Shown: positions 1-64,000 of the stretch, in pieces
How positions within the stretch are numbered: position 1 is the first letter of the stretch
How the letters are laid out: the number at the start of each line of letters is the position of its first letter
Assembly: GCA_039654915.1 (NCBI GenBank)
Contig: CM077597.1
Coordinates: 32,586,001 to 32,650,000, forward strand
Direction of reading: 5' to 3'
Length of the DNA stretch: 64,000 bases
DNA from: Aquilaria yunnanensis
Lineage: Eukaryota > Streptophyta > Magnoliopsida > Malvales > Thymelaeaceae
Program-made: the position numbers and the translations under genes
The notes under the pieces: generated by a model
Databases searched by the model: none
Told to the model about the DNA's origin: nothing
What the model saw: only the letters and a program-made list of their open reading frames with translations

Positions 1-720
1 CGTGAGGTATCTCTTGATGGGATCTTTCCATCCTCTGCCCAAGGTTGTTACGCACAACATCGCTATACTCTGCTGATGTAGTACCTCAGTAGACTCTTTG
101 GATTTGGCCAGTGCGTCGGCCTCCATATTAGTTCACCGAGGTACATTTTCTATATGCATCGTGCCGAACTCCTGGATAAGCTTTTTGACGAGGTCATGGT
201 ACTTTGCCAAGGTTGGGTCTTTTGTGCTATAGTCTCCCGCCATTTGCTGGACTACTAATGGGGAATCACTGTGGGCCTTCAAGTTTCTTACACCAACCCT
301 TTCTGCCAGATGCAAGCCCGCTATGAGGGCTTCATACTCGGCGATGTTGTTGGTGACGTTGAATCCGAATTTGATGGCCTTCATGGCTTCCATACCTTCA
401 GGACCACAGAGGATTACTTCGGCTCCTTGATGTTCAGAACCAGAGGCTCCATCAACAAATAGTGTCCACTCAGGTTCATCCTTTCCAAGGTCTTTCGGAG
501 TATCTTCGGTTTGTGGGATCTCGACTATAAAGTCTGCTAATGCTTGGGCCTTTATGGCCCTTCTCGGCTCATAGGTGATGTCGTATTCACTGAGCTCGAT
601 ACACCATTTTGACAGTCTTCCCGAGTGATCCACTCTCCTCATGACGTCCCGAAGAGGTAGGTTACTTCTGACAGTAATAGGGTGTTTTTGGAAGTAAGGT
701 CGCAACCTTCTGCTCGACAA
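1..720 (-). pseudogene. Tat pol: second (archaeal-like) RNase H domain and start of the linker to integrase
   Basis: The translation contains WTLFVDGASG, the start of an archaeal-type RNase H fold with its first Asp. It continues with NIAEYEALIAGL (catalytic Glu) and AHSDSPLVVQQ (catalytic Asp), so the core acidic residues are present. In Tat elements this extra domain lies between RT-RNase H and integrase. A stop falls after VPR at about 130, but recognisable protein (MEADALAKSKES) continues to the window edge. The 63-residue plus-strand reading frame over it is an antisense shadow. Confidence 0.85.
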
Positions 721-722
721 TA

Positions 723-1891
723 CTAAGGCATAATAGCCTTTTGTAGAAGAAGGTACCTAACTTTGGCACCATGTAGGGACTTACTCACATAGTATATTGG
801 CCACTGCCTTCCTCCCTCTTCTTTTACAAGCATCGAACTCACCGCTTTTTCGTTGATGGCGAGGTAAAGGATGAGAGACTCTTTTTCCTTCGGTTGTCGA
901 AGTGTCGGCAGATGGGCTAGGTAGCTTTTGAGCTCATCCCAAGCCTTTTGGCAGTCTTCGGTCCACGGATGTTCCGACGAACCGAAGGTACCTTCATTTT
1001 TTGTTGCTTTGGTGAGCACTTTGAAAAATGGTCGGCACTGATCCCTATATCTGGAGATGAATCTGCTGAGTGAAGTGATTCTCCCAGTCAGTCTTTGCAC
1101 GTCCTTGATTATTGTAGAGTTCGGAATCCTAGTAAGGCTTTAACTTTTTATGGGTTGGCGTCGATTCCTCTCTTCGATACCATAAATCTGAGGAACTTAC
1201 CTGCATTTACCCCGAACACACACTTCTCCAAGTTGAGACGGATTCTGAATTCCCGACGTCGATGGAATGTTTCCTTTAAGTCCAAGATATGACTACTAGG
1301 CAGTTTGCTCTTAACTATCATATTGTCGACATATACTACCATATTTCCCCTGATTTGGGTGTTAAACACCTTGTTCATCAGCCTTTGGTATGTCGCCCCT
1401 GTGTTCTTTAGGCCGAAGGGCATTCTGACATAGCAGTAGGTCCTAACTTCGGTGATGAAGGTGATTTTTTCTTCATCTTTGGGATCCATCCAAATTTTGT
1501 GCTATCCACTGAAACTGTCGAGGAAGCTAAGCAGTTTGTATTTGGCGGTGGAATCCACAAATTGATCTATTGGTGGCAAAGGATACGAGTCCTTAGGACA
1601 GGCATCATTTACGTTTCGGAAGTCGATGCACATTTGGAGCTTATCACTCATTTCTTTTGTAGCAATGACAATATTGCTAAGCCATTTGGGGTACTTGACC
1701 TCCCTTATTACGCCTACTTCCATTAAATGTTGGACTTCAGTTTTGATGAAGTTGTTCTTATGTGCCCAAAGGCTTCGTTTTTGTTCTCGAACAAGCTTCA
1801 CCTCCGAGTGCACTTTAAGGCTATGTTGGATTATGTGAGGGTCTACCCCAGGCATGTCCTTCAGACAGTAGGCAAACAGACCTTTGTTCAT
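723..1891 (-). pseudogene. Tat pol: reverse transcriptase plus RT-linked RNase H, inactivated
   Basis: Canonical RT blocks are present: CIDFRNVNDACPKDSYPLP, SFLDSFSG, RMPFGLKNTGATYQRLMN and the active-site block VYVDNMIVKS. The second catalytic Asp of the usual YVDD is Asn, a GAC to AAC type change. A stop replaces the residue after SFSG at about 1500. The RT-linked RNase H part (ILYLAINEKAVSSMLV, WPIYYVSKSL) is at about 723-1100, after another frame break. The best match by content is a Tat-lineage pol. It cannot make an active enzyme as it stands. Confidence 0.88.
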
Positions 1892-2021
1892 TATTAGAAA
1901 AGATACAAGCTTTTCCTTGTCACCTTCGGCCAGTTTTTCCCCACTCGGGTACTTCGACCTAGGACAAGTTCTACATCTTCTGTTTCTATTTTTTCAAGGT
2001 CTCATTTTCTTCCTCCCTTGC

Positions 2022-2474
2022 CTATTCTCCAAGCATGGTCTTTTCTCCCGAAGTCTGCGCATGGATCTTCGTTGGACCTTGTCTTGCTTTCGCAAAGACC
2101 TTCCTCACTTTGGCTTGGTTGATGAATATCTCCGCATCCTTGTCCTTCATTGCGAAGGTGACAGTCAAGTACTTCACATCTGGACAGATATGGAGATTCC
2201 CCTGCATCTGCCTCCTGAGGATGGCATTGTATGATGAAGGGACATCTATGACGATGAATACTTTCATGGTGGAAGCGAAAAGCTCTTCATTGTTTCGAGG
2301 CGAAGTTCCTCTCAGCATCAGAGGCAGGTCGATCCTTCTGAGGACAGGGAGTTCGGACGGACCTACCCTGAAGGTAAGGGAGGTGACAGGCTTGAGATTG
2401 CCTTTTGAGATGCCCAAATTCGGTAGCAGATGAGAGAATAAAACGTTAGCATTGGAGCCATTGTCGCTGAGCAC
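2022..2474 (-). pseudogene. Tat aspartic protease region
   Basis: The 150-residue frame opens with LSDNGSNANVLF where retroviral-type proteases have a D-[ST]-G-[AS] motif; here the second residue is Asn. The stretch ends with a conserved SSYNAIL block followed by HICPDVKYLTVTF. It lies between gag and RT as expected, and the homologous block in element C is at 27233-27505. The altered active-site triad and the flanking stop at about 2488 indicate decay. Confidence 0.75.
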
Positions 2475-2486
2475 TCTCTTGATGTC

Positions 2487-4135
2487 CTAACTCCCTATCC
2501 TCGCCATGATTAGGAGTGGATCGTCATGAGGGAATTTCATGGTAGACCCATCTTTCCGAACGAGCTTGTTTGATGGGTTCCCGAATTCCATCATTGAGAT
2601 TTCATGAACTTTCCTTTTCCTTTCGGCCGAATGTATCCCAGTGGTGATCGTTTGGATCACCCCAGCCAGAGGTGGGGGATTTTTTCTACGACTTCGGTTC
2701 CGATGTCTGTCGGAATCATAGTCCTCATCTTCTGCTTTTCTTTCCTTCTCCCTTCTCCCTTTCGGGGAGGGCATCTGCAGGTAATGCCTAAGTTGGCCCT
2801 GCTTTATTAAAGACTCAATGTACTTCCTCAGTTGGAAGCAATCCTCAGTTGGAAGCAATCCTCAGTGTCATGCCCATGGTCCCGGTGGAACTGGCAGAAC
2901 TTCTTCATGTTTTTCTTGTTTTCCGAGGTCATGGCCTTCGGACGCTGAATAGAGCTCCCTTGCCTTTCCATGGCCAGCATTATGTTTTTTCTGGTCGTGT
3001 TCAGGGGGGTAAACGTCATTGGCTTCTTGCCCCTTTGCTTCCAAGGCCTACCTCTAGCCTCGGTTGGATAGCGAGGTTGATGGCTTGGACCCTCGGAGCG
3101 AATTTGGTCAGACTTCGGCCCACCCATCCTCAGTTCTTCAGCTGTCATGTGTTGCTCCGCCTTTCAGAAGAATTCTCCGAGGGTGTCTGGGGGATCTTTG
3201 AAGAACTCATAGAAAAGCTGTGAGTCCCTCCGAAGTCCCCTGATCATTGCGAGGATACGGATTTCGGGGCGGAAGTCCGAAACACTGAATGCTTCCCTAT
3301 TGAACCTCTCGACATAGTTGCGAATGGTTTCCCCATTCCTTTGTGCTATGTCGAACATCTGGACAGGCATCTTCGCCGTCGGCCTACTCCCGATGAACTG
3401 ATGAGTGAATGCCGTGGACAACTCCTGGAAACCCACTATGGTTCCGGGGGCCGGGGAGTTATACCACGCGGTCCCCAGCCCGGAGAGCGTGACTTCAAAA
3501 CATTTGCAGGGGGTGGCGTCATCGACACCATATAGCCCCATGCTGCGTCTGTACTTCGTCAAGTGCGCTTGGGGGTCACTGCGTCCGTCGTATGTCTCTA
3601 AGCGTGGAACTCAAAAGTCGCTCGGCATAGGTGCTTCTACCACTACTCGGATGAAGGGTGATTCATCTCCGGTGAAGGTCTCTGACAACCTTGACCAGAC
3701 GGGCTTTTGGGCGATCTGCTTCTCTACCTTTTCCAGCCTCTCCAGGATCTTCTCCATGAGGGTTGTAGTACTAGTTTCTTCCTGTTGGCTGATGACCTCC
3801 GGCAACGGAGAGCAACGTCTCCTTTCTGGGCAATAGCTTCGTTGGCGCGGGGATTGTGACCTCTTGTCTGGTGACGAACTCCGCCGATGGGAGGTTTTGG
3901 GCCCTTTTGACCTCGTTTCCCCAGCTTAACGTCCTCTGGTGACTACGACCTCTGTTGAGGATTCGTCACGAAAGTCCCCACTTCCTGAACTCCGGTGGGT
4001 AGATTTCGGACTTCTCTCTCGGCGAGCAGCTGTAGGGGAGGCTCTTCGGCCCGAAGGTGGCTAAGACCACCTTCGATCCAGTTGTTGAGTCATCTCGACT
4101 ACAATGGAACGCTGAAAATCTCTTAAAAAGCCCAT
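2487..4135 (-). pseudogene. Tat gag, broken
   Basis: The probable start (MGFLRDFQRSIVVEM) is on the minus strand at 4135, matching the equivalent start in element C at 25616. The gag core is at about 3164-3562 (VTLSGLGTAWYN, YVERFNREAFSV, FYEFFKDPPDTLGEFF). A Cys/His segment, FCQFHRDHGHDTEDCFQL, follows at about 2840-2900. In-frame stops lie at about 3611 (after MPSDF) and about 3166 (after GEFF), both at codons that look like CGA changed to TGA. A tandem duplication of 17 bases at 2829-2862 shifts the frame. Confidence 0.85.
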
Positions 4136-4283
4136 TGTGACTGCTACAGGACGTTCATCCTCAGGCAAAGAAATTCCTGCGGTAGGCTACTTAGTTGCCG
4201 ATTGAGTTTTCGGTGCGGACGAGGACCTCGGGAGTCCCTTGTCTTTAGAACGCCGAGTCTTAACAGCGGTAACCTAGGAGTGA

Positions 4284-4304
4284 GTTCCCATAGATGGTGC
4301 CAAA
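4284..4304 (-). other. Primer binding site of element A
   Basis: On the minus strand, TTTGGCACCATCTATGGGAAC directly follows the LTR end GGGCATCA. The corresponding site in element C reads TTTGGCGCCGTTTGGGGGAA. The position directly after the CA-3' end of the LTR supports the call; I did not assign the tRNA. Confidence 0.7.
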
Positions 4305-4399
4305 TGATGCCCACTGGCATCCTCGTTGCGTGACACAGTGGCTTGGAGTAGGGACTTTTGGCGTGAGGACGCCTGAATGAGAGACTCCCAATGGGAGGG
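4305..4399 (-). repeat. 3'-most 95 bp of the 5' LTR of element A
   Basis: This matches the end of the C LTRs (GAGGATGCC...GGGCATCA). It is separated from the rest of the LTR (21512 onward) by element B; the bases GAGGG at 4395-4399 are the left target-site duplication of B. Confidence 0.8.
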
Positions 4400-6980
4400 T
4401 GTTGACACCCAATTTCGTCCGACCATAAAAAATTTTAAAAGAAATTAAATAAAAAAAATTATTATTATTATTATTATTATTATTACTAAAAATTTTAATT
4501 AGTTTAAAATACATTTTTTTTTTGTGAAGATTTGATTTAAAATGATATATGTGTGTATTTGAAAGAAAAAAAGAAAACTCCAAAAAAATGGCAAAATTTA
4601 AAAGTTTGAGGTAAAAATGACAACATTAAGAAGTTTCGGGAAAAATTGACAAATTCTAAAAGTTCTAGGAGCATTTGGTAGTTTGTCACATAAAATTTTG
4701 GGTCTGCCGACGTTCTGGCGCAAATTGACAGAAAACGACAAAATTGTCAAAATCAGAAGCTTCAGGAACTTATCCAGAGGCTGAGAAACGTAAAGGACTA
4801 AAATTGTCATTTTACCAATTTTAAAGATAAGTTTGAAATTTTTTATTAATTTATCCATCAACAGTTCAGCCAAACTTCCTCTATAAATAGCCCCCCAAAT
4901 TTTGTACTGAACACACAAAAAAATAGACAGAAAGCTTAGAGCTCCGTTTTAGAAAAAATAAAAATTACAGACTTAGTCCCTGGCCCTCTTTCCTTTTCCC
5001 AGAAATTCCCAAAAGTTTCTATTCTGACGTATAGACTATCTTCTTCGTCCGTTTTTTTTCTGTTTCTTCCTTCTCCTTCGCTGCCCGTCGCTCCACGCCG
5101 TCCCGCCGCCGCTCATCGCTCCCCCACGCTACCGTCGCGCCGTCCCCACCTGCCCCTGGCCGCGCTGCCGCCCCGCCGCCAGCTGCCTCTCCTTCCCCCC
5201 CTGCGCGCGCGTCTGTTTCTCATGTTCCCAGCAAAATTCAAAATTAAAACTAAAGGGTACAACCCTTGTTTTGTCCTCTATTTTTTTTATTTCTTTCACT
5301 TTGGTCACTAACCTTTTATTTTGTTCTTGCAGAATTAATTCCTAACTATTTTAATTTTTACTTGTTTTACTTATTTGTTATTATTACTAACCCTTTTTTT
5401 TTTGTTATTAACTTACTAACAACTAACTTTTAATATTATTATTGTTACTAACCTTTTAATTTTTTGCATTATTACTAACTTTTATAATTGTTGTTAACAA
5501 TTAATTAACTTTTTATTATTGTTGTTAATTAATTAATTTAATTAACTTGGCTAACTTTTTATTATTGTTGTTAATTAATTTAATTAACTTGTCTAACTTT
5601 TTATTATTTTTGTTAATTAATTAATTAACTTGGCTAACTTTTATTGTTGTTAATTAATTAATTTAATTAACTTGGCTAACTTTTATTGTTGTTAATTAAT
5701 TAATTTAATTAACTTGACTAACTTTTTATTATTGTTGTTAATTAATTAATTTAATTAACTTGACTAACTTTTTATTATTGTTGTTAATTAATTAATTTAA
5801 TTAACTTGACTAACTTTTTATTATTGTTGTTAATCAATTAATTTAATTAACTTGACTAACTTTTTATTATTGTTGTTAATCAATTAATTTAATTAAACTT
5901 GGCTAATTTTTATTATTGTTGTTAATTAATTTAATTAACTTTGCTAACCTTTATTATTATTTATTTTTAAAGTGGATGGCCAAAAAGCCCCACTTTATTA
6001 TTATTAATTTTCCTTTATATAATTTTTTTTTAATTTAATTCACCTTTACCCTTACTTAAATAAATAAATGAAAATTAAAAGAAGATTATTTTTTTAAGCC
6101 TAATAAAAGTAATTTTTTAAAAAGCCAATTATTTTTATTTTTCTTTTATAAATTGAATAATTATTTAAATAATAAATAACTTTCACTAAAAAAAAAAACT
6201 AAAAGAAAGATAAGAAAAAGATAAGAAAGATAAGAAAAAGATAAAAAAAAGAAAAGAAAGAAAGAAAAGAAAGAAAAGAAAAAGAAAAGATAAAAAAAGA
6301 AAAGAAAGAAAAGAAAGGAAAGATTAAATCAAAAAGAAAAGAAAAATATAAGAAAGAAAAGAGAGAAAAGAAAAGAAAGAAAATAAAAAATAAAATTTTT
6401 TTATCTAAAAATTCTATAACAAAAAGAATTACGAATTACTAATTAAACTAATAATAAATTCCATAAAAATAATAATTATATAACTAACAATTAATTAAAG
6501 TAATTTCCATATCCGGATGATCCAGCAGGATCTACGGTTTGGAAAATATCAAACTTTCAAAATAAATAAATTAAATAAAAAGATAAAAATCCATATTTTT
6601 ACGATATGGATTAAAATTTTCACCAAATTCCGTGTCCAAATGACTCGGCAGAGTCCATGGTTCGGAATAAAAATCTTCCGTGTCCAAATGACTCGGCAGA
6701 GTCCATGGTTCGGAAGTATAAAATTCTATACAAATTAACTTAAAAATCCACATTTCGACTAATTCAGTTAAAATCTCTAAATTAACTGAAAATTATTTAA
6801 AAGCAAAGTAAAAAAAAAAAAATTAAAATCAACTAAGGTGCCAATTTTGGGCGCTATAACAATATTGTTTTAGCGTAACCGTACTCCCGATCCCCGAACT
6901 CTCGCAGACCAATTTTAAGGTGACCAATCGACCTAGGTAAACGGATTGGTGGCGACTCCCGAAAATCCGACGTTGCCACA
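4400..6980 (+). repeat. 5' LTR of element B
   Basis: 2,581 bp, TG...CA termini. It holds a (TTA)n microsatellite near 4460, a TATA box near 4881, a GC-rich pyrimidine-biased block at 5085-5215, an AT-rich run of roughly 50-60 bp repeats (GTTGTTAATTAATTAATT type) at 5490-5950 and a purine-only-like A/G tract at 6200-6390. A duplicated 37-bp segment (CCGTGTCCAAATGACTCGGC core) lies at 6640-6716. The small ORFs over it have no recognisable product. Confidence 0.95.
4881..4890 (+). promoter_or_regulatory. LTR promoter TATA box, element B
   Basis: CTATAAATAG lies about 480 bp into the LTR, followed by a C-run and the start of the probable R region. The same box recurs in the 3' LTR at about 19411-19420. 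Confidence 0.6.
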
Positions 6981-6983
6981 GCT

Positions 6984-7002
6984 TGGCGACTCCACTGGGG
7001 AC
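6984..7002 (+). other. Primer binding site, element B
   Basis: TGGCGACTCCACTGGGGAC lies 3 bp after the LTR end and starts with the TGG complementary to a tRNA CCA tail. This kind of PBS is known from Ogre/Tat elements, where an arginine tRNA primer has been proposed; the tRNA assignment is from memory of the family. Confidence 0.75.
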
Positions 7003-8040
7003 TCCACGTTAGTGAGTCGAGCCTAAAGTTGATTTGTTTTGATTTACTTTGCTTATTATGTGGATTTATATGTTATATTTACTTATTCTAAACATGCATA
7101 ATGCATTCACAATATGAAGCTCTATACCCGAGCTTTCTCAAATCGAACACAATTCTTTCTAAGCGGAATTGGTGTTGTTGTCCTTGTGAGGCCATGGTCT
7201 CCAAGCCTTCACCGGTTTCAAAGTAGCAAAGTAGTGTATTGCCTCCTGAGACGGTTAGTCTCTGTATGGGCCCACGAAAAGCTACGACTCGAATTAATCC
7301 ATTCCTTACATTAACCCTAGAGGGTAAGGAATCGGGCCGTCACTATGATTTAGTGACGGGATTCGGGAACTATCCCTTGCCTTTTTGATAAACCACCTTA
7401 TGCATATAGAACTCCCCACTTAACCATAGAACTAACCATAGAATTTCTACCATTTTACCAACGCCATAAGTATATCCTTGTTATGCTGTGTTGTTACTCT
7501 ACACTTTTCTTCATATGGTTTTAACTTGTTTATCCATAATACTTCATGAGTTGTTAATTACTATTTAACTTGTTAATAACCTTATTTTTCTTTTGTTATA
7601 CTTCCGTTCTGTGCAATTATTCTTCATGCATCAAAACCACGCATCAAATTATGCTAACTTTTTGGTCTTTATAATGATAACTAGAAGTCTTGAAGTTTCA
7701 CAATAGTGGATAAGCAAACTCACTCATCGCATGCATGCATTACATTAATCACGTGCATACAAAGTCTGATAAAAACATAATCTCATTTTGTATTGTATGC
7801 ATCCATTACATCAATCACGTGCATACAAAGTCTGATAAAACATAATCTCATTTTGTATTGCACGCATCCATTACATTAAATACATGCATACAAAGTCTGA
7901 TAAAAACATAATCTCATTTTGTATTACATACATCCATCACATCAATCAATTGCATATAAAGTCTAATAAAATAAATATTCCTTTAAAAAGGTAAAATTGG
8001 ACCTCAACACCGATATTCAACTCGGCTCCAAACAAGACTA
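7003..8040 (+). other. Untranslated leader of element B
   Basis: About 1 kb between PBS and gag with no convincing coding sequence; the 66-codon frame at 7114-7314 has no recognisable product. It ends in a short tandem array (7733-7970). Long leaders are usual in Ogre-type elements. Confidence 0.6.
7733..7970 (+). repeat. Tandem repeat of about 66-67 bp, 3-4 copies
   Basis: The unit contains CACGTGCATACAAAGTCTGA followed by CATAATCTCATTTTGTATT. The last copy is partial and more diverged. It lies directly upstream of gag. Confidence 0.85.
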
Positions 8041-9792
8041 ATGGCAGAACAAACTGAAGGACGTCTCATAGATATAGAGTCCAAGATTGAAAGTATGGCA
8101 GAACAAATGAGACAATTGATGGAAATAATCAAAGGGAAAGCAACTCAAGTTCCCATCAAAGAAGCACAAGATCCCACTTATACTCCGGGATTCACCCCAC
8201 AACGAGTCTCAGTCCAAGAAAACCTGTTTCAGGAACCAGGACAGTCTGCTAGTGTTCACTTGAAACAAGACACTGTGTATGAAGAGAAGAAGACACCACC
8301 AAAGGAAGAAGGAGAATCTCAAAAACTCGAAACAATAGAGAAGAGACTGCGAGCCATTGAAGGAGGTAATATATTCGGATCTCTCTCAGTGGATGACCTC
8401 TGCTTAGTGCCAGACGTCATAATCCCTTCGGACTTTAAAGTACCGGATTTCGTAAAATACGATGGAACGAGTGATCCCATCACTCACATCACACTGTTCC
8501 TAAGGAGACTACAACCACTCACAAAAGATGAAAAGGTGTGGATTGCACTTTTTCAGGAAAGTCTCACAAAATCAGCATTGCAGTGGTATCTAAGTCAAGG
8601 ACCAAGAAACATCAAAACTTGGAATGACCTTGCTCAGGCCTTCATCGGCAACTATAAACATGTTATGGACTTGGCTCCGGATCGCCAAACTCTCCAAAAC
8701 ATGGAGAAGAAAAAGCCAGAAACTTTCAAGGAATATGCCCAACGGTGGAGGGACTTAGCTGCACAAGTTCAGCCACCCATGACAGAAAAAGAAATGGTCA
8801 CTTTGTTTGTCCAGACACTGAAATACCCATATTATGACAAACTCATTGGCAATTCGGCAACTAATTTCTCCGATGTTGTCATGTCCGGAGAAAGGATCGA
8901 GCATGGGATTAGGACTGGGAAGATTGCTGAGTCCTTTAGTGATCCTATGAAAAGAGGAGGACCATCCAGAACAAAAGACGAAGAAGTACAACAAATAGGA
9001 CACGAAAGAGGGATTCCCCTCGTAGGTACTGTGGCTACCGGTCCTCGCCTATCCTATTCTGCCAAAAGGCCCAATTATTATCCTACCAATAGGCCCAATG
9101 ACTATCCTCCCAATATGCCCAATAATTATCCTTCCAATAGGCCTAATGATTATCCTCCCAATAGGCCCAACAATTATCCTCTCAACAGGCCTAATCAGTT
9201 ACGGCCACCTATTCCGACTCCTCCAGTACCCACACAAAAACCAAAAGAAGTTTTTGCACCAATTCCCATGACTTACACTGAGTTGTATCCAAAACTCATA
9301 GAAAGTCAACTTATCCGTCCAATTCCTACAAATCCATTTGGACCCCCATATCCAACGTGGTATGACCCCAACATAACTTGCCCATATCATGATGGCGTTC
9401 CAGGCCATGGCTTGGAAAATTGCACAGCATTGAAACGTATAGTCCAACAATTAATCGAATCAAAGTGGTTGGACTTTTCCGATGAACCGAACGTCACTCA
9501 CAATCCATTGCCGCCTCGTCAAGAAAAACCAGTCAATATGATAGAAGAACACCGGCTGATGAAAAAGTCAGTCAATGATATCATAACCCCTCTTAAGCAT
9601 GTATATTCATGCCTTGTGAAAGAAGGGATTATCATGGGAAAGCCTTCTTTTGGACATGAAGAAGTTGAAGATGAGGAATGGTGCAACTTTCATGACAGTA
9701 AGAGTCATTCTATCCAAGAATGCTCAGAATTCCGTAAGAATCTGCAAAGACTCATAGACTCATCCCAACTTATCGTTTTTATGATGATGTGA
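8041..9792 (+). CDS. gag: Gag polyprotein of element B (intact)
   Basis: 583 residues, starting MAEQTEGRL. The first 110 residues are polar and helical, probably coiled coil (IESKIESMAEQMRQLMEII). The retrotransposon gag core spans about residues 130-310 (VPDFVKYDGTSDPITHI, ALQWYLSQG, TFKEYAQRWRDLAAQV). Residues about 340-390 form a low-complexity array of RPNxYPxN repeats. Two degenerate Cys/His segments follow (CPYHDGVPGHGLENCTALK at about 452 and WCNFHDSKSHSIQECSEF at about 550), the arrangement seen in Ogre/Tat gag. It would package the element RNA in cytoplasmic particles. It is the only retroviral-type gene left in B. The C-terminus looks frameshifted into a remnant at 9780-9930. Confidence 0.93.
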   Translation: MAEQTEGRLIDIESKIESMAEQMRQLMEIIKGKATQVPIKEAQDPTYTPGFTPQRVSVQENLFQEPGQSASVHLKQDTVYEEKKTPPKEEGESQKLETIEKRLRAIEGGNIFGSLSVDDLCLVPDVIIPSDFKVPDFVKYDGTSDPITHITLFLRRLQPLTKDEKVWIALFQESLTKSALQWYLSQGPRNIKTWNDLAQAFIGNYKHVMDLAPDRQTLQNMEKKKPETFKEYAQRWRDLAAQVQPPMTEKEMVTLFVQTLKYPYYDKLIGNSATNFSDVVMSGERIEHGIRTGKIAESFSDPMKRGGPSRTKDEEVQQIGHERGIPLVGTVATGPRLSYSAKRPNYYPTNRPNDYPPNMPNNYPSNRPNDYPPNRPNNYPLNRPNQLRPPIPTPPVPTQKPKEVFAPIPMTYTELYPKLIESQLIRPIPTNPFGPPYPTWYDPNITCPYHDGVPGHGLENCTALKRIVQQLIESKWLDFSDEPNVTHNPLPPRQEKPVNMIEEHRLMKKSVNDIITPLKHVYSCLVKEGIIMGKPSFGHEEVEDEEWCNFHDSKSHSIQECSEFRKNLQRLIDSSQLIVFMMM

Positions 9793-9933
9793 ATGTGATC
9801 ATTAAAGAACAAGAAGTCAATGCTATACCAATCTCAAAACCTACTCTTAAGCCGTCAAGTCCCAAGGCCATTCCTCTACAAATCAAACAAAACCGAGGTC
9901 AAGCTGCTAGGCCCGATGTGATTGGTAATTGAA
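9780..9933 (+). pseudogene. Remnant of the gag-protease junction; start of the pol deletion
   Basis: One frame over from the gag stop, the translation continues with YDDVNVIIKEQEVNAI and a Pro/Lys-rich linker, then ends. Such a linker normally leads to protease. No D-T/S-G motif, RT or integrase motif follows anywhere up to the 3' LTR, so pol has been removed downstream of this point. Confidence 0.6.
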
Positions 9934-10650
9934 AGTGAAGATTTTGAGCTGGAATTACATTGATTTTGGAAGGGCTCCAAGTCAGATCTGACCTAACAGT
10001 CCGCATACATTTTCGAATGACAGGGAATCCTTTGAATAAACTTGTATCTTTGAAAGCTTGCAAAAGTAATCTAATAGTAAAAATCTCCTAGATTTAGTCC
10101 AGAATCTAGGGTGTAGTCTTTGTTAGATGGACACCTGGTATTCTTTCTGGTACAACAAAAAGATGTAATGCGTGCATTCTACTACTTTCCATTTTTACAC
10201 TCTTTGCCATTATACTATCTATTATTGCCATCACACTTTACTTTTTGACAACTGGTAATTCTTTTTGTTCTCTAACAAAAAGATGTTACGTGTACATTAT
10301 ACCACTTTTTAATTCCATTATTAAATCTACATATTATACCAATTTTTACCAAAAATTCAATTATTACACCTACACATTCTATCACTTCTTACCAAAAATT
10401 CTGTTTTTACATCCATCTCTCACTCCTTTCCATTATACTATCCATTATTGCTATCATACTTTGCTTTCTAAATGATACTACTCGTGGGTGAAAATAAAAA
10501 GTTGAGAAAAATTTGATAGTAATGATCTTGAAAGTGCTGCCAAATCTAGTAAGAAGGATTTCATATGTTGCACCTCAACCCTCAAAAAGAATTCACAGTG
10601 GTTATCAACATCCTTACAAGGAGTCCGGGATTAACTTCCAAAGAAGTTAG
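9934..10650 (+). repeat. Non-coding region with two diverged copies of a roughly 130-bp segment
   Basis: The segment around 10128-10240 (GACACCTGGTATTC, ACAAAAAGATGTAATGCGTGCATT) reappears diverged at 10237-10370 (GACAACTGGTAATTC, ACAAAAAGATGTTACGTGTACATT). Short pyrimidine-rich runs follow. I see no coding potential; the 76-residue frame at 10245-10475 is low complexity. Confidence 0.5.
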
Positions 10651-10679
10651 CTCTCATATTAAATGACTTCAGTGGCCTC

Positions 10680-11200
10680 CCAATTCTCACAAATGCTCAA
10701 TACAAAAAAAAATTCTCAGTTTTCCATAACACAAATTCCAACAAAGGAAAGAAGTTCCTCCCTTCCATCAAAAGCCATTAAAGAGAAAATCCAAACAAGA
10801 AAAAAAATCCAAAAAAAAAGAGAGACTGAGAAGCAAATAAAGCCACTTGAGTCATCTCACTTCAAGAAGGCTATGATCTCGGTTCTCCATAACACAAACT
10901 CCAAAAAAAAAAAAAGGGAAAAAGTTCATCCCTTCCATCAAAAAGCCAACAAGGGAAAATTCAAAACCAAAAAAAGAGAGACTGAGAGCAAACACAAGCA
11001 AGTAAGGCCACTTGAATCATCTCATTTCAAGAAGGCTATGATCTCGGTTCTCTGTAACAAAAACTCCGAAAATGAAAAAGTTCATCCCTTCCACCAAAAA
11101 GCCAACAAGGGAAAATTCAAAACCTAAAAGAACTGAGAACAAGCACGAGCAAGCAAGGCCACTTGAGTCATCTCACTTCAAGAGAGTTATCAAGTATGTT
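10680..11200 (+). repeat. A-rich tandem repeat of about 165-175 bp, about three copies
   Basis: The repeated landmarks are CACTTGAGTCATCTCACTTC, GGCTATGATCTCGGTTCTC and AAGTTCATCCCTTCCA, separated by oligo-A runs of varying length. The lysine-rich frames (154 and 79 residues) are translations of the repeat, not genes. Confidence 0.75.
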
Positions 11201-11464
11201 ATCACCATAGCTCACACAAACAAAAAAAACAAAAAAAAAAAAAAAGAGGAAAAAGGGCTCAAACTAGAAAAAAAAAAAAAGAAAACAAAAAAAGTGAGCT
11301 ATGGATTCTAGACTGAAAACCTGCAAAGGCGGTTTAGAACACAAAAGCAATTTTCAAGCCAAGCATACATAAAGACCACGATAGTTGGGGGGCAACAGAT
11401 GAGATCAAACTTTCTGGAAAAGGTGGCAAGTTTGAAGTCATCATTATTGAGTTTTTCACCATAA

Positions 11465-11871
11465 TCAAATCTGCTCACGAGTAGTATTAAAAGACCCTTC
11501 TTTCACACCATTAAAACTTAACTTCCTTCAGACTTAATATCCTCATTCAGCTAAAAGACTATCATTGTGAATTATGTTTCTACCTTATTTAATACTGCTC
11601 ACGAGCAGTGTTAAAAGACTCTTCTTTCACGCCACTCAAGCTTAACTTTCCTCAGACCTAAAATTTACCTCTTGATATTATCCTCATTCAGCTAAAAGAC
11701 TATCATTGTGAATTATGTTTCTACCTTATTTAATACTGCTCACGAGCAGTGTTAAAAGACTCTTTTTTCAAGCCACTCAAGCTTAACTTTCCTCAGACCT
11801 AAAATTTACCTCTTGATATCATCCTCATTCAGCTAAAAAACTATCATTGTGAATCATGTTTCTACCTTATT
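11465..11871 (+). repeat. Tandem repeat of about 125-141 bp carrying a short perfect palindrome
   Basis: Three copies. Copies two and three carry ACTGCTCACGAGCAGT (11594-11609 and 11735-11750), a 7-bp stem with a 2-nt loop; the first copy (about 11471) is imperfect. Each is followed by GTTAAAAGACTCTT and later by TCATTCAGCTAAAAGACTAT. Confidence 0.8.
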
Positions 11872-12750
11872 GCCTTGCATAATTTATGTCTTCGAGTTGG
11901 AAAGGGAAGAATGGCAGGATATTTTAATTAAAAACAAAGACCGTAAATTACTTTGTCAAGTTTTACAAATTGATGAAAGTTTTTCTTTAAGGCCAAACCA
12001 TTATTCATTAATGTATGTAGACTTAAAAGTGAGGAGATAGCTTGAGTCTTTCTTTAAGAAGATGTGGTTCTTGTAAGAGAAATTCATGATCAAGGACCAT
12101 CACAAAGGCCTAGAAATGCTCAACCTTCTGTTAAATCAAAGATGAGATGATAACTTTTATCCACATAAACACCAAATTCAGGGGGGCAAAGTAGTTTCTA
12201 CGAAGCATAAGAGGAGTACTGCCAACAAAGAAGTTCAATAGATAAGGGGGCAAGTCTTATGGATCAAAACATGAGTTCAAGGAAGAGCAATCATTCAGAT
12301 TATAACATGGGAATAAGTAAGTGTCGGCACGGTCACAAGAAAAGGGGCAAAGCAGACATTGAAAGTAAAGCCTTTGATGGTATCAAATCCATGACAATGG
12401 ATGAGTACCCGAAAGAGATATAAATTATGAGGCGGGCCAACTTTAAAGAAATTGAGGCCAAAATTCAAAGAACAAGTCAAAGAAAGAGGATTTTGAAAAG
12501 AGTTGGGCTTTTGAGGCAGCGAACAAAAGCTGGAAAACATAAAGAGATTCAATGATAGTCCAAGAAGGCCATCACAAAGAGGATCCAGTAAAACAAAGAC
12601 ATAAAGAACTAGATCCATACAAAAAAAGCCATTAGTTACACATGCTCTGCATTCATGCATTTCATATCATGCATACATAGCCTTTACATAACAAGGACCA
12701 AACGGGAATCACATTCACAGCACAGTTACAGCAGTATAAGCTGAGATCTC
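11872..12750 (+). other. Unique non-coding stretch of element B
   Basis: I see no gene. It contains G-runs resembling polypurine tracts (around 12180 and 12246), as does about 11384 just upstream. The minus-strand frame at 12295-12660 and the plus-strand frame at 11849-12040 show no recognisable motif. Confidence 0.4.
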
Positions 12751-12799
12751 AATGTCATCAGCTCTTACCAATCTATCACTGGATACACAGCTAATATGC

Positions 12800-13165
12800 G
12801 GGACCAACCCGCATCAGGAATTCAAGGATAAAGTAGACAATGTTGTCAAAAGCTTGGCTACCGATTCAATAATCGAGGCTACACCTGGAAGGATAGGATT
12901 GACGCCAGCTAGTAGTATCCAAGATAAGAGATAGCTATAGCCAAGGATAAGGCAGTTATCAAAAAAAAATATATAAAATAGACAATATTGTCAAAAGCCT
13001 GGCAATTGATTCAATAATCGAGGCTACACCTGGAAGGATAGGATTGATGCCAGCTTAGCAGCATCCAAGATAAGAGATAGTCAAAGATAAGGCAGACATC
13101 AAGAAATATTGTCGTTGAAAATTTGTCAAAAGCGGACAATGGATTCAATAATCGAGGACTGGATC
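12800..13165 (+). repeat. Tandem repeat of about 150-190 bp, 2-3 copies, upstream of the cargo genes
   Basis: The landmark GATTCAATAATCGAGG occurs at about 12863, 13009 and 13142. In the first two copies it is followed by CTACACCTGGAAGGATAGGATTG, and in the third by a shortened version. GTCAAAAGC precedes each copy. Confidence 0.7.
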
Positions 13166-13180
13166 GACGTCAGCTCGATG

Positions 13181-13192
13181 GAATATAAAAAA
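13181..13192 (+). promoter_or_regulatory. Possible TATA element upstream of CRP-like copy 1
   Basis: GAATATAAAAAA lies about 150 bp before the first ATG. It is weaker than the boxes before copies 2, 3 and LOG, and the block homologous to the copy-2 upstream region begins only after it (about 13215). Confidence 0.3.
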
Positions 13193-13335
13193 TATCTATC
13201 ACATCAAAATGAAGTAGGATCCACTTTGCCGGTTAAACGGCAGATACGGTACTCCGTGACTCTCAAGTCGGTTCTCTCAGTTGCCCATAATAACTGGTTT
13301 CTTCACCCCTTCTTTCTTTTACTTCCTCCTAGAAA

Positions 13336-13884
13336 ATGGATCCTACTTTTTCCGCCTTGCGAAAGTATTTCCCTTCTCTCCCAATGAACATTCTCAAAAA
13401 GATCTACCAAGTTCGCTGTGAACGATTAAGAGTTCTGATGCACAAAGGAATCCCTGAAGATGTGCGGTGGTTAATCGAAGCCAAGGTTCGTCTGGCAGGT
13501 GAAATCCCAGAGGCATTTGTGTCTCACATGCCTGGTATAGGCAAAAGCTCTTATGCCAAAAAGCGAAGAGCGAAAAGGTTACAAGTCTGCCATAAATGTG
13601 GACGGTGGACTTGTAATACTAAATGTCGTTCTTTAGGGATGATCTCTGATAATCGAGAAGATAAAATACGATTCATTAAGAATGGCCTGAGTAAGGACTC
13701 GTTGGATGATATCCAATTGACTCTTGAGACGCATTCTTGTGGATCCGTGCAACATGAACTTCTTGGTTTATGGAGCATTTTTCATGAAGAACGAAACCGT
13801 TACAGTCTCGGGAATCTGACTGTAAATGACCCTGTTTGCCAGCTTGTAAGAAAACTGGATGGGAAGCAAATCCTCGACTCATAG
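13336..13884 (+). CDS. Cysteine-rich basic protein, virus NABP-like, copy 1
   Basis: 182 residues, intact. The N-terminal half is mostly helical and basic. Residues 72-82 hold a basic run (SYAKKRRAKRL) followed at once by C85-x2-C88-x4-C93-x3-C97, a compact zinc-binding pattern. Hydrophobic/charged segments and a C-terminal NDPVCQLVRKLDG follow. A basic patch directly before a short Cys cluster, followed by an isoleucine/phenylalanine-rich stretch (RFIKNGL), is the layout of the 3'-terminal cysteine-rich nucleic-acid-binding proteins of carlaviruses and relatives (Viral_NABP type), which bind RNA and can act on silencing or transcription. That assignment is inference. It could instead be an unrelated zinc-binding plant protein. 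The start follows a leader block shared with copy 2. Confidence 0.7.
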   Translation: MDPTFSALRKYFPSLPMNILKKIYQVRCERLRVLMHKGIPEDVRWLIEAKVRLAGEIPEAFVSHMPGIGKSSYAKKRRAKRLQVCHKCGRWTCNTKCRSLGMISDNREDKIRFIKNGLSKDSLDDIQLTLETHSCGSVQHELLGLWSIFHEERNRYSLGNLTVNDPVCQLVRKLDGKQILDS

Positions 13885-14040
13885 AAGCCATTAATGCCGT
13901 TACTAGATGTAAAGCCAGTGGAAGATGTGAGTCACAGTCACAATTACTGTACATACAGTTTGTTATATTTGGAAAAGTTTACATTTTCTTTTGACAGATG
14001 TACATGCTCCCCTAAGTGTAATTAACACGTTATCCTTTCA

Positions 14041-14052
14041 TCGCTATAAATG
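14041..14052 (+). promoter_or_regulatory. TATA box of CRP-like copy 2
   Basis: TCGCTATAAATG lies about 125 bp before the ATG at 14172. Upstream are GTGTAATTAACACGTTATCC and a TTACTGTACATAC motif, both repeated before copy 3. Confidence 0.6.
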
Positions 14053-14171
14053 CGTGTTCTTCTTTCCGGTTAAGTAGCGGATGCAATACTCTCTGACTCT
14101 CATAATCGGTTATTTCAGTTTCCTACAATAACTGATTTCTTCATCTCTTCTCTCAAATTCTTCTTTTATCA

Positions 14172-14720
14172 ATGGATTCTACTCTTTCCGCCATGCGAAA
14201 ATACTTTCCTTCCATCCCAATAAATGTTCTTAAAATGATTTACCAAGCTAGATGTGAAAGGATTAGAGTCTTTATGCACAAAGGCATTCCTGACAATGTG
14301 CGGTGGCTAATTGAAGCTAAGGTTCGTTCAGCTGGTGAAGTTCCAGAAGCGTTCTTTCCCCGTATGCCCGGCTTTGGTAAAAGTGCTTATGCCAAAAAGC
14401 GAAGAGCAAAGAGGCTAGGTGTCTGTCATAAATGTGGACGATGGAATTGTAATACTAAATGTCGCTTTTTAGGATACATCTCCAGAAATCATGAAGATAA
14501 AAGAAAATTCATCAAGAATGGCCTGCGTAAGGAATCTTTGGATGATATCCTATTAACTTTTGAAACACATTCTTGTGAAATAGTGCAATGGGAAATTATG
14601 GATTTATGGTGGACTTTCCGTAAAGAACAGGATCGTTACAGTCTTGGAAATCTAACTTTTAATGACCCTGTTTGCCAGTTTGTGAAAAAACTGGATGGGA
14701 AGCAAATCCCCGACTTATAG
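14172..14720 (+). CDS. Cysteine-rich basic protein, virus NABP-like, copy 2
   Basis: 182 residues, the same length as copy 1 and alignable end to end. The basic run YAKKRRAKRL and the C-x2-C-x4-C-x3-C cluster (CHKCGRWNCNTKC) are kept, as are RKFIKNGLRKESLDDI and the C-terminal NDPVCQFVKKLDG. The start is 836 bp after the start of copy 1, so gene plus promoter were duplicated as a unit. That both copies kept full-length frames while diverging in sequence suggests some constraint. Subcellular site and partners are unknown; the lysine/arginine run could also serve as a nuclear signal. Confidence 0.72.
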   Translation: MDSTLSAMRKYFPSIPINVLKMIYQARCERIRVFMHKGIPDNVRWLIEAKVRSAGEVPEAFFPRMPGFGKSAYAKKRRAKRLGVCHKCGRWNCNTKCRFLGYISRNHEDKRKFIKNGLRKESLDDILLTFETHSCEIVQWEIMDLWWTFRKEQDRYSLGNLTFNDPVCQFVKKLDGKQIPDL

Positions 14721-14868
14721 AAGGCATTGAAGCCGTTACTAGACATAAACTAGTGGAAGATGGGAGCCACAGTCATGATTGCTGTACATATAAGCTGTCA
14801 TTTGTCTTTTCTTTTGACAATAATGTACTTGCTTTTGTAAGTGTAATTAACACATTATCCCTTTCATC

Positions 14869-14880
14869 ACTATAAATATG
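14869..14880 (+). promoter_or_regulatory. TATA box of CRP-like copy 3
   Basis: ACTATAAATATG lies about 65 bp before the ATG at 14937. The preceding GTGTAATTAACACATTATCC matches the block before copy 2. Confidence 0.6.
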
Positions 14881-14936
14881 TGTTAGTTATTTTCGTTTCC
14901 TACAATCACTAATTTCTTTCTTTGCCTCCTTTATCA

Positions 14937-15485
14937 ATGGAGTCTTCTCTTTCCGCCCTACGAAAGTATTTTCCTTCCTTCCCAATAAATGTTCTTAAAA
15001 AGATTTATCAAGCTAGATGTGAACGATTCAGAGTATTTATGCACAAAGGCATTCCTGATAATGTGCGGTGGCTAATTGAAGCTAAGGTTCGTTCAGCTGG
15101 TGAAGTTCCAGAAGCGTTATTTCCCCGTATGCCCGATTTTGGTAAAAGCGCTTATGCCAAAAAAAAGAAGAGCAAAGAGGCTGGGCGTTTGTCATAATTG
15201 TGGATGGTGGATTTGTGGCAATAAATGTCGTTCTCCAGGAGTGATCACCAGAAATCGTAATGATAGAATAAGATTCATTAAGAATGGCTTGCGTAAGGAA
15301 TCTCTAGAAGATATTCGAGAGGTTCTTGAAGCGCATTCTTGCGGAATAATGTAATTTGAGGTTGTTGGATTATGGATAATTTTCCAAAAAGAACGAGATC
15401 GTTACAGTCTTGGGAATCTGACCCTAAACGACCCTGTTTGCCAGTTTGTGAGAAAGCTAGATGAGATGCAAATCACCGATTCATA
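14937..15485 (+). pseudogene. Cysteine-rich basic protein, virus NABP-like, copy 3 (broken)
   Basis: The start MESSLSALRKYFPSFP matches copies 1 and 2, and the spacing is 765 bp from copy 2. An A-run at about 15160 carries one extra A relative to copy 2, shifting the frame inside the basic segment. Read across the shift, the Cys cluster is present but altered (CHNCGWWICGNKC). A stop at about 15352 replaces a Gln codon in copy 2. Homology continues to about 15485 (RYSLGNLTLNDPVC). Slippage plus nonsense has therefore silenced this copy. Confidence 0.75.
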
Positions 15486-15519
15486 GAAAGCATTAAAGCC
15501 ATTACTGGACGCAAAGCCA

Positions 15520-15900
15520 GTGGAAGACGAGGATCAAAGTCACGATTACTGTACGTGCTAGCTGTCGCTTTTGAAATTTTCCTCCCCTTTTGGTAATAAT
15601 GTATTCACTCCTGACGTGAACCAAAGTCACGATTACTGTACATGCTAGCTGTCGCTTTTGAAATTATCCTCCCAATAATGTACCCACTCCTGACATGAGA
15701 TACAGTTATGATTACTGTATATAGCTGCCACTTTTTAAAATTTTCCTTCTCTTCCAACAATCACGTACCTACTCCTGACGTAAGCTACAGTAGTGACTAC
15801 TGTACATGCTAGCAGCTATTTTGAAAATTTTCCTCCTCTGTTAACGATAGTGTACCCATACCTGACCAGAGTCATATTCGTGACTACTGTGAATAGCTGG
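15520..15900 (+). promoter_or_regulatory. Repeated upstream module before LOG with TGACG motifs
   Basis: Five or so diverged copies of a roughly 75-95 bp module: a GATTACTGTACATGCTAGC-type segment, then TTTTGAAATTTTCCTC, then AATGTACCCACTCCTGACGTGA. The single-copy form of the first part occurs downstream of CRP copies 1 and 2 (about 13930 and 14770), before the next TATA box. TGACGTGA (15612) and TGACGTAA (15776) resemble the TGACG core of as-1-like elements bound by TGA bZIP factors; the other copies are degenerate (TGACATGA at 15691, TGACCAGA at 15863). Regulatory function is inference. Confidence 0.5.
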
Positions 15901-15949
15901 CAATAATGTATCCATTCTTGAAAATAAAATTATTGCCTTCTCTCTTCAT

Positions 15950-15962
15950 CTCTATAAATATA
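15950..15962 (+). promoter_or_regulatory. TATA box of the LOG gene
   Basis: CTCTATAAATATA lies about 40 bp before the ATG at 15993, so the leader would be very short. Its position downstream of the ATG at 15906 argues against that upstream start. Confidence 0.6.
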
Positions 15963-15992
15963 TCCTCTTTTCTCACAAGCGTAAGGATAGGA

Positions 15993-16592
15993 ATGGAGAA
16001 AACCCCAACTCATAAATCCCGAAGTATTTGTGTATTTTCTGGGGCTTTTCCTGGAAAAGATGAAGAGTATTTAAAAGCAGCCAACCATTTGGGTAGAGTA
16101 TTAGCTGAGCGAAAAATACATTTAGTTTATGGAGGAGGTAGTGTCGGATTAATGGGAGGTGTAGCATCAGCAGCATCTTTAGGAGGAAGTCAAGTTTTGG
16201 GTATTATCCCTGGACCTCTGAAATTTATTTCTGGGGGCACGATTGGAGAAGAATTAGTGGTTAAAAATTTGCAAGAGCGTGTGTTACAAATGCTTTTAAA
16301 TGCTGATGCTTTTATCACTCTACCAGGTGGTTTTGGCACATTGGGAGAAGTCTTTCAAATTGCTTCCATGGCCCAACTTAATTTGCATAAGAAACCCATT
16401 GGGCTTTTGAATGTTAACAATTTCTTTACAGGTCTGATAGCTTTTATGGATTATGCTATGCAGAAAAATTTCATATCAAGAGTGGCACGGCGAATTATAA
16501 TATCCGCAACAACTGCTGAAGAATTGCTAGATAAAATACAAGCTTTTGTTCCTGAACCAGATCCAGCAATGATTCAGATAGACTGGACATGA
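15993..16592 (+). CDS. LOG: LOG-type cytokinin riboside 5'-monophosphate phosphoribohydrolase, intronless
   Basis: 199 residues from the chosen ATG; the frame is open from 15906 but that ATG lies upstream of the TATA box. The Rossmann-like LOG fold is clear: ICVFSGAFPGKDEEY at 12-26, LVYGGGSVGLMGG at 44-56, VLGIIPGPL at 68-76, and the family signature PGGFGTLGE at 111-119 (pattern PGGxGTxxE, catalytic Glu119). Arg96 is at the position of the active-site Arg, but the usual His/Lys neighbours are changed (NLQERVLQM). PIGLLNV and a C-terminal helix follow. The family releases free, active cytokinin from its nucleotide in the cytosol and nucleus. Plant LOG genes normally have several introns; this one has none, as expected of a copy that passed through RNA. 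It lies inside a retrotransposon, same strand, behind the promoter repeats of the CRP-like genes. Enzymatic activity is untested. Confidence 0.9.
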   Translation: MEKTPTHKSRSICVFSGAFPGKDEEYLKAANHLGRVLAERKIHLVYGGGSVGLMGGVASAASLGGSQVLGIIPGPLKFISGGTIGEELVVKNLQERVLQMLLNADAFITLPGGFGTLGEVFQIASMAQLNLHKKPIGLLNVNNFFTGLIAFMDYAMQKNFISRVARRIIISATTAEELLDKIQAFVPEPDPAMIQIDWT

Positions 16593-17164
16593 CAGTCTTT
16601 CCCGACCAGTTCACTCCCATAATGGTCCTCTACTCACCCTGTTGAAGTATTGTGGAAGAAAGAAGCGATCTGATCCGTTTTTCTTGTCCTTTAGTTTTAT
16701 TATCAGCATTTTCTTTCGTGTTTCAGTTTTTCCTTTCAGGGAATTTCTTTTTTTTATAATATAGTTTCGTCCATGCTGATATTAAAACCATAGGACAATG
16801 CCTTTAGGTTGGAATGGCTGAGTAAAAAGTAATTTCTGTTACTCTTGAGACGCATCCTATTAGGTCTACTAGGCATAACATTTTGGGGTAGTTAAGCTTT
16901 AACCTTATTCGGATGACATATCTCACAAGGGAATCTATATTTACTGAAGAAAATATTAGATGAACCTTGAATATTGATTCCAAACATCCGTTCCCTTTAC
17001 ATAATTTGTCAGTGTTATTTTCATCATCAAGATTCACTCGTTTTATCGAAGCCTAATTCTTTGCGCTCGCCTATTATGAAAATTCACACTTTCGAAGAAA
17101 ATTATTCCAATTTCAATTGCTTTCATATAAATTTCGCTCGAGGTCCTAAGAAAAGCTCCTTAGC
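16593..17164 (+). other. 3' flank of LOG, non-coding
   Basis: T-rich, with TTTTTTTATAATATAG near 16750 that could serve polyadenylation. No repeat of the upstream modules and no convincing gene; the small frames on both strands show no motif. Confidence 0.5.
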
Positions 17165-17800
17165 CTCAAAATCAGTTTTCATCATCGGGGTTTTAAGGAT
17201 GGAACCTTTGCCTAGAAAATAATCAATTTTCATCATCGGGGTTTTAAGGATGGAACCTTTGCCTCGAAAACAATCAATTTTCATCATCGGGGTTTTAAGG
17301 ATGGAACCTTTGCCTCGAAAAGAATCAATTTTCATCATCGGGGTTTTAAGGATGGAACCTTTGCCTCGAAAATAATCAATTTTCATCATCGGGGTTTTAA
17401 GGATGGAACATTTGCCTCGAAAACAATCAATTTTCATCATCAGGGTTTTAAGGATGGAACCTTTGCCTCGAAAATAATCAATTTTCATCATCGGGGTTTT
17501 AAGGATGGAACCTTTGCCTCGAAAACAATCAATTTTCATCATCGGGGTTTTAAGGATGGAAACTTTGCCTCGAAAATAATCAATTTTCATCATCGGGGTT
17601 TTAAGGATGGAACCTTTGCCTCGAAAACAATCAATTTTCATCATCAGGGTTTTAAGGATGGAACCTTTGCCTCGAAAACAATCAATTTTCATCATCGGGG
17701 TTTTAAGGATGGAACCTTTGCCTCGAAAAGAATCAATTTTCATCGCCGGGGTTTTAAGGATGGAACCTTTGCCTTGAAAACAATCAATTTTCATCAATCC
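17165..17800 (+). repeat. Satellite-like array, 51-bp unit, about 12 copies
   Basis: The unit contains TCATCATCGGGGTTTTAAGG, then ATGGAACCTTTGCCTCGAAA and a CAATCAATTT spacer. Starts are regularly 51 bp apart from about 17191 to 17752. Because 51 is a multiple of three, the minus strand reads open for 224 codons as a 17-residue repeat; that is an artefact. Tandem arrays in the 3' untranslated region of Tat/Ogre elements are known and can seed satellites. Confidence 0.95.
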
Positions 17801-18775
17801 GAGGTTTTAAGGATGGAACCTTTGCCTTGAGATCAATCAATCAATCCGAGGTTTTAAGGATAGAACCTTTGCCTCGAGATCAATCAATCAATCCGAGGTT
17901 TTAAGGATGGAACCTTTGCCTCGAAATCAATCAATCAATCCGAGGTTTTAAGGATGGAACCTTTGCCTCGAGATCAATCAATTCGAGGTTTTAAGGATGG
18001 AACCTTTACCTCGACATCAATCAATCAATCCGAGGTTTTAAGGATGGAACCTTTGTCTCGACATCAATCAATCAATTCGAGGCTTTAAGGATGGAACCTT
18101 TACCTCGACATCAATCAATCAATCCGAGGTTTTAAGGATGGAACCTTTGCCTCGAAATCAACCAATCAATCTGAGGTTTTAAGGATGAAACCTTTACCTC
18201 GAAATCAATCAATTAATCCGAGGTTTTAAGGATGGAACCTTTGCCTCGAGATCAATCAATCAATCCGAGGTTTTAAGGATGGAACCTTTGCCTCGAGATC
18301 AATCAATCAATCCGAGGTTTTAAGGATGAAACCTTTGCCTCGAGATCAATCAATCAATTCGAGGTTTTAAGGATGGAACCTTTACCTCGACATCAATCAA
18401 TCAATCCGAGGTTTTAAGGATGGAACCTTTGCCTCGAAATCAATCAATTAAACCGAGGTTTTAAGGATGGAACCTTTGCCTCGAGATCAATCAATCAATT
18501 CGAGGTTTTAAGGATGGAACCTTTACCTCGAAATCAACCAATCAATCTAAGGTTTTAAGGATGGAACCTTTGCCTCGAAATCAATCAATCAATCTGAGGT
18601 TTTAAGGATGAAATCTTTGCCTCGAGATCAATCAATCAATTCAAGGTTTTAAGGATGGAACCTTTGCCTCGAAATCAATCAATCAATTCGAGGTTTTAAG
18701 GATGGAACCTTTGCTTCGAAATCAATCAATCAATCCGAGGTTTTAAGGATGGAACCTTTGCCTCAGAAACAATCA
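17801..18775 (+). repeat. Satellite-like array, variant 47-bp unit, about 20 copies
   Basis: This keeps the core GAGGTTTTAAGGATGGAACC and TTTGCCTCGA, but the TTTTCATCATC part is replaced by ATCAATCAATCAATC, shortening the unit to about 47 bp with occasional 41-50 bp variants. It follows the 51-bp array directly, so one array evolved from the other. A final fragment with CCTATCGCCGGGGTTCTAAGG runs to about 18835. Confidence 0.93.
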
Positions 18776-18928
18776 ATTTTCCTTCAACGATAGGAGAGCT
18801 CCTATCGCCGGGGTTCTAAGGAGAGTTCCTTAACCTCACGATTTAGGCGGCGAAAAGGTTTTCAATGCCTAGCTAAGCCGGACGAAATTTGGTAACGACT
18901 TTGCATACATCATGTCTCATGAAGCATG

Positions 18929-18942
18929 CAAAGGGGGGCAGC
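18929..18942 (+). other. Polypurine tract of element B
   Basis: CAAAGGGGGGCAGC lies directly before the 3' LTR TGTTGACACCC; the purine run AAAGGGGGG is the expected plus-strand primer site. Confidence 0.8.
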
Positions 18943-21511
18943 TGTTGACACCCAATTTCGTCCGACCATAAAAAATTTTAAAAGAAATTAAATAAAAAAA
19001 ATTATTATTATTATTACTAAAAATTTTAATTAGTTTAAAATACATTTTTTTTTGTGAAGATTTGATTTAAAATGATATATGTGTGTATTTGAAAGAAAAA
19101 AAGAAAACTCCAAAAAAATGGCAAAATTTAAAAGTTTGAGGTAAAAATGACAACATTAAGAAGTTTCGGGAAAAATTGACAAATTCTAAAAGTTCTAGGA
19201 GCATTTGGTAGTTTGTCACATAAAATTTTGGGTCTGCCGACGTTCTGGCGCAAATTGACAGAAAACGACAAAATTGTCAAAATCAGAAGCTTCAGGAACT
19301 TATCCAGAGGCTGAGAGACGTAAAGGACTAAAATTGTCATTTTACCAATTTTAAAGATAAGTTTGAAATTTTTTATTAATTTATCCATCAACAGTTCAGC
19401 CAAACTTCCTCTATAAATAGCCCCCCAAATTTTGTACTAAACACACAAAAAAATAGACAGAAAGCTTAGAGCTCCGTTTTAGAAAAAATAAAAATTACAG
19501 ACTTAGTCCCTGGCCCTCTTTCCTTTTCCCAGAAATTCCCAAAAGTTTCTATTCTGACGTATAGACTATCTTCTTCGTCCGTTTTTTTTCTGTTTCTTCC
19601 TTCTCCTTCGCTGCCCGTCGCTCCACGCCGTCCCGCCGCCGCTCATCGCTCCCCCACGCTACCGTCGCGCCGTCCCCACCTGCCCCTGGCCGCGCTGCCG
19701 CCCCGCCGCCAGCTGCCTCTCCTTCCCCCCCTGCGCGCGCGTCTGTTTCTCACGTTCCCAGCAAAATTCAAAATTAAAACTAAAGGGTACAACCCTTGTT
19801 TTGTCCTCTATTTTTTTTATTTCTTTCACTTTGGTCACTAACCTTTTATTTTGTTCTTGCAGAATTAATTCCTAACTATTTTAATTTTTACTTGTTTTAC
19901 TTATTTGTTATTATTACTAACCCTTTTTTTTTTGTTATTAACTTACTAACAACTAACTTTTAATATTATTATTGTTACTAACCTTTTAATTTTTTGCATT
20001 ATTACTAACTTTTATAATTGTTGTTAACAATTAATTAACTTTTTATTATTGTTGTTAATTAATTAATTTAATTAACTTGGCTAACTTTTTATTATTGTTG
20101 TTAATTAATTTAATTAACTTGTCTAACTTTTTATTATTTTTGTTAATTAATTAATTAACTTGGCTAACTTTTATTGTTGTTAATTAATTAATTTAATTAA
20201 CTTGGCTAACTTTTATTGTTGTTAATTAATTAATTTAATTAACTTGACTAACTTTTTATTATTGTTGTTAATTAATTAATTTAATTAACTTGACTAACTT
20301 TTTATTATTGTTGTTAATTAATTAATTTAATTAACTTGACTAACTTTTTATTATTGTTGTTAATCAATTAATTTAATTAACTTGACTAACTTTTTATTAT
20401 TGTTGTTAATCAATTAATTTAATTAAACTTGGCTAATTTTTATTATTGTTGTTAATTAATTTAATTAACTTTGCTAACCTTTATTATTATTTATTTTTAA
20501 AGTGGATGGCCAAAAAGCCCCACTTTATTATTATTAATTTTCCTTTATATAATTTTTTTTTAATTTAATTCACCTTTACCCTTACTTAAATAAATAAATG
20601 AAAATTAAAAGAAGATTATTTTTTTAAGCCTAATAAAAGTAATTTTTTAAAAAGCCAATTATTTTTATTTTTCTTTTATAAATTGAATAATTATTTAAAT
20701 AATAAATAACTTTCACTAAAAAAAAAAACTAAAAGAAAGATAAGAAAAAGATAAGAAAGATAAGAAAAAGATAAAAAAAAGAAAAGAAAGAAAGAAAAGA
20801 AAGAAAAGAAAAAGAAAAGATAAAAAAAAGAAAAGAAAGAAAAGAAAGGAAAGATTAAATCAAAAAGAAAAGAAAAATATAAGAAAGAAAAGAGAGAAAA
20901 GAAAAGAAAGAAAATAAAAAATAAAATTTTTTTATCTAAAAATTCTATAACAAAAAGAATTACGAATTACTAATTAAACTAATAATAAATTCCATAAAAA
21001 TAATAATTATATAACTAACAATTAATTAAAGTAATTTCCATATCCGGATGATCCAGCAGGATCTACGGTTTGGAAAATATCAAACTTTCAAAATAAATAA
21101 ATTAAATAAAAAGATAAAAATCCATATTTTTACGATATGGATTAAAATTTTCACCAAATTCCGTGTCCAAATGACTCGGCAGAGTCCATGGTTCGGAATA
21201 AAAATCTTCCGTGTCCAAATGACTCGGCAGAGTCCATGGTTCGGAAGTATAAAATTCTATACAAATTAACTTAAAAATCCACATTTCGACTAATTCAGTT
21301 AAAATCTCTAAATTAACTGAAAATTATTTAAAAGCAAAGTAAAAAAAAAAAAATTAAAATCAACTAAGGTGCCAATTTTGGGCGCTATAACAATATTGTT
21401 TTAGCGTAACCGTACTCCCGATCCCCGAACTCTCGCAGACCAATTTTAAGGTGACCAATCGACCTAGGTAAACGGATTGGTGGCGACTCCCGAAAATCCG
21501 ACGTTGCCACA
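18943..21511 (+). repeat. 3' LTR of element B
   Basis: 2,569 bp. It is nearly identical to the 5' LTR: a shorter TTA microsatellite (about 12 bp), one extra A in an A-run near 20822, and about three substitutions that I noticed (near 19316, 19439 and 19753). It is followed by the duplication GAGGG at 21512-21516. Confidence 0.95.
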
Positions 21512-22330
21512 GAGGGTGGCTGCAAGACTCAGAAAAAAGAGGGTCAGAGACTCCCTGGAATGTGTTTCTGGGGGAGGAGCCTCTGATGCCCAAGTCAGTA
21601 AGAGAGAACAAGTAAGGAGCAAAAGTGGAGAGTTGAGAGTTGGGAAAGTCTCTTGTGTCCTCTTACTAAGGTCTTCCTAAGTATTTATAGGAGGGCATAA
21701 GAAGGAGGCCGTTTGACATAGCCTACTGAGATTACGACACTTGTTCGGCCGAATTTGGTCCGTACCTCTGCAGACAAGTACCTCCAGCTGGGCCTAGGCC
21801 ATCCTAGCCAGGGGTGCCAGCGAGGTTACTATGACAGGGGTGTCTGTGGCAGAGGTGTTTGTGTCAGAGGCTCCTTAACTGTTTTTGTCGTATTTTCTCA
21901 AGACCCCTTCGGTGTGCCAGGATCCCTCGGAATAAGAGGTCCCCTTCAGGCCGACATCATTACTGAGGGCTGTTAGGAGAGGCCCCTCGGCAAAGTGGAG
22001 CACCTTCGGTGATCGCTCTCAATTTCCAAGGATGGGGATATGCTTTCCCGAACTAGGTGGGTTCACCATTCGAAGGTGGTAGTATGCTCCCTTTCCAAGG
22101 TCGGCAACATTATTTACTGATGATGGTGGCTGGCCACCGAGGTTGTGCCTGGCTCACCGAGGGTTGATTTTGGCAAGATGATCCGGAGATCTCAGGGACC
22201 CCGGTCCTTTGGTCATAGGGCGTTGTTTTTTTCCGAGGATGGTAAGGGTCCCCTATTTCCCGAGGTCACTCATATTCTTCGAGGGTGGTGCTTCTCGGGT
22301 CAATTCGGAAACTCTCTAAGCTTAAAAAAA
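21512..22330 (-). repeat. Remainder of the 5' LTR of element A
   Basis: On the minus strand this aligns with the C LTRs: CCTATAAATACTTAGG (about 21675-21690), GACTTGGGCATC and CACCACCCTCGAAG near the start. The outer limit is uncertain; homology fades near 22300-22350. GAGGG at 21512-21516 is the duplicated target of B. Confidence 0.75.
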
Positions 22331-22349
22331 ATCAAGTCAAAGAACTCAG

Positions 22350-23291
22350 CCATACCTCCTCTGTTTGAGGTATTGTGTGTTCTACCAAGTGTTCTTGGTA
22401 TTTCCCATGTTTCTAAGTTATGTCAAGCAAGAATATGGCTTGTTAACTTCTTCCCTTATAGGATCTTAAGTTATAATAGAAGTTCTGGTTACAATAAGCA
22501 AGGAAAAACAAAGAACTAAGCTTCTAAAGCTTTCGGGCAACAAAGTTGCTAAGGGTTTTGTGGTAAGGATTCTTATACTCTTTGAGTATTTAGGCACTTG
22601 GGTGATGGATATTGAATGCCATGTGATCCGAAGAAGGCTATAGAGAGCTATGTTTTGTTGCTTATGCAACTCTGTGCTAGCTAGCTCCGTGCAAGCATTA
22701 CGGCTAGGAATTGAGTTGGCCAACTCAATTCCCAAGCATAAAGAGGTCAGATTTTAAAATGAATTAATAAAATGGTTAACCTAAGTAATGAGAAATATGG
22801 ATCATGCTTGCTCTACCCTTTAGAGGGATATGGTGTTAAATGATGTGTGTGTTTGTGTAGTTCTATGTTTGGATGTGCATGCTAACCCTGATTGTGATTA
22901 TTATTGTTATATGTATGTATCTTGTGTTTCCTTTGTCTTAGTGTTTTGTTTGCAAGAGCATGGAATATATTTTTTCCAATATATACTTGTGCTATGTTAG
23001 GCTTTGGGAGCCATACAGAATCCTTACTGAGTTTACTCACCCGTCCTTTCTACTTTATGTAGGAAAAGGCGTGCTAGAAAGACACTAAGGTAAAGAGTAT
23101 TTTATACTCTTTCTATTGGTAAAAAGGTTTATGTATATACATATGTTCTTGCTCAATATTCTAAGTATTCTAAGTGTTATGGGTTGCTTGTGTAACAAGC
23201 TAATAAGCATGGACTTTATGTGCAAGACTTTGACTCTAGATTGTGGGAACAAAGTCTTGAAGGTGGAAAGTGTGTTCTTTGGCTCTTTGTG
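22350..23291 (+). repeat. Probable left part of the 5' LTR of element D
   Basis: The text CCTTACTGAGTTTACTCACC followed by TTTCTACTTTATGTAGG (about 23018-23063) parallels the LTR of element E (about 59868-59920). Directly right of element C the sequence continues to a PBS at 34949, consistent with C having split this LTR. The left limit and the relation to element A are not resolved. The frames over it are not genes. Confidence 0.5.
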
Positions 23292-23312
23292 TGAGATAGC
23301 CGAAGGGCTATC
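23292..23312 (+). repeat. First 21 bp of the C 5' LTR
   Basis: TGAGATAGCCGAAGGGCTATC corresponds to the start of the 3' LTR (33698). The last five bases, CTATC, are duplicated on the other side of solo LTR H. Confidence 0.8.
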
Positions 23313-24734
23313 TGTTGGGTTTTGGGTTTCGGGAGCCAAACAGCGCAGTGGAATTTAACCGAAACCCTCAAGGATCCAAGTGAAACGGGGTCAACCGGGT
23401 GTTCGAAAATTTTCATACCTAATTTTCGGTTGAGATCTCTCACTCAACTGTAGAGTCGAATCACGAAACTTGAACAGTTGACGTGTTCAAGCTCTCTATG
23501 GTATCCTCACGAGCCTCTCAGGATCACCATGCTTCCACCACATCCCGGCAGATGCGTTTCTCTTGCGCTTGCAGTGCTATCTTGCGTCCTCCAAGGAATT
23601 GCAAGAGAAGAGTGCGACTGTCCTTTTGGAAGGCTAGGGCAAGGAGACCTGCGAATTTCTCACTAGAAGTTGTATTTATAGTGAGACTCAACTTCCAGGC
23701 CTAATGGGTTTCAAAGCCCTAATCCAATTAGGATTTAATTTCTGGCTTAACAATGGCTCAACTCTTGGGCCCATTATTAATACGAAATTAAAGTGAAACC
23801 ATAACCCAAATAATTAGTCCATGCACTCTAATGATCCAAATAGCTCTATGTGTGCGACCCAATAGGCTCTTATCACGTTGGCAATGATCATAAATCACAT
23901 TTATGATTATAAGCAATGAGCAGTGTCTAGCAACACATCATTGCTACCCAAGTGACAAGATTTTCGATGATTCGACTAAACCTTTATGATCATCACCCGT
24001 AGATGCCATTGTCCCTTTATCCAAGATATCAAGACTAAGCACGAGACATGGAATGTGTCATTCTCGTATAGCCCAATCTTTGGTTTCTTGATTACCGAGT
24101 AGACTAACTTAAGCTGATGACATTGATATCGTATATCAACTCATCCGAGCATGGCCATGTATTTTCTAAGTCTCACTCTATCAAGGAGCCCGAAGATATC
24201 ACTCCCGTTACATAGGAGGGACAAATCCCAGCTTGATCATACAAATCCCTCCGCATGATATGTGACATACCCAATGACCTCCTTCAAGTTCACTCAGTTA
24301 TGAGCAACAAAGGAAAGTATCAAAGTATGTGACTCACATGTAGGGAATCTAGATGATCTTAGGTCGAAGGACTACATATACCATGATCACTATGAGAATT
24401 ACTTATGACACTCATATAACGATCCATGTAGTGTTCTCATGGTGGGTCGGTCTAGTACACAAGTTCTCCAACTTGTACCCATATGTAGACTACATATCTC
24501 ATATTAGTCTCCACATATGCTAGTCGTTATGTATTATTGTAACCCGCTCCACAATAATACTAGACTAGGGACGTTTAAGAATATCATTATTCTAGGGTTA
24601 CAATTATGTTTGTTAAGTTACGCAGAAACAAAACAACAAACATAATTGTTGGATTAATGCCTTAATAAAATATCATGACTCAATGTGCAAAAATACAATC
24701 ATCTCATAATTGGCTTTTGGGCACAACACTAACA
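23313..24734 (+). mobile_element. Solo LTR H inserted in the 5' LTR of C
   Basis: 1,422 bp with TG...CA ends (TGTTGGGTT... and ...CACTAACA, giving a short inverted terminal TGTTRG) and a perfect 5-bp duplication CTATC at 23308-23312 and 24735-24739. There is no internal coding region, PBS or PPT, as expected of a solo LTR left by recombination. The superfamily cannot be told from the LTR alone. The short ORFs inside show no motifs. Confidence 0.85.
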
Positions 24735-24739
24735 CTATC

Positions 24740-25446
24740 ACCCTCAAGACCTCCTAATCTGCTATCTTGGCACTACCCTCCGAAAGGTCTTAGCCCCTAA
24801 CCTCGGATTCTCTGTACCACCCTCGGAAAGTAACATGACCAACTTCGGGAAAAATGTGTCCACACCACCTTCGGATTGGGAAACTACTAACCTTGGAAAA
24901 GTAGATCCACCGTCCTCAATAGAGGACATAGTCTCCCGAAGATGGTCTGCTATCTCGAAGGGTCTTCCCTAGTAGCCCTCAAGGATAAATCTCTGCCTGA
25001 AGGGGTCTCACATCCCCGAAGAGGTCTTACGGAGAAACGACAAAAACGGTTAAGGAGCCTCTGACAAAGAGACTTCGCACACACCCCTACCCTCTGGCCA
25101 GAATGGCCTACGGCAAGCTGGAGATACCTGCCTCCGAAGCTACGGACCAGATCTAATCAAACATGTGTCATGATCTGGATTGGCTGTGTAAAACGGCCTC
25201 CTCCCTCCACCCTTCTATAAATACTTAGGAGGGTCCTTGGTAAGAACAACGGGACTCTCTTTTTTATACTCTTGCTCTTAAACAACTCCTCTCCCGTTAA
25301 CTGACTTGGGCATCAAAGGCTCCCCGCCGAAAATACACTCCGGGGAGCTCCTAGCCCACGTTCTTTAAAGTCTTACAGATATCTTCTCATCGGAAGTCCT
25401 CCCTTTAGGCCAACATATCATACAGCGAGGATGCCGCTAGGCATTA
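24740..25446 (+). repeat. Rest of the C 5' LTR
   Basis: Aligns along its whole length with 33719-34425, including TATAAATACTTAGGAGGGTC (TATA box near 25216) and the end GAGGATGCC...GGCATTA. Confidence 0.9.
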
Positions 25447-25466
25447 TTTGGCGCCGTTTGGGGGAA
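25447..25466 (+). other. Primer binding site of element C
   Basis: TTTGGCGCCGTTTGGGGGAA follows the LTR directly and has the TGG complementary to a tRNA CCA end. TGGCGCCG is a frequent start of PBS sequences in plant gypsy elements. Confidence 0.7.
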
Positions 25467-25615
25467 CCCATTCCCAGCTTATTGTTGTTAAGACCTACCG
25501 TTCAAAGGACAAGGGACTCCTGAGGTCCTAGTCCGCGTCGGAAGCTCAAGCAGCAATTGAACAGCCTACAACGAAGACTTCCCTGCCTGGGGACGAACAT
25601 CCTCTGACAGTCACG

Positions 25616-26935
25616 ATGGGCTTTCTACGTGACTTTCAGTGCTCTATTGTAGCTGAAATGATCCAATAGGTCGACCAATGGTGGTCACAACCACGTCCAA
25701 GGGGAAGAGCACCTTCTCCTAATAATCGTCAGGAGAAGAGCCTTAGGTCACATCACCGAAGCTCTAGAAATGGGGGTTATCAAATGAGTCCTCAATGGAG
25801 AACATACTTTCCAGAGAACGTTGCACTGGTGGAACAGTGTCAAAAGGGTCCAGAACCTCCCGCCGGTGAAGTCCATCACCTCATGTGAAGTCCCAGCCCC
25901 CCACCAATGAAGTTACTTGACAAAAAGAAGACGTCACTCTCCATTGCCGGTGACTACCAGGGAACGAGGAGAGGACGACACTACCATCCTCATGGAGAAG
26001 ATCCTAGAGAGGTTGGAAAAGGTAGAAAGGTAGGTCTCTTGAAAGCCTGTCTGGTCAAGGCTGTCGGAGACTGTCACAGGAGAAGAGTCACCCTTCATCT
26101 GTGTAGTAGTAGAGGCACCAATGCCAAGCGATTTTTGAGTACCATGCTTGGAAAAGCATGATAGACGCAGCGACCCCCAAGCTCACATGACAAAATATAG
26201 GCGCAGCATGGTGTTACATGGTACTGATGACGCCACCCTCTGCAAGTCTTTCGAAGTCACCTTGTCAGGCCCAACAACTGCATTGTATAACTCCTTGGCT
26301 CCCGGAACCATAATGGGTTTGTAGGAGTTATCCACCACATTCACCGAGCAGTTCATCGGAAGCAGACCGATGGTGAAGATACCTGTCCAAATGTTTGACG
26401 TAGCCCAAAAGAATAGGGAGACCATTTGGGACTATGTCGAGAGGTTCAACTGAGAAGCCTTCAGTGTGCCCATGATCATAGGACTTAGGAGGGACTCACA
26501 ACTCTTTTATGAGTTCTCCAAAGACCCCCTAACACGCTTAGAGAATTTTACTGAAGGGTAGAGCAACACATGATAGTTGAAGAATTGAGGATGGGCGGGC
26601 CGAAGTCTAACCATAGTCACACCGAGGGTCAGAGTCACCAACCTCGGTACCCCACCAAGGGCGGGGGCAGACCTAGGAAACAAAGGGTTAAAGGGCTAGA
26701 ATCGTTCACTTCCCTGAATACTACAAGAATGAACATACTGATGGCCATTGAAAGGCAAGGAACCTTGATCCAATGTCCGAAAGCCATGACCTCGGACAAC
26801 AAAAAGAACATGAAGAAGTTCTATCAATTTCACCGGGACCACGGGCACAATATCGAGGATTGCTTCTAGTTGAGAAAGTACATTGAATCTTTAATGAAGC
26901 AGGGGCAACTCCGACGCTACCTGTAGATGCTGTCA
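25616..26935 (+). pseudogene. Tat gag of element C, broken
   Basis: The start MGFLRDFQCSIV is at 25616. Core homology to the element A gag runs from about 26190 to 26560, and the Cys/His segment FYQFHRDHGHNIEDCF is at about 26817-26868. Stops and frameshifts break it, for example TAG directly after that segment. Confidence 0.8.
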
Positions 26936-27059
26936 CCCAAAGTTCAAGAAATGAGGGAAAAAGAAAGAAAATGGGAGGATGAGGACTATGATTTTGATCG
27001 ACGTCAGAACTGAAGTCCCAGAAAACACCCACCACCTTTGGCAGGAGTAATCCAAACAA

Positions 27060-27630
27060 TCACCACTGGAATACCCTCGACTGAGAGGAAAAGGAAAGTC
27101 CGGGAAATCTCAAGGATGGAATTCGACAGCCCAGTGAATAAGCTAGTTTGAAAAGATGGGTCTACCATGAAGTTTCCACACGATGACCCTTTCCTAATCA
27201 GGTAAAGGATAGGGAGCTGGGGCATCAAGAGGGTGCTCATTGATTATGGGTCAAACGTCGACGTTTTGTTCTCCCATCTATTGCCGAACTTGGGCATCTC
27301 CAAGAGTGACCTTAAACCCGTCACCTCTCCTACGCCCGGTGTAGGTCCCTCGGAGCTCCCAGTACTCTGGTGGATCAATCTACCCTTGATGCAAAGGGGA
27401 ACCTCGGTTCAGACCAAGGAAGAGCTCTTTGATTCCACTATGATGAGGTTCATTGTCATAGACGTCTCTTCTTCATACAATGCCATCCTTGGAAGGCAGA
27501 CATAGGGTAATCTTCACATTTGGACAGATGTGAAATACCTAACGATCACATTTGACATAAAGGAAGGGGACACAAAAATGTTCATTGATCAAGCTGAAGT
27601 AAGGAAAGTCTTCATAAAGGCTAGATAGAG
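27060..27630 (+). pseudogene. Aspartic protease region of element C
   Basis: VLIDYGSNVDVLFSHLLPN (27231 onward) occupies the active-site position, with Tyr where Ser/Thr is usual, and SSSYNAILGRQT closes the domain at about 27505. It is colinear with 2022-2474 of element A. Confidence 0.75.
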
Positions 27631-27634
27631 CCCA

Positions 27635-28960
27635 ATGAAAGTTCATACACAAACTTCAGGAGAGAAAAGCACCGTTAGTGAAGAAGCATTAGAAGAGGAA
27701 AAAAGTGACTTGGAAAAAATAAAAATAGAAGATGTAGAACTTGTCCCGGGCCAAAGTACTCGACTGGGGAAAAAACTGGCCGAAGGTGACAAGAAAAAGC
27801 TTGTATCTCTTCTATTAATGAACAAAGATCTGTTTGCCTACTCTCTGAAAGATATGCCTGGGGTGGACCCCGGTACAATTCAGCACTGTCTTAAAGTATG
27901 CCCGGAGGTGAAGCCTGTTCGACAGAGAAAGCGTAGCCTTTTGGCACATAAGAACAATTTCATTAAAACCGAAGTCCAATGGTTAATGGAGGCAGGCATA
28001 ATAAGGGAGGTCAAGTACCCTGAATGGCTCAGCAATGTTGTTGTTGCCACGAAGGAAGGGAGTGATAAACTCCAAATGTGTATCGACTTCTGAAACGTAA
28101 ATGATGTCTATCCTAAGGACTCATATCCTTTGCTACCAGTAGACCAATTGGTAGATTCCATTGCTGAATACAGTCTGGTTAACTTCCTTGATTCCTTTAG
28201 TCAATATCACCAAATTCGGATGAATCCTGAAGATGAAGAAAAAACCATCTTCATTACCGAAGTTGGAACCTACTATTACATCAGAATGCCCTTCGAACTT
28301 AAAAATGCAAGAGCAACATACCAGAGGTTGATGAACAAGGTAGTCAACTCCCAAATCGAGAGAAATATGGAAGTATATGTCGACGATATGATAGTTAAGA
28401 GCAAGCAGCCTAGTAGTCATATCATAGACTTGAAGGAAACGTTCCACCAACTTTGGGAATTCGGAATCTATCTTAACCCTGAGTAGTGTATGTTCGAGGT
28501 GAGTGCAGGCAAATTCCTTGGGTTCATGGTATCTGAAAAAGGTATCGATGCCAACCTAGAAAAGATTAAGGCCCTGATAGGATTCTGAACTCCCACGATG
28601 ACTAAAGATGTGCAAAGGCTTACGGGAAGGATTACGACCCTTAGTAGATTCATCTTTAGATATGGGGACCGGTGCCGACCAGTCTTGAAAGTGCTCACCA
28701 AAGCAGTAAAAAATGAAGGTAACTTTGGTCCAGATATGGGGACTGGTGCCGACCAGCCCTATCATTGTTCGAAGTAACTTACCTCTAAGGGATGTCATGA
28801 GGAAGGTAGACCACTCTGGAAGATTATCAAAGTGGTGTATCGAGCTTAGTGAATACGACATCACCTATGAGCCAAGAAGGGCAATAAAGGCCCAAGTATT
28901 GGCGGATTTCATCGCCAACGTACTAAGAACCAAAGATACTCGAAAGTAGAAATAACGAAC
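27635..28960 (+). pseudogene. Reverse transcriptase and RT-linked RNase H of element C
   Basis: The RT blocks KLQMCIDF (then a stop where element A has Arg), NFLDSFSQYHQIRMNPEDEE, RMPFELKNARATYQRLMN and VYVDDMIVKS are recognisable; the YVDD catalytic pair is intact here, unlike in A. The RNase H part begins near 28560 with several stops and a short internal duplication (GGGGACYGGTGCCGACCAG at about 28665 and 28738). Confidence 0.85.
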
Positions 28961-28963
28961 CTG

Positions 28964-29335
28964 GGTGGACACTCTTCGTAGATGGTGCCTCTAGTTTTGA
29001 ACATTAAAGAGCCGGAGTAGTCATGTGGGGACTTGACGGTATGAAAGCTTCAAAGCCCATCAAGTTCGATTTCAGTGTCACTAATAACGTTACCGAATAT
29101 GAAGCCCTTATAGTAGGCTTGCGATTGGCAAAAATAGTTGGTATGAGAAATCTGAAGGCCTACAGTGATTCTCAATTAGTGGTCCGACAGATGGCGGGGG
29201 ACTACGGGGCAAAAGACCTTAACTTGTCAAGGTACCATGATCTCGCAAAAAGGCTTATCCAAGAATTTGACAGGGCATAGATAGAAAATGTACCTCGATG
29301 AGAGAATATGGAAGCAGATACTTTGGCCAAGTCAA
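28964..29335 (+). pseudogene. Archaeal-like second RNase H of element C
   Basis: NVTEYEALIVGLRLAKIVG and AYSDSQLVVRQMAGDYGAKD mark the domain; the first strand (TLFVDGAS) is at about 28970 after frame breaks. Colinear with 133-720 of element A. Confidence 0.8.
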
Positions 29336-29479
29336 AGGAGTCCACCGAAGTATTGGATCAACTGAGCATAGCAATAGTGTCCATAGCAATCTCAGGTAGA
29401 GGATGGAAGGATCCTATCAAGAAATATCTCACAACTTTGAAACTTCCCAAAATACCCTCTTGAAGCTGCAAAAGTGTGA

Positions 29480-30216
29480 AAGCAGTCGGGTCGATACTTC
29501 CTGATCAAGGAAGAGTTGTACCGAAAAGAGCACGCAAATCCGCTGCAAAGGTGTATCAACAAAGAAGATAATGAGATAGTCCTGAAAGAAGTCCATGAAG
29601 GGGCCTGCGGTGCTCACATCAGGACTGATGCCCTTGTTGTAGTACGACTTCGGCAAGGATATTTCTGGACAACTATAAGGAAGGATGCGAGGTAGTTTGT
29701 CCAAAAATGCGATAAGTGCCAAAGACACACACCCATTCAGAGAGTACCCTCGGAGGCAATAACTTAGGCAAACTATCCTTACCCCTTCGCCATTTAGGGT
29801 ATTGACCTCGTTGGGCCTCTCCCAACTGCTCCAGGAGGTGTGAAATTTTACATAGTCGCAGTAGATTACTTCACCAAATGGATTGAGGCAGAGCCTTTGG
29901 TAGCAATTTCAGCAAAGGACATACATAAATTTATCTGGAAGAACATCATATGTAGATTCGGTGTGCCAAGGGTGATAGTAGCGGATAATGGTTCTCAATT
30001 CACCGATAAAGGATTTCAAGAATTCACAACCAACCTCGGGATAAAGCTGCATTTTACCCCAGTTGCCCATCCTCAGAGTAATGGACAAGTTGAAGTGTCT
30101 AATAGAACGATAAAAGATGGTCTAAAAAATAGGTTGAAAGAGGCAAAGGGAAAGTGGCTAGGAAAGCTTTTGAGCGTGCTCTGGAGTTACCGAACAACCC
30201 CTAGAAAAGCCGAAGG
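29480..30216 (+). pseudogene. Integrase of element C, C-terminally truncated
   Basis: The zinc-binding H-H-C-C region is at about 29590-29725 (EVHEGACGAHIR, CDKCQRHT). The catalytic core has GIDLVGPLPTAPGG, VDYFTKWIEAEPL, VADNGSQFTDKGF and HPQSNGQVEVSNR, that is, the D-D-E residues. It stops at YRTTPRKAEG, where the family would continue to the C-terminal domain. Stops also lie at about 29693 and 29764. Confidence 0.88.
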
Positions 30217-30299
30217 TTGAAAAAATGACAGAAGTCATACCAATTGTGGATTTAGCCAAACTTTTGAACAAAAAATGGGAAAGTTCCATTAAGTTCAAA

Positions 30300-31063
30300 T
30301 GATGAAGTACAAGGTGTAGAATACAAAAAAAGAAAAAAAAAAGAAAAAAAAATAGAGAAGAAGAAGCCTATTGTTCGTTTTGTCCATCTTCCTGCTCTTC
30401 AGCATCCATGGCATCATCATCTTCATCTTTGCTAACATCATCAGCCGAAAGCGGAGGAACGGGGAGGTTGAGAAACTCAATCCTTGACCACGACAAAGAT
30501 GGTCTTTTGAGAATATCAATCATCCGCAGAAAGGAGAGGTCTAAATCAGGATACTAGGAAAGGACCTGATGACGGGCAAGGCAGAACCCATCTTGAAATG
30601 AGGACTTAGTAGCCTCATCTGACTTGTCCTTTTCAGCCTTCAGATCCTCCAGTTCATTCTTCAGCACCTTAACTTCCTTCTCCAAATTCTTCTTCTTCTT
30701 CTTCCTCTTCTTCTTCAGTCACTCATTCTCGGTAAGTATGACGACATTCGTCACTGGTGATTTCATGAGGTCAGCAATTACATCTCCATCCGAAGGACCT
30801 CGCCCTTTGAAGACAGCTCCACGACCTCTGCACCAAGGTCAAAAATCTTGGAGGTGAACTCCTCGACTAGCCTTTTTTGGCTGTTCAACATTTCTTACCG
30901 AAGGTTGGCCAAGTCTTCCTTGGCGATTTTGTTGAGCTCGCCGTACTTGACGACCGAGCTCACAAATAGTTCCTTGGCCTTGGCCAAGTTCTCCTCCGAT
31001 TAACTTTGGATTATGGACTGTTTGGTTGCCCAAGCCAGAAAATACCCTCCGTACGCCAACAGC

Positions 31064-31098
<35 letters not shown>

Positions 31099-32870
31099 GA
31101 GGAGGAGAAGGAGTCAGAATGTGGGTCACTAGCAATAAAGACTCAAAATTTTTCTAAGTCCTAAGGGATAAGGTTTACCTAGGCAGCATGCTCAGTCATC
31201 CAAGCGGTGTGGACCTCTTCGTTTGGGCACTCCTCCGTCAGAGTTTGGAAGGTGGCATTGGTCATAACGCCCCTTGCCATCTGAGGAGCCATCTTCTGGC
31301 TATCTTCGGAGAACAGATCCATGTCCTCCATGAGGGTCCAGAAGGCCTTCCTCGGGACCTTGTCCTTTAGGATTTTTGAGTCTTGAAGGGCCCTTTTTCG
31401 AACATGCTCTATCATCCACTGAGCTTGGGCTCGCTCATCTTCAAAGTCGTGCCCAATTTCTATTATAAAATTACCTCTTAGCCATTCATCTACAAGGTTT
31501 AAAATACCAAAAAATCCCAAACTCATAGATGAATGGCTAAGAGACAAACCTGGTGGGAGTTCAACGCCCTTTCTGTCAGACTTACTGACATTTAGCACTT
31601 CGGGGGGAATGTCCTTGTCCTTTCTTCTTCATCTCTCTAAGGCCTCTTTGGCTGAGATCTCCCCCACCAAAGTCCTCAGTGTCTCGATAGCAGCATTAGG
31701 ACTTAGAGGGGTTGAGTGGATAGCCAGCTTTGAGAGCGGGTCGACACGTACAGGCGTTCGATCAGCCACCTCCGCTTGGTCTTTGGGGGGAGGAGGAAGG
31801 GAGTCCTCCTTATTTTTCTTCAACCTCGGGGCTGATGATGATCCATCGGGTACCTTCTTCCTCTTAAGTGCTTTTTTCTTCTACTGTTCTCCCTTCTTTG
31901 CTTGACTGAGGAAAAGGCTCTTGTAAAATGCTGCTAACTTGTCGCCCATCTCTGCAAAGAGAAAAACATCAGTGTAAGTATTGAAAAATCCTAAACAACA
32001 AATTGGAAAGGAGCATACAGTTTAGAAGCGTTGAATACGTAAGTTCACCCCGAAGGAGCATGACCATCCAGGACTTCTTCTCGTCCACGGCCGGTTTTGG
32101 CATGTCCAAGTTAGTGATATACTCCTTAACAACCCCGAGTTCCCCAAGTGCTTCTTCGGTCATGAAGCTCCATCTAATGGGGAAGGGATAGAGAGAACTT
32201 TGTCATCCCAGTCCGTGATAGCTCGAATACAGCTATCGAACTCTTCAAATTGAGACTCTAGATTTAGAGTTAAAAGCTTCCTCGGGTCTACTACATCAGT
32301 GGCTAAGGTACTCAAAGCCCATTAAGTAGAAAGATCTACCTACTTCTTATCAACCTACATGAAGAAGTACTTTTTCTGCCACCCTCACCAGCCGCCTTTG
32401 GTGTGGAAGGTGAAAGTAAATTTCTTGCTCCCAGATCGTCGGGGGAGCAAGAAGTAGAATCCCCCCTTTGGGATAAGGTGAAGTTTGTAATATTGGAGAA
32501 AGAAGACAAAATGTGGGACAATTTTAAAGACTCCACACATGCACAAGAAGGCATTGAAGTAGGCATAGGAGTTTGGAGGCATCTAGTTGACAGTTATGCC
32601 GTGGAATTGGTAGAAGTCTGAAACCACCTTTGGTGGTGGATAGTGAAGACCCGCCTTCAATTGAGCTCTGAAGACGGTGACCTCCTTCGGAGAGGGAGGT
32701 AGCTCGGTTCATTAGGACCGGGTAGCCTAATTTTTGAGTAAGAATGGAGGAAGAACTTGAGCCTCCACTTTTCCAACTTCTCCGAAGTTGTGCAGCTCAA
32801 GTGGGCATTGAGAGGAAACTAGCTCTTGGGAATAGCTCTAACCGTGGTTTGCTCGGACGACATCCTTAGT
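30300..32870 (-). pseudogene. Antisense ORF of the Tat element, decayed
   Basis: Between integrase and the 3' LTR, the minus strand holds scattered protein-like sequence. At 32870-32340 is a segment with SYAYFNAFLCMCGVFKI and PKGGFYFLLPRRSGSKKF, resembling the putative gypsy-type transposon family (Transposase_28). Then comes MTEEALGELGVVKEYITNLD at 32163, a Pro/Lys-rich linker, and acidic/coiled-coil-like parts (31598-30400). Tat-group elements such as Grande and Retand are known to carry an ORF in antisense here. A poly-A run at 31066-31094 and numerous stops break it. Function unknown. Confidence 0.6.
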
Positions 32871-33688
32871 GACTAAGACACTGACCTTGGAAAGATGGAG
32901 GAAAAAGAAAAGAAATGGGAAGAAGAGCAACTACTTCAGAAATAAACCCACCTAATTTAGAAAGAAAATGGGAACTTCGGAGCATGGCACAAACCTGACC
33001 GGAAATTGCTCCGCCACTAGCACCACCTTGAAAGAAAGATGGAAGGTGAGAGGAAATTCAAGAGCAAAAGGAATGAAAATTGAAGAAGTTTGGAAACTTT
33101 GAAGGAGAAAGGCTTTATATAGATCGAAGGAGGTAGGCGGAGCGTTGCCATAATGACCCTTCGTAGGCGAAGGGACACAACCGACGTAAGGGACACGATA
33201 GATCACTAATCAACTAAAGACACGTGTCGAATGATGCAAAACCAAGGGGATGCCTCCTGACACTAGCAGGCCTATACCCGCCTAATCTGAAGTGACACAA
33301 CTGTCCCGTTAGAAGACAGGACGGTTAGTTGACAAGAAAGAAAAAATGAAAAAATAACATTAAAGAGGCTATAAGTCCTCATCTCCAAGGATGCAATTTT
33401 GGCTAGATATAAAATCTAGACTAAGGACATGAAATAGCTTCTTTGATTCTGAAGGTGTGACCTCGCTGAAAGATAAGAAACTGGTTCAAAGCAACATCCT
33501 CATCAAGGGCTCAAAATAGAAGGCAAATAAGTAGCCTTCAAAAATGCTGAGAATGCAACTTCGGCAAAAAGTGTCGCCTTTGCCTGAAGAGTTAGCAAGA
33601 GTAAGGTCTCTTGGCCAAAGGATAGCTTCAGATTCTTATTGCATACTCCCAAATGACTAATGCTGAAGACATGACTTTGGCTTCTTCG

Positions 33689-33697
33689 AGGGGAGCA
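33689..33697 (+). other. Polypurine tract of element C
   Basis: AGGGGAGCA directly precedes the 3' LTR start TGTGATAGCC. Confidence 0.65.
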
Positions 33698-34425
33698 TGT
33701 GATAGCCAAAAGGCTATCACCCTCAAAACCTCCTAATCTGTTGTCTTGGCACTACCCTCAAAAGGGTTTTAGCCCCCAACCTTACATTCTCCATACGACC
33801 CTCAGAAAGTAACATGACCAACTTCAGGAAAAAAGTGTCCACACCACCCTTGAATTGGGAAACTACCAACCTTGGAAAAGTAGATCCACCATCGTCGACA
33901 GAGGACATAGTCTCTCGAAGATGGTCTGCTATCCCGAAGGGTCTTCCCTAGTAGCCCTCGAGGATAAATCTCTACCCGAAGGGGTCTCACATCCCCAAAG
34001 GGGTCTCATGGAGAAACGAAAAAAACAGTTAAGGAGCCTCTGACAAAGAGATCTTGCACATGCCCCTACCCTCTAGCCAGAATGGCCTATGGCCAGCTAG
34101 AGATACTTGCCTCCGAAGGTACAAACCAGATCTAACCGAACACGTATCATGATCTGGATAGGCTGTGTAAAATGGCCTCCTCCCTCCACCCTCCTATAAA
34201 TACTTAGGAGGGTCCTTGGTAAGAACAACAGGACTCTCTTCTTTATATTCTCTGCTCTTAAACAACTTCTCTCGCATTAACTGACTTGGGCATCGGAGGC
34301 TTCCCCCCGAAAATACACTTCGAGGAGCTTCTAACTCACGTTCTTCAAACTCTTGCAGATATCTTCTCATCAAAAGTCCTCCCTTTAGGCCAACATGTCA
34401 TACAGGGAGGATGCCACGGGCATCA
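33698..34425 (+). repeat. 3' LTR of element C
   Basis: 728 bp, TGTGATAGCC...GGCATCA, aligned to the split 5' LTR with many substitutions, so C is much older than B or G. The TATA segment CTATAAATACTTAGG is at about 34194-34208. Confidence 0.9.
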
Positions 34426-34430
34426 GTGTG

Positions 34431-34945
34431 GTTTGCCATGTTTGCACATGTGCTATGATGTTGGTCTTGTCTAAATGACCAAACCTATGATAAAAATGAA
34501 CTTTAAGAACTTTTGGCCATAATATGTGTTAATGGCTTATATATAGACTATTGGACATTTGGTGTTCTTGAACGTTTTGGGCCTAAGTAATGTTGGTGAT
34601 GGATTTGCATAATCGTATGTTTATAAGCTTATGCTTGATTATGAAAAACATGTGCATAATAAACAAAGTTTTCAAAGCTTGATTTGGTGTTTTGGTTGCC
34701 ATGCATGTACTTGGCTATGTTTGATAACGAGCTTGAAATGAACACAGAAGTTCCACATAAGTACTAGCTTGTTTTTGAGAGCATAATATAAATCTTTAAG
34801 TAAATAATTAATGAGCTAGTACTAGTAACATCTTGGGGTTCATGCCCGTATGTTTTGATAATGAACAAATGCCCCTTATATGGAATTCCGCTGCGTGGTT
34901 AAGTAATTAGGCTCGAATGGGCCAAGGGCTAGGTTGGGCATGACA
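34431..34945 (+). repeat. Right part of the 5' LTR of element D
   Basis: Non-coding; it ends GGGCATGACA just before a PBS. It continues leftward into element C, so the LTR is probably interrupted. Confidence 0.6.
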
Positions 34946-34947
34946 AC

Positions 34948-34961
34948 TTGGTATCAGAGCA
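34948..34961 (+). other. Primer binding site of element D (initiator Met type)
   Basis: TTGGTATCAGAGCA, the classical plant PBS complementary to initiator tRNA-Met, lies two bases after the LTR end. Confidence 0.85.
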
Positions 34962-35098
34962 TGGATGCTTTTAAGACCAAAAGTTTTGGTCTATGGATTA
35001 TTTATAGTGTAGACTTGTTCCCACATAGGTTAAGTCCACTAATGTTTTTACTTATGAATATTGAGCATATGTGTACCTTGCTTGTTGTTATGTACAGG

Positions 35099-36500
35099 AT
35101 GAGAACTAGGGATATGGATAAGAAGACCGGAGGCCAAAATGAGAACAGAGCCACCCATCAAAAGGGTGAGCAAACTGGTTTTGAACCAAAAGTACAAGTT
35201 AGGGCCATTGAGCCCATTAGGCCGAATGTGGATGGACCTAGCAATGATGATTAAGGGAAAATGGAACACATGATGACGATGGTGCAAGCCAATATTGCCT
35301 AACTTGTAGTTGGCATAAAGGCCCTAACTAGATGTTAGGCACAATTCCTAGAACATACTGGGCAACAAAAAGAACCTAAAGCCAGACGAAGGCCAGGAAA
35401 GGAACCCATGCTTAGTGATCAAGCTAGTGGGAATGGGAGAGAGATTAATGATGATGAAGAAGATGATGACAGGAGAAATCCAAGAGCCAGAAGAATCAGG
35501 TCAGAGATCAGACAGGAGACTAGAGCTAAGCAGGAAGAAAGTCTAAAAATAGAAAAACTGGACACTGAAGAAACGGAGATACCAACTCGCATCATTGCTA
35601 CCACTGGGACAACGAGGGCTCCCAAAGGAGGGCCTATTGATAGGGATGAAAGAGCCCCTAGAAGAAATGGTGGAGGCCTTCGGGAAAGTCAACTAGAGGG
35701 ATTTCTAGCCTTGAAACCTCCAACTTTTAGAGAAAGTTGTGATCCAGAGCAAGCAGAATTCTGGATCAACCAAACTGAGAAGATTTTTGAGAGAATTGAG
35801 GTTTCCTCTTCTCAGAAAGTATTGCTCGCTACCTTCAAACTAGAGGGTAATGTAGAGCTTTGGTGGAGGGCAGTCCATCAAACCTATGCTAACAAAAATG
35901 CTAGGAGGCTTGCCTCTAGAATAAGGGCAATGTAGTGGACTGAATTTCTCCAAGTTTTTCAGCAGTAGTACATTAAAAGACCAAAAGCAAGTTCAGTTTG
36001 ACTTGCTTGAGGAGGAAGAGCTCTCAATGCTGGAATATGAGCAGAGGTTTAATAACCTCATCTGCTATGCCCCATAATATGATGGCCAAGAGGATTTGAA
36101 GGTTAAGAGGTTCCTCAGAGGACTAAGGCCCGAACTGAGGCAAATACTTAAGGGAGTGTGTGCTCATAAGTATTATGACATTGTTCAGAGGGCTATGGTC
36201 CTAGAGCAAGAATTTAGAAGCCAAACTGTGAGAGGCCCTGGTAATGCCAGTGGGATGCAAAAGGCATCCAAAAAGGGAGGTAGAGAAAACCTGGCACATG
36301 AGCCAAGAAACGATAACAATAGAGAAAAGAAGGTAGCCCGTTATGGACCTCCATGTGAGACTTGTGGAAAATTCCATGGCCAAAAGCCATGCTATAGGCT
36401 CATAAATGGATGCCTTAAGTGCGGTGCCCAGGATCACTAGGTAAGAGACTGCCTCATCGGAATGGAGGAGCAGGGAACCATGGGAAGGTTTGGTAATAAA
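35099..36500 (+). pseudogene. Gag of element D (Tekay/Del-like), broken
   Basis: It starts MRTRDMDKKTGGQNE. The gag core is LKPPTFRESCDPEQAEFWI, EKIFERIEVSSSQKVLLATF and NVELWWRAV (35700-35880), then FLRGLRPELRQILKGV in another frame (36105 on). A zinc knuckle CLKCGAQDH-stop-VRDC lies at 36412-36452, with a TAG inside it. Several further stops make this copy non-functional. Confidence 0.85.
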
Positions 36501-36721
36501 TGGGCACAAAGGCAATTGCTTGTGAAGAGGCGGAACATACCTCTACCTCAAATAAGGAAGGATTTGGGCCATAACATGCCTCTGCATAAGTAAAGGCAAA
36601 ATCTAACTCCTGGAAGAATATTCCAGATGAAGAACTCGAGGAGAGCTAAGAGGTCCTAGAAGCCAAAGAAGCTGAAGTCGAGGATGAGGAAATAGACCAG
36701 GCTACACTAGCTAGAAGAACT

Positions 36722-36913
36722 TTGACAGTTACCATTTTACTTAAAGGTTATGAAGTGTCGGTTTTGATTGATACTGGTGCGTCATTGTCTATAATATCTT
36801 TTAAGCTAGTCAAAGATATGAACCTTGAAGTATGCACCATGGATAAAATGTACCTGGTTAAAACTGCTGAGAATGAGGTTATGATTACATACCATATGGT
36901 GAAAAATTGCTGA
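36722..36913 (+). pseudogene. Aspartic protease start of element D, truncated
   Basis: VSVLIDTGASLSIISFKLV carries the intact DTGAS active-site motif. The frame ends after MVKNC at 36913, and the following sequence is unrelated (CACTA, minus strand). RT and the rest of pol are missing. Confidence 0.8.
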
Positions 36914-36929
36914 GCTACAATGAAATTGG

Positions 36930-37787
36930 AAATTAACATAATTAGTAATATGAATTAATTGAAGAATAGATTAGAAATTAAATACAATAGATTATGTTAC
37001 CCTATTATGCTTCATGACATCATTGATGTGCTGGAATCTTTCACCATTCCAGTGGCGAATAAGATTATCCCAGTGGTGTAGTTGGATTGCCAGTGGACGA
37101 AAAGGATGAATGGAATTGAAGTCGTTATTCGATAAGATATTGTTGAAATGTGCCTTGACAATTGTGCCCTGCAAATGAGCTCACTTGTGCTTGTAGCGGT
37201 CCCGCATCTACTTGAAGAACTCCTTCCTTATTTTCGGGTCATTCACTGAACCTCAATGGTAATATTGCTGAAATGATAAAGTGAAGCATTAATTAGTATT
37301 TCAAAAAATATATAATATTGAAAATTAAATGAAATAGTTTATAGAAATAGCAATTTATGTATTTACTTGCAATTGAGCTAGATACTCATCTCTTTCTTGC
37401 TTGACGTCTTTCTATTCAGGGTACTTGCCCTTAAATAGTGTCAAAGATATGCTTGTGAGTGTTTGTCGAACCCTGGCATCATTGACAAACCTACAAAGAA
37501 ATTTATGAAACAAGTAATAAAGTATAAATTTATATTTATGAAATATATAGAAATTGAATAATGTAACAACACTTACGACAACGGGTCAATTACCCTCCGT
37601 TGCGAAGGGGGTACTGCATCATCCCTAAGGGGCACCTGCTCATCAAGGTTTGGATCTGGATGCTGTGGAGCAGTGTCGACTTGGTGGGCTGACTGCTGGT
37701 TCTCTGAACTAGACTTTGATGTTGCTGAAAGGCTGGTAGAATGGGCCGCTGGAAAATTGGTGCATGAAGAAAACTAAACGGGTTAGG
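36930..37787 (-). pseudogene. CACTA tnpA-like (Ptta/En-Spm) gene fragment, left part
   Basis: On the minus strand, FVNDARVRQTLTSISLTLFK (about 37490) and, in a neighbouring exon, KIRKEFFK...MRDRYKHK followed by LIRHWNGERFQHINDVMKHN (about 37250-36995) match the plant transposase Ptta/En/Spm pattern. A GT at the end of the last block looks like a splice donor. The gene continues to the right of array G at 52771. Its left end adjoins element D without a visible CACTA terminus. Confidence 0.65.
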
Positions 37788-37792
37788 GAACC

Positions 37793-38813
37793 TGATATGA
37801 TCAAAGAATGCACAACCAAGGAAGACAAGGACCCACTGAAGGTTTCTAGTGGACCATTGACAAGGAAAAGGGCTAAGGAGCTCACTAGTGCACTTCAAGC
37901 TTGGATTTTGACAGATTGGTGATGTTCTGGTAGAAAATTCATATCTTGAGCTAAACAGATCGGAATTGAGTAATTATTGATTCATTGGAAAGCTAACATC
38001 TGGAGCTGAAAATCATATGAAGACCATGAAACCCAGTTTGCACGATAAGGAGGTCCAATTTAGCTTCAAAGTCGCGATTTACGAGTTATCGCTGGTTCAG
38101 AAGCAGTTGCAGTATTTTGGGAATATCTTTCTATTCAGAAGTCCATTTTGTGTGATTCAAGTGTGGTTTCGAAGCTAAGAAAGAGATCTACAACTTTCAT
38201 GTTTTACATTTTGAGAAATCATGGATGCATGAAGTTCGAATTGCAGCTTGAAGTTGAAGACACAAGCAGGAACCTCCTGAGAAGACTATTTTGTGGTTTT
38301 TATGGCCAATCTTATTTTGTAACGTATTTTATTTTATGTTCCTGTTTATTTACATTATTTAGGATTTTATTTAGGCCATGGAAGTGATTTAGGTCACTTA
38401 GGATAAATGGAATTCGCTGCACACCTTAAACATGTGTTAAAAGGGTGTAGGAATCCTAGTTTGACTAGGTTTTCTTGAGTTCTTTGTAACTAGGTTTCCT
38501 AGGTGACTTAAGCTGCGAATTTTGCCCAGATTTTTACCCTAGTTTAGGCCTATATAAAGGCACATATTCTGGATGTAAACATACAAAAAAAATTCGAAAT
38601 AATATTGGTCTTTGGAGAGGTTTTCTCTTTGGTTCTTTGTGGACTGGCTTGGTGCACAAGTGTGCTTGTGTTCTTGGAGTTCTATACTTCTCGTTTCTAA
38701 TCACAGGTTGATTAGGGGTGGGGGTTTTAAACCTAGTCTCTTTGATGTCTTGTGGAGTTTGAATCACATCTTGGGCGCGTTTCATGGTCTTTATACCATC
38801 GGGGTTCGCATCA
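37793..38813 (+). repeat. LTR1 of array G (original 5' LTR)
   Basis: It starts TGATATGATCAAAG and ends GGGGTTCGCATCA. The TATA box TATATAAAGG is at about 38551. Its sequence matches the inner LTRs only from about the middle onward. Confidence 0.95.
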
Positions 38814-38814
38814 G

Positions 38815-38828
38815 TTAGTATCAAAGCC
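38815..38828 (+). other. PBS of array G, unit 1 (degenerate initiator Met type)
   Basis: TTAGTATCAAAGCC differs from the standard TTGGTATCAGAGCC by two G-to-A changes; the same form occurs in units 2 (43465) and 3 (48116). The founder copy therefore already had it. Confidence 0.75.
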
Positions 38829-39728
38829 ACAAGTTCCATTGAAGGACATATCTTGTATTCTTGTTTCCCTTCGTTTTTCTTTCAATTCTGTCCAGTAATT
38901 TTTGTGTTTTAATTCTCTGTTTTAATCTGTTTTCTTCTTGTTTCAGGTCTGTTCTTTTTATTCCACCCTTGTTCAAGTTCGAAAATCACAAAAACAACAA
39001 AAAGAAGTCAATCCATGTCACCTAGTATTCTCGGTTTCCATTCATTTGTTCTTGTCTAATTCTTATCTTTCTGTTTCGTGTCCAGCCATATTAATCTCTT
39101 TTGTTTTCATTGTTTGCAGCATCTTAGAGTCCAGAAAACTTCAAAAAAAGAAGGATCCAAGTTCAGGAATTTTTGGTATCAAAAAGTTGCTTCAAATTGT
39201 GCCAATTTCACTAGTTTTCTTGTCTTGGCCGAAAAGAATTCTAACTTTTTGTCTTTGGCAGCAAGGAGTTTCAAGGAGAACGTTTGGTTAGCATCAAAAC
39301 AGCAAGCAAAAAAAAAAAAAAAGGAAGAAAGAAAAAAGGAAGGAAAAGAAAAGAAAAAGAAAGAGCAAAGAAAAGAAAAGAAAAGAGCTTGCAAAAACAG
39401 AAGTTTTCTCAAAGTGTTGAAAGTTTTGCGCCCCAAAACCTATCCCATTGTTTTTAAGCCAAAAAGCTTTCTGTGTGGTTCTTGTGATCATCAATTGCAA
39501 GAGCTTTTTAGAGTCTTTTAAAGCTTGTTTAGCCCACCTCTTTTGGAGTCAAAATAGTTCTTCGAAAATTCAAGTTTTCTTGTGTGCTTTGAGGATAGTT
39601 TTCTTAGAACTTTGGAGAACTCTTTGAATAAGCAATATCTCACTAACAAATTGAGTGTTTGAGTGTTCATATTTTGAGTGAAACACGTGAGGTGAGTGTT
39701 TGTGAGGATCTTTGTTATTTTCAGGAGT
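38829..39728 (+). other. Leader of unit 1
   Basis: About 0.9 kb, non-coding, with an A/G tract at 39308-39390. A TTTGTTATTTTCAG just before the gag ATG resembles a 3' splice site. The same leader precedes gag in units 2 and 3. Confidence 0.6.
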
Positions 39729-42572
39729 ATGGAGGGCCAAGAGGATAGGAGGATGAAAGTGAGACACAATGAGGAGCCAACCATGAGAGAATTTCAAGAA
39801 ACTCTCAATAGACTTGTGGGGAGGATTGAGGACATTGATTTGAGGTTACCAACGAGAGGTCCAAGGAGAAAAGAACCCGAGGAGGAAGAAAGAGTTTGGC
39901 ATGGCCATGGGTTTCCAAGGAGGTGTGAGCCAAGAGAGGACAACAATCTCAACTCCATCAAGTTGAACATTCCCTCCTTCCAAGGGAGGAGTGATCCCGA
40001 TGCATATTGGGAGTGGGAACAAAAGATTGAGATGGTGTTTGATTGCCATCATTACTCCAAGAAAGAGAAGGTTAAATTGGCTACCATAAAGTTCACTAAT
40101 TATGCTCTTGTATGGTAGAATCAGGATGTTACTTCTAGGAGAAGGAATGAGGAGGAGCCCATACACACATGGAGAGCCCTTAAAGCCTTAATGAGGAGGA
40201 GATTTGTGCCTAGCTCCTACTATAGAGATCAACGCTTAAAGCTTCAAAAGCTAGTGCAAGGCCAAAGGAGTGTGGAGGACTACCATAAAGACTTGGAGAG
40301 GACCTTGACCCGAGCCAACATCATGGAGGATGAGGAGACCACCATTGCTAGATTCATTAATGGTCTCAATCCTGAGATTGCCAACAAAGTGGAAATGGCA
40401 CCTTATTTGAACATGGAGGATTTGCTTTATTATGCCACCAAGGCCGAGAAAATCATCAAAAGGTCCAAGGCATCCAAGATGTGTCAAGGAGGAATTTCCA
40501 CATGGAGAGGAGCATGGAGCAAAGATGTAAGAGAAGTACCCAAGCCAAACATGGAGATCACAAAAGGAGACTTGTCTCAATCTCAACAAGAGAAGTCAAT
40601 CATGCTTGTACCACTTTCACCACAACAAGTCTTTGAGGATCAAAGAAAATTTCAAAGTAAGGTTGAGAGAAAAGTAAATGAGGGGAAAGTTGAGGGCAAG
40701 AGTGATGAGGGGAAAGTTGAGAGAACAATCGAGAGATTAAGTGAGAAGAGTGAACATGAGGGGAAGAAGAGTGGAGAGTTCCCGAGAGAAGAAATTGAGT
40801 GCGAAGTTGAGAGAAGACAAGAGTGTAATGAACCCAAGCCGAGTGAAGAAAGAAAGACCTACAGAGAAGCCATAATTTCATCTAACATAACAAAGTCTTC
40901 TAGTGTTGTGTTGTCTTCTTTTCAGGACTTAAGTGGATATGAACTTCAAGAATCAAGTGAGTTGCTGCCCATCCAAGAAGTTGGTGTTCCTAATATTCTA
41001 AGCCATGTCCCATGCATTAAAACAACAAAGGAGGTTGAGAAGAAACAATTTAAGGTAAGCCCAAGTGATTTCATATGTAAAAGTTTGCCTAACGTTGTTT
41101 CTTTTCCTATGTTTCAAGGGGATGAAATTAATGCAACTCCAATCGAAGTCATTGAGTGCAAAGGTGAAATTTTTGTGGTTCCTACACCGAAGGAAAATAC
41201 TTGGAGACTAAGTCCAACCACTATAATGTATTTCTTCCTAACACCTAGATTTGATGTGGTTTTGCATGAAAATCTGAAACAATGTGTGTTTGCTTGCAAT
41301 GTTATTTTGACAAATGGTTTTCATGAAACTAGATTAAGAGAAGGAAGTAAACATGAAAATTTGACAAAATATGGTTTTAAGCCTTCTAATTCTTTGGTTT
41401 TGTCAAATCATCTTTTGAATTCCATGAGTTTCTTTAGAGAAAAATCTGTTTTGGTGTCTTTGGTTTTTTATTTTGTTTGCTTTGCATCCATGTCACATTG
41501 TTTTGTTTTGTCTCAAGTTAAATCTACTTCTTTAGAATTTTGCATGCATAAATTGGTTGTTACCCATGCATTTCATACTTCTTTGATTTTCATTCATGTT
41601 CAGCCCATTTTTGTGTGTCAATCTTTAATTTCCAGCAAGCATTTTTTCGCCATGACACATGCAATACACAAGCTTTTGAGTCTTGATCTTTTTGCTTTAT
41701 GTCCAAACCTGAAAGTTTTTATTTTGAGTGAAAATTCTGGATTTAAATTCAGCCTTTTAAGGAGATGTGTTGAGTCCTTTGTTTTGTGTCATATTTCATT
41801 CACAAATTTCATACATTGTTGTGCATATACATGCAAAAATAAGTTTGCTACTGAATTGGTTTCACTTAATCCTATCTACTCCAATCTTGTTTCATTTAAA
41901 ATGCTAAGGATTTTTGTCGAATTGTTGCATCCTAGTTTTGTTATTAGTTTAGGCCACATTGTGTTCAATTCTTGTTTATTTGAATGGCCTATGCAAACTA
42001 TTGTCTTGACATGCATAACTTGTGTTTTTCATAACCATAACACTTGTGTGAGTTTAGGTCTATTTGTTTTTAGTGCATACAGCATCCCTAAGGTAAATTA
42101 TTCCTACACTTTTACTTGTTGTGAGAATAATGTTTTTGAGATGGTAAAGGCAATGAAAGTGATGCCTAGAGTTAAGATAAAAATTGTGCAAACTTTCAGA
42201 TTTTTTGTGCTAATTGATTCTAACTTTGTTTTTGAACCTAGGGGTATCAAAATTAACATTGTGTTGGGATATTGGTTTAGGTTTTTCACAAGATCAAAGC
42301 TCCATACACAAGCATTCTATGCTATTGGTGGTTATGTGAAAGGTAAGTGCTTATGTGTTGATCATTTCATTTTTATTGATTCAACTCCCTTTTCTAATGT
42401 AGGTTTTGATTCGAGGACGAATCCTTCTAAGGAGGGGGGAGCTGATACGATCAAAGAACGCACAACCAAGGAAGGCAAGGACCCACTGAAGGTTTCTAGT
42501 GGACCATTGACAAGGAAAAGGGCTAAGGAGCTCACTAGTGCACTTCAAGCTTGGATTTTGACAGATTGGTGA
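39729..42572 (+). pseudogene. gag: Gag-type ORF of unit 1, one in-frame amber stop
   Basis: The frame begins MEGQEDRRMKVRHNEE. The gag core comprises IPSFQGRSDPDAYWEWEQKI, VFDCHHYSKKEKVKLATIKF, then TAG at 40116-40118 where a second Trp is usual, then RRRFVPSSYYRDQRLKLQKL and SVEDYHKDLERTLTRANI. After the gag domain the frame stays open for about 600 more residues: first Glu/Lys-rich, then a Phe/Cys/Leu-rich segment with several hydrophobic stretches (for example LVSLVFYFVCFASM). It ends with GPLTRKRAKELTSALQ, a tail common in gypsy polyproteins, 130 bp inside the next LTR. No protease, RT or integrase motif is present. Confidence 0.8.
42431..42442 (+). other. Polypurine tract of array G, unit 1
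   Basis: GGAGGGGGGAGC directly precedes TGATACGATC of LTR2; identical tracts precede LTR3 and LTR4. Confidence 0.8.
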
Positions 42573-43463
42573 TGTTCTGGTAGAAAATTCATATCTTGAG
42601 GTAAACAGATCGGAATTGAGTAATTATTGATTCATTGGAAAGCTAACATCTGGAGCTGAAAATCATATGAAGACCATGAAACCCAGTTTTCACGATAAGG
42701 AGGTCCAATTTAGCTTCAAAGTCGCGATTTACGAGTTATCGCTGGTTCAGAAGCAGTTGTAGTATTTTGGGAATATCTTTCTGTTCAGAAGTCCATTTTG
42801 TGTGATTCAAGTGTGGTTTCGAAGCTAAGAAAGAGATCTACAACTTTCATGTTTTACATTTTGAGAAATCATGGCTGCATGAAGTTCGAATTGCAGCTTG
42901 AAGTTGAAGACACAAGCAGGAACCTCCTGAGAAGACTAGTTTGTGGTTTTTATGGCCAATCTTATTTTGTAACGTATTTTATTTTATGTTCCTGTTTATT
43001 TACATTATTTAGGATTTTATTTAGGCCATGGAAGTGATTTAGGTCACTTAGGATAAATGGAATTCGCTGCACACCTTAAACATGTGTTAAAAGGGTGTAG
43101 GAATCCTAGTTTGACTAGGTTTTCTTGAGTTCTTTGTAACTAGGTTTCCTAGGTGACTTAAGCTGCGAATTTTGCCCAGATTTTTACCCTAGTTTAGGCC
43201 TATATAAAGGCACATATTCTGGATGTAAACATACAAAAAAAATTCGAAATAATATTGGTCTTTGGAGAGGTTTTCTCTTTGGTTCTTTGTGGACTGGCTT
43301 GGTGCACAAGTGTGCTTGTGTTCTTGGAGTTCTATACTTCTCGTTTCTAATCACAGGTTGATTAGGGGTGGGGGTTTTAAACCTAGTCTCTTTGATGTCT
43401 TGTGGAGTTTGAATCACATCTTGGGCGCGTTTCATGGTCTTTATACCATCGGGGTTCGCATCA
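42443..43463 (+). repeat. LTR2 of array G (hybrid)
   Basis: 1,021 bp. Up to about 42875 it carries the LTR4 variants (for example GATACG, TTGTAG, GGCTGC). From about 42969 it carries the LTR1 variants (TTGTAACG, ACTTAAGC, GGACTGGC). It also has a private TAGTTTG near 42940, shared only with LTR3. Confidence 0.93.
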
Positions 43464-44379
43464 GTTAGTATCAAAGCCACAAGTTCCATTGAAGGACATA
43501 TCTTGTATTCTTGTTTCCCTTCATTTTTCTTTCAATTCTGTCCAGTAATTTTTGTGTTTTAATTCTCTGTTTTAATCTGTTTTCTTCTTGTTTCAGGTCT
43601 GTTCTTTTTATTCCACCCTTGTTCAAGTTCGAAAATCACAAAAACAACAAAAAGAAGTCAATCCATGTCACCTAGTATTCTCGGTTTCCATTCATTTGTT
43701 CTTGTCTAATTCTTATCTTTCTGTTTCGTGTCCAGCCATATTAATCTCTTTTGTTTTCATTGTTTGCAGCATCTTAGAGTCCAGAAAACTTCAAAAAAAG
43801 AAGGATCCAAGTTCAGGAATTTTTGGTATCAAAAAGTTGCTTCAAATTGTGCCAATTTCACTAGTTTTCTTGTCTTGGCCGAAAAGAATTCTAACTTTTT
43901 GTCTTTGGCAGCAAGGAGTTTCAAGGAGAACGTTTGGTTAGCATCAAAACAGCAAGCAAAAAAAAAAAAAAAAGGAAGAAAGAAAAAAGGAAGGAAAAGA
44001 AAAGAAAAAGAAAGAGCAAAGAAAAGAAAAGAAAAGAGCTTGCAAAAAAAGAAGTTTTCTCAAAGTGTTGAAAGTTTTGCGCCCCAAAACCTATCCCATT
44101 GTTTTTAAGCCAAAAAGCTTTCTGTGTGGTTCTTGTGATCATCAATTGCAAGAGCTTTTTAGAGTCTTTTAAAGCTTGTTTAGCCCACCTCTTTTGGAGT
44201 CAAAATAGTTCTTCGAAAATTCAAGTTTTCTTGTGTGCTTTGAGGATAGTTTTCTTAGAACTTTGGAGAACTCTTTGAATAAGCAATATCTCACTAACAA
44301 ATTGAGTGTTTGAGTGTTCATATTTTGAGTGAAACACGTGAGGTGAGTGTTTGTGAGGATCTTTGTTATTTTCAGGAGT

Positions 44380-47223
44380 ATGGAGGGCCAAGAGGATAGG
44401 AGGATGAAAGTGAGACACAATGAGGAGCCAACCATGAGAGAATTTCAAGAAACTCTCAATAGACTTGTGGGGAGGATTGAGGACATTGATTTGAGGTTAC
44501 CAACGAGAGGTCCAAGGAGAAAAGAACCCGAGGAGGAAGAAAGAGTTTGGCATGGCCATGGGTTTCCAAGGAGGTGTGAGCCAAGAGAGGACAACAATCT
44601 CAACTCCATCAAGTTGAACATTCCCTCCTTCCAAGGGAGGAGTGATCCCGATGCATATTGGGAGTGGGAACAAAAGATTGAGATGGTGTTTGATTGCCAT
44701 CATTACTCCAAGAAAGAGAAGGTTAAATTGGCTACCATAAAGTTCACTAATTATGCTCTTGTATGGTAGAATCAGGATGTTACTTCTAGGAGAAGGAATG
44801 AGGAGGAGCCCATACACACATGGAGAGCCCTTAAAGCCTTAATGAGGAGGAGATTTGTGCCTAGCTCCTACTATAGAGATCAACGCTTAAAGCTTCAAAA
44901 GCTAGTGCAAGGCCAAAGGAGTGTGGAGGACTACCATAAAGACTTGGAGAGGACCTTGACCCGAGCCAACATCATGGAGGATGAGGAGACCACCATTGCT
45001 AGATTCATTAATGGTCTCAATCCTGAGATTGCCAACAAAGTGGAAATGGCACCTTATTTGAACATGGAGGATTTGCTTTATTATGCCACCAAGGCCGAGA
45101 AAATCATCAAAAGGTCCAAGGCATCCAAGATGTGTCAAGGAGGAATTTCCACATGGAGAGGAGCATGGAGCAAAGATGTAAGAGAAGTACCCAAGCCAAA
45201 CATGGAGATCACAAAAGGAGACTTGTCTCAATCTCAACAAGAGAAGTCAATCATGCTTGTACCACTTTCACCACAACAAGTCTTTGAGGATCAAAGAAAA
45301 TTTCAAAGTAAGGTTGAGAGAAAAGTAAATGAGGGGAAAGTTGAGGGCAAGAGTGATGAGGGGAAAGTTGAGAGAACAATCGAGAGATTAAGTGAGAAGA
45401 GTGAACATGAGGGGAAGAAGAGTGGAGAGTTCCCGAGAGAAGAAATTGAGTGCGAAGTTGAGAGAAGACAAGAGTGTAATGAACCCAAGCCGAGTGAAGA
45501 AAGAAAGACCTACAGAGAAGCCATAATTTCATCTAACATAACAAAGTCTTCTAGTGTTGTGTTGTCTTCTTTTCAGGACTTAAGTGGATATGAACTTCAA
45601 GAATCAAGTGAGTTGCTGCCCATCCAAGAAGTTGGTGTTCCTAATATTCTAAGCCATGTCCCATGCATTAAAACAACAAAGGAGGTTGAGAAGAAACAAT
45701 TTAAGGTAAGCCCAAGTGATTTCATATGTAAAAGTTTGCCTAACGTTGTTTCTTTTCCTATGTTTCAAGGGGATGAAATTAATGCAACTCCAATCGAAGT
45801 CATTGAGTGCAAAGGTGAAATTTTTGTGGTTCCTACACCGAAGGAAAATACTTGGAGACTAAGTCCAACCACTATAATGTATTTCTTCCTAACACCTAGA
45901 TTTGATGTGGTTTTGCATGAAAATCTGAAACAATGTGTGTTTGCTTGCAATGTTATTTTGACAAATGGTTTTCATGAAACTAGATTAAGAGAAGGAAGTA
46001 AACATGAAAATTTGACAAAATATGGTTTTAAGCCTTCTAATTCTTTGGTTTTGTCAAATCATCTTTTGAATTCCATGAGTTTCTTTAGAGAAAAATCTGT
46101 TTTGGTGTCTTTGGTTTTTTATTTTGTTTGCTTTGCATCCATGTCACATTGTTTTGTTTTGTCTCAAGTTAAATCTACTTCTTTAGAATTTTGCATGCAT
46201 AAATTGGTTGTTACCCATGCATTTCATACTTCTTTGATTTTCATTCATGTTCAGCCCATTTTTGTGTGTCAATCTTTAATTTCCAGCAAGCATTTTTTCG
46301 CCATGACACATGCAATACACAAGCTTTTGAGTCTTGATCTTTTTGCTTTATGTCTAAACCTGAAAGTTTTTATTTTGAGTGAAAATTCTGGATTTAAATT
46401 CAGCCTTTTAAGGAGATGTGTTGAGTCCTTTGTTTTGTGTCATATTTCATTCACAAATTTCATACATTGTTGTGCATATACATGCAAAAATAAGTTTGCT
46501 ACTGAATTGGTTTCACTTAATCCTATCTACTCCAATCTTGTTTCATTTAAAATGCTAAGGATTTTTGTCGAATTGTTGCATCCTAGTTTTGTTATTAGTT
46601 TAGGCCACATTGTGTTCAATTCTTGTTTATTTGAATGGCCTATGCAAACTATTGTCTTGACATGCATAACTTGTGTTTTTCATAACCATAACACTTGTGT
46701 GAGTTTAGGTCTATTTGTTTTTAGTGCATACAGCATCCCTAAGGTAAATTATTCCTACACTTTTACTTGTTGTGAGAATAATGTTTTTGAGATGGTAAAG
46801 GCAATGAAAGTGATGCCTAGAGTTAAGATAAAAATTGTGCAAACTTTCAGATTTTTTGTGCTAATTGATTCTAACTTTGTTTTTGAACCTAGGGGTATCA
46901 AAATTAACATTGTGTTGGGATATTGGTTTAGGTTTTTCACAAGATCAAAGCTCCATACACAAGCATTCTATGCTATTGGTGGTTATGTGAAAGGTAAGTG
47001 CTTATGTGTTGATCATTTCATTTTTATTGATTCAACTCCCTTTTCTAATGTAGGTTTTGATTCGAGGACGAATCCTTCTAAGGAGGGGGGAGCTGATACG
47101 ATCAAAGAACGCACAACCAAGGAAGGCAAGGACCCACTGAAGGTTTCTAGTGGACCATTGACAAGGAAAAGGGCTAAGGAGCTCACTAGTGCACTTCAAG
47201 CTTGGATTTTGACAGATTGGTGA
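44380..47223 (+). pseudogene. gag: Gag-type ORF of unit 2, same amber stop
   Basis: Copy of 39729-42572 shifted by 4,651 bp, with TAG at 44767-44769. I noticed one private substitution in the coding part (Pro to Leu, LFALCLNLKV, about 46354). Otherwise the protein is the same as in unit 1. Confidence 0.85.
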
Positions 47224-48114
47224 TGTTCTGGTAGAAAATTCATATCTTGAGGTAAACAGATCGGAATTGAGTAATTATTGATTCATTGGAAAGCTAACAT
47301 CTGGAGCTGAAAATCATATGAAGACCATGAAACCCAGTTTTCACGATAAGGAGGTCCAATTTAGCTTCAAAGTCGCGATTTACGAGTTATCGCTGGTTCA
47401 GAAGCAGTTGTAGTATTTTGGGAATATCTTTCTGTTCAGAAGTCCATTTTGTGTGATTCAAGTGTGGTTTCGAAGCTAAGAAAGAGATCTACAACTTTCA
47501 TGTTTTACATTTTGAGAAATCATGGCTGCATGAAGTTCGAATTGCAGCTTGAAGTTGAAGACACAAGCAGGAACCTCCTGAGAAGACTAGTTTGTGGTTT
47601 TTATGGCCAATCTTATTTTGTAACGTATTTTATTTTATGTTCCTGTTTATTTACATTATTTAGGATTTTATTTAGGCCATGGAAGTGATTTAGGTCACTT
47701 AGGATAAATGGAATTCGCTGCACACCTTAAACATGTGTTAAAAGGGTGTAGGAATCCTAGTTTGACTAGGTTTTCTTGAGTTCTTTGTAACTAGGTTTCC
47801 TAGGTGACTTAAGCTGCGAATTTTGCCCAGATTTTTACCCTAGTTTAGGCCTATATAAAGGCACATATTCTGGATGTAAACATACAAAAAAAATTCGAAA
47901 TAATATTGGTCTTTGGAGAGGTTTTCTCTTTGGTTCTTTGTGGACTGGCTTGGTGCACAAGTGTGCTTGTGTTCTTGGAGTTCTATACTTCTCGTTTCTA
48001 ATCACAGGTTGATTAGGGGTGGGGGTTTTAAACCTAGTCTCTTTGATGTCTTGTGGAGTTTGAATCACATCTTGGGCGCGTTTCATGGTCTTTATACCAT
48101 CGGGGTTCGCATCA
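47094..48114 (+). repeat. LTR3 of array G (hybrid)
   Basis: 1,021 bp; apparently the same as LTR2, including the private TAGTTTG, so LTR2 and LTR3 descend from one recombination product. Confidence 0.93.
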
Positions 48115-49030
48115 GTTAGTATCAAAGCCACAAGTTCCATTGAAGGACATATCTTGTATTCTTGTTTCCCTTCATTTTTCTTTCAATTCTGTCCAGTAAT
48201 TTTTGTGTTTTAATTCTCTGTTTTAATCTGTTTTCTTCTTGTTTCAGGTCTGTTCTTTTTATTCCACCCTTGTTCAAGTTCGAAAATCACAAAAACAACA
48301 AAAAGAAGTCAATCCATGTCACCTAGTATTCTCGGTTTCCATTCATTTGTTCTTGTCTAATTCTTATCTTTCTGTTTCGTGTCCAGCCATATTAATCTCT
48401 TTTGTTTTCATTGTTTGCAGCATCTTAGAGTCCAGAAAACTTCAAAAAAAGAAGGATCCAAGTTCAGGAATTTTTGGTATCAAAAAGTTGCTTCAAATTG
48501 TGCCAATTTCACTAGTTTTCTTGTCTTGGCCGAAAAGAATTCTAACTTTTTGTCTTTGGCAGCAAGGAGTTTCAAGGAGAACGTTTGGTTAGCATCAAAA
48601 CAGCAAGCAAAAAAAAAAAAAAAAGGAAGAAAGAAAAAAGGAAGGAAAAGAAAAGAAAAAGAAAGAGCAAAGAAAAGAAAAGAAAAGAGCTTGCAAAAAA
48701 AGAAGTTTTCTCAAAGTGTTGAAAGTTTTGCGCCCCAAAACCTATCCCATTGTTTTTAAGCCAAAAAGCTTTCTGTGTGGTTCTTGTGATCATCAATTGC
48801 AAGAGCTTTTTAGAGTCTTTTAAAGCTTGTTTAGCCCACCTCTTTTGGAGTCAAAATAGTTCTTCGAAAATTCAAGTTTTCTTGTGTGCTTTGAGGATAG
48901 TTTTCTTAGAACTTTGGAGAACTCTTTGAATAAGCAATATCTCACTAACAAATTGAGTGTTTGAGTGTTCATATTTTGAGTGAAACACGTGAGGTGAGTG
49001 TTTGTGAGGATCTTTGTTATTTTCAGGAGT

Positions 49031-51874
49031 ATGGAGGGCCAAGAGGATAGGAGGATGAAAGTGAGACACAATGAGGAGCCAACCATGAGAGAATTTCAAG
49101 AAACTCTCAATAGACTTGTGGGGAGGATTGAGGACATTGATTTGAGGTTACCAACGAGAGGTCCAAGGAGAAAAGAACCCGAGGAGGAAGAAAGAGTTTG
49201 GCATGGCCATGGGTTTCCAAGGAGGTGTGAGCCAAGAGAGGACAACAATCTCAACTCCATCAAGTTGAACATTCCCTCCTTCCAAGGGAGGAGTGATCCC
49301 GATGCATATTGGGAGTGGGAACAAAAGATTGAGATGGTGTTTGATTGCCATCATTACTCCAAGAAAGAGAAGGTTAAATTGGCTACCATAAAGTTCACTA
49401 ATTATGCTCTTGTATGGTAGAATCAGGATGTTACTTCTAGGAGAAGGAATGAGGAGGAGCCCATACACACATGGAGAGCCCTTAAAGCCTTAATGAGGAG
49501 GAGATTTGTGCCTAGCTCCTACTATAGAGATCAACGCTTAAAGCTTCAAAAGCTAGTGCAAGGCCAAAGGAGTGTGGAGGACTACCATAAAGACTTGGAG
49601 AGGACCTTGACCCGAGCCAACATCATGGAGGATGAGGAGACCACCATTGCTAGATTCATTAATGGTCTCAATCCTGAGATTGCCAACAAAGTGGAAATGG
49701 CACCTTATTTGAACATGGAGGATTTGCTTTATTATGCCACCAAGGCCGAGAAAATCATCAAAAGGTCCAAGGCATCCAAGATGTGTCAAGGAGGAATTTC
49801 CACATGGAGAGGAGCATGGAGCAAAGATGTAAGAGAAGTACCCAAGCCAAACATGGAGATCACAAAAGGAGACTTGTCTCAATCTCAACAAGAGAAGTCA
49901 ATCATGCTTGTACCACTTTCACCACAACAAGTCTTTGAGGATCAAAGAAAATTTCAAAGTAAGGTTGAGAGAAAAGTAAATGAGGGGAAAGTTGAGGGCA
50001 AGAGTGATGAGGGGAAAGTTGAGAGAACAATCGAGAGATTAAGTGAGAAGAGTGAACATGAGGGGAAGAAGAGTGGAGAGTTCCCGAGAGAAGAAATTGA
50101 GTGCGAAGTTGAGAGAAGACAAGAGTGTAATGAACCCAAGCCGAGTGAAGAAAGAAAGACCTACAGAGAAGCCATAATTTCATCTAACATAACAAAGTCT
50201 TCTAGTGTTGTGTTGTCTTCTTTTCAGGACTTAAGTGGATATGAACTTCAAGAATCAAGTGAGTTGCTGCCCATCCAAGAAGTTGGTGTTCCTAATATTC
50301 TAAGCCATGTCCCATGCATTAAAACAACAAAGGAGGTTGAGAAGAAACAATTTAAGGTAAGCCCAAGTGATTTCATATGTAAAAGTTTGCCTAACGTTGT
50401 TTCTTTTCCTATGTTTCAAGGGGATGAAATTAATGCAACTCCAATCGAAGTCATTGAGTGCAAAGGTGAAATTTTTGTGGTTCCTACACCGAAGGAAAAT
50501 ACTTGGAGACTAAGTCCAACCACTATAATGTATTTCTTCCTAACACCTAGATTTGATGTGGTTTTGCATGAAAATCTGAAACAATGTGTGTTTGCTTGCA
50601 ATGTTATTTTGACAAATGGTTTTCATGAAACTAGATTAAGAGAAGGAAGTAAACATGAAAATTTGACAAAATATGGTTTTAAGCCTTCTAATTCTTTGGT
50701 TTTGTCAAATCATCTTTTGAATTCCATGAGTTTCTTTAGAGAAAAATCTGTTTTGGTGTCTTTGGTTTTTTATTTTGTTTGCTTTGCATCCATGTCACAT
50801 TGTTTTGTTTTGTCTCAAGTTAAATCTACTTCTTTAGAATTTTGCATGCATAAATTGGTTGTTACCCATGCATTTCATACTTCTTTGATTTTCATTCATG
50901 TTCAGCCCATTTTTGTGTGTCAATCTTTAATTTCCAGCAAGCATTTTTTCGCCATGACACATGCAATACACAAGCTTTTGAGTCTTGATCTTTTTGCTTT
51001 ATGTCCAAACCTGAAAGTTTTTATTTTGAGTGAAAATTCTGGATTTAAATTCAGCCTTTTAAGGAGATGTGTTGAGTCCTTTGTTTTGTGTCATATTTCA
51101 TTCACAAATTTCATACATTGTTGTGCATATACATGCAAAAATAAGTTTGCTACTGAATTGGTTTCACTTAATCCTATCTACTCCAATCTTGTTTCATTTA
51201 AAATGCTAAGGATTTTTGTCGAATTGTTGCATCCTAGTTTTGTTATTAGTTTAGGCCACATTGTGTTCAATTCTTGTTTATTTGAATGGCCTATGCAAAC
51301 TATTGTCTTGACATGCATAACTTGTGTTTTTCATAACCATAACACTTGTGTGAGTTTAGGTCTATTTGTTTTTAGTGCATACAGCATCCCTAAGGTAAAT
51401 TATTCCTACACTTTTACTTGTTGTGAGAATAATGTTTTTGAGATGGTAAAGGCAATGAAAGTGATGCCTAGAGTTAAGATAAAAATTGTGCAAACTTTCA
51501 GATTTTTTGTGCTAATTGATTCTAACTTTGTTTTTGAACCTAGGGGTATCAAAATTAACATTGTGTTGGGATATTGGTTTAGGTTTTTCACAAGATCAAA
51601 GCTCCATACACAAGCATTCTATGCTATTGGTGGTTATGTGAAAGGTAAGTGCTTATGTGTTGATCATTTCATTTTTATTGATTCAACTCCCTTTTCTAAT
51701 GTAGGTTTTGATTCGAGGACGAATCCTTCTAAGGAGGGGGGAGCTGATACGATCAAAGAACGCACAACCAAGGAAGGCAAGGACCCACTGAAGGTTTCTA
51801 GTGGACCATTGACAAGGAAAAGGGCTAAGGAGCTCACTAGTGCACTTCAAGCTTGGATTTTGACAGATTGGTGA
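49031..51874 (+). pseudogene. gag: Gag-type ORF of unit 3, same amber stop
   Basis: Shifted by 4,651 bp from unit 2, with TAG at 49418-49420. It carries Pro (CPNLKV) as in unit 1. In the leader it shares with unit 2 the A16 run, TCATTTTTC and GCAAAAAAAGAAG, against A15, TCGTTTTTC and GCAAAAACAGAAG in unit 1. Confidence 0.85.
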
Positions 51875-52765
51875 TGTTCTGGTAGAAAATTCATATCTTG
51901 AGGTAAACAGATCGGAATTGAGTAATTATTGATTCATTGGAAAGCTAACATCTGGAGCTGAAAATCATATGAAGACCATGAAACCCAGTTTTCACGATAA
52001 GGAGGTCCAATTTAGCTTCAAAGTCGCGATTTACGAGTTATCGCTGGTTCAGAAGCAGTTGTAGTATTTTGGGAATATCTTTCTGTTCAGAAGTCCATTT
52101 TGTGTGATTCAAGTGTGGTTTCGAAGCTAAGAAAGAGATCTACAACTTTCATGTTTTACATTTTGAGAAATCATGGCTGCATGAAGTTCGAATTGCAGCT
52201 TGAAGTTGAAGACACAAGCAGGAACCTCCTGAGAAGACTATTTTGTGGTTTTTATGGCCAATCTTATTTTATAACGTATTTTATTTTATGTTCCTGTTTA
52301 TTTACATTATTTAGGATTTTATTTAGGCCATGGAAGTGATTTAGGTCACTTAGGATAAATGGAATTCGCTGCACACCTTAAACATGTGTTAAAAGGGTGT
52401 AGGAATCCTAGTTTGACTAGGTTTTCTTTAGTTCTTTGTAACTAGGTTTCCTAGGTGACTTGGGCTGCGAATTTTGCCCAGATTTTTACCCTAGTTTAGG
52501 CCTATATAAAGGCACATATTCTGGATGTAAACATACAGAAAAATTTCGAAATAATATTGCTCTTTGGAGAGGTTTTCTCTTTGGTTCTTTGTGGACTGCC
52601 TTGGTGCACAAGTGTGCTTGTGTTCTTGGAGTTCTATACTTCTCATTTCTAATCACAGGTTGATTAGGGGTGGGGGTTTTAAACCTAGTCTCTTTGATGT
52701 CTTGTGGAGCTTTAATTACATCTTGGGCGCGTTTCATGGTCTTTATACCATCGGGGTTCGCATCA
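51745..52765 (+). repeat. LTR4 of array G (original 3' LTR)
   Basis: 1,021 bp, TGATACGATC...CGCATCA, followed by the duplication GAACC instead of a PBS. It carries about 12 right-half variants absent from LTR1-3 (for example TTATAACG, ACTTGGGC, GGACTGCC). Confidence 0.95.
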
Positions 52766-52770
52766 GAACC

Positions 52771-53540
52771 TGACCCCGACTGCCCCTTGGCTGTAGTGCA
52801 GCGCCATAAATGTACTGGCACTGAGCCCTGCGGGCCTTATGCCGACCACCCTGCACAGCTCAGAGGATGACAGAGCTGATTGACATCCTCCGGAGGACTA
52901 ATCTGAATGTCTTCCTCTATGCTAATCCATCTCTGTGTTTTAGATAAAATTTATCACATCATTACAAATTTACTACATATCATCAATTTCCAATAACTTT
53001 TAATAATTGCAATAAAATAATAACAGGTTAGAAATATTCAAAATTTGTAGATAGTTAAAATATGTGTAAGAAATAAAAATATATAAAAAGTTATAACAAT
53101 TTATAAAACCCCGAACAATTTCTAAAATCTCTAACAAGTTATAAAAATTTTAACAATTTCCAAAATATTTAAAATTCTTTCAATGTCTACAATTGGTAAC
53201 TATTTGTAACAATGTAGCAAATATTATCAAGTAAAAAAAAATTTATAACAAAATAACAAAATTTTCTAATAAAAATAGTAAAAATTTCTAACAATTTCTA
53301 AAATACTAAAAAAAAAAAAAAGGGAAAAAATTGAGTAGAAACTAACACACATTAATTGAATAAGGAAAACAATAGAGGATGAGTTAAAGAGGTACCGGAT
53401 TGTGGCTGTTGCAAAAGTTGCAAGTGAAGAAACGTTGAGAGCATTTTGGGAAGGTTCAAAGCAAACAAATGAATTCAGATGGCCGAAAAGGGTTCTTATA
53501 GATTTGGGCGAGAAGTGACAAAAAAATTTTGTTGCTACAT
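52771..53540 (-). pseudogene. CACTA tnpA-like gene fragment, right part, with AT-rich intron-like sequence
   Basis: Continues the tnpA-like fragment at 36930-37787 across array G. About 52771-52920 read on the minus strand has an acidic/Pro-containing exon-like segment (IEEDIQISPPEDVNQL). 52930-53380 is AT-rich with many AATTTCTAA repeats, probably intron. 53390-53540 may be the 5' exon or leader. No intact frame. Confidence 0.45.
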
Positions 53541-53554
53541 GTGAAATTACAAAA

Positions 53555-53740
53555 GGTCCACCATTAGCGACTGAAAATTCAGTTTCTAAAGGGTACAGCT
53601 GTTATTCGGCTTGTGGCCTAACTAACTAGCGACTGAATATTTAGTCAGTAAGCGACTGAATAGATAAACAATTCAGTCACTAACTATGTTTGCATTCAGT
53701 CGCTAGGTCATTTAATTCAGTCGCTAATTCTGAAAGAAAT
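53555..53740. repeat. CACTA-type subterminal repeats
   Basis: A cluster of TTAGCGACTGAA-type motifs in both orientations: TTAGCGACTGAA 53565, TAGCGACTGAAT 53629, AAGCGACTGAAT 53652, CAGTCGCTAG 53695, CAGTCGCTAA 53719. Such clusters bind TNPA-like proteins near CACTA ends; no CACTA terminal repeat is visible next to them. Confidence 0.55.
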
Positions 53741-53871
53741 ATTTTTAATATTTAGTAAAATATAACATATTATATTTATAATAGCTAACTCATAATTTCC
53801 ATAAATTGTAATATATTATTTTCATGATAAATTATGTTTAGTCAAATTATATATTATGCCAAACTAAACTA

Positions 53872-54164
53872 TTCCCTCCATCCCATTTTAGTTGAAAACA
53901 TTTCTCTGGGAACGGAGATTAAGGTGTATGTAATTTGTGTCATTTTTTTATATAGTGAAAGTTGAAATAATGATTAAAAAAGAAAAGATTCTTTTTTTGG
54001 GTTTTGTGCAGTAAGAGATTGAGTGGAGATTAAAAAAAAGTCTTTATTGGGTTTTGTGTAAAATGATAATTTAATTATTTAAACTTTTCCAAAAGAAGAA
54101 ACCTTTCAACCTTTTGGGACATCCCAAAAAGGAATACGTTTCAAGTAAATTAGGACGGAGGGAG
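53872..54164. mobile_element. Stowaway-like MITE
   Basis: 293 bp starting TTCCCTCCATCCCATTTTAG and ending TTAGGACGGAGGGAG, that is, inverted termini of the CTCCCTCCGTCC type, flanked by TA on both sides (53870-53871 and 54165-54166). Non-coding; it would be moved by a Tc1/mariner transposase. Confidence 0.88.
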
Positions 54165-54389
54165 TATCTTATATATATATATATGAAATCTAATATATCT
54201 TTTTTGCTAATAATATTATGTTTAGGCCACAGAAATATTATGTCAAACTATTCTATATTATATTTGTAACAAATAATTTGTAAAATTATAAATACTAATT
54301 AGATTGAGACAAAATATTATTTAGTCGAATTAACTGTAACATGTTATAAATAAATTTCAGTATCATGGTTAATGGAAGCAATACATTAA

Positions 54390-57300
54390 CTCAATCTGAC
54401 TGTTTGGACTCTAAAACATATTCGCCTTCTTCCTCTTTAGAATGGTCACCTTTGGCCTAACGGGTGTCAAATAAAGAGAAACAATGTTCTCCTTCTGGAA
54501 CTACTTCATTGACAATGTTAAGATCAATGAGCATTAGACCTGATTCAACGTCTCTAGTATCACGTGTCATGTTGACATATCGTATATGAATATGCTAATA
54601 TGGCTTATCCTCTTCAACTGGTCCACCCTCAATGTTATTTGCTGTAGAATCGTTAGCTTCCTGGACATCAACGGAGTCAAATTCAATATAACTACGTGGT
54701 TTCACCTTCATTACTGTCCAGCATTGCTGTTGAGACGAATGTGGGTATGGACAATAAAACACTTGTATGGCTTGGCGAGATAATATGAATGGTTCTAGTG
54801 GATCTCATCTCAATTTCCACTTTACATCAATGACACCGAATGATAAATGTGTGTGAACGCCCCGTATTGGATCGAACCACGTACACTTAAAAACCATTAC
54901 AATGTTTAGAACACATCCAGAATATTGAAGTTTGATGATTTCATCAACATCCCATAAAAGTTGATTCCACTGTCCAAACTTCTATCACTCTTGACACAAA
55001 CACCCTGGTTCGCCGTTGATTTGGTCAATTCGTAGGTCCTACTGTGAAATCGAAACCCATTAATGATGCAACCATTATAACTTGTGCTAGAATAAAGTGG
55101 ACCACGCGATAGTTCAACAAGATGTTTGCCCAATTTTTCAGGATGAAGCTCACCCTGCCAATACAAAAATAGTCAGTACCATATATCGTAAACTTGTATA
55201 CTATTATTTTGAAGCAGTATAAAACATTAAAGTATTGAATTCAAGAAAAGGTTTACATAATCACGAAACAACCGGGAAAAATGTTGAACTCAAAACTGTT
55301 CCATTTCAACGTCACTAGAATGAGGAAACTTTTGTCGCATTATGTTATTAAAAACCTTAAAGTAGACATCTACTTTTTCACAATTTTGTAGAATGTACAA
55401 ATGCACTAGTCGTATTTCATCCTCATCTAGGATCCTCCATGTCCCGCGAGTAGGAAAGTTTCTATTATCATTGCAGAACATTGTAAGAGGGATAGGATGG
55501 ATCCCCTCATTTATACCCAAATTTATGGACTCAACATTCCTAGAGGCTCAGTTCAATCTGGTTTTCATATCAGGATGAAAGTAATGTTCACAAAATAATG
55601 TCATCTCCTGCACTAGATATGCCTCCACAATTGAGCCCTTTAACTTCGCCTTGTTACGCACCTTTCTTTTTAGAGACCACATAAGCCTATAATAACAAAG
55701 ATTAAGGTGTCAACCAATAAATTAAAGAAAATGTTACAGAGTATTTGTATAAAGTACTATACCGTTCAAAAGGATACATCCAATGATACTAAATGGGTCT
55801 ACATAGTTTCGCTTCTCAAGGTAAATGTATAACTAAGTCTCCTATTGAATCAAACAAAGTTGGCAAGAATATCATCTCAAGTTTGCAGATTGTGATGATT
55901 ATGAGGTTCTCAAGTTTTTCTATCTCTTCATATCTCATCTTATGCGAACAAAGTTCCCAAAAAATGAACAAACTTCCGATATTGTGGTCCACATTGCTGG
56001 TGACAAATACCCATGCACTGCAATAGGCAATAGGCATTGCATAAATACGTGACAATCATGGCTTTTAAAAGCATATAAACTATAATATGAAACATTAACA
56101 TTTCATGATAAATTAGAGGAAAACCCATCTGGAAATTTTAATTCTTTGAGCCATAAACATATCTACCGAACCTCCTCCTGCTCTAGAGTATATGTGGCTT
56201 TCGGTTTGATGCTAGTATTTCCATCATCAATCAAGTGGATCTCATATTGTATATCCTACTCTTTTAAATCCAACAAGGCATTAGGGTTATCTTTCGTCTT
56301 ACCTTTTACATCCATCAATGTATAAAATAGATTCTCAAAGAAATTTTTTTCTATATGCATGACTTCCAAGTTGTGCATGACAAGCAAGAACTTCCAATGC
56401 GGTAACTCATAGAAAATTGACCATTTTAGCCAATTATAAGTATAACCAAATCCAGTTGCATGAAGATGGTCGCATGGTGATCCAAATGGTGGGAATTGCA
56501 ATGTTATCTAAGTATTGAACAATCTGTTCACCAACTATTGGCAGAACAACTGTTTCCTTTACTCGTAACCGTGGTAAAAAAACATTAATATTTCCATGAA
56601 ATGCATGATTATTTGGAAAAAATTTCTTGTGACAGTCCCACCAGCATGGCTTCTTACCAAACTTTAACTAAAATGTATTAATGTTCTCCATACAATATGG
56701 ACAAACCAATTTCCCATGTGTAATCCAACCTAACAGCATACCATATGCTGGAAAATCACTAATTGTCCACAATAGACATGCCCTGATTCTAAAATTTTCA
56801 CATTAATATGCATCTCACGTTTATACTCCTTCTAGCCACAGTGTCTTCAACTCCACAATTAAAGGCCTCAAGAATACATTGATATTTCATCCCAGAGATC
56901 TTGGCCCTAGTATTAATAATGACACAAAATTGTACGCCTCTTTCATACACATTTCCAGTGGCAAGTTATAGACAACTATAAGCACAGGCCATATAGAATA
57001 TGTTTTACCCATTGCAAAATTCAGCATAAACCCATCTATGCATAGCCCATGACGTACATTTCTAATTTCAGCAACAAAATTAGGGAAAGATGAATTTACA
57101 TGACGCCAAGCCTTTGTTTGGCATAGATGAGCTACTAAACTTGAACGCGCATCATGTCCACGACTTGCATGCCATATCATGTGTTCAATTGTTCAGCAAG
57201 ACATAAATAAACATTTCAGTTGATCTCTGATTGGTAGATGCCGCAGCACCTTCTTCACAATTGGTTTTTTCTTCCCTCTGTTCAATGTCTCTTCCCTATA

Positions 57301-58125
57301 TCTACACTTACCACAGGCATTGCAATGCTTTAATTTTGAATTCTCACCATCAAACAACATACAATTTTCACACACAGAAGGCCTAACCCCTTCATCATTT
57401 ATTTTGATTCATATAACGTCTATAGCAATTGATTTTCCTCTAGGATGAATTCCTTCAATAGTGTCAACATGTCATTAAAGAAGTTATCACTCATATTATG
57501 TTTACTCTTTTCGCTCAACAACCGTGAAATTGTCGATAATTTCATGTGTTTCTTACATCCCTCAAACAATGGTGTTGATGCATCCTCCATTAGTTTATAA
57601 AATTCCTGTGCATTTAGAATAGGCAACTGATTATTAATTTCTATAGAATGATGCGCAATACTATCATTGTTATCAGTACCCTCAACAATCATTTCCTCTT
57701 GATTCTCATTATCGTATTCATCACTTTTTAGTCTATTATTATACTCGAACATCGGATGCATCTAATCAATTACCATATGACTGTACCCAAATCTATTATC
57801 ACAAACAGTATCACTATCAGACAATGTCCTTGATGACGATGTAGCGTTTGCACTATCTCCTACATGGAAATTGTGATCTCGAGTATCATGTCTTTCACCA
57901 TGAAAATACCAAACATAATAGTTTTCCACAAATCCATATTGACATAAATGCATTCCAACTTCATTTTGATCTTGATAACATCTATTTCGACATCACCGGC
58001 ATGGACATTCATTTGAACTACTACACACCATTTATATGAAATTTTCTACACCATTTATAAAATTTGGATTCATATATCTATCCCTCATTACTCATCTGTA
58101 CATCCATTGACATCCCTCTTGCACT
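54390..58125 (-). pseudogene. tnp2: CACTA tnp2 (TNPD-like) transposase, decayed
   Basis: Read on the minus strand in several frames. 58113-57870 is the transposase-associated zinc-binding N-terminus (WMYR, FINGVENFI, MHLCQYGFVENYYVWYFHGE). 57760-56256 is the tnp2 core (FYKLMEDASTPLFEGCKKH, KVLRHLPIRDQLKCLFMS, MIWHASRG, RNVRHGLCIDGFML, SIWPVLIVVYNLPLEMCMK, HNLEVMHIEKNFFENLFYTL). 56000-55290 is DUF4218-like (ITICKLEMIFLPTLFDSIG, WMYPFERY). 55166-54580 is DUF4216-like (IINGFRFHSRTYE, NFYGML, FILSRQAIQVFYCPYP). About ten stops and frameshifts. The gene would have cut and pasted the CACTA element. Confidence 0.88.
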
Positions 58126-58814
58126 ATTGCTCTAATTTCCTACAAAACAAAATATGTATATTTTCATTTATAGTATACACCAAATATTTAATATAATTGT
58201 AAAACATATATATAATTATAATCCTATAACCATAATTATATTCTAGCTGGAGATACTATATGAATGTCTTTTTATGCCTAATAAATTCCTACAGGGAATG
58301 GCCTTAGCCTATTTAGAAATAAAAAATCTAAACAGTTCTTCTACATTTTATTTTATCTTAATATAGTTTGAAAAAAATTCAATAGCATCCTAGCTTAGTT
58401 CTCCAAAACACCAAATTTTTCTTGAGACAAAAATCTCAAGCTTGGCTTCCAAGGAACAAAGCTAGATATGAGTAAAAACTTTCCACCATTAAGATAACAT
58501 ATATAGTACTGAAAAGATTTTATCATTTCTAAACTGTCCAACTTGGACAATCAATGATTCCCAACCAAAGAAATATTATGTATATATAATAACTACATAC
58601 AACTATAGCTATTATTCATACATATTATTTCTAAATAGGCCAAGAATCATTGATAGGCACTCTATGGTTCACTATATGTATAACAATATTGAGTATATAA
58701 ACACAAAAACTAGTAGTTAAAATGTTACTACCTCAACAAATAAGAAAATTATAGTACAAAGGCATAATGGTTATAAACCATTATATAGCACGATGTTCCC
58801 CAGAGTGAATGGAA
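58126..58814. other. AT-rich intergenic stretch between tnp2 and element E, with an inverted repeat
   Basis: No gene. CCTATTTAGAAATA (58308-58321) is the exact reverse complement of TATTTCTAAATAGG (58626-58639), and TCAATGATTC (about 58551) pairs with GAATCATTGA (about 58644). I see no CACTA terminus here, so the right end of F is undefined. Confidence 0.5.
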
Positions 58815-61118
58815 TGTGAGGGGTAAAGTGTATAATCTACACCTCCTTAAAAGATCCACACAATGGTTACTTGACCATCAAGAAAACCCTAAAGGATTGC
58901 TTGGTCAACAAGTAACCTATGGACTTGGGTACTCAATTGTATAACTTTAAAAGAGAGGTTTTAGAGGGATTTGAATGGTATGGAAGCAATATTTGGAGGC
59001 TAAATTGCATAAAGGAAACAAAGGCTATTATTCAAGAACCTAGGACAACTAGGTTTGCAATTGCTCACAGCCTCTTATTTCCAGGTTCTAAGGTAAAAAT
59101 TGTGGGCTAGAGATTAGCCAAAAAATATTTGCTTTGGACATACTTATAGTGACTAAGTGAGGGTTAAGGTTAAACTACTCAAGTTAAGTAAAATATCTTG
59201 ATTTCTTGTCGTTTCTTGGCCATTTTCTTCCCCCATCCGGTACAACCTGTTCTTTATTTCCTTCAAAAGCTTTCATAGCCACCATAGCTCAATCTCTCAA
59301 GAAATCACAAAGGAAAGCAATCAGATGCACCAAGAACAAGAAAACCCCTAGTTTTTGGGTTTATTGTCCAACACTTATTATAATCAGCCTTCACAGCCCA
59401 AGGTAAGGGTTTTCTCTAGGTTTCATGGTTGTTTATTGTTTAATATAGATTCCCAAACATCCATGAAGCTAAGACCCTAAGCTTGGAAGGGAGCCAAGAG
59501 CTTCATGAACCAAGTTTAGGTTAAGGGGGAAATTGCACTGAGGGTTCCAGCCCTACAGCTTTGGTGCTATGTTATGGTAGTGAAATTTCAAGTTTCTAGA
59601 GCCCAATTTAGTACTAAGTAAGAGCTAATGACCTCCTAAGACCAAGCAATATCTTGAGGAGGGCTGCGATAGTGAGTTCTTAATGTTTATTTGAATGAGT
59701 ATGGACTAACCCTAAAGTGTTATTGCTGCCAACATTGCATATGTTTGTTGCTGTATTTGTTTGCGCATTTGGATGGATATACATGTGTATTTGTACTATA
59801 TTTTTGTGTTTAGGTGTATTTGGATTGCTGGTATATGACTAGAGTTTGAATATTTTATTGATAAGCCCTTACTAAATTTCATTCAAGAAACTTACCCACT
59901 TTCTGTCTGTTTCAGGAGCACCTGAATGAGAGCATTAAAACTAATAGCCGTCATTTGAATTTCTCTGTTAAATTTAAGGTACATTAACTTCCATATGTTT
60001 AGTTGTAAAATGGAAATTTCATGATTTTTGGATCACATTAGCTGTTTTTATAAATGGTACTTTCTGCCTTACGCAGCAGCTGGTCCCTTCAAGTTTCTGG
60101 AGTGCTTAGTGGTTTTGAAGTTCTCCAAGAAGCTTAGTGTATGTAATAAATAAGTTATGTCATATATATAGTGCATAAATTCATGTAAGTGAGTTGGATA
60201 TGTTGTATGTGTAGTGTGAGAAGGATATATGCATCAATGGAGTATAGTTTGAAGTGTGTATATAATGCTATCCATTTGGTGTTTATGGGCTGTTTTGATG
60301 GCATTTTTATGAATGATGTTTAAAAGGGTTGTAAATTCAGGGAAATGGTTTTCCCAGGTGAATGAGACATTTATGGACACTGCCATGTGGGGTTTTCACT
60401 TGGAAATGGAGTGTATGAATATCATGATATTTTGTATGGGTATAATGGTCAATAGTGGCTAAAATTTGGTACCTTGTACTCTAGCTGCCATAGATTTTTG
60501 TACATAAACAATTTGGCTATGAAAATTTGACCACATATAGAACACTTCAATATCAATGACTTGGATTTTGAATCACTGGATTTGGTGCCCTGTAGCCAGA
60601 GTTATGGCTTTTCAAAATTGGCTGATTTTGCTGAGCACTGTTCATATGGTCATTTCTACCTGGTTAAGTGTAAAATCCATAATTGTAAACTTAAATGGAT
60701 TTAATGTCTCAAACCTATTTCCCTATGAATTTTTATGTGTACTAAAGGGTTTAAAACCTTTAGGGCATAGGAGAACATGGATAGAATTTGAGTTGGACAC
60801 AATGTGAAAGTTTGGACATATAAAATGCGCACCAATGGCATTGTGTGTGCATATGATTGTACATTGACTTGGAGATTTTACTCAAATTCTATATTGGCCT
60901 GGAATAAAGAATTTCACTATCATCATTATTTCCAGATGAAATTGTCTGTGAATATATGTGTGATGGTTGGACCAATATACACATTTTTGCATAGTGACCA
61001 ACAGGGCCACTTAGGTAAACATAGTGCACATGTTTTGCTTAGCCTACAGAACATGGATTGCCTGTGGCTTGAGCTCACTAAATCTAATCATCTTATAGAA
61101 GGCTTCAGAATGGTAACA
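58815..61118 (+). repeat. 5' LTR of element E
   Basis: The end is well placed (GGTAACA, six bases before the PBS); the start TGTGAGGGGTAAAG is my best guess for a TG terminus and would give 2.3 kb. No coding content; the frames at 58919, 59206, 60556 and 60804 show no motif. Confidence 0.6.
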
Positions 61119-61122
61119 GAAG

Positions 61123-61136
61123 TTGGTATCAGAGCA
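61123..61136 (+). other. Primer binding site of element E (initiator Met type)
   Basis: TTGGTATCAGAGCA directly after the LTR. Confidence 0.85.
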
Positions 61137-61276
61137 TGGTTTGAATTGGAGTTACATATAGTTCCATCATGCATGCACATAGGTACATACATATAACTTA
61201 GTTGGGTCAGCTGCCAGTGTTAAGTACCTAATGTATAGTATATATTGTGCTCTTTTGTTGATAATGAAATAGGAAA

Positions 61277-62520
61277 ATGGTAGCCACAAGGAGAGGGGAT
61301 CAAAGACCCCTAAGACCTCTTACAGAGCAAACGCAGGCCAACAGTAATGGAAGGGGTGTACAAGAGTAGCCAAGTGTTCAAGGAGTAGAAAACCTGGCAC
61401 CTGAAATGAATGTACCACAGGTGTGGGTCAAAATACAAAGAAATCTGTCCTGAATAAATGAAAACTTAGTAGCAGAGCCAAGAAGTTGTTAGGATCAACC
61501 CAATGAATGTTCCTTCTGAAATAAATGAAGATGAAGAATCTAAAGAAGATGAGGATTGAAGACATCCTAGAGGTAGAAGAATTAGGTATGAGATTGGCCA
61601 AGTGTTAAGGGCCGGTTACTCAGAAGCTAGGAACCTTAGTGAAAGGAGAAAAAGAAGGGGACCCAAAGAACATCAGAAGTCTGAGGGATCACACATGTCT
61701 ATCAGGCATAAAGCTAAAGACTTTGAGGGCTCTAATGATGTCAGATTGTTGGAGAGGTTTCAAGGCCTACGACCTCTACAATTTGATGGTAGAGCTAGAC
61801 TGGACAAAGCTGAGCAGGGCTAAGATTCATTGAGAAGATGTTCGAGAGGATGCATTTGAGCTCCACAAAGAAAGTATCTTTGGCTAGTTACAATGTTGTA
61901 GGTAGTGCAGAAATATGGTGGAGAAGTGTTAGAGATAAGTATGCTGCCTAGAGAGGCAGAAGAGTAGATCATGAGCTAGAGATGACATGGCCTGAAGTTA
62001 CAAGGATGTTTTAAGATCAGTATATAAACGATGCCATCAAAGACCTAAAACAAGCTGACTTTGATGCACTAAAACAATACAACCTTAGTGTTTTGGAATA
62101 TGAACATAGGTTCAACCAACTTGTGAGACATGCACCACAATACCACGGGTTGGAAGAACTTAAAGCAAAAAGGTTTGTCAGAGGTCTGAGACTAGATATC
62201 AAGAGAGCTGTTAGGCCATTCAATGCCATTACCTATCATGATGTTGTTCAGAAGGCTTTACTAGTGAAACAGGAAGAGTATGAAAGTAAATGGTTTCCCA
62301 GTCGACTAGGAGAGACCAACCAGGTTTGAAGACTGCAAAAGCCAATGACAGGTAAGGACACTGCTAAGGTTGGAAAACCTAATATGGATGGAAAGGCCAA
62401 GAGTAAGTTTGTTGGCCCAAGGTGTCCTTGATGCAAGAAACTCCATGGCAAGAAGTCATGTTACTTTGAGACACAAGAATGTCTTAGATGTGGTTCTTTG
62501 GATCACTAGATCAAAGACTA
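61277..62520 (+). pseudogene. Gag of element E, broken
   Basis: It starts MVATRRGDQRPLRPL. Fragments of the gag core lie at 61740-61990 and, in another frame, at 62093-62329 (YEHRFNQLVRHAPQYHGLEE, KRFVRGLRLDIKRAV). A zinc-knuckle remnant CLRCGSLDH-stop-IKDY at about 62480-62524 has lost its last Cys (Tyr) and contains a stop. Confidence 0.8.
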
Positions 62521-62524
62521 TCGT

Positions 62525-63262
62525 TTGGTCCAAAGAATAGGGCAAGGCGAGCAAGGCCAGAATAGGCCTAATAAACCAGCTGCTAGAGAAGTTCAGCTAA
62601 GAGGTGCTCCAGTAGTACCAAGGCCACAAGTGCAGAAAGCTAGAAAAGTTTTCCAGATTGACAAATGGGAGACATCCCAAAAAAGGGCACTTAAAGGTAA
62701 CATTTATTTAAATGGTATGTCTTTCAGTGCATTGTTTAACACTGGTGCCTCAATGTCTATTGCGGCTAGGAAGTCAGTTAAATTTATGAAATTGCCTATT
62801 GAATTCATGCCTAACATATCATTAATAAGAATAGTAGGTAGTTAATGTCTTTTCACTAATGAACTAGTTAAGGACTGTGGGCTAGAAGTAGAAAAGACCA
62901 AGATTATGACTGATCTGCTAGTGTTGAATATTCCACAATATGATATTGTTCTAGGTATGAATTGGTTGGCTATGCATGGTATAAAGATTGATTGTGCTAA
63001 AAGAGAAATCACATTGCCTAGTAATGAAATGCGTGCATTAGTGAATTCTAAGGAGTTAGTGTATGAAATGCATGGCATGGAACTAGAAGTGTTAAATGAG
63101 ATTCCTGTTATTTTTGAAGATGAATACTATGCATTAAAAAATGTTGACATTGAGGAAGAAGTTAGTAGGATACCTATAGTGAAAGACTATCCACAAGTCT
63201 TCCCTAAAGATTTCTTAGGTATTCCTCCTCCCAGAGAGATTGAATTTGAGATTAAACTATAG
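62525..63262 (+). pseudogene. Protease region of element E, catalytic Asp lost
   Basis: GMSFSALFNTGASMSIAARK has Asn in place of the catalytic Asp of DTGAS. After a stop at 62843 the domain continues with YDIVLGMNWLAMHGIKIDC (62939 on) and the linker to RT (VFPKDFLGIPPPREIEFEI). Confidence 0.82.
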
Positions 63263-64000
63263 CCTGAAGCTACACCAGTATCCATACATCCTTATAGAAT
63301 GCCAATCATAGAGATGACTAAGCTCAAGAAACAACTTGACAAATTGCTTGAAAAAGGGTTCATAAGACCAAGTGTTTTACCATAGGAAGCTCCAGTTCTC
63401 TTTGTGAAACAGAAGGATGAATCTTTGAGATTGTGCATTAACTAAAGAAAGGTAAATGCTATGACCATCAAGAACAAGTATCTACTCCCTAGGATTGAGG
63501 ATATATTTGATCAACTCAAGGGAGCAAAGATTTTCTCTAAAATTGATTTGAGATCAAGGTACTTTCAGTTAAGGGTAAAAAAGGAGGATATACGTAAAGA
63601 CAACATTTAGAATAAGATGTGGACATTATGATTACAAAGTCATGCCTTTCGGCTTGACTAACGCCCCTGCTGCATTCACGGACTTAATGAATCGTGTGGT
63701 CAAACCATACTTGGACAAGTTTATAGTGGTGTTCATCGATGAAATCCTAGTGTGTTCCAAGGATAAAATTGAACATGAGCATCACTGAAGAATTTTCTTG
63801 AACACACTGTTAGACAATCGGCTGCATGCTAAATTTTGGTTAAATGAAGTGTTTTTCCTAGGAAACATCATTGCTGCACAAGGCCTTAGAACAGACCCTG
63901 AAAAGGTCAAGACTGTGCAAGAGTGGGAAAGACCTAAGATTGCAAAGGAAATCAGAAGCTTCCTAGGATTAGCAAGCTATTATAGGAGATTTGTATCAAA
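63263..64000 (+). pseudogene. Reverse transcriptase of element E, incomplete and inactivated
   Basis: Blocks: [32 protein letters not shown], a frameshift near 63595, then [20 protein letters not shown] and the active site [13 protein letters not shown], where FIDD has become FIDE. RSFLGLASYYRRFVS is cut by the window end. Confidence 0.88.

Follow-up and report, generated by a model that had tools for sequence, protein, structure and literature searches.

The window analyzed here, a 64-kb stretch of Aquilaria yunnanensis DNA, contains a 17.1-kb LTR retrotransposon (4400-21511). It is probably a recent insertion, without pol but with gag, from a high-copy Ty3/Gypsy family of the Tat type; the relatives that do have pol carry genes for cysteine-rich proteins (CRPs) and a LOG-like enzyme after it. 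We are highly confident of the anatomy of the element and its mobilization in trans, taken jointly, while the comparison of copies makes it likely that the CRP-LOG block is an accessory module kept by selection.

The element is bounded by a 5′ LTR (4400-6980) and a 3′ LTR (18943-21511), both on the plus strand and with TG...CA ends, and is flanked on each side by the target-site duplication GAGGG (4395-4399 and 21512-21516). The perfect termini and duplication of the original prediction were thus confirmed, but the LTRs overall are only 99.34% identical (2583 columns, with three mismatches and three gap openings). A stretch resembling a primer-binding site, assigned from its position directly 3′ of the 5′ LTR, lies at 6983-7002 (plus strand), and a polypurine tract precedes the 3′ LTR at 18930-18938 (plus strand). 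The internal region holds an open gag frame (8041-9792, plus strand; Retrotrans_gag, E = 7.7e-12), followed in the same sense by CRP1 (13336-13884), CRP2 (14172-14720), a third, broken CRP (about 14937-15486) and the LOG-like phosphoribohydrolase (15906-16592, with a later ATG at 15993). A 47/51-bp minisatellite occupies 17189-18777, between LOG and the 3′ LTR, and an Rfam search of 4000-22000 gave no match.

No pol was found in the window element using a family-specific pol query, and since gag is present and pol is absent, this copy is non-autonomous. The LTRs, the GAGGG repeats, gag and the lack of a pol match bear out the proposal that the cargo genes reside in a pol-less LTR element. The block does not, however, sit where pol would be, as had been supposed: pol was present upstream of it in 5 of the 14 other LOG copies examined. 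We therefore rejected the block as a replacement of pol. With pol and the downstream block both present in the pol-bearing relatives, the block is read as an accessory module that follows pol in a Gypsy family of the Tat type, and the window copy falls into a subfamily without pol. The integrase is 98-99% identical among the pol-bearing copies, and one further copy (L058) is without gag as well as pol. TR-GAG elements are non-autonomous elements with LTRs and gag but no pol, and the window element is TR-GAG-like in retaining gag between LTRs and missing pol; it differs by its extra CRP and LOG genes. The pol products of its relatives would move such a copy in trans.

In the pol-bearing relative L060, RVT_1, RT_RNaseH and RVT_3 lie in one frame and rve in the next, so that a second RNase H (aRH) follows RH and precedes INT, as in angiosperm Tat elements. 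By this domain order, the family is assigned to the Tat-type Ty3/Gypsy elements. In common with Ogre and Retand, as described in the available part of PMC6317226, it has the second RNase H (seen in L060), extra ORFs, tandem repeats and large LTRs, whereas that text names the plant mobile domain, Transposase_28 and Athila ORF-1 as extra domains and neither CRP nor LOG.

Further copies of the block, which the original prediction had pointed to as a check, were found throughout the 842-Mb assembly, dispersed over many contigs. The CRP region was at least 94% identical at all 40 scored places, window included (94-100% at the 39 others), and of the 40 stretches retrieved, that of the window again included, 39 contained a LOG region, so that the block is not a chance association. 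Two LOG searches listed at least 298 distinct places, 293 of them stop-free, and most listed copies are 98-100% identical; because the genome searches report the best-scored places only, these lists favor intact copies. Among the 40 stretches, 17 had no full LOG frame and 22 did not have three full CRPs. A query with an Arabidopsis LOG isolated no separate host LOG gene among 150 scored places, all of which showed 46-49% matches over about 185-194 residues in single frames and apparently represent the LOG of the element.

Among open copies, dN/dS was 0.215 for LOG, 0.280 for CRP1 and 0.316 for CRP2, the rows of the last mixing divergent types (84-100% identity, mean dS 0.20). The rows had the length of the window copy and were without gaps, inserts or stops (28 of 39 for LOG, 29 of 40 for CRP1 and 30 of 40 for CRP2); the third CRP contributed none because its frame in the window is broken. 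These values lie well below 1, which rules out the neutral dN/dS that, together with a lack of transcripts, would have removed the functional idea, and the pattern is as under purifying selection. A codon-position bias was seen in LOG and CRP2 and none in the spacer, while that of CRP1 alone was not significant (p = 0.054 for open copies and 0.12 for all copies). It may be that only a small number of source copies are functional and account for the selection signal.

This bears on the possibility that the block is useless to the element, having been captured in the distant past or more than once and carried along by a handful of young source copies that were successful. The near-identity of most listed LOG copies is expected from recent bursts, many copies are broken, and the LOG family of the window is without the LxLxL tail that most relatives have. 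We nonetheless consider such a passenger block unlikely, given the dN/dS of 0.22-0.32 and the occurrence of the same CRP-LOG pair in gene models of Citrus and Orobanche. The module would be retained because it helps the element.

CRP1 and CRP2 score above the curated cut-offs of Pfam Viral_NABP (2e-07 and 7.5e-06, respectively) and Carla_C4 (5.2e-06 and 1.5e-05). Of the three 182-residue CRP frames described in the original prediction, these two are open and of that length, but the third, a DNA repeat of CRP1/CRP2, has split frames, so three open CRPs in the window copy were rejected. The viral CRP profiles matched 44 and 40 of 47 aligned proteins at E ≤ 0.001 (45 chosen from 120 listed relatives plus the two window frames), and a pattern search identified a basic, NLS-like stretch and a cysteine cluster in 112 and 107, respectively, of the 120 listed relatives. 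These profiles, the basic stretch and the cysteine cluster are shared with the carlavirus-type proteins; here, by contrast, the genes lie inside a retrotransposon as tandem copies, and in viral_contigs none of 10 pattern matches with the CRP2 query and none of 27 with the CRP alignment was confirmed as a viral relative. The structure model of the CRP is weak (mean pLDDT 61).

The LOG-like frame belongs to the Lysine_decarbox/TIGR00730 fold family (PF03641, 2.6e-30; TIGR00730, 148 bits, above the cut-off). It reached 98.3 bits against the NCBIfam equivalog CtkRMPhLog, below the cut-off of 300, in a comparison scored without a plant LOG as yardstick. R98 and E121, which we take to be the catalytic Arg and Glu positions, are invariant across 24 aligned rows including At2g37210. 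The protein is close to plant LOGs, and some of its relatives are annotated as such; the tree was built from 28 proteins chosen among those listed, together with the LOG of the window and two Arabidopsis sequences. An EAR-like LxLxL tail ends 99 of the 120 listed LOG relatives, and the LOG family of the window is without it.

Viral CRPs reportedly act as silencing suppressors, and one as a transcription factor that induces hyperplasia (PMC12172455). By analogy, the CRP of the element, as a basic zinc-finger protein like those of carlaviruses, might blunt RNA silencing or turn on proliferation genes, and LOG might release active cytokinin, their action together making the cell more permissive or more inclined to divide. 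As a whole, this mechanism is tentative. The module could instead serve the element in another way: the CRP might act as a chaperone of nucleic acids or form part of the particle, and LOG might have nucleotide pools, not cytokinin, as its target. The matches to viral nucleic-acid-binding families and the association of one viral CRP with virions (reported in PMC11213338) would suit such a role, but the LOG retains both presumed catalytic positions and is close to plant LOGs, and we regard this alternative as improbable.

It is very improbable that these are host CRP and LOG genes merely near retrotransposons or co-amplified by segmental duplication: although plant LOG annotations exist for some of the relatives, the block is enclosed by matching LTRs and flanked by a target duplication, a structure that disfavors this reading, and it recurs at dispersed places. 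An assembly join or chimera is refuted by the copies, in most of which LOG follows the CRP region, and by the occurrence of the pair in other plants.

Of 120 listed proteins, 10 combine the CRP and LOG domains; 8 of these, counting the query, come from Citrus and 2 from Orobanche, and one Citrus gene model also contains an integrase. The original prediction knew of no described element that combines these cargos. Gypsy elements from Citrus and Populus with a LOG (YgdH) domain have, however, already been published (PMC9289625, citing Steinbauerova et al. 2011), while no report of a CRP partner of LOG in retrotransposons was found in the open-access literature searched. The published elements share the LOG-type domain inside Gypsy, and their consensuses were built around reverse transcriptase; the part of PMC9289625 consulted mentions no CRP partner, pol-less form or LOG tail. 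Orchid elements of the Gypsy group that encode an AlkB m6A demethylase, also described there, are likewise large and have an extra enzyme gene, whose product was active in vitro; the enzyme is a different one, and the same text mentions no CRP.

PMC7264820 treats gag and pol as enough for LTR-retrotransposon transposition. We speculate that an accessory module of two conserved parts, a zinc-finger CRP of viral type and a LOG that activates cytokinin and usually ends in an EAR-like tail, is carried by a Tat lineage widespread among flowering plants. Through proliferation and silencing suppression, the module would reprogram host cells to the benefit of the element, making it the plant equivalent of accessory or oncogene functions in retroviruses, and selection would maintain it even in subfamilies that no longer have pol. 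Our data also suggest that some annotated plant LOGs, such as poplar LOGL10 P0185, are transposon genes. With their low dN/dS, and with stop-free LOG copies numbering at least in the hundreds in a single genome, an enzyme that activates a hormone and a regulator of viral type would make host manipulation by plant transposons directly testable.

The window copy, at 4400-21511, is an LTR retrotransposon with both ends present. The alignment of its LTRs (2581 and 2569 bases; start TGTTGACACC, finish GTTGCCACA) has 3 mismatches and 3 gap openings (99.34% identity), and GAGGG lies on either flank of the element. Substitution rates of 0.7-1.3e-8 are used for LTR dating, and with these the 3 mismatches would place the insertion roughly 0.04-0.08 million years ago. 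Beyond the LTRs, the copy holds an open gag (Retrotrans_gag, 7.7e-12), three cysteine-rich-protein genes of the carlavirus type (CRP1, 13336-13884; CRP2, 14172-14720; CRP3, about 14937-15486), a LOG-like phosphoribohydrolase gene in a single open frame (15906-16592), a 47/51-bp minisatellite and a polypurine tract; about 3.5 kb between gag and CRP1 gave no Pfam match among the frames tested. Of the three CRP frames and one LOG frame that had been noted for this block, CRP1, CRP2 and LOG were borne out, but CRP3 is broken in the window copy.

The window copy seems, from the surrounding sequence, to sit in older retroelement DNA. To its left, window 1-4399 has an inverted copy at 25423-29432 (75-77%), and an RVT_3 match lies at 133-717 on the minus strand. 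Elsewhere, three tandem units, nearly identical and about 4651 bp long, occupy positions 37786-52766. Each is bounded on either side by a repeat of about 1 kb and contains a 793-aa ORF (at 40191, 44842 and 49493; 0-1 base differences among the three over 2382 bases). Both of the ORFs scanned, out of three, matched Retrotrans_gag, and the region resembles a series of retroelements that have gag only and share LTRs.

The original prediction depended on further copies with CRP and LOG in the source genome (842 Mb, 345 contigs), and many were found. With CRP1-CRP2 DNA as query, the genome yielded 40 main places, the window's among them, at 94-100% identity (the best 40 of 3464 first-look candidates). 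With the LOG query, all 150 of the best 150 of 3650 candidates, window included, were stop-free at 98-100% identity; with an Arabidopsis LOG query, 145 of the best 150 of 3519 were stop-free and 5 had one stop. Since the two lists, compared by eye, have 2 places in common, together they give at least 298 distinct LOG places, at least 293 of them stop-free. The best 94 of 12697 candidates for gag were all 98-100% identical, 91 without stops. These lists hold the best-scored candidates, and the counts are therefore lower bounds biased to intact copies. Among the 40 fetched CRP stretches, window included, three full CRP frames were present in 18, a full LOG frame in 23 and all four frames in 14; a LOG match was found in 39, leaving one stretch without. 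CRP number varies, perhaps by recombination between the tandem CRPs: L060 has a single frame ahead of LOG, L030 and L034 have two regions each, and most other copies have three.

The block had been thought to stand where pol would be, which is not so. No pol was found in the window copy with a family-specific pol query, and of 14 other LOG copies whose upstream sequence was inspected (8 kb for 4 of them, 1.2 kb for 10), 5 had pol there (L057, L060, L062, L063 and L064); the proper place of the block is therefore after pol and before the 3′ LTR. Only L060 has the gag end in view, followed by a protease match that is weak and under the cut-off, then RT, RNase H and a second RNase H, and after these integrase, a single CRP and LOG. 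The L060 integrase shares 98-99% identity with the other four, and the pol frames are interrupted in L057 and L060. In L060, the placing of a second RNase H after the first and ahead of integrase is as in angiosperm Tat elements, a Ty3/Gypsy lineage for which it is the stated mark (PMC6317226). The remaining 9 of the 14 copies have a non-coding stretch, as in the window copy, where pol would be seen, and L058 keeps its CRP frames and LOG with neither pol nor gag. By its sequence, the window copy is a member of a pol-less subfamily, which would presumably borrow pol products.

Comparison of dN/dS among copies was the second check, and all values fell well below 1: the mean pairwise values among open copies were 0.215 for LOG (28 of 39 copies), 0.280 for CRP1 (29 of 40) and 0.316 for CRP2 (30 of 40), where the CRP2 rows mix divergent types (84-100% identity, mean dS 0.20). 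Between CRP1 and CRP2, dN/dS was 0.163/0.682 = 0.24. Sites variable in two or more haplotypes were distributed over codon positions 1/2/3 as 30/8/53 in open LOG copies (p = 6e-8), 20/24/49 in CRP2 (p = 3e-4) and 5/6/14 in CRP1 (p = 0.054), and as 29/24/36 in the spacer with all copies (p = 0.29); these p-values are indicative, because sites that share a genealogy do not vary independently. With broken copies added, the counts were 35/11/54 (p = 9e-7), 33/31/60 (p = 0.002) and 12/7/17 (p = 0.12), respectively, so CRP1 alone is weak evidence.

Both CRP1 and CRP2 exceeded the Pfam cut-offs for Viral_NABP and Carla_C4, which were matched (E <= 0.001) by 44 and 40 of 47 aligned proteins. The homology search gave 154 CRP proteins, and among the 120 listed a pattern search picked out a basic stretch in 112 and a cysteine cluster in 107. 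All five with an organism name were from plants (Populus, Xanthoceras, Acer, Rhamnella and Citrus), and the Rhamnella model, by reading of its sequence, has an integrase-end-like stretch upstream of CRP. LOG enzymes release active cytokinin. The best match of the element's LOG-like protein among solved structures was Arabidopsis At2g37210 (1e-50, 45% identity), and R98 and E121, which we take to be the catalytic positions, are kept and invariant across all 24 aligned rows.

The pairing was also seen in other plants. A Citrus CRP-LOG gene model as query gave 412 proteins, and 10 of the 120 listed had both domain types (8 from Citrus, query included, and 2 from Orobanche gracilis); one Citrus model, P0274, joins integrase, CRP-like and LOG-like parts. 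Such models may be wrongly joined, yet CRP and LOG are then still neighbours. Three CRP/LOG protein pairs lie on contigs of equal size (8723, 4511 and 2128), which suggests linkage. Reevesia pubescens supplied 32 of the 120 listed LOG relatives, and others came from Diplodiscus, Populus, Paulownia, Rehmannia, Parasponia and Xanthoceras. An LxLxL terminus, the form of the EAR repression motif, ends 99 of these 120, not all known to sit in elements, and 93 have a basic pair just before it, compared with 1 of 120 CRP proteins in the control. This hints at a possible nuclear role of LOG in the wider family; the tail was found in none of the 29 LOG tails tabulated from fetched A. yunnanensis stretches and thus does not explain the window copy.

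In a midpoint-rooted LOG tree of 31 rows, 27 including the window's formed a group (99/98 support), and the other four, set apart from it, were two LOGs from Arabidopsis and two proteins from Xanthoceras; branching inside the group was mostly without support. One of the 27, a poplar protein with the name LOGL10 (P0185), is therefore probably a transposon gene. Further named plant LOG genes resemble that of the element, namely P0220 (Populus) and P0262, P0271, P0275 and P0285 (Citrus); P0185 alone of the six was in the tree, and all six may be transposon genes.

A LOG domain in Gypsy elements is already known: YgdH/LOG domains are reported from two Citrus species, and from P. trichocarpa under a looser filter, in a study that cites Steinbauerova 2011 for them (PMC9289625). 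LOG or CRP terms are absent from the main text of a review on extra ORFs (PMC7264820), as are LOG, cytokinin, carlavirus and zinc finger terms from that of a Retand survey (PMC11963269), and in the open-access literature searched we found no report of a CRP partner of LOG in retrotransposons. Viral CRPs are described as suppressors of RNA silencing, and p12 of chrysanthemum virus B as a transcription factor that causes hyperplasia (PMC12172455). If the CRPs of the block act as these do, in silencing suppression or proliferation, and LOG supplies cytokinin, the two together would favour a permissive, dividing cell.
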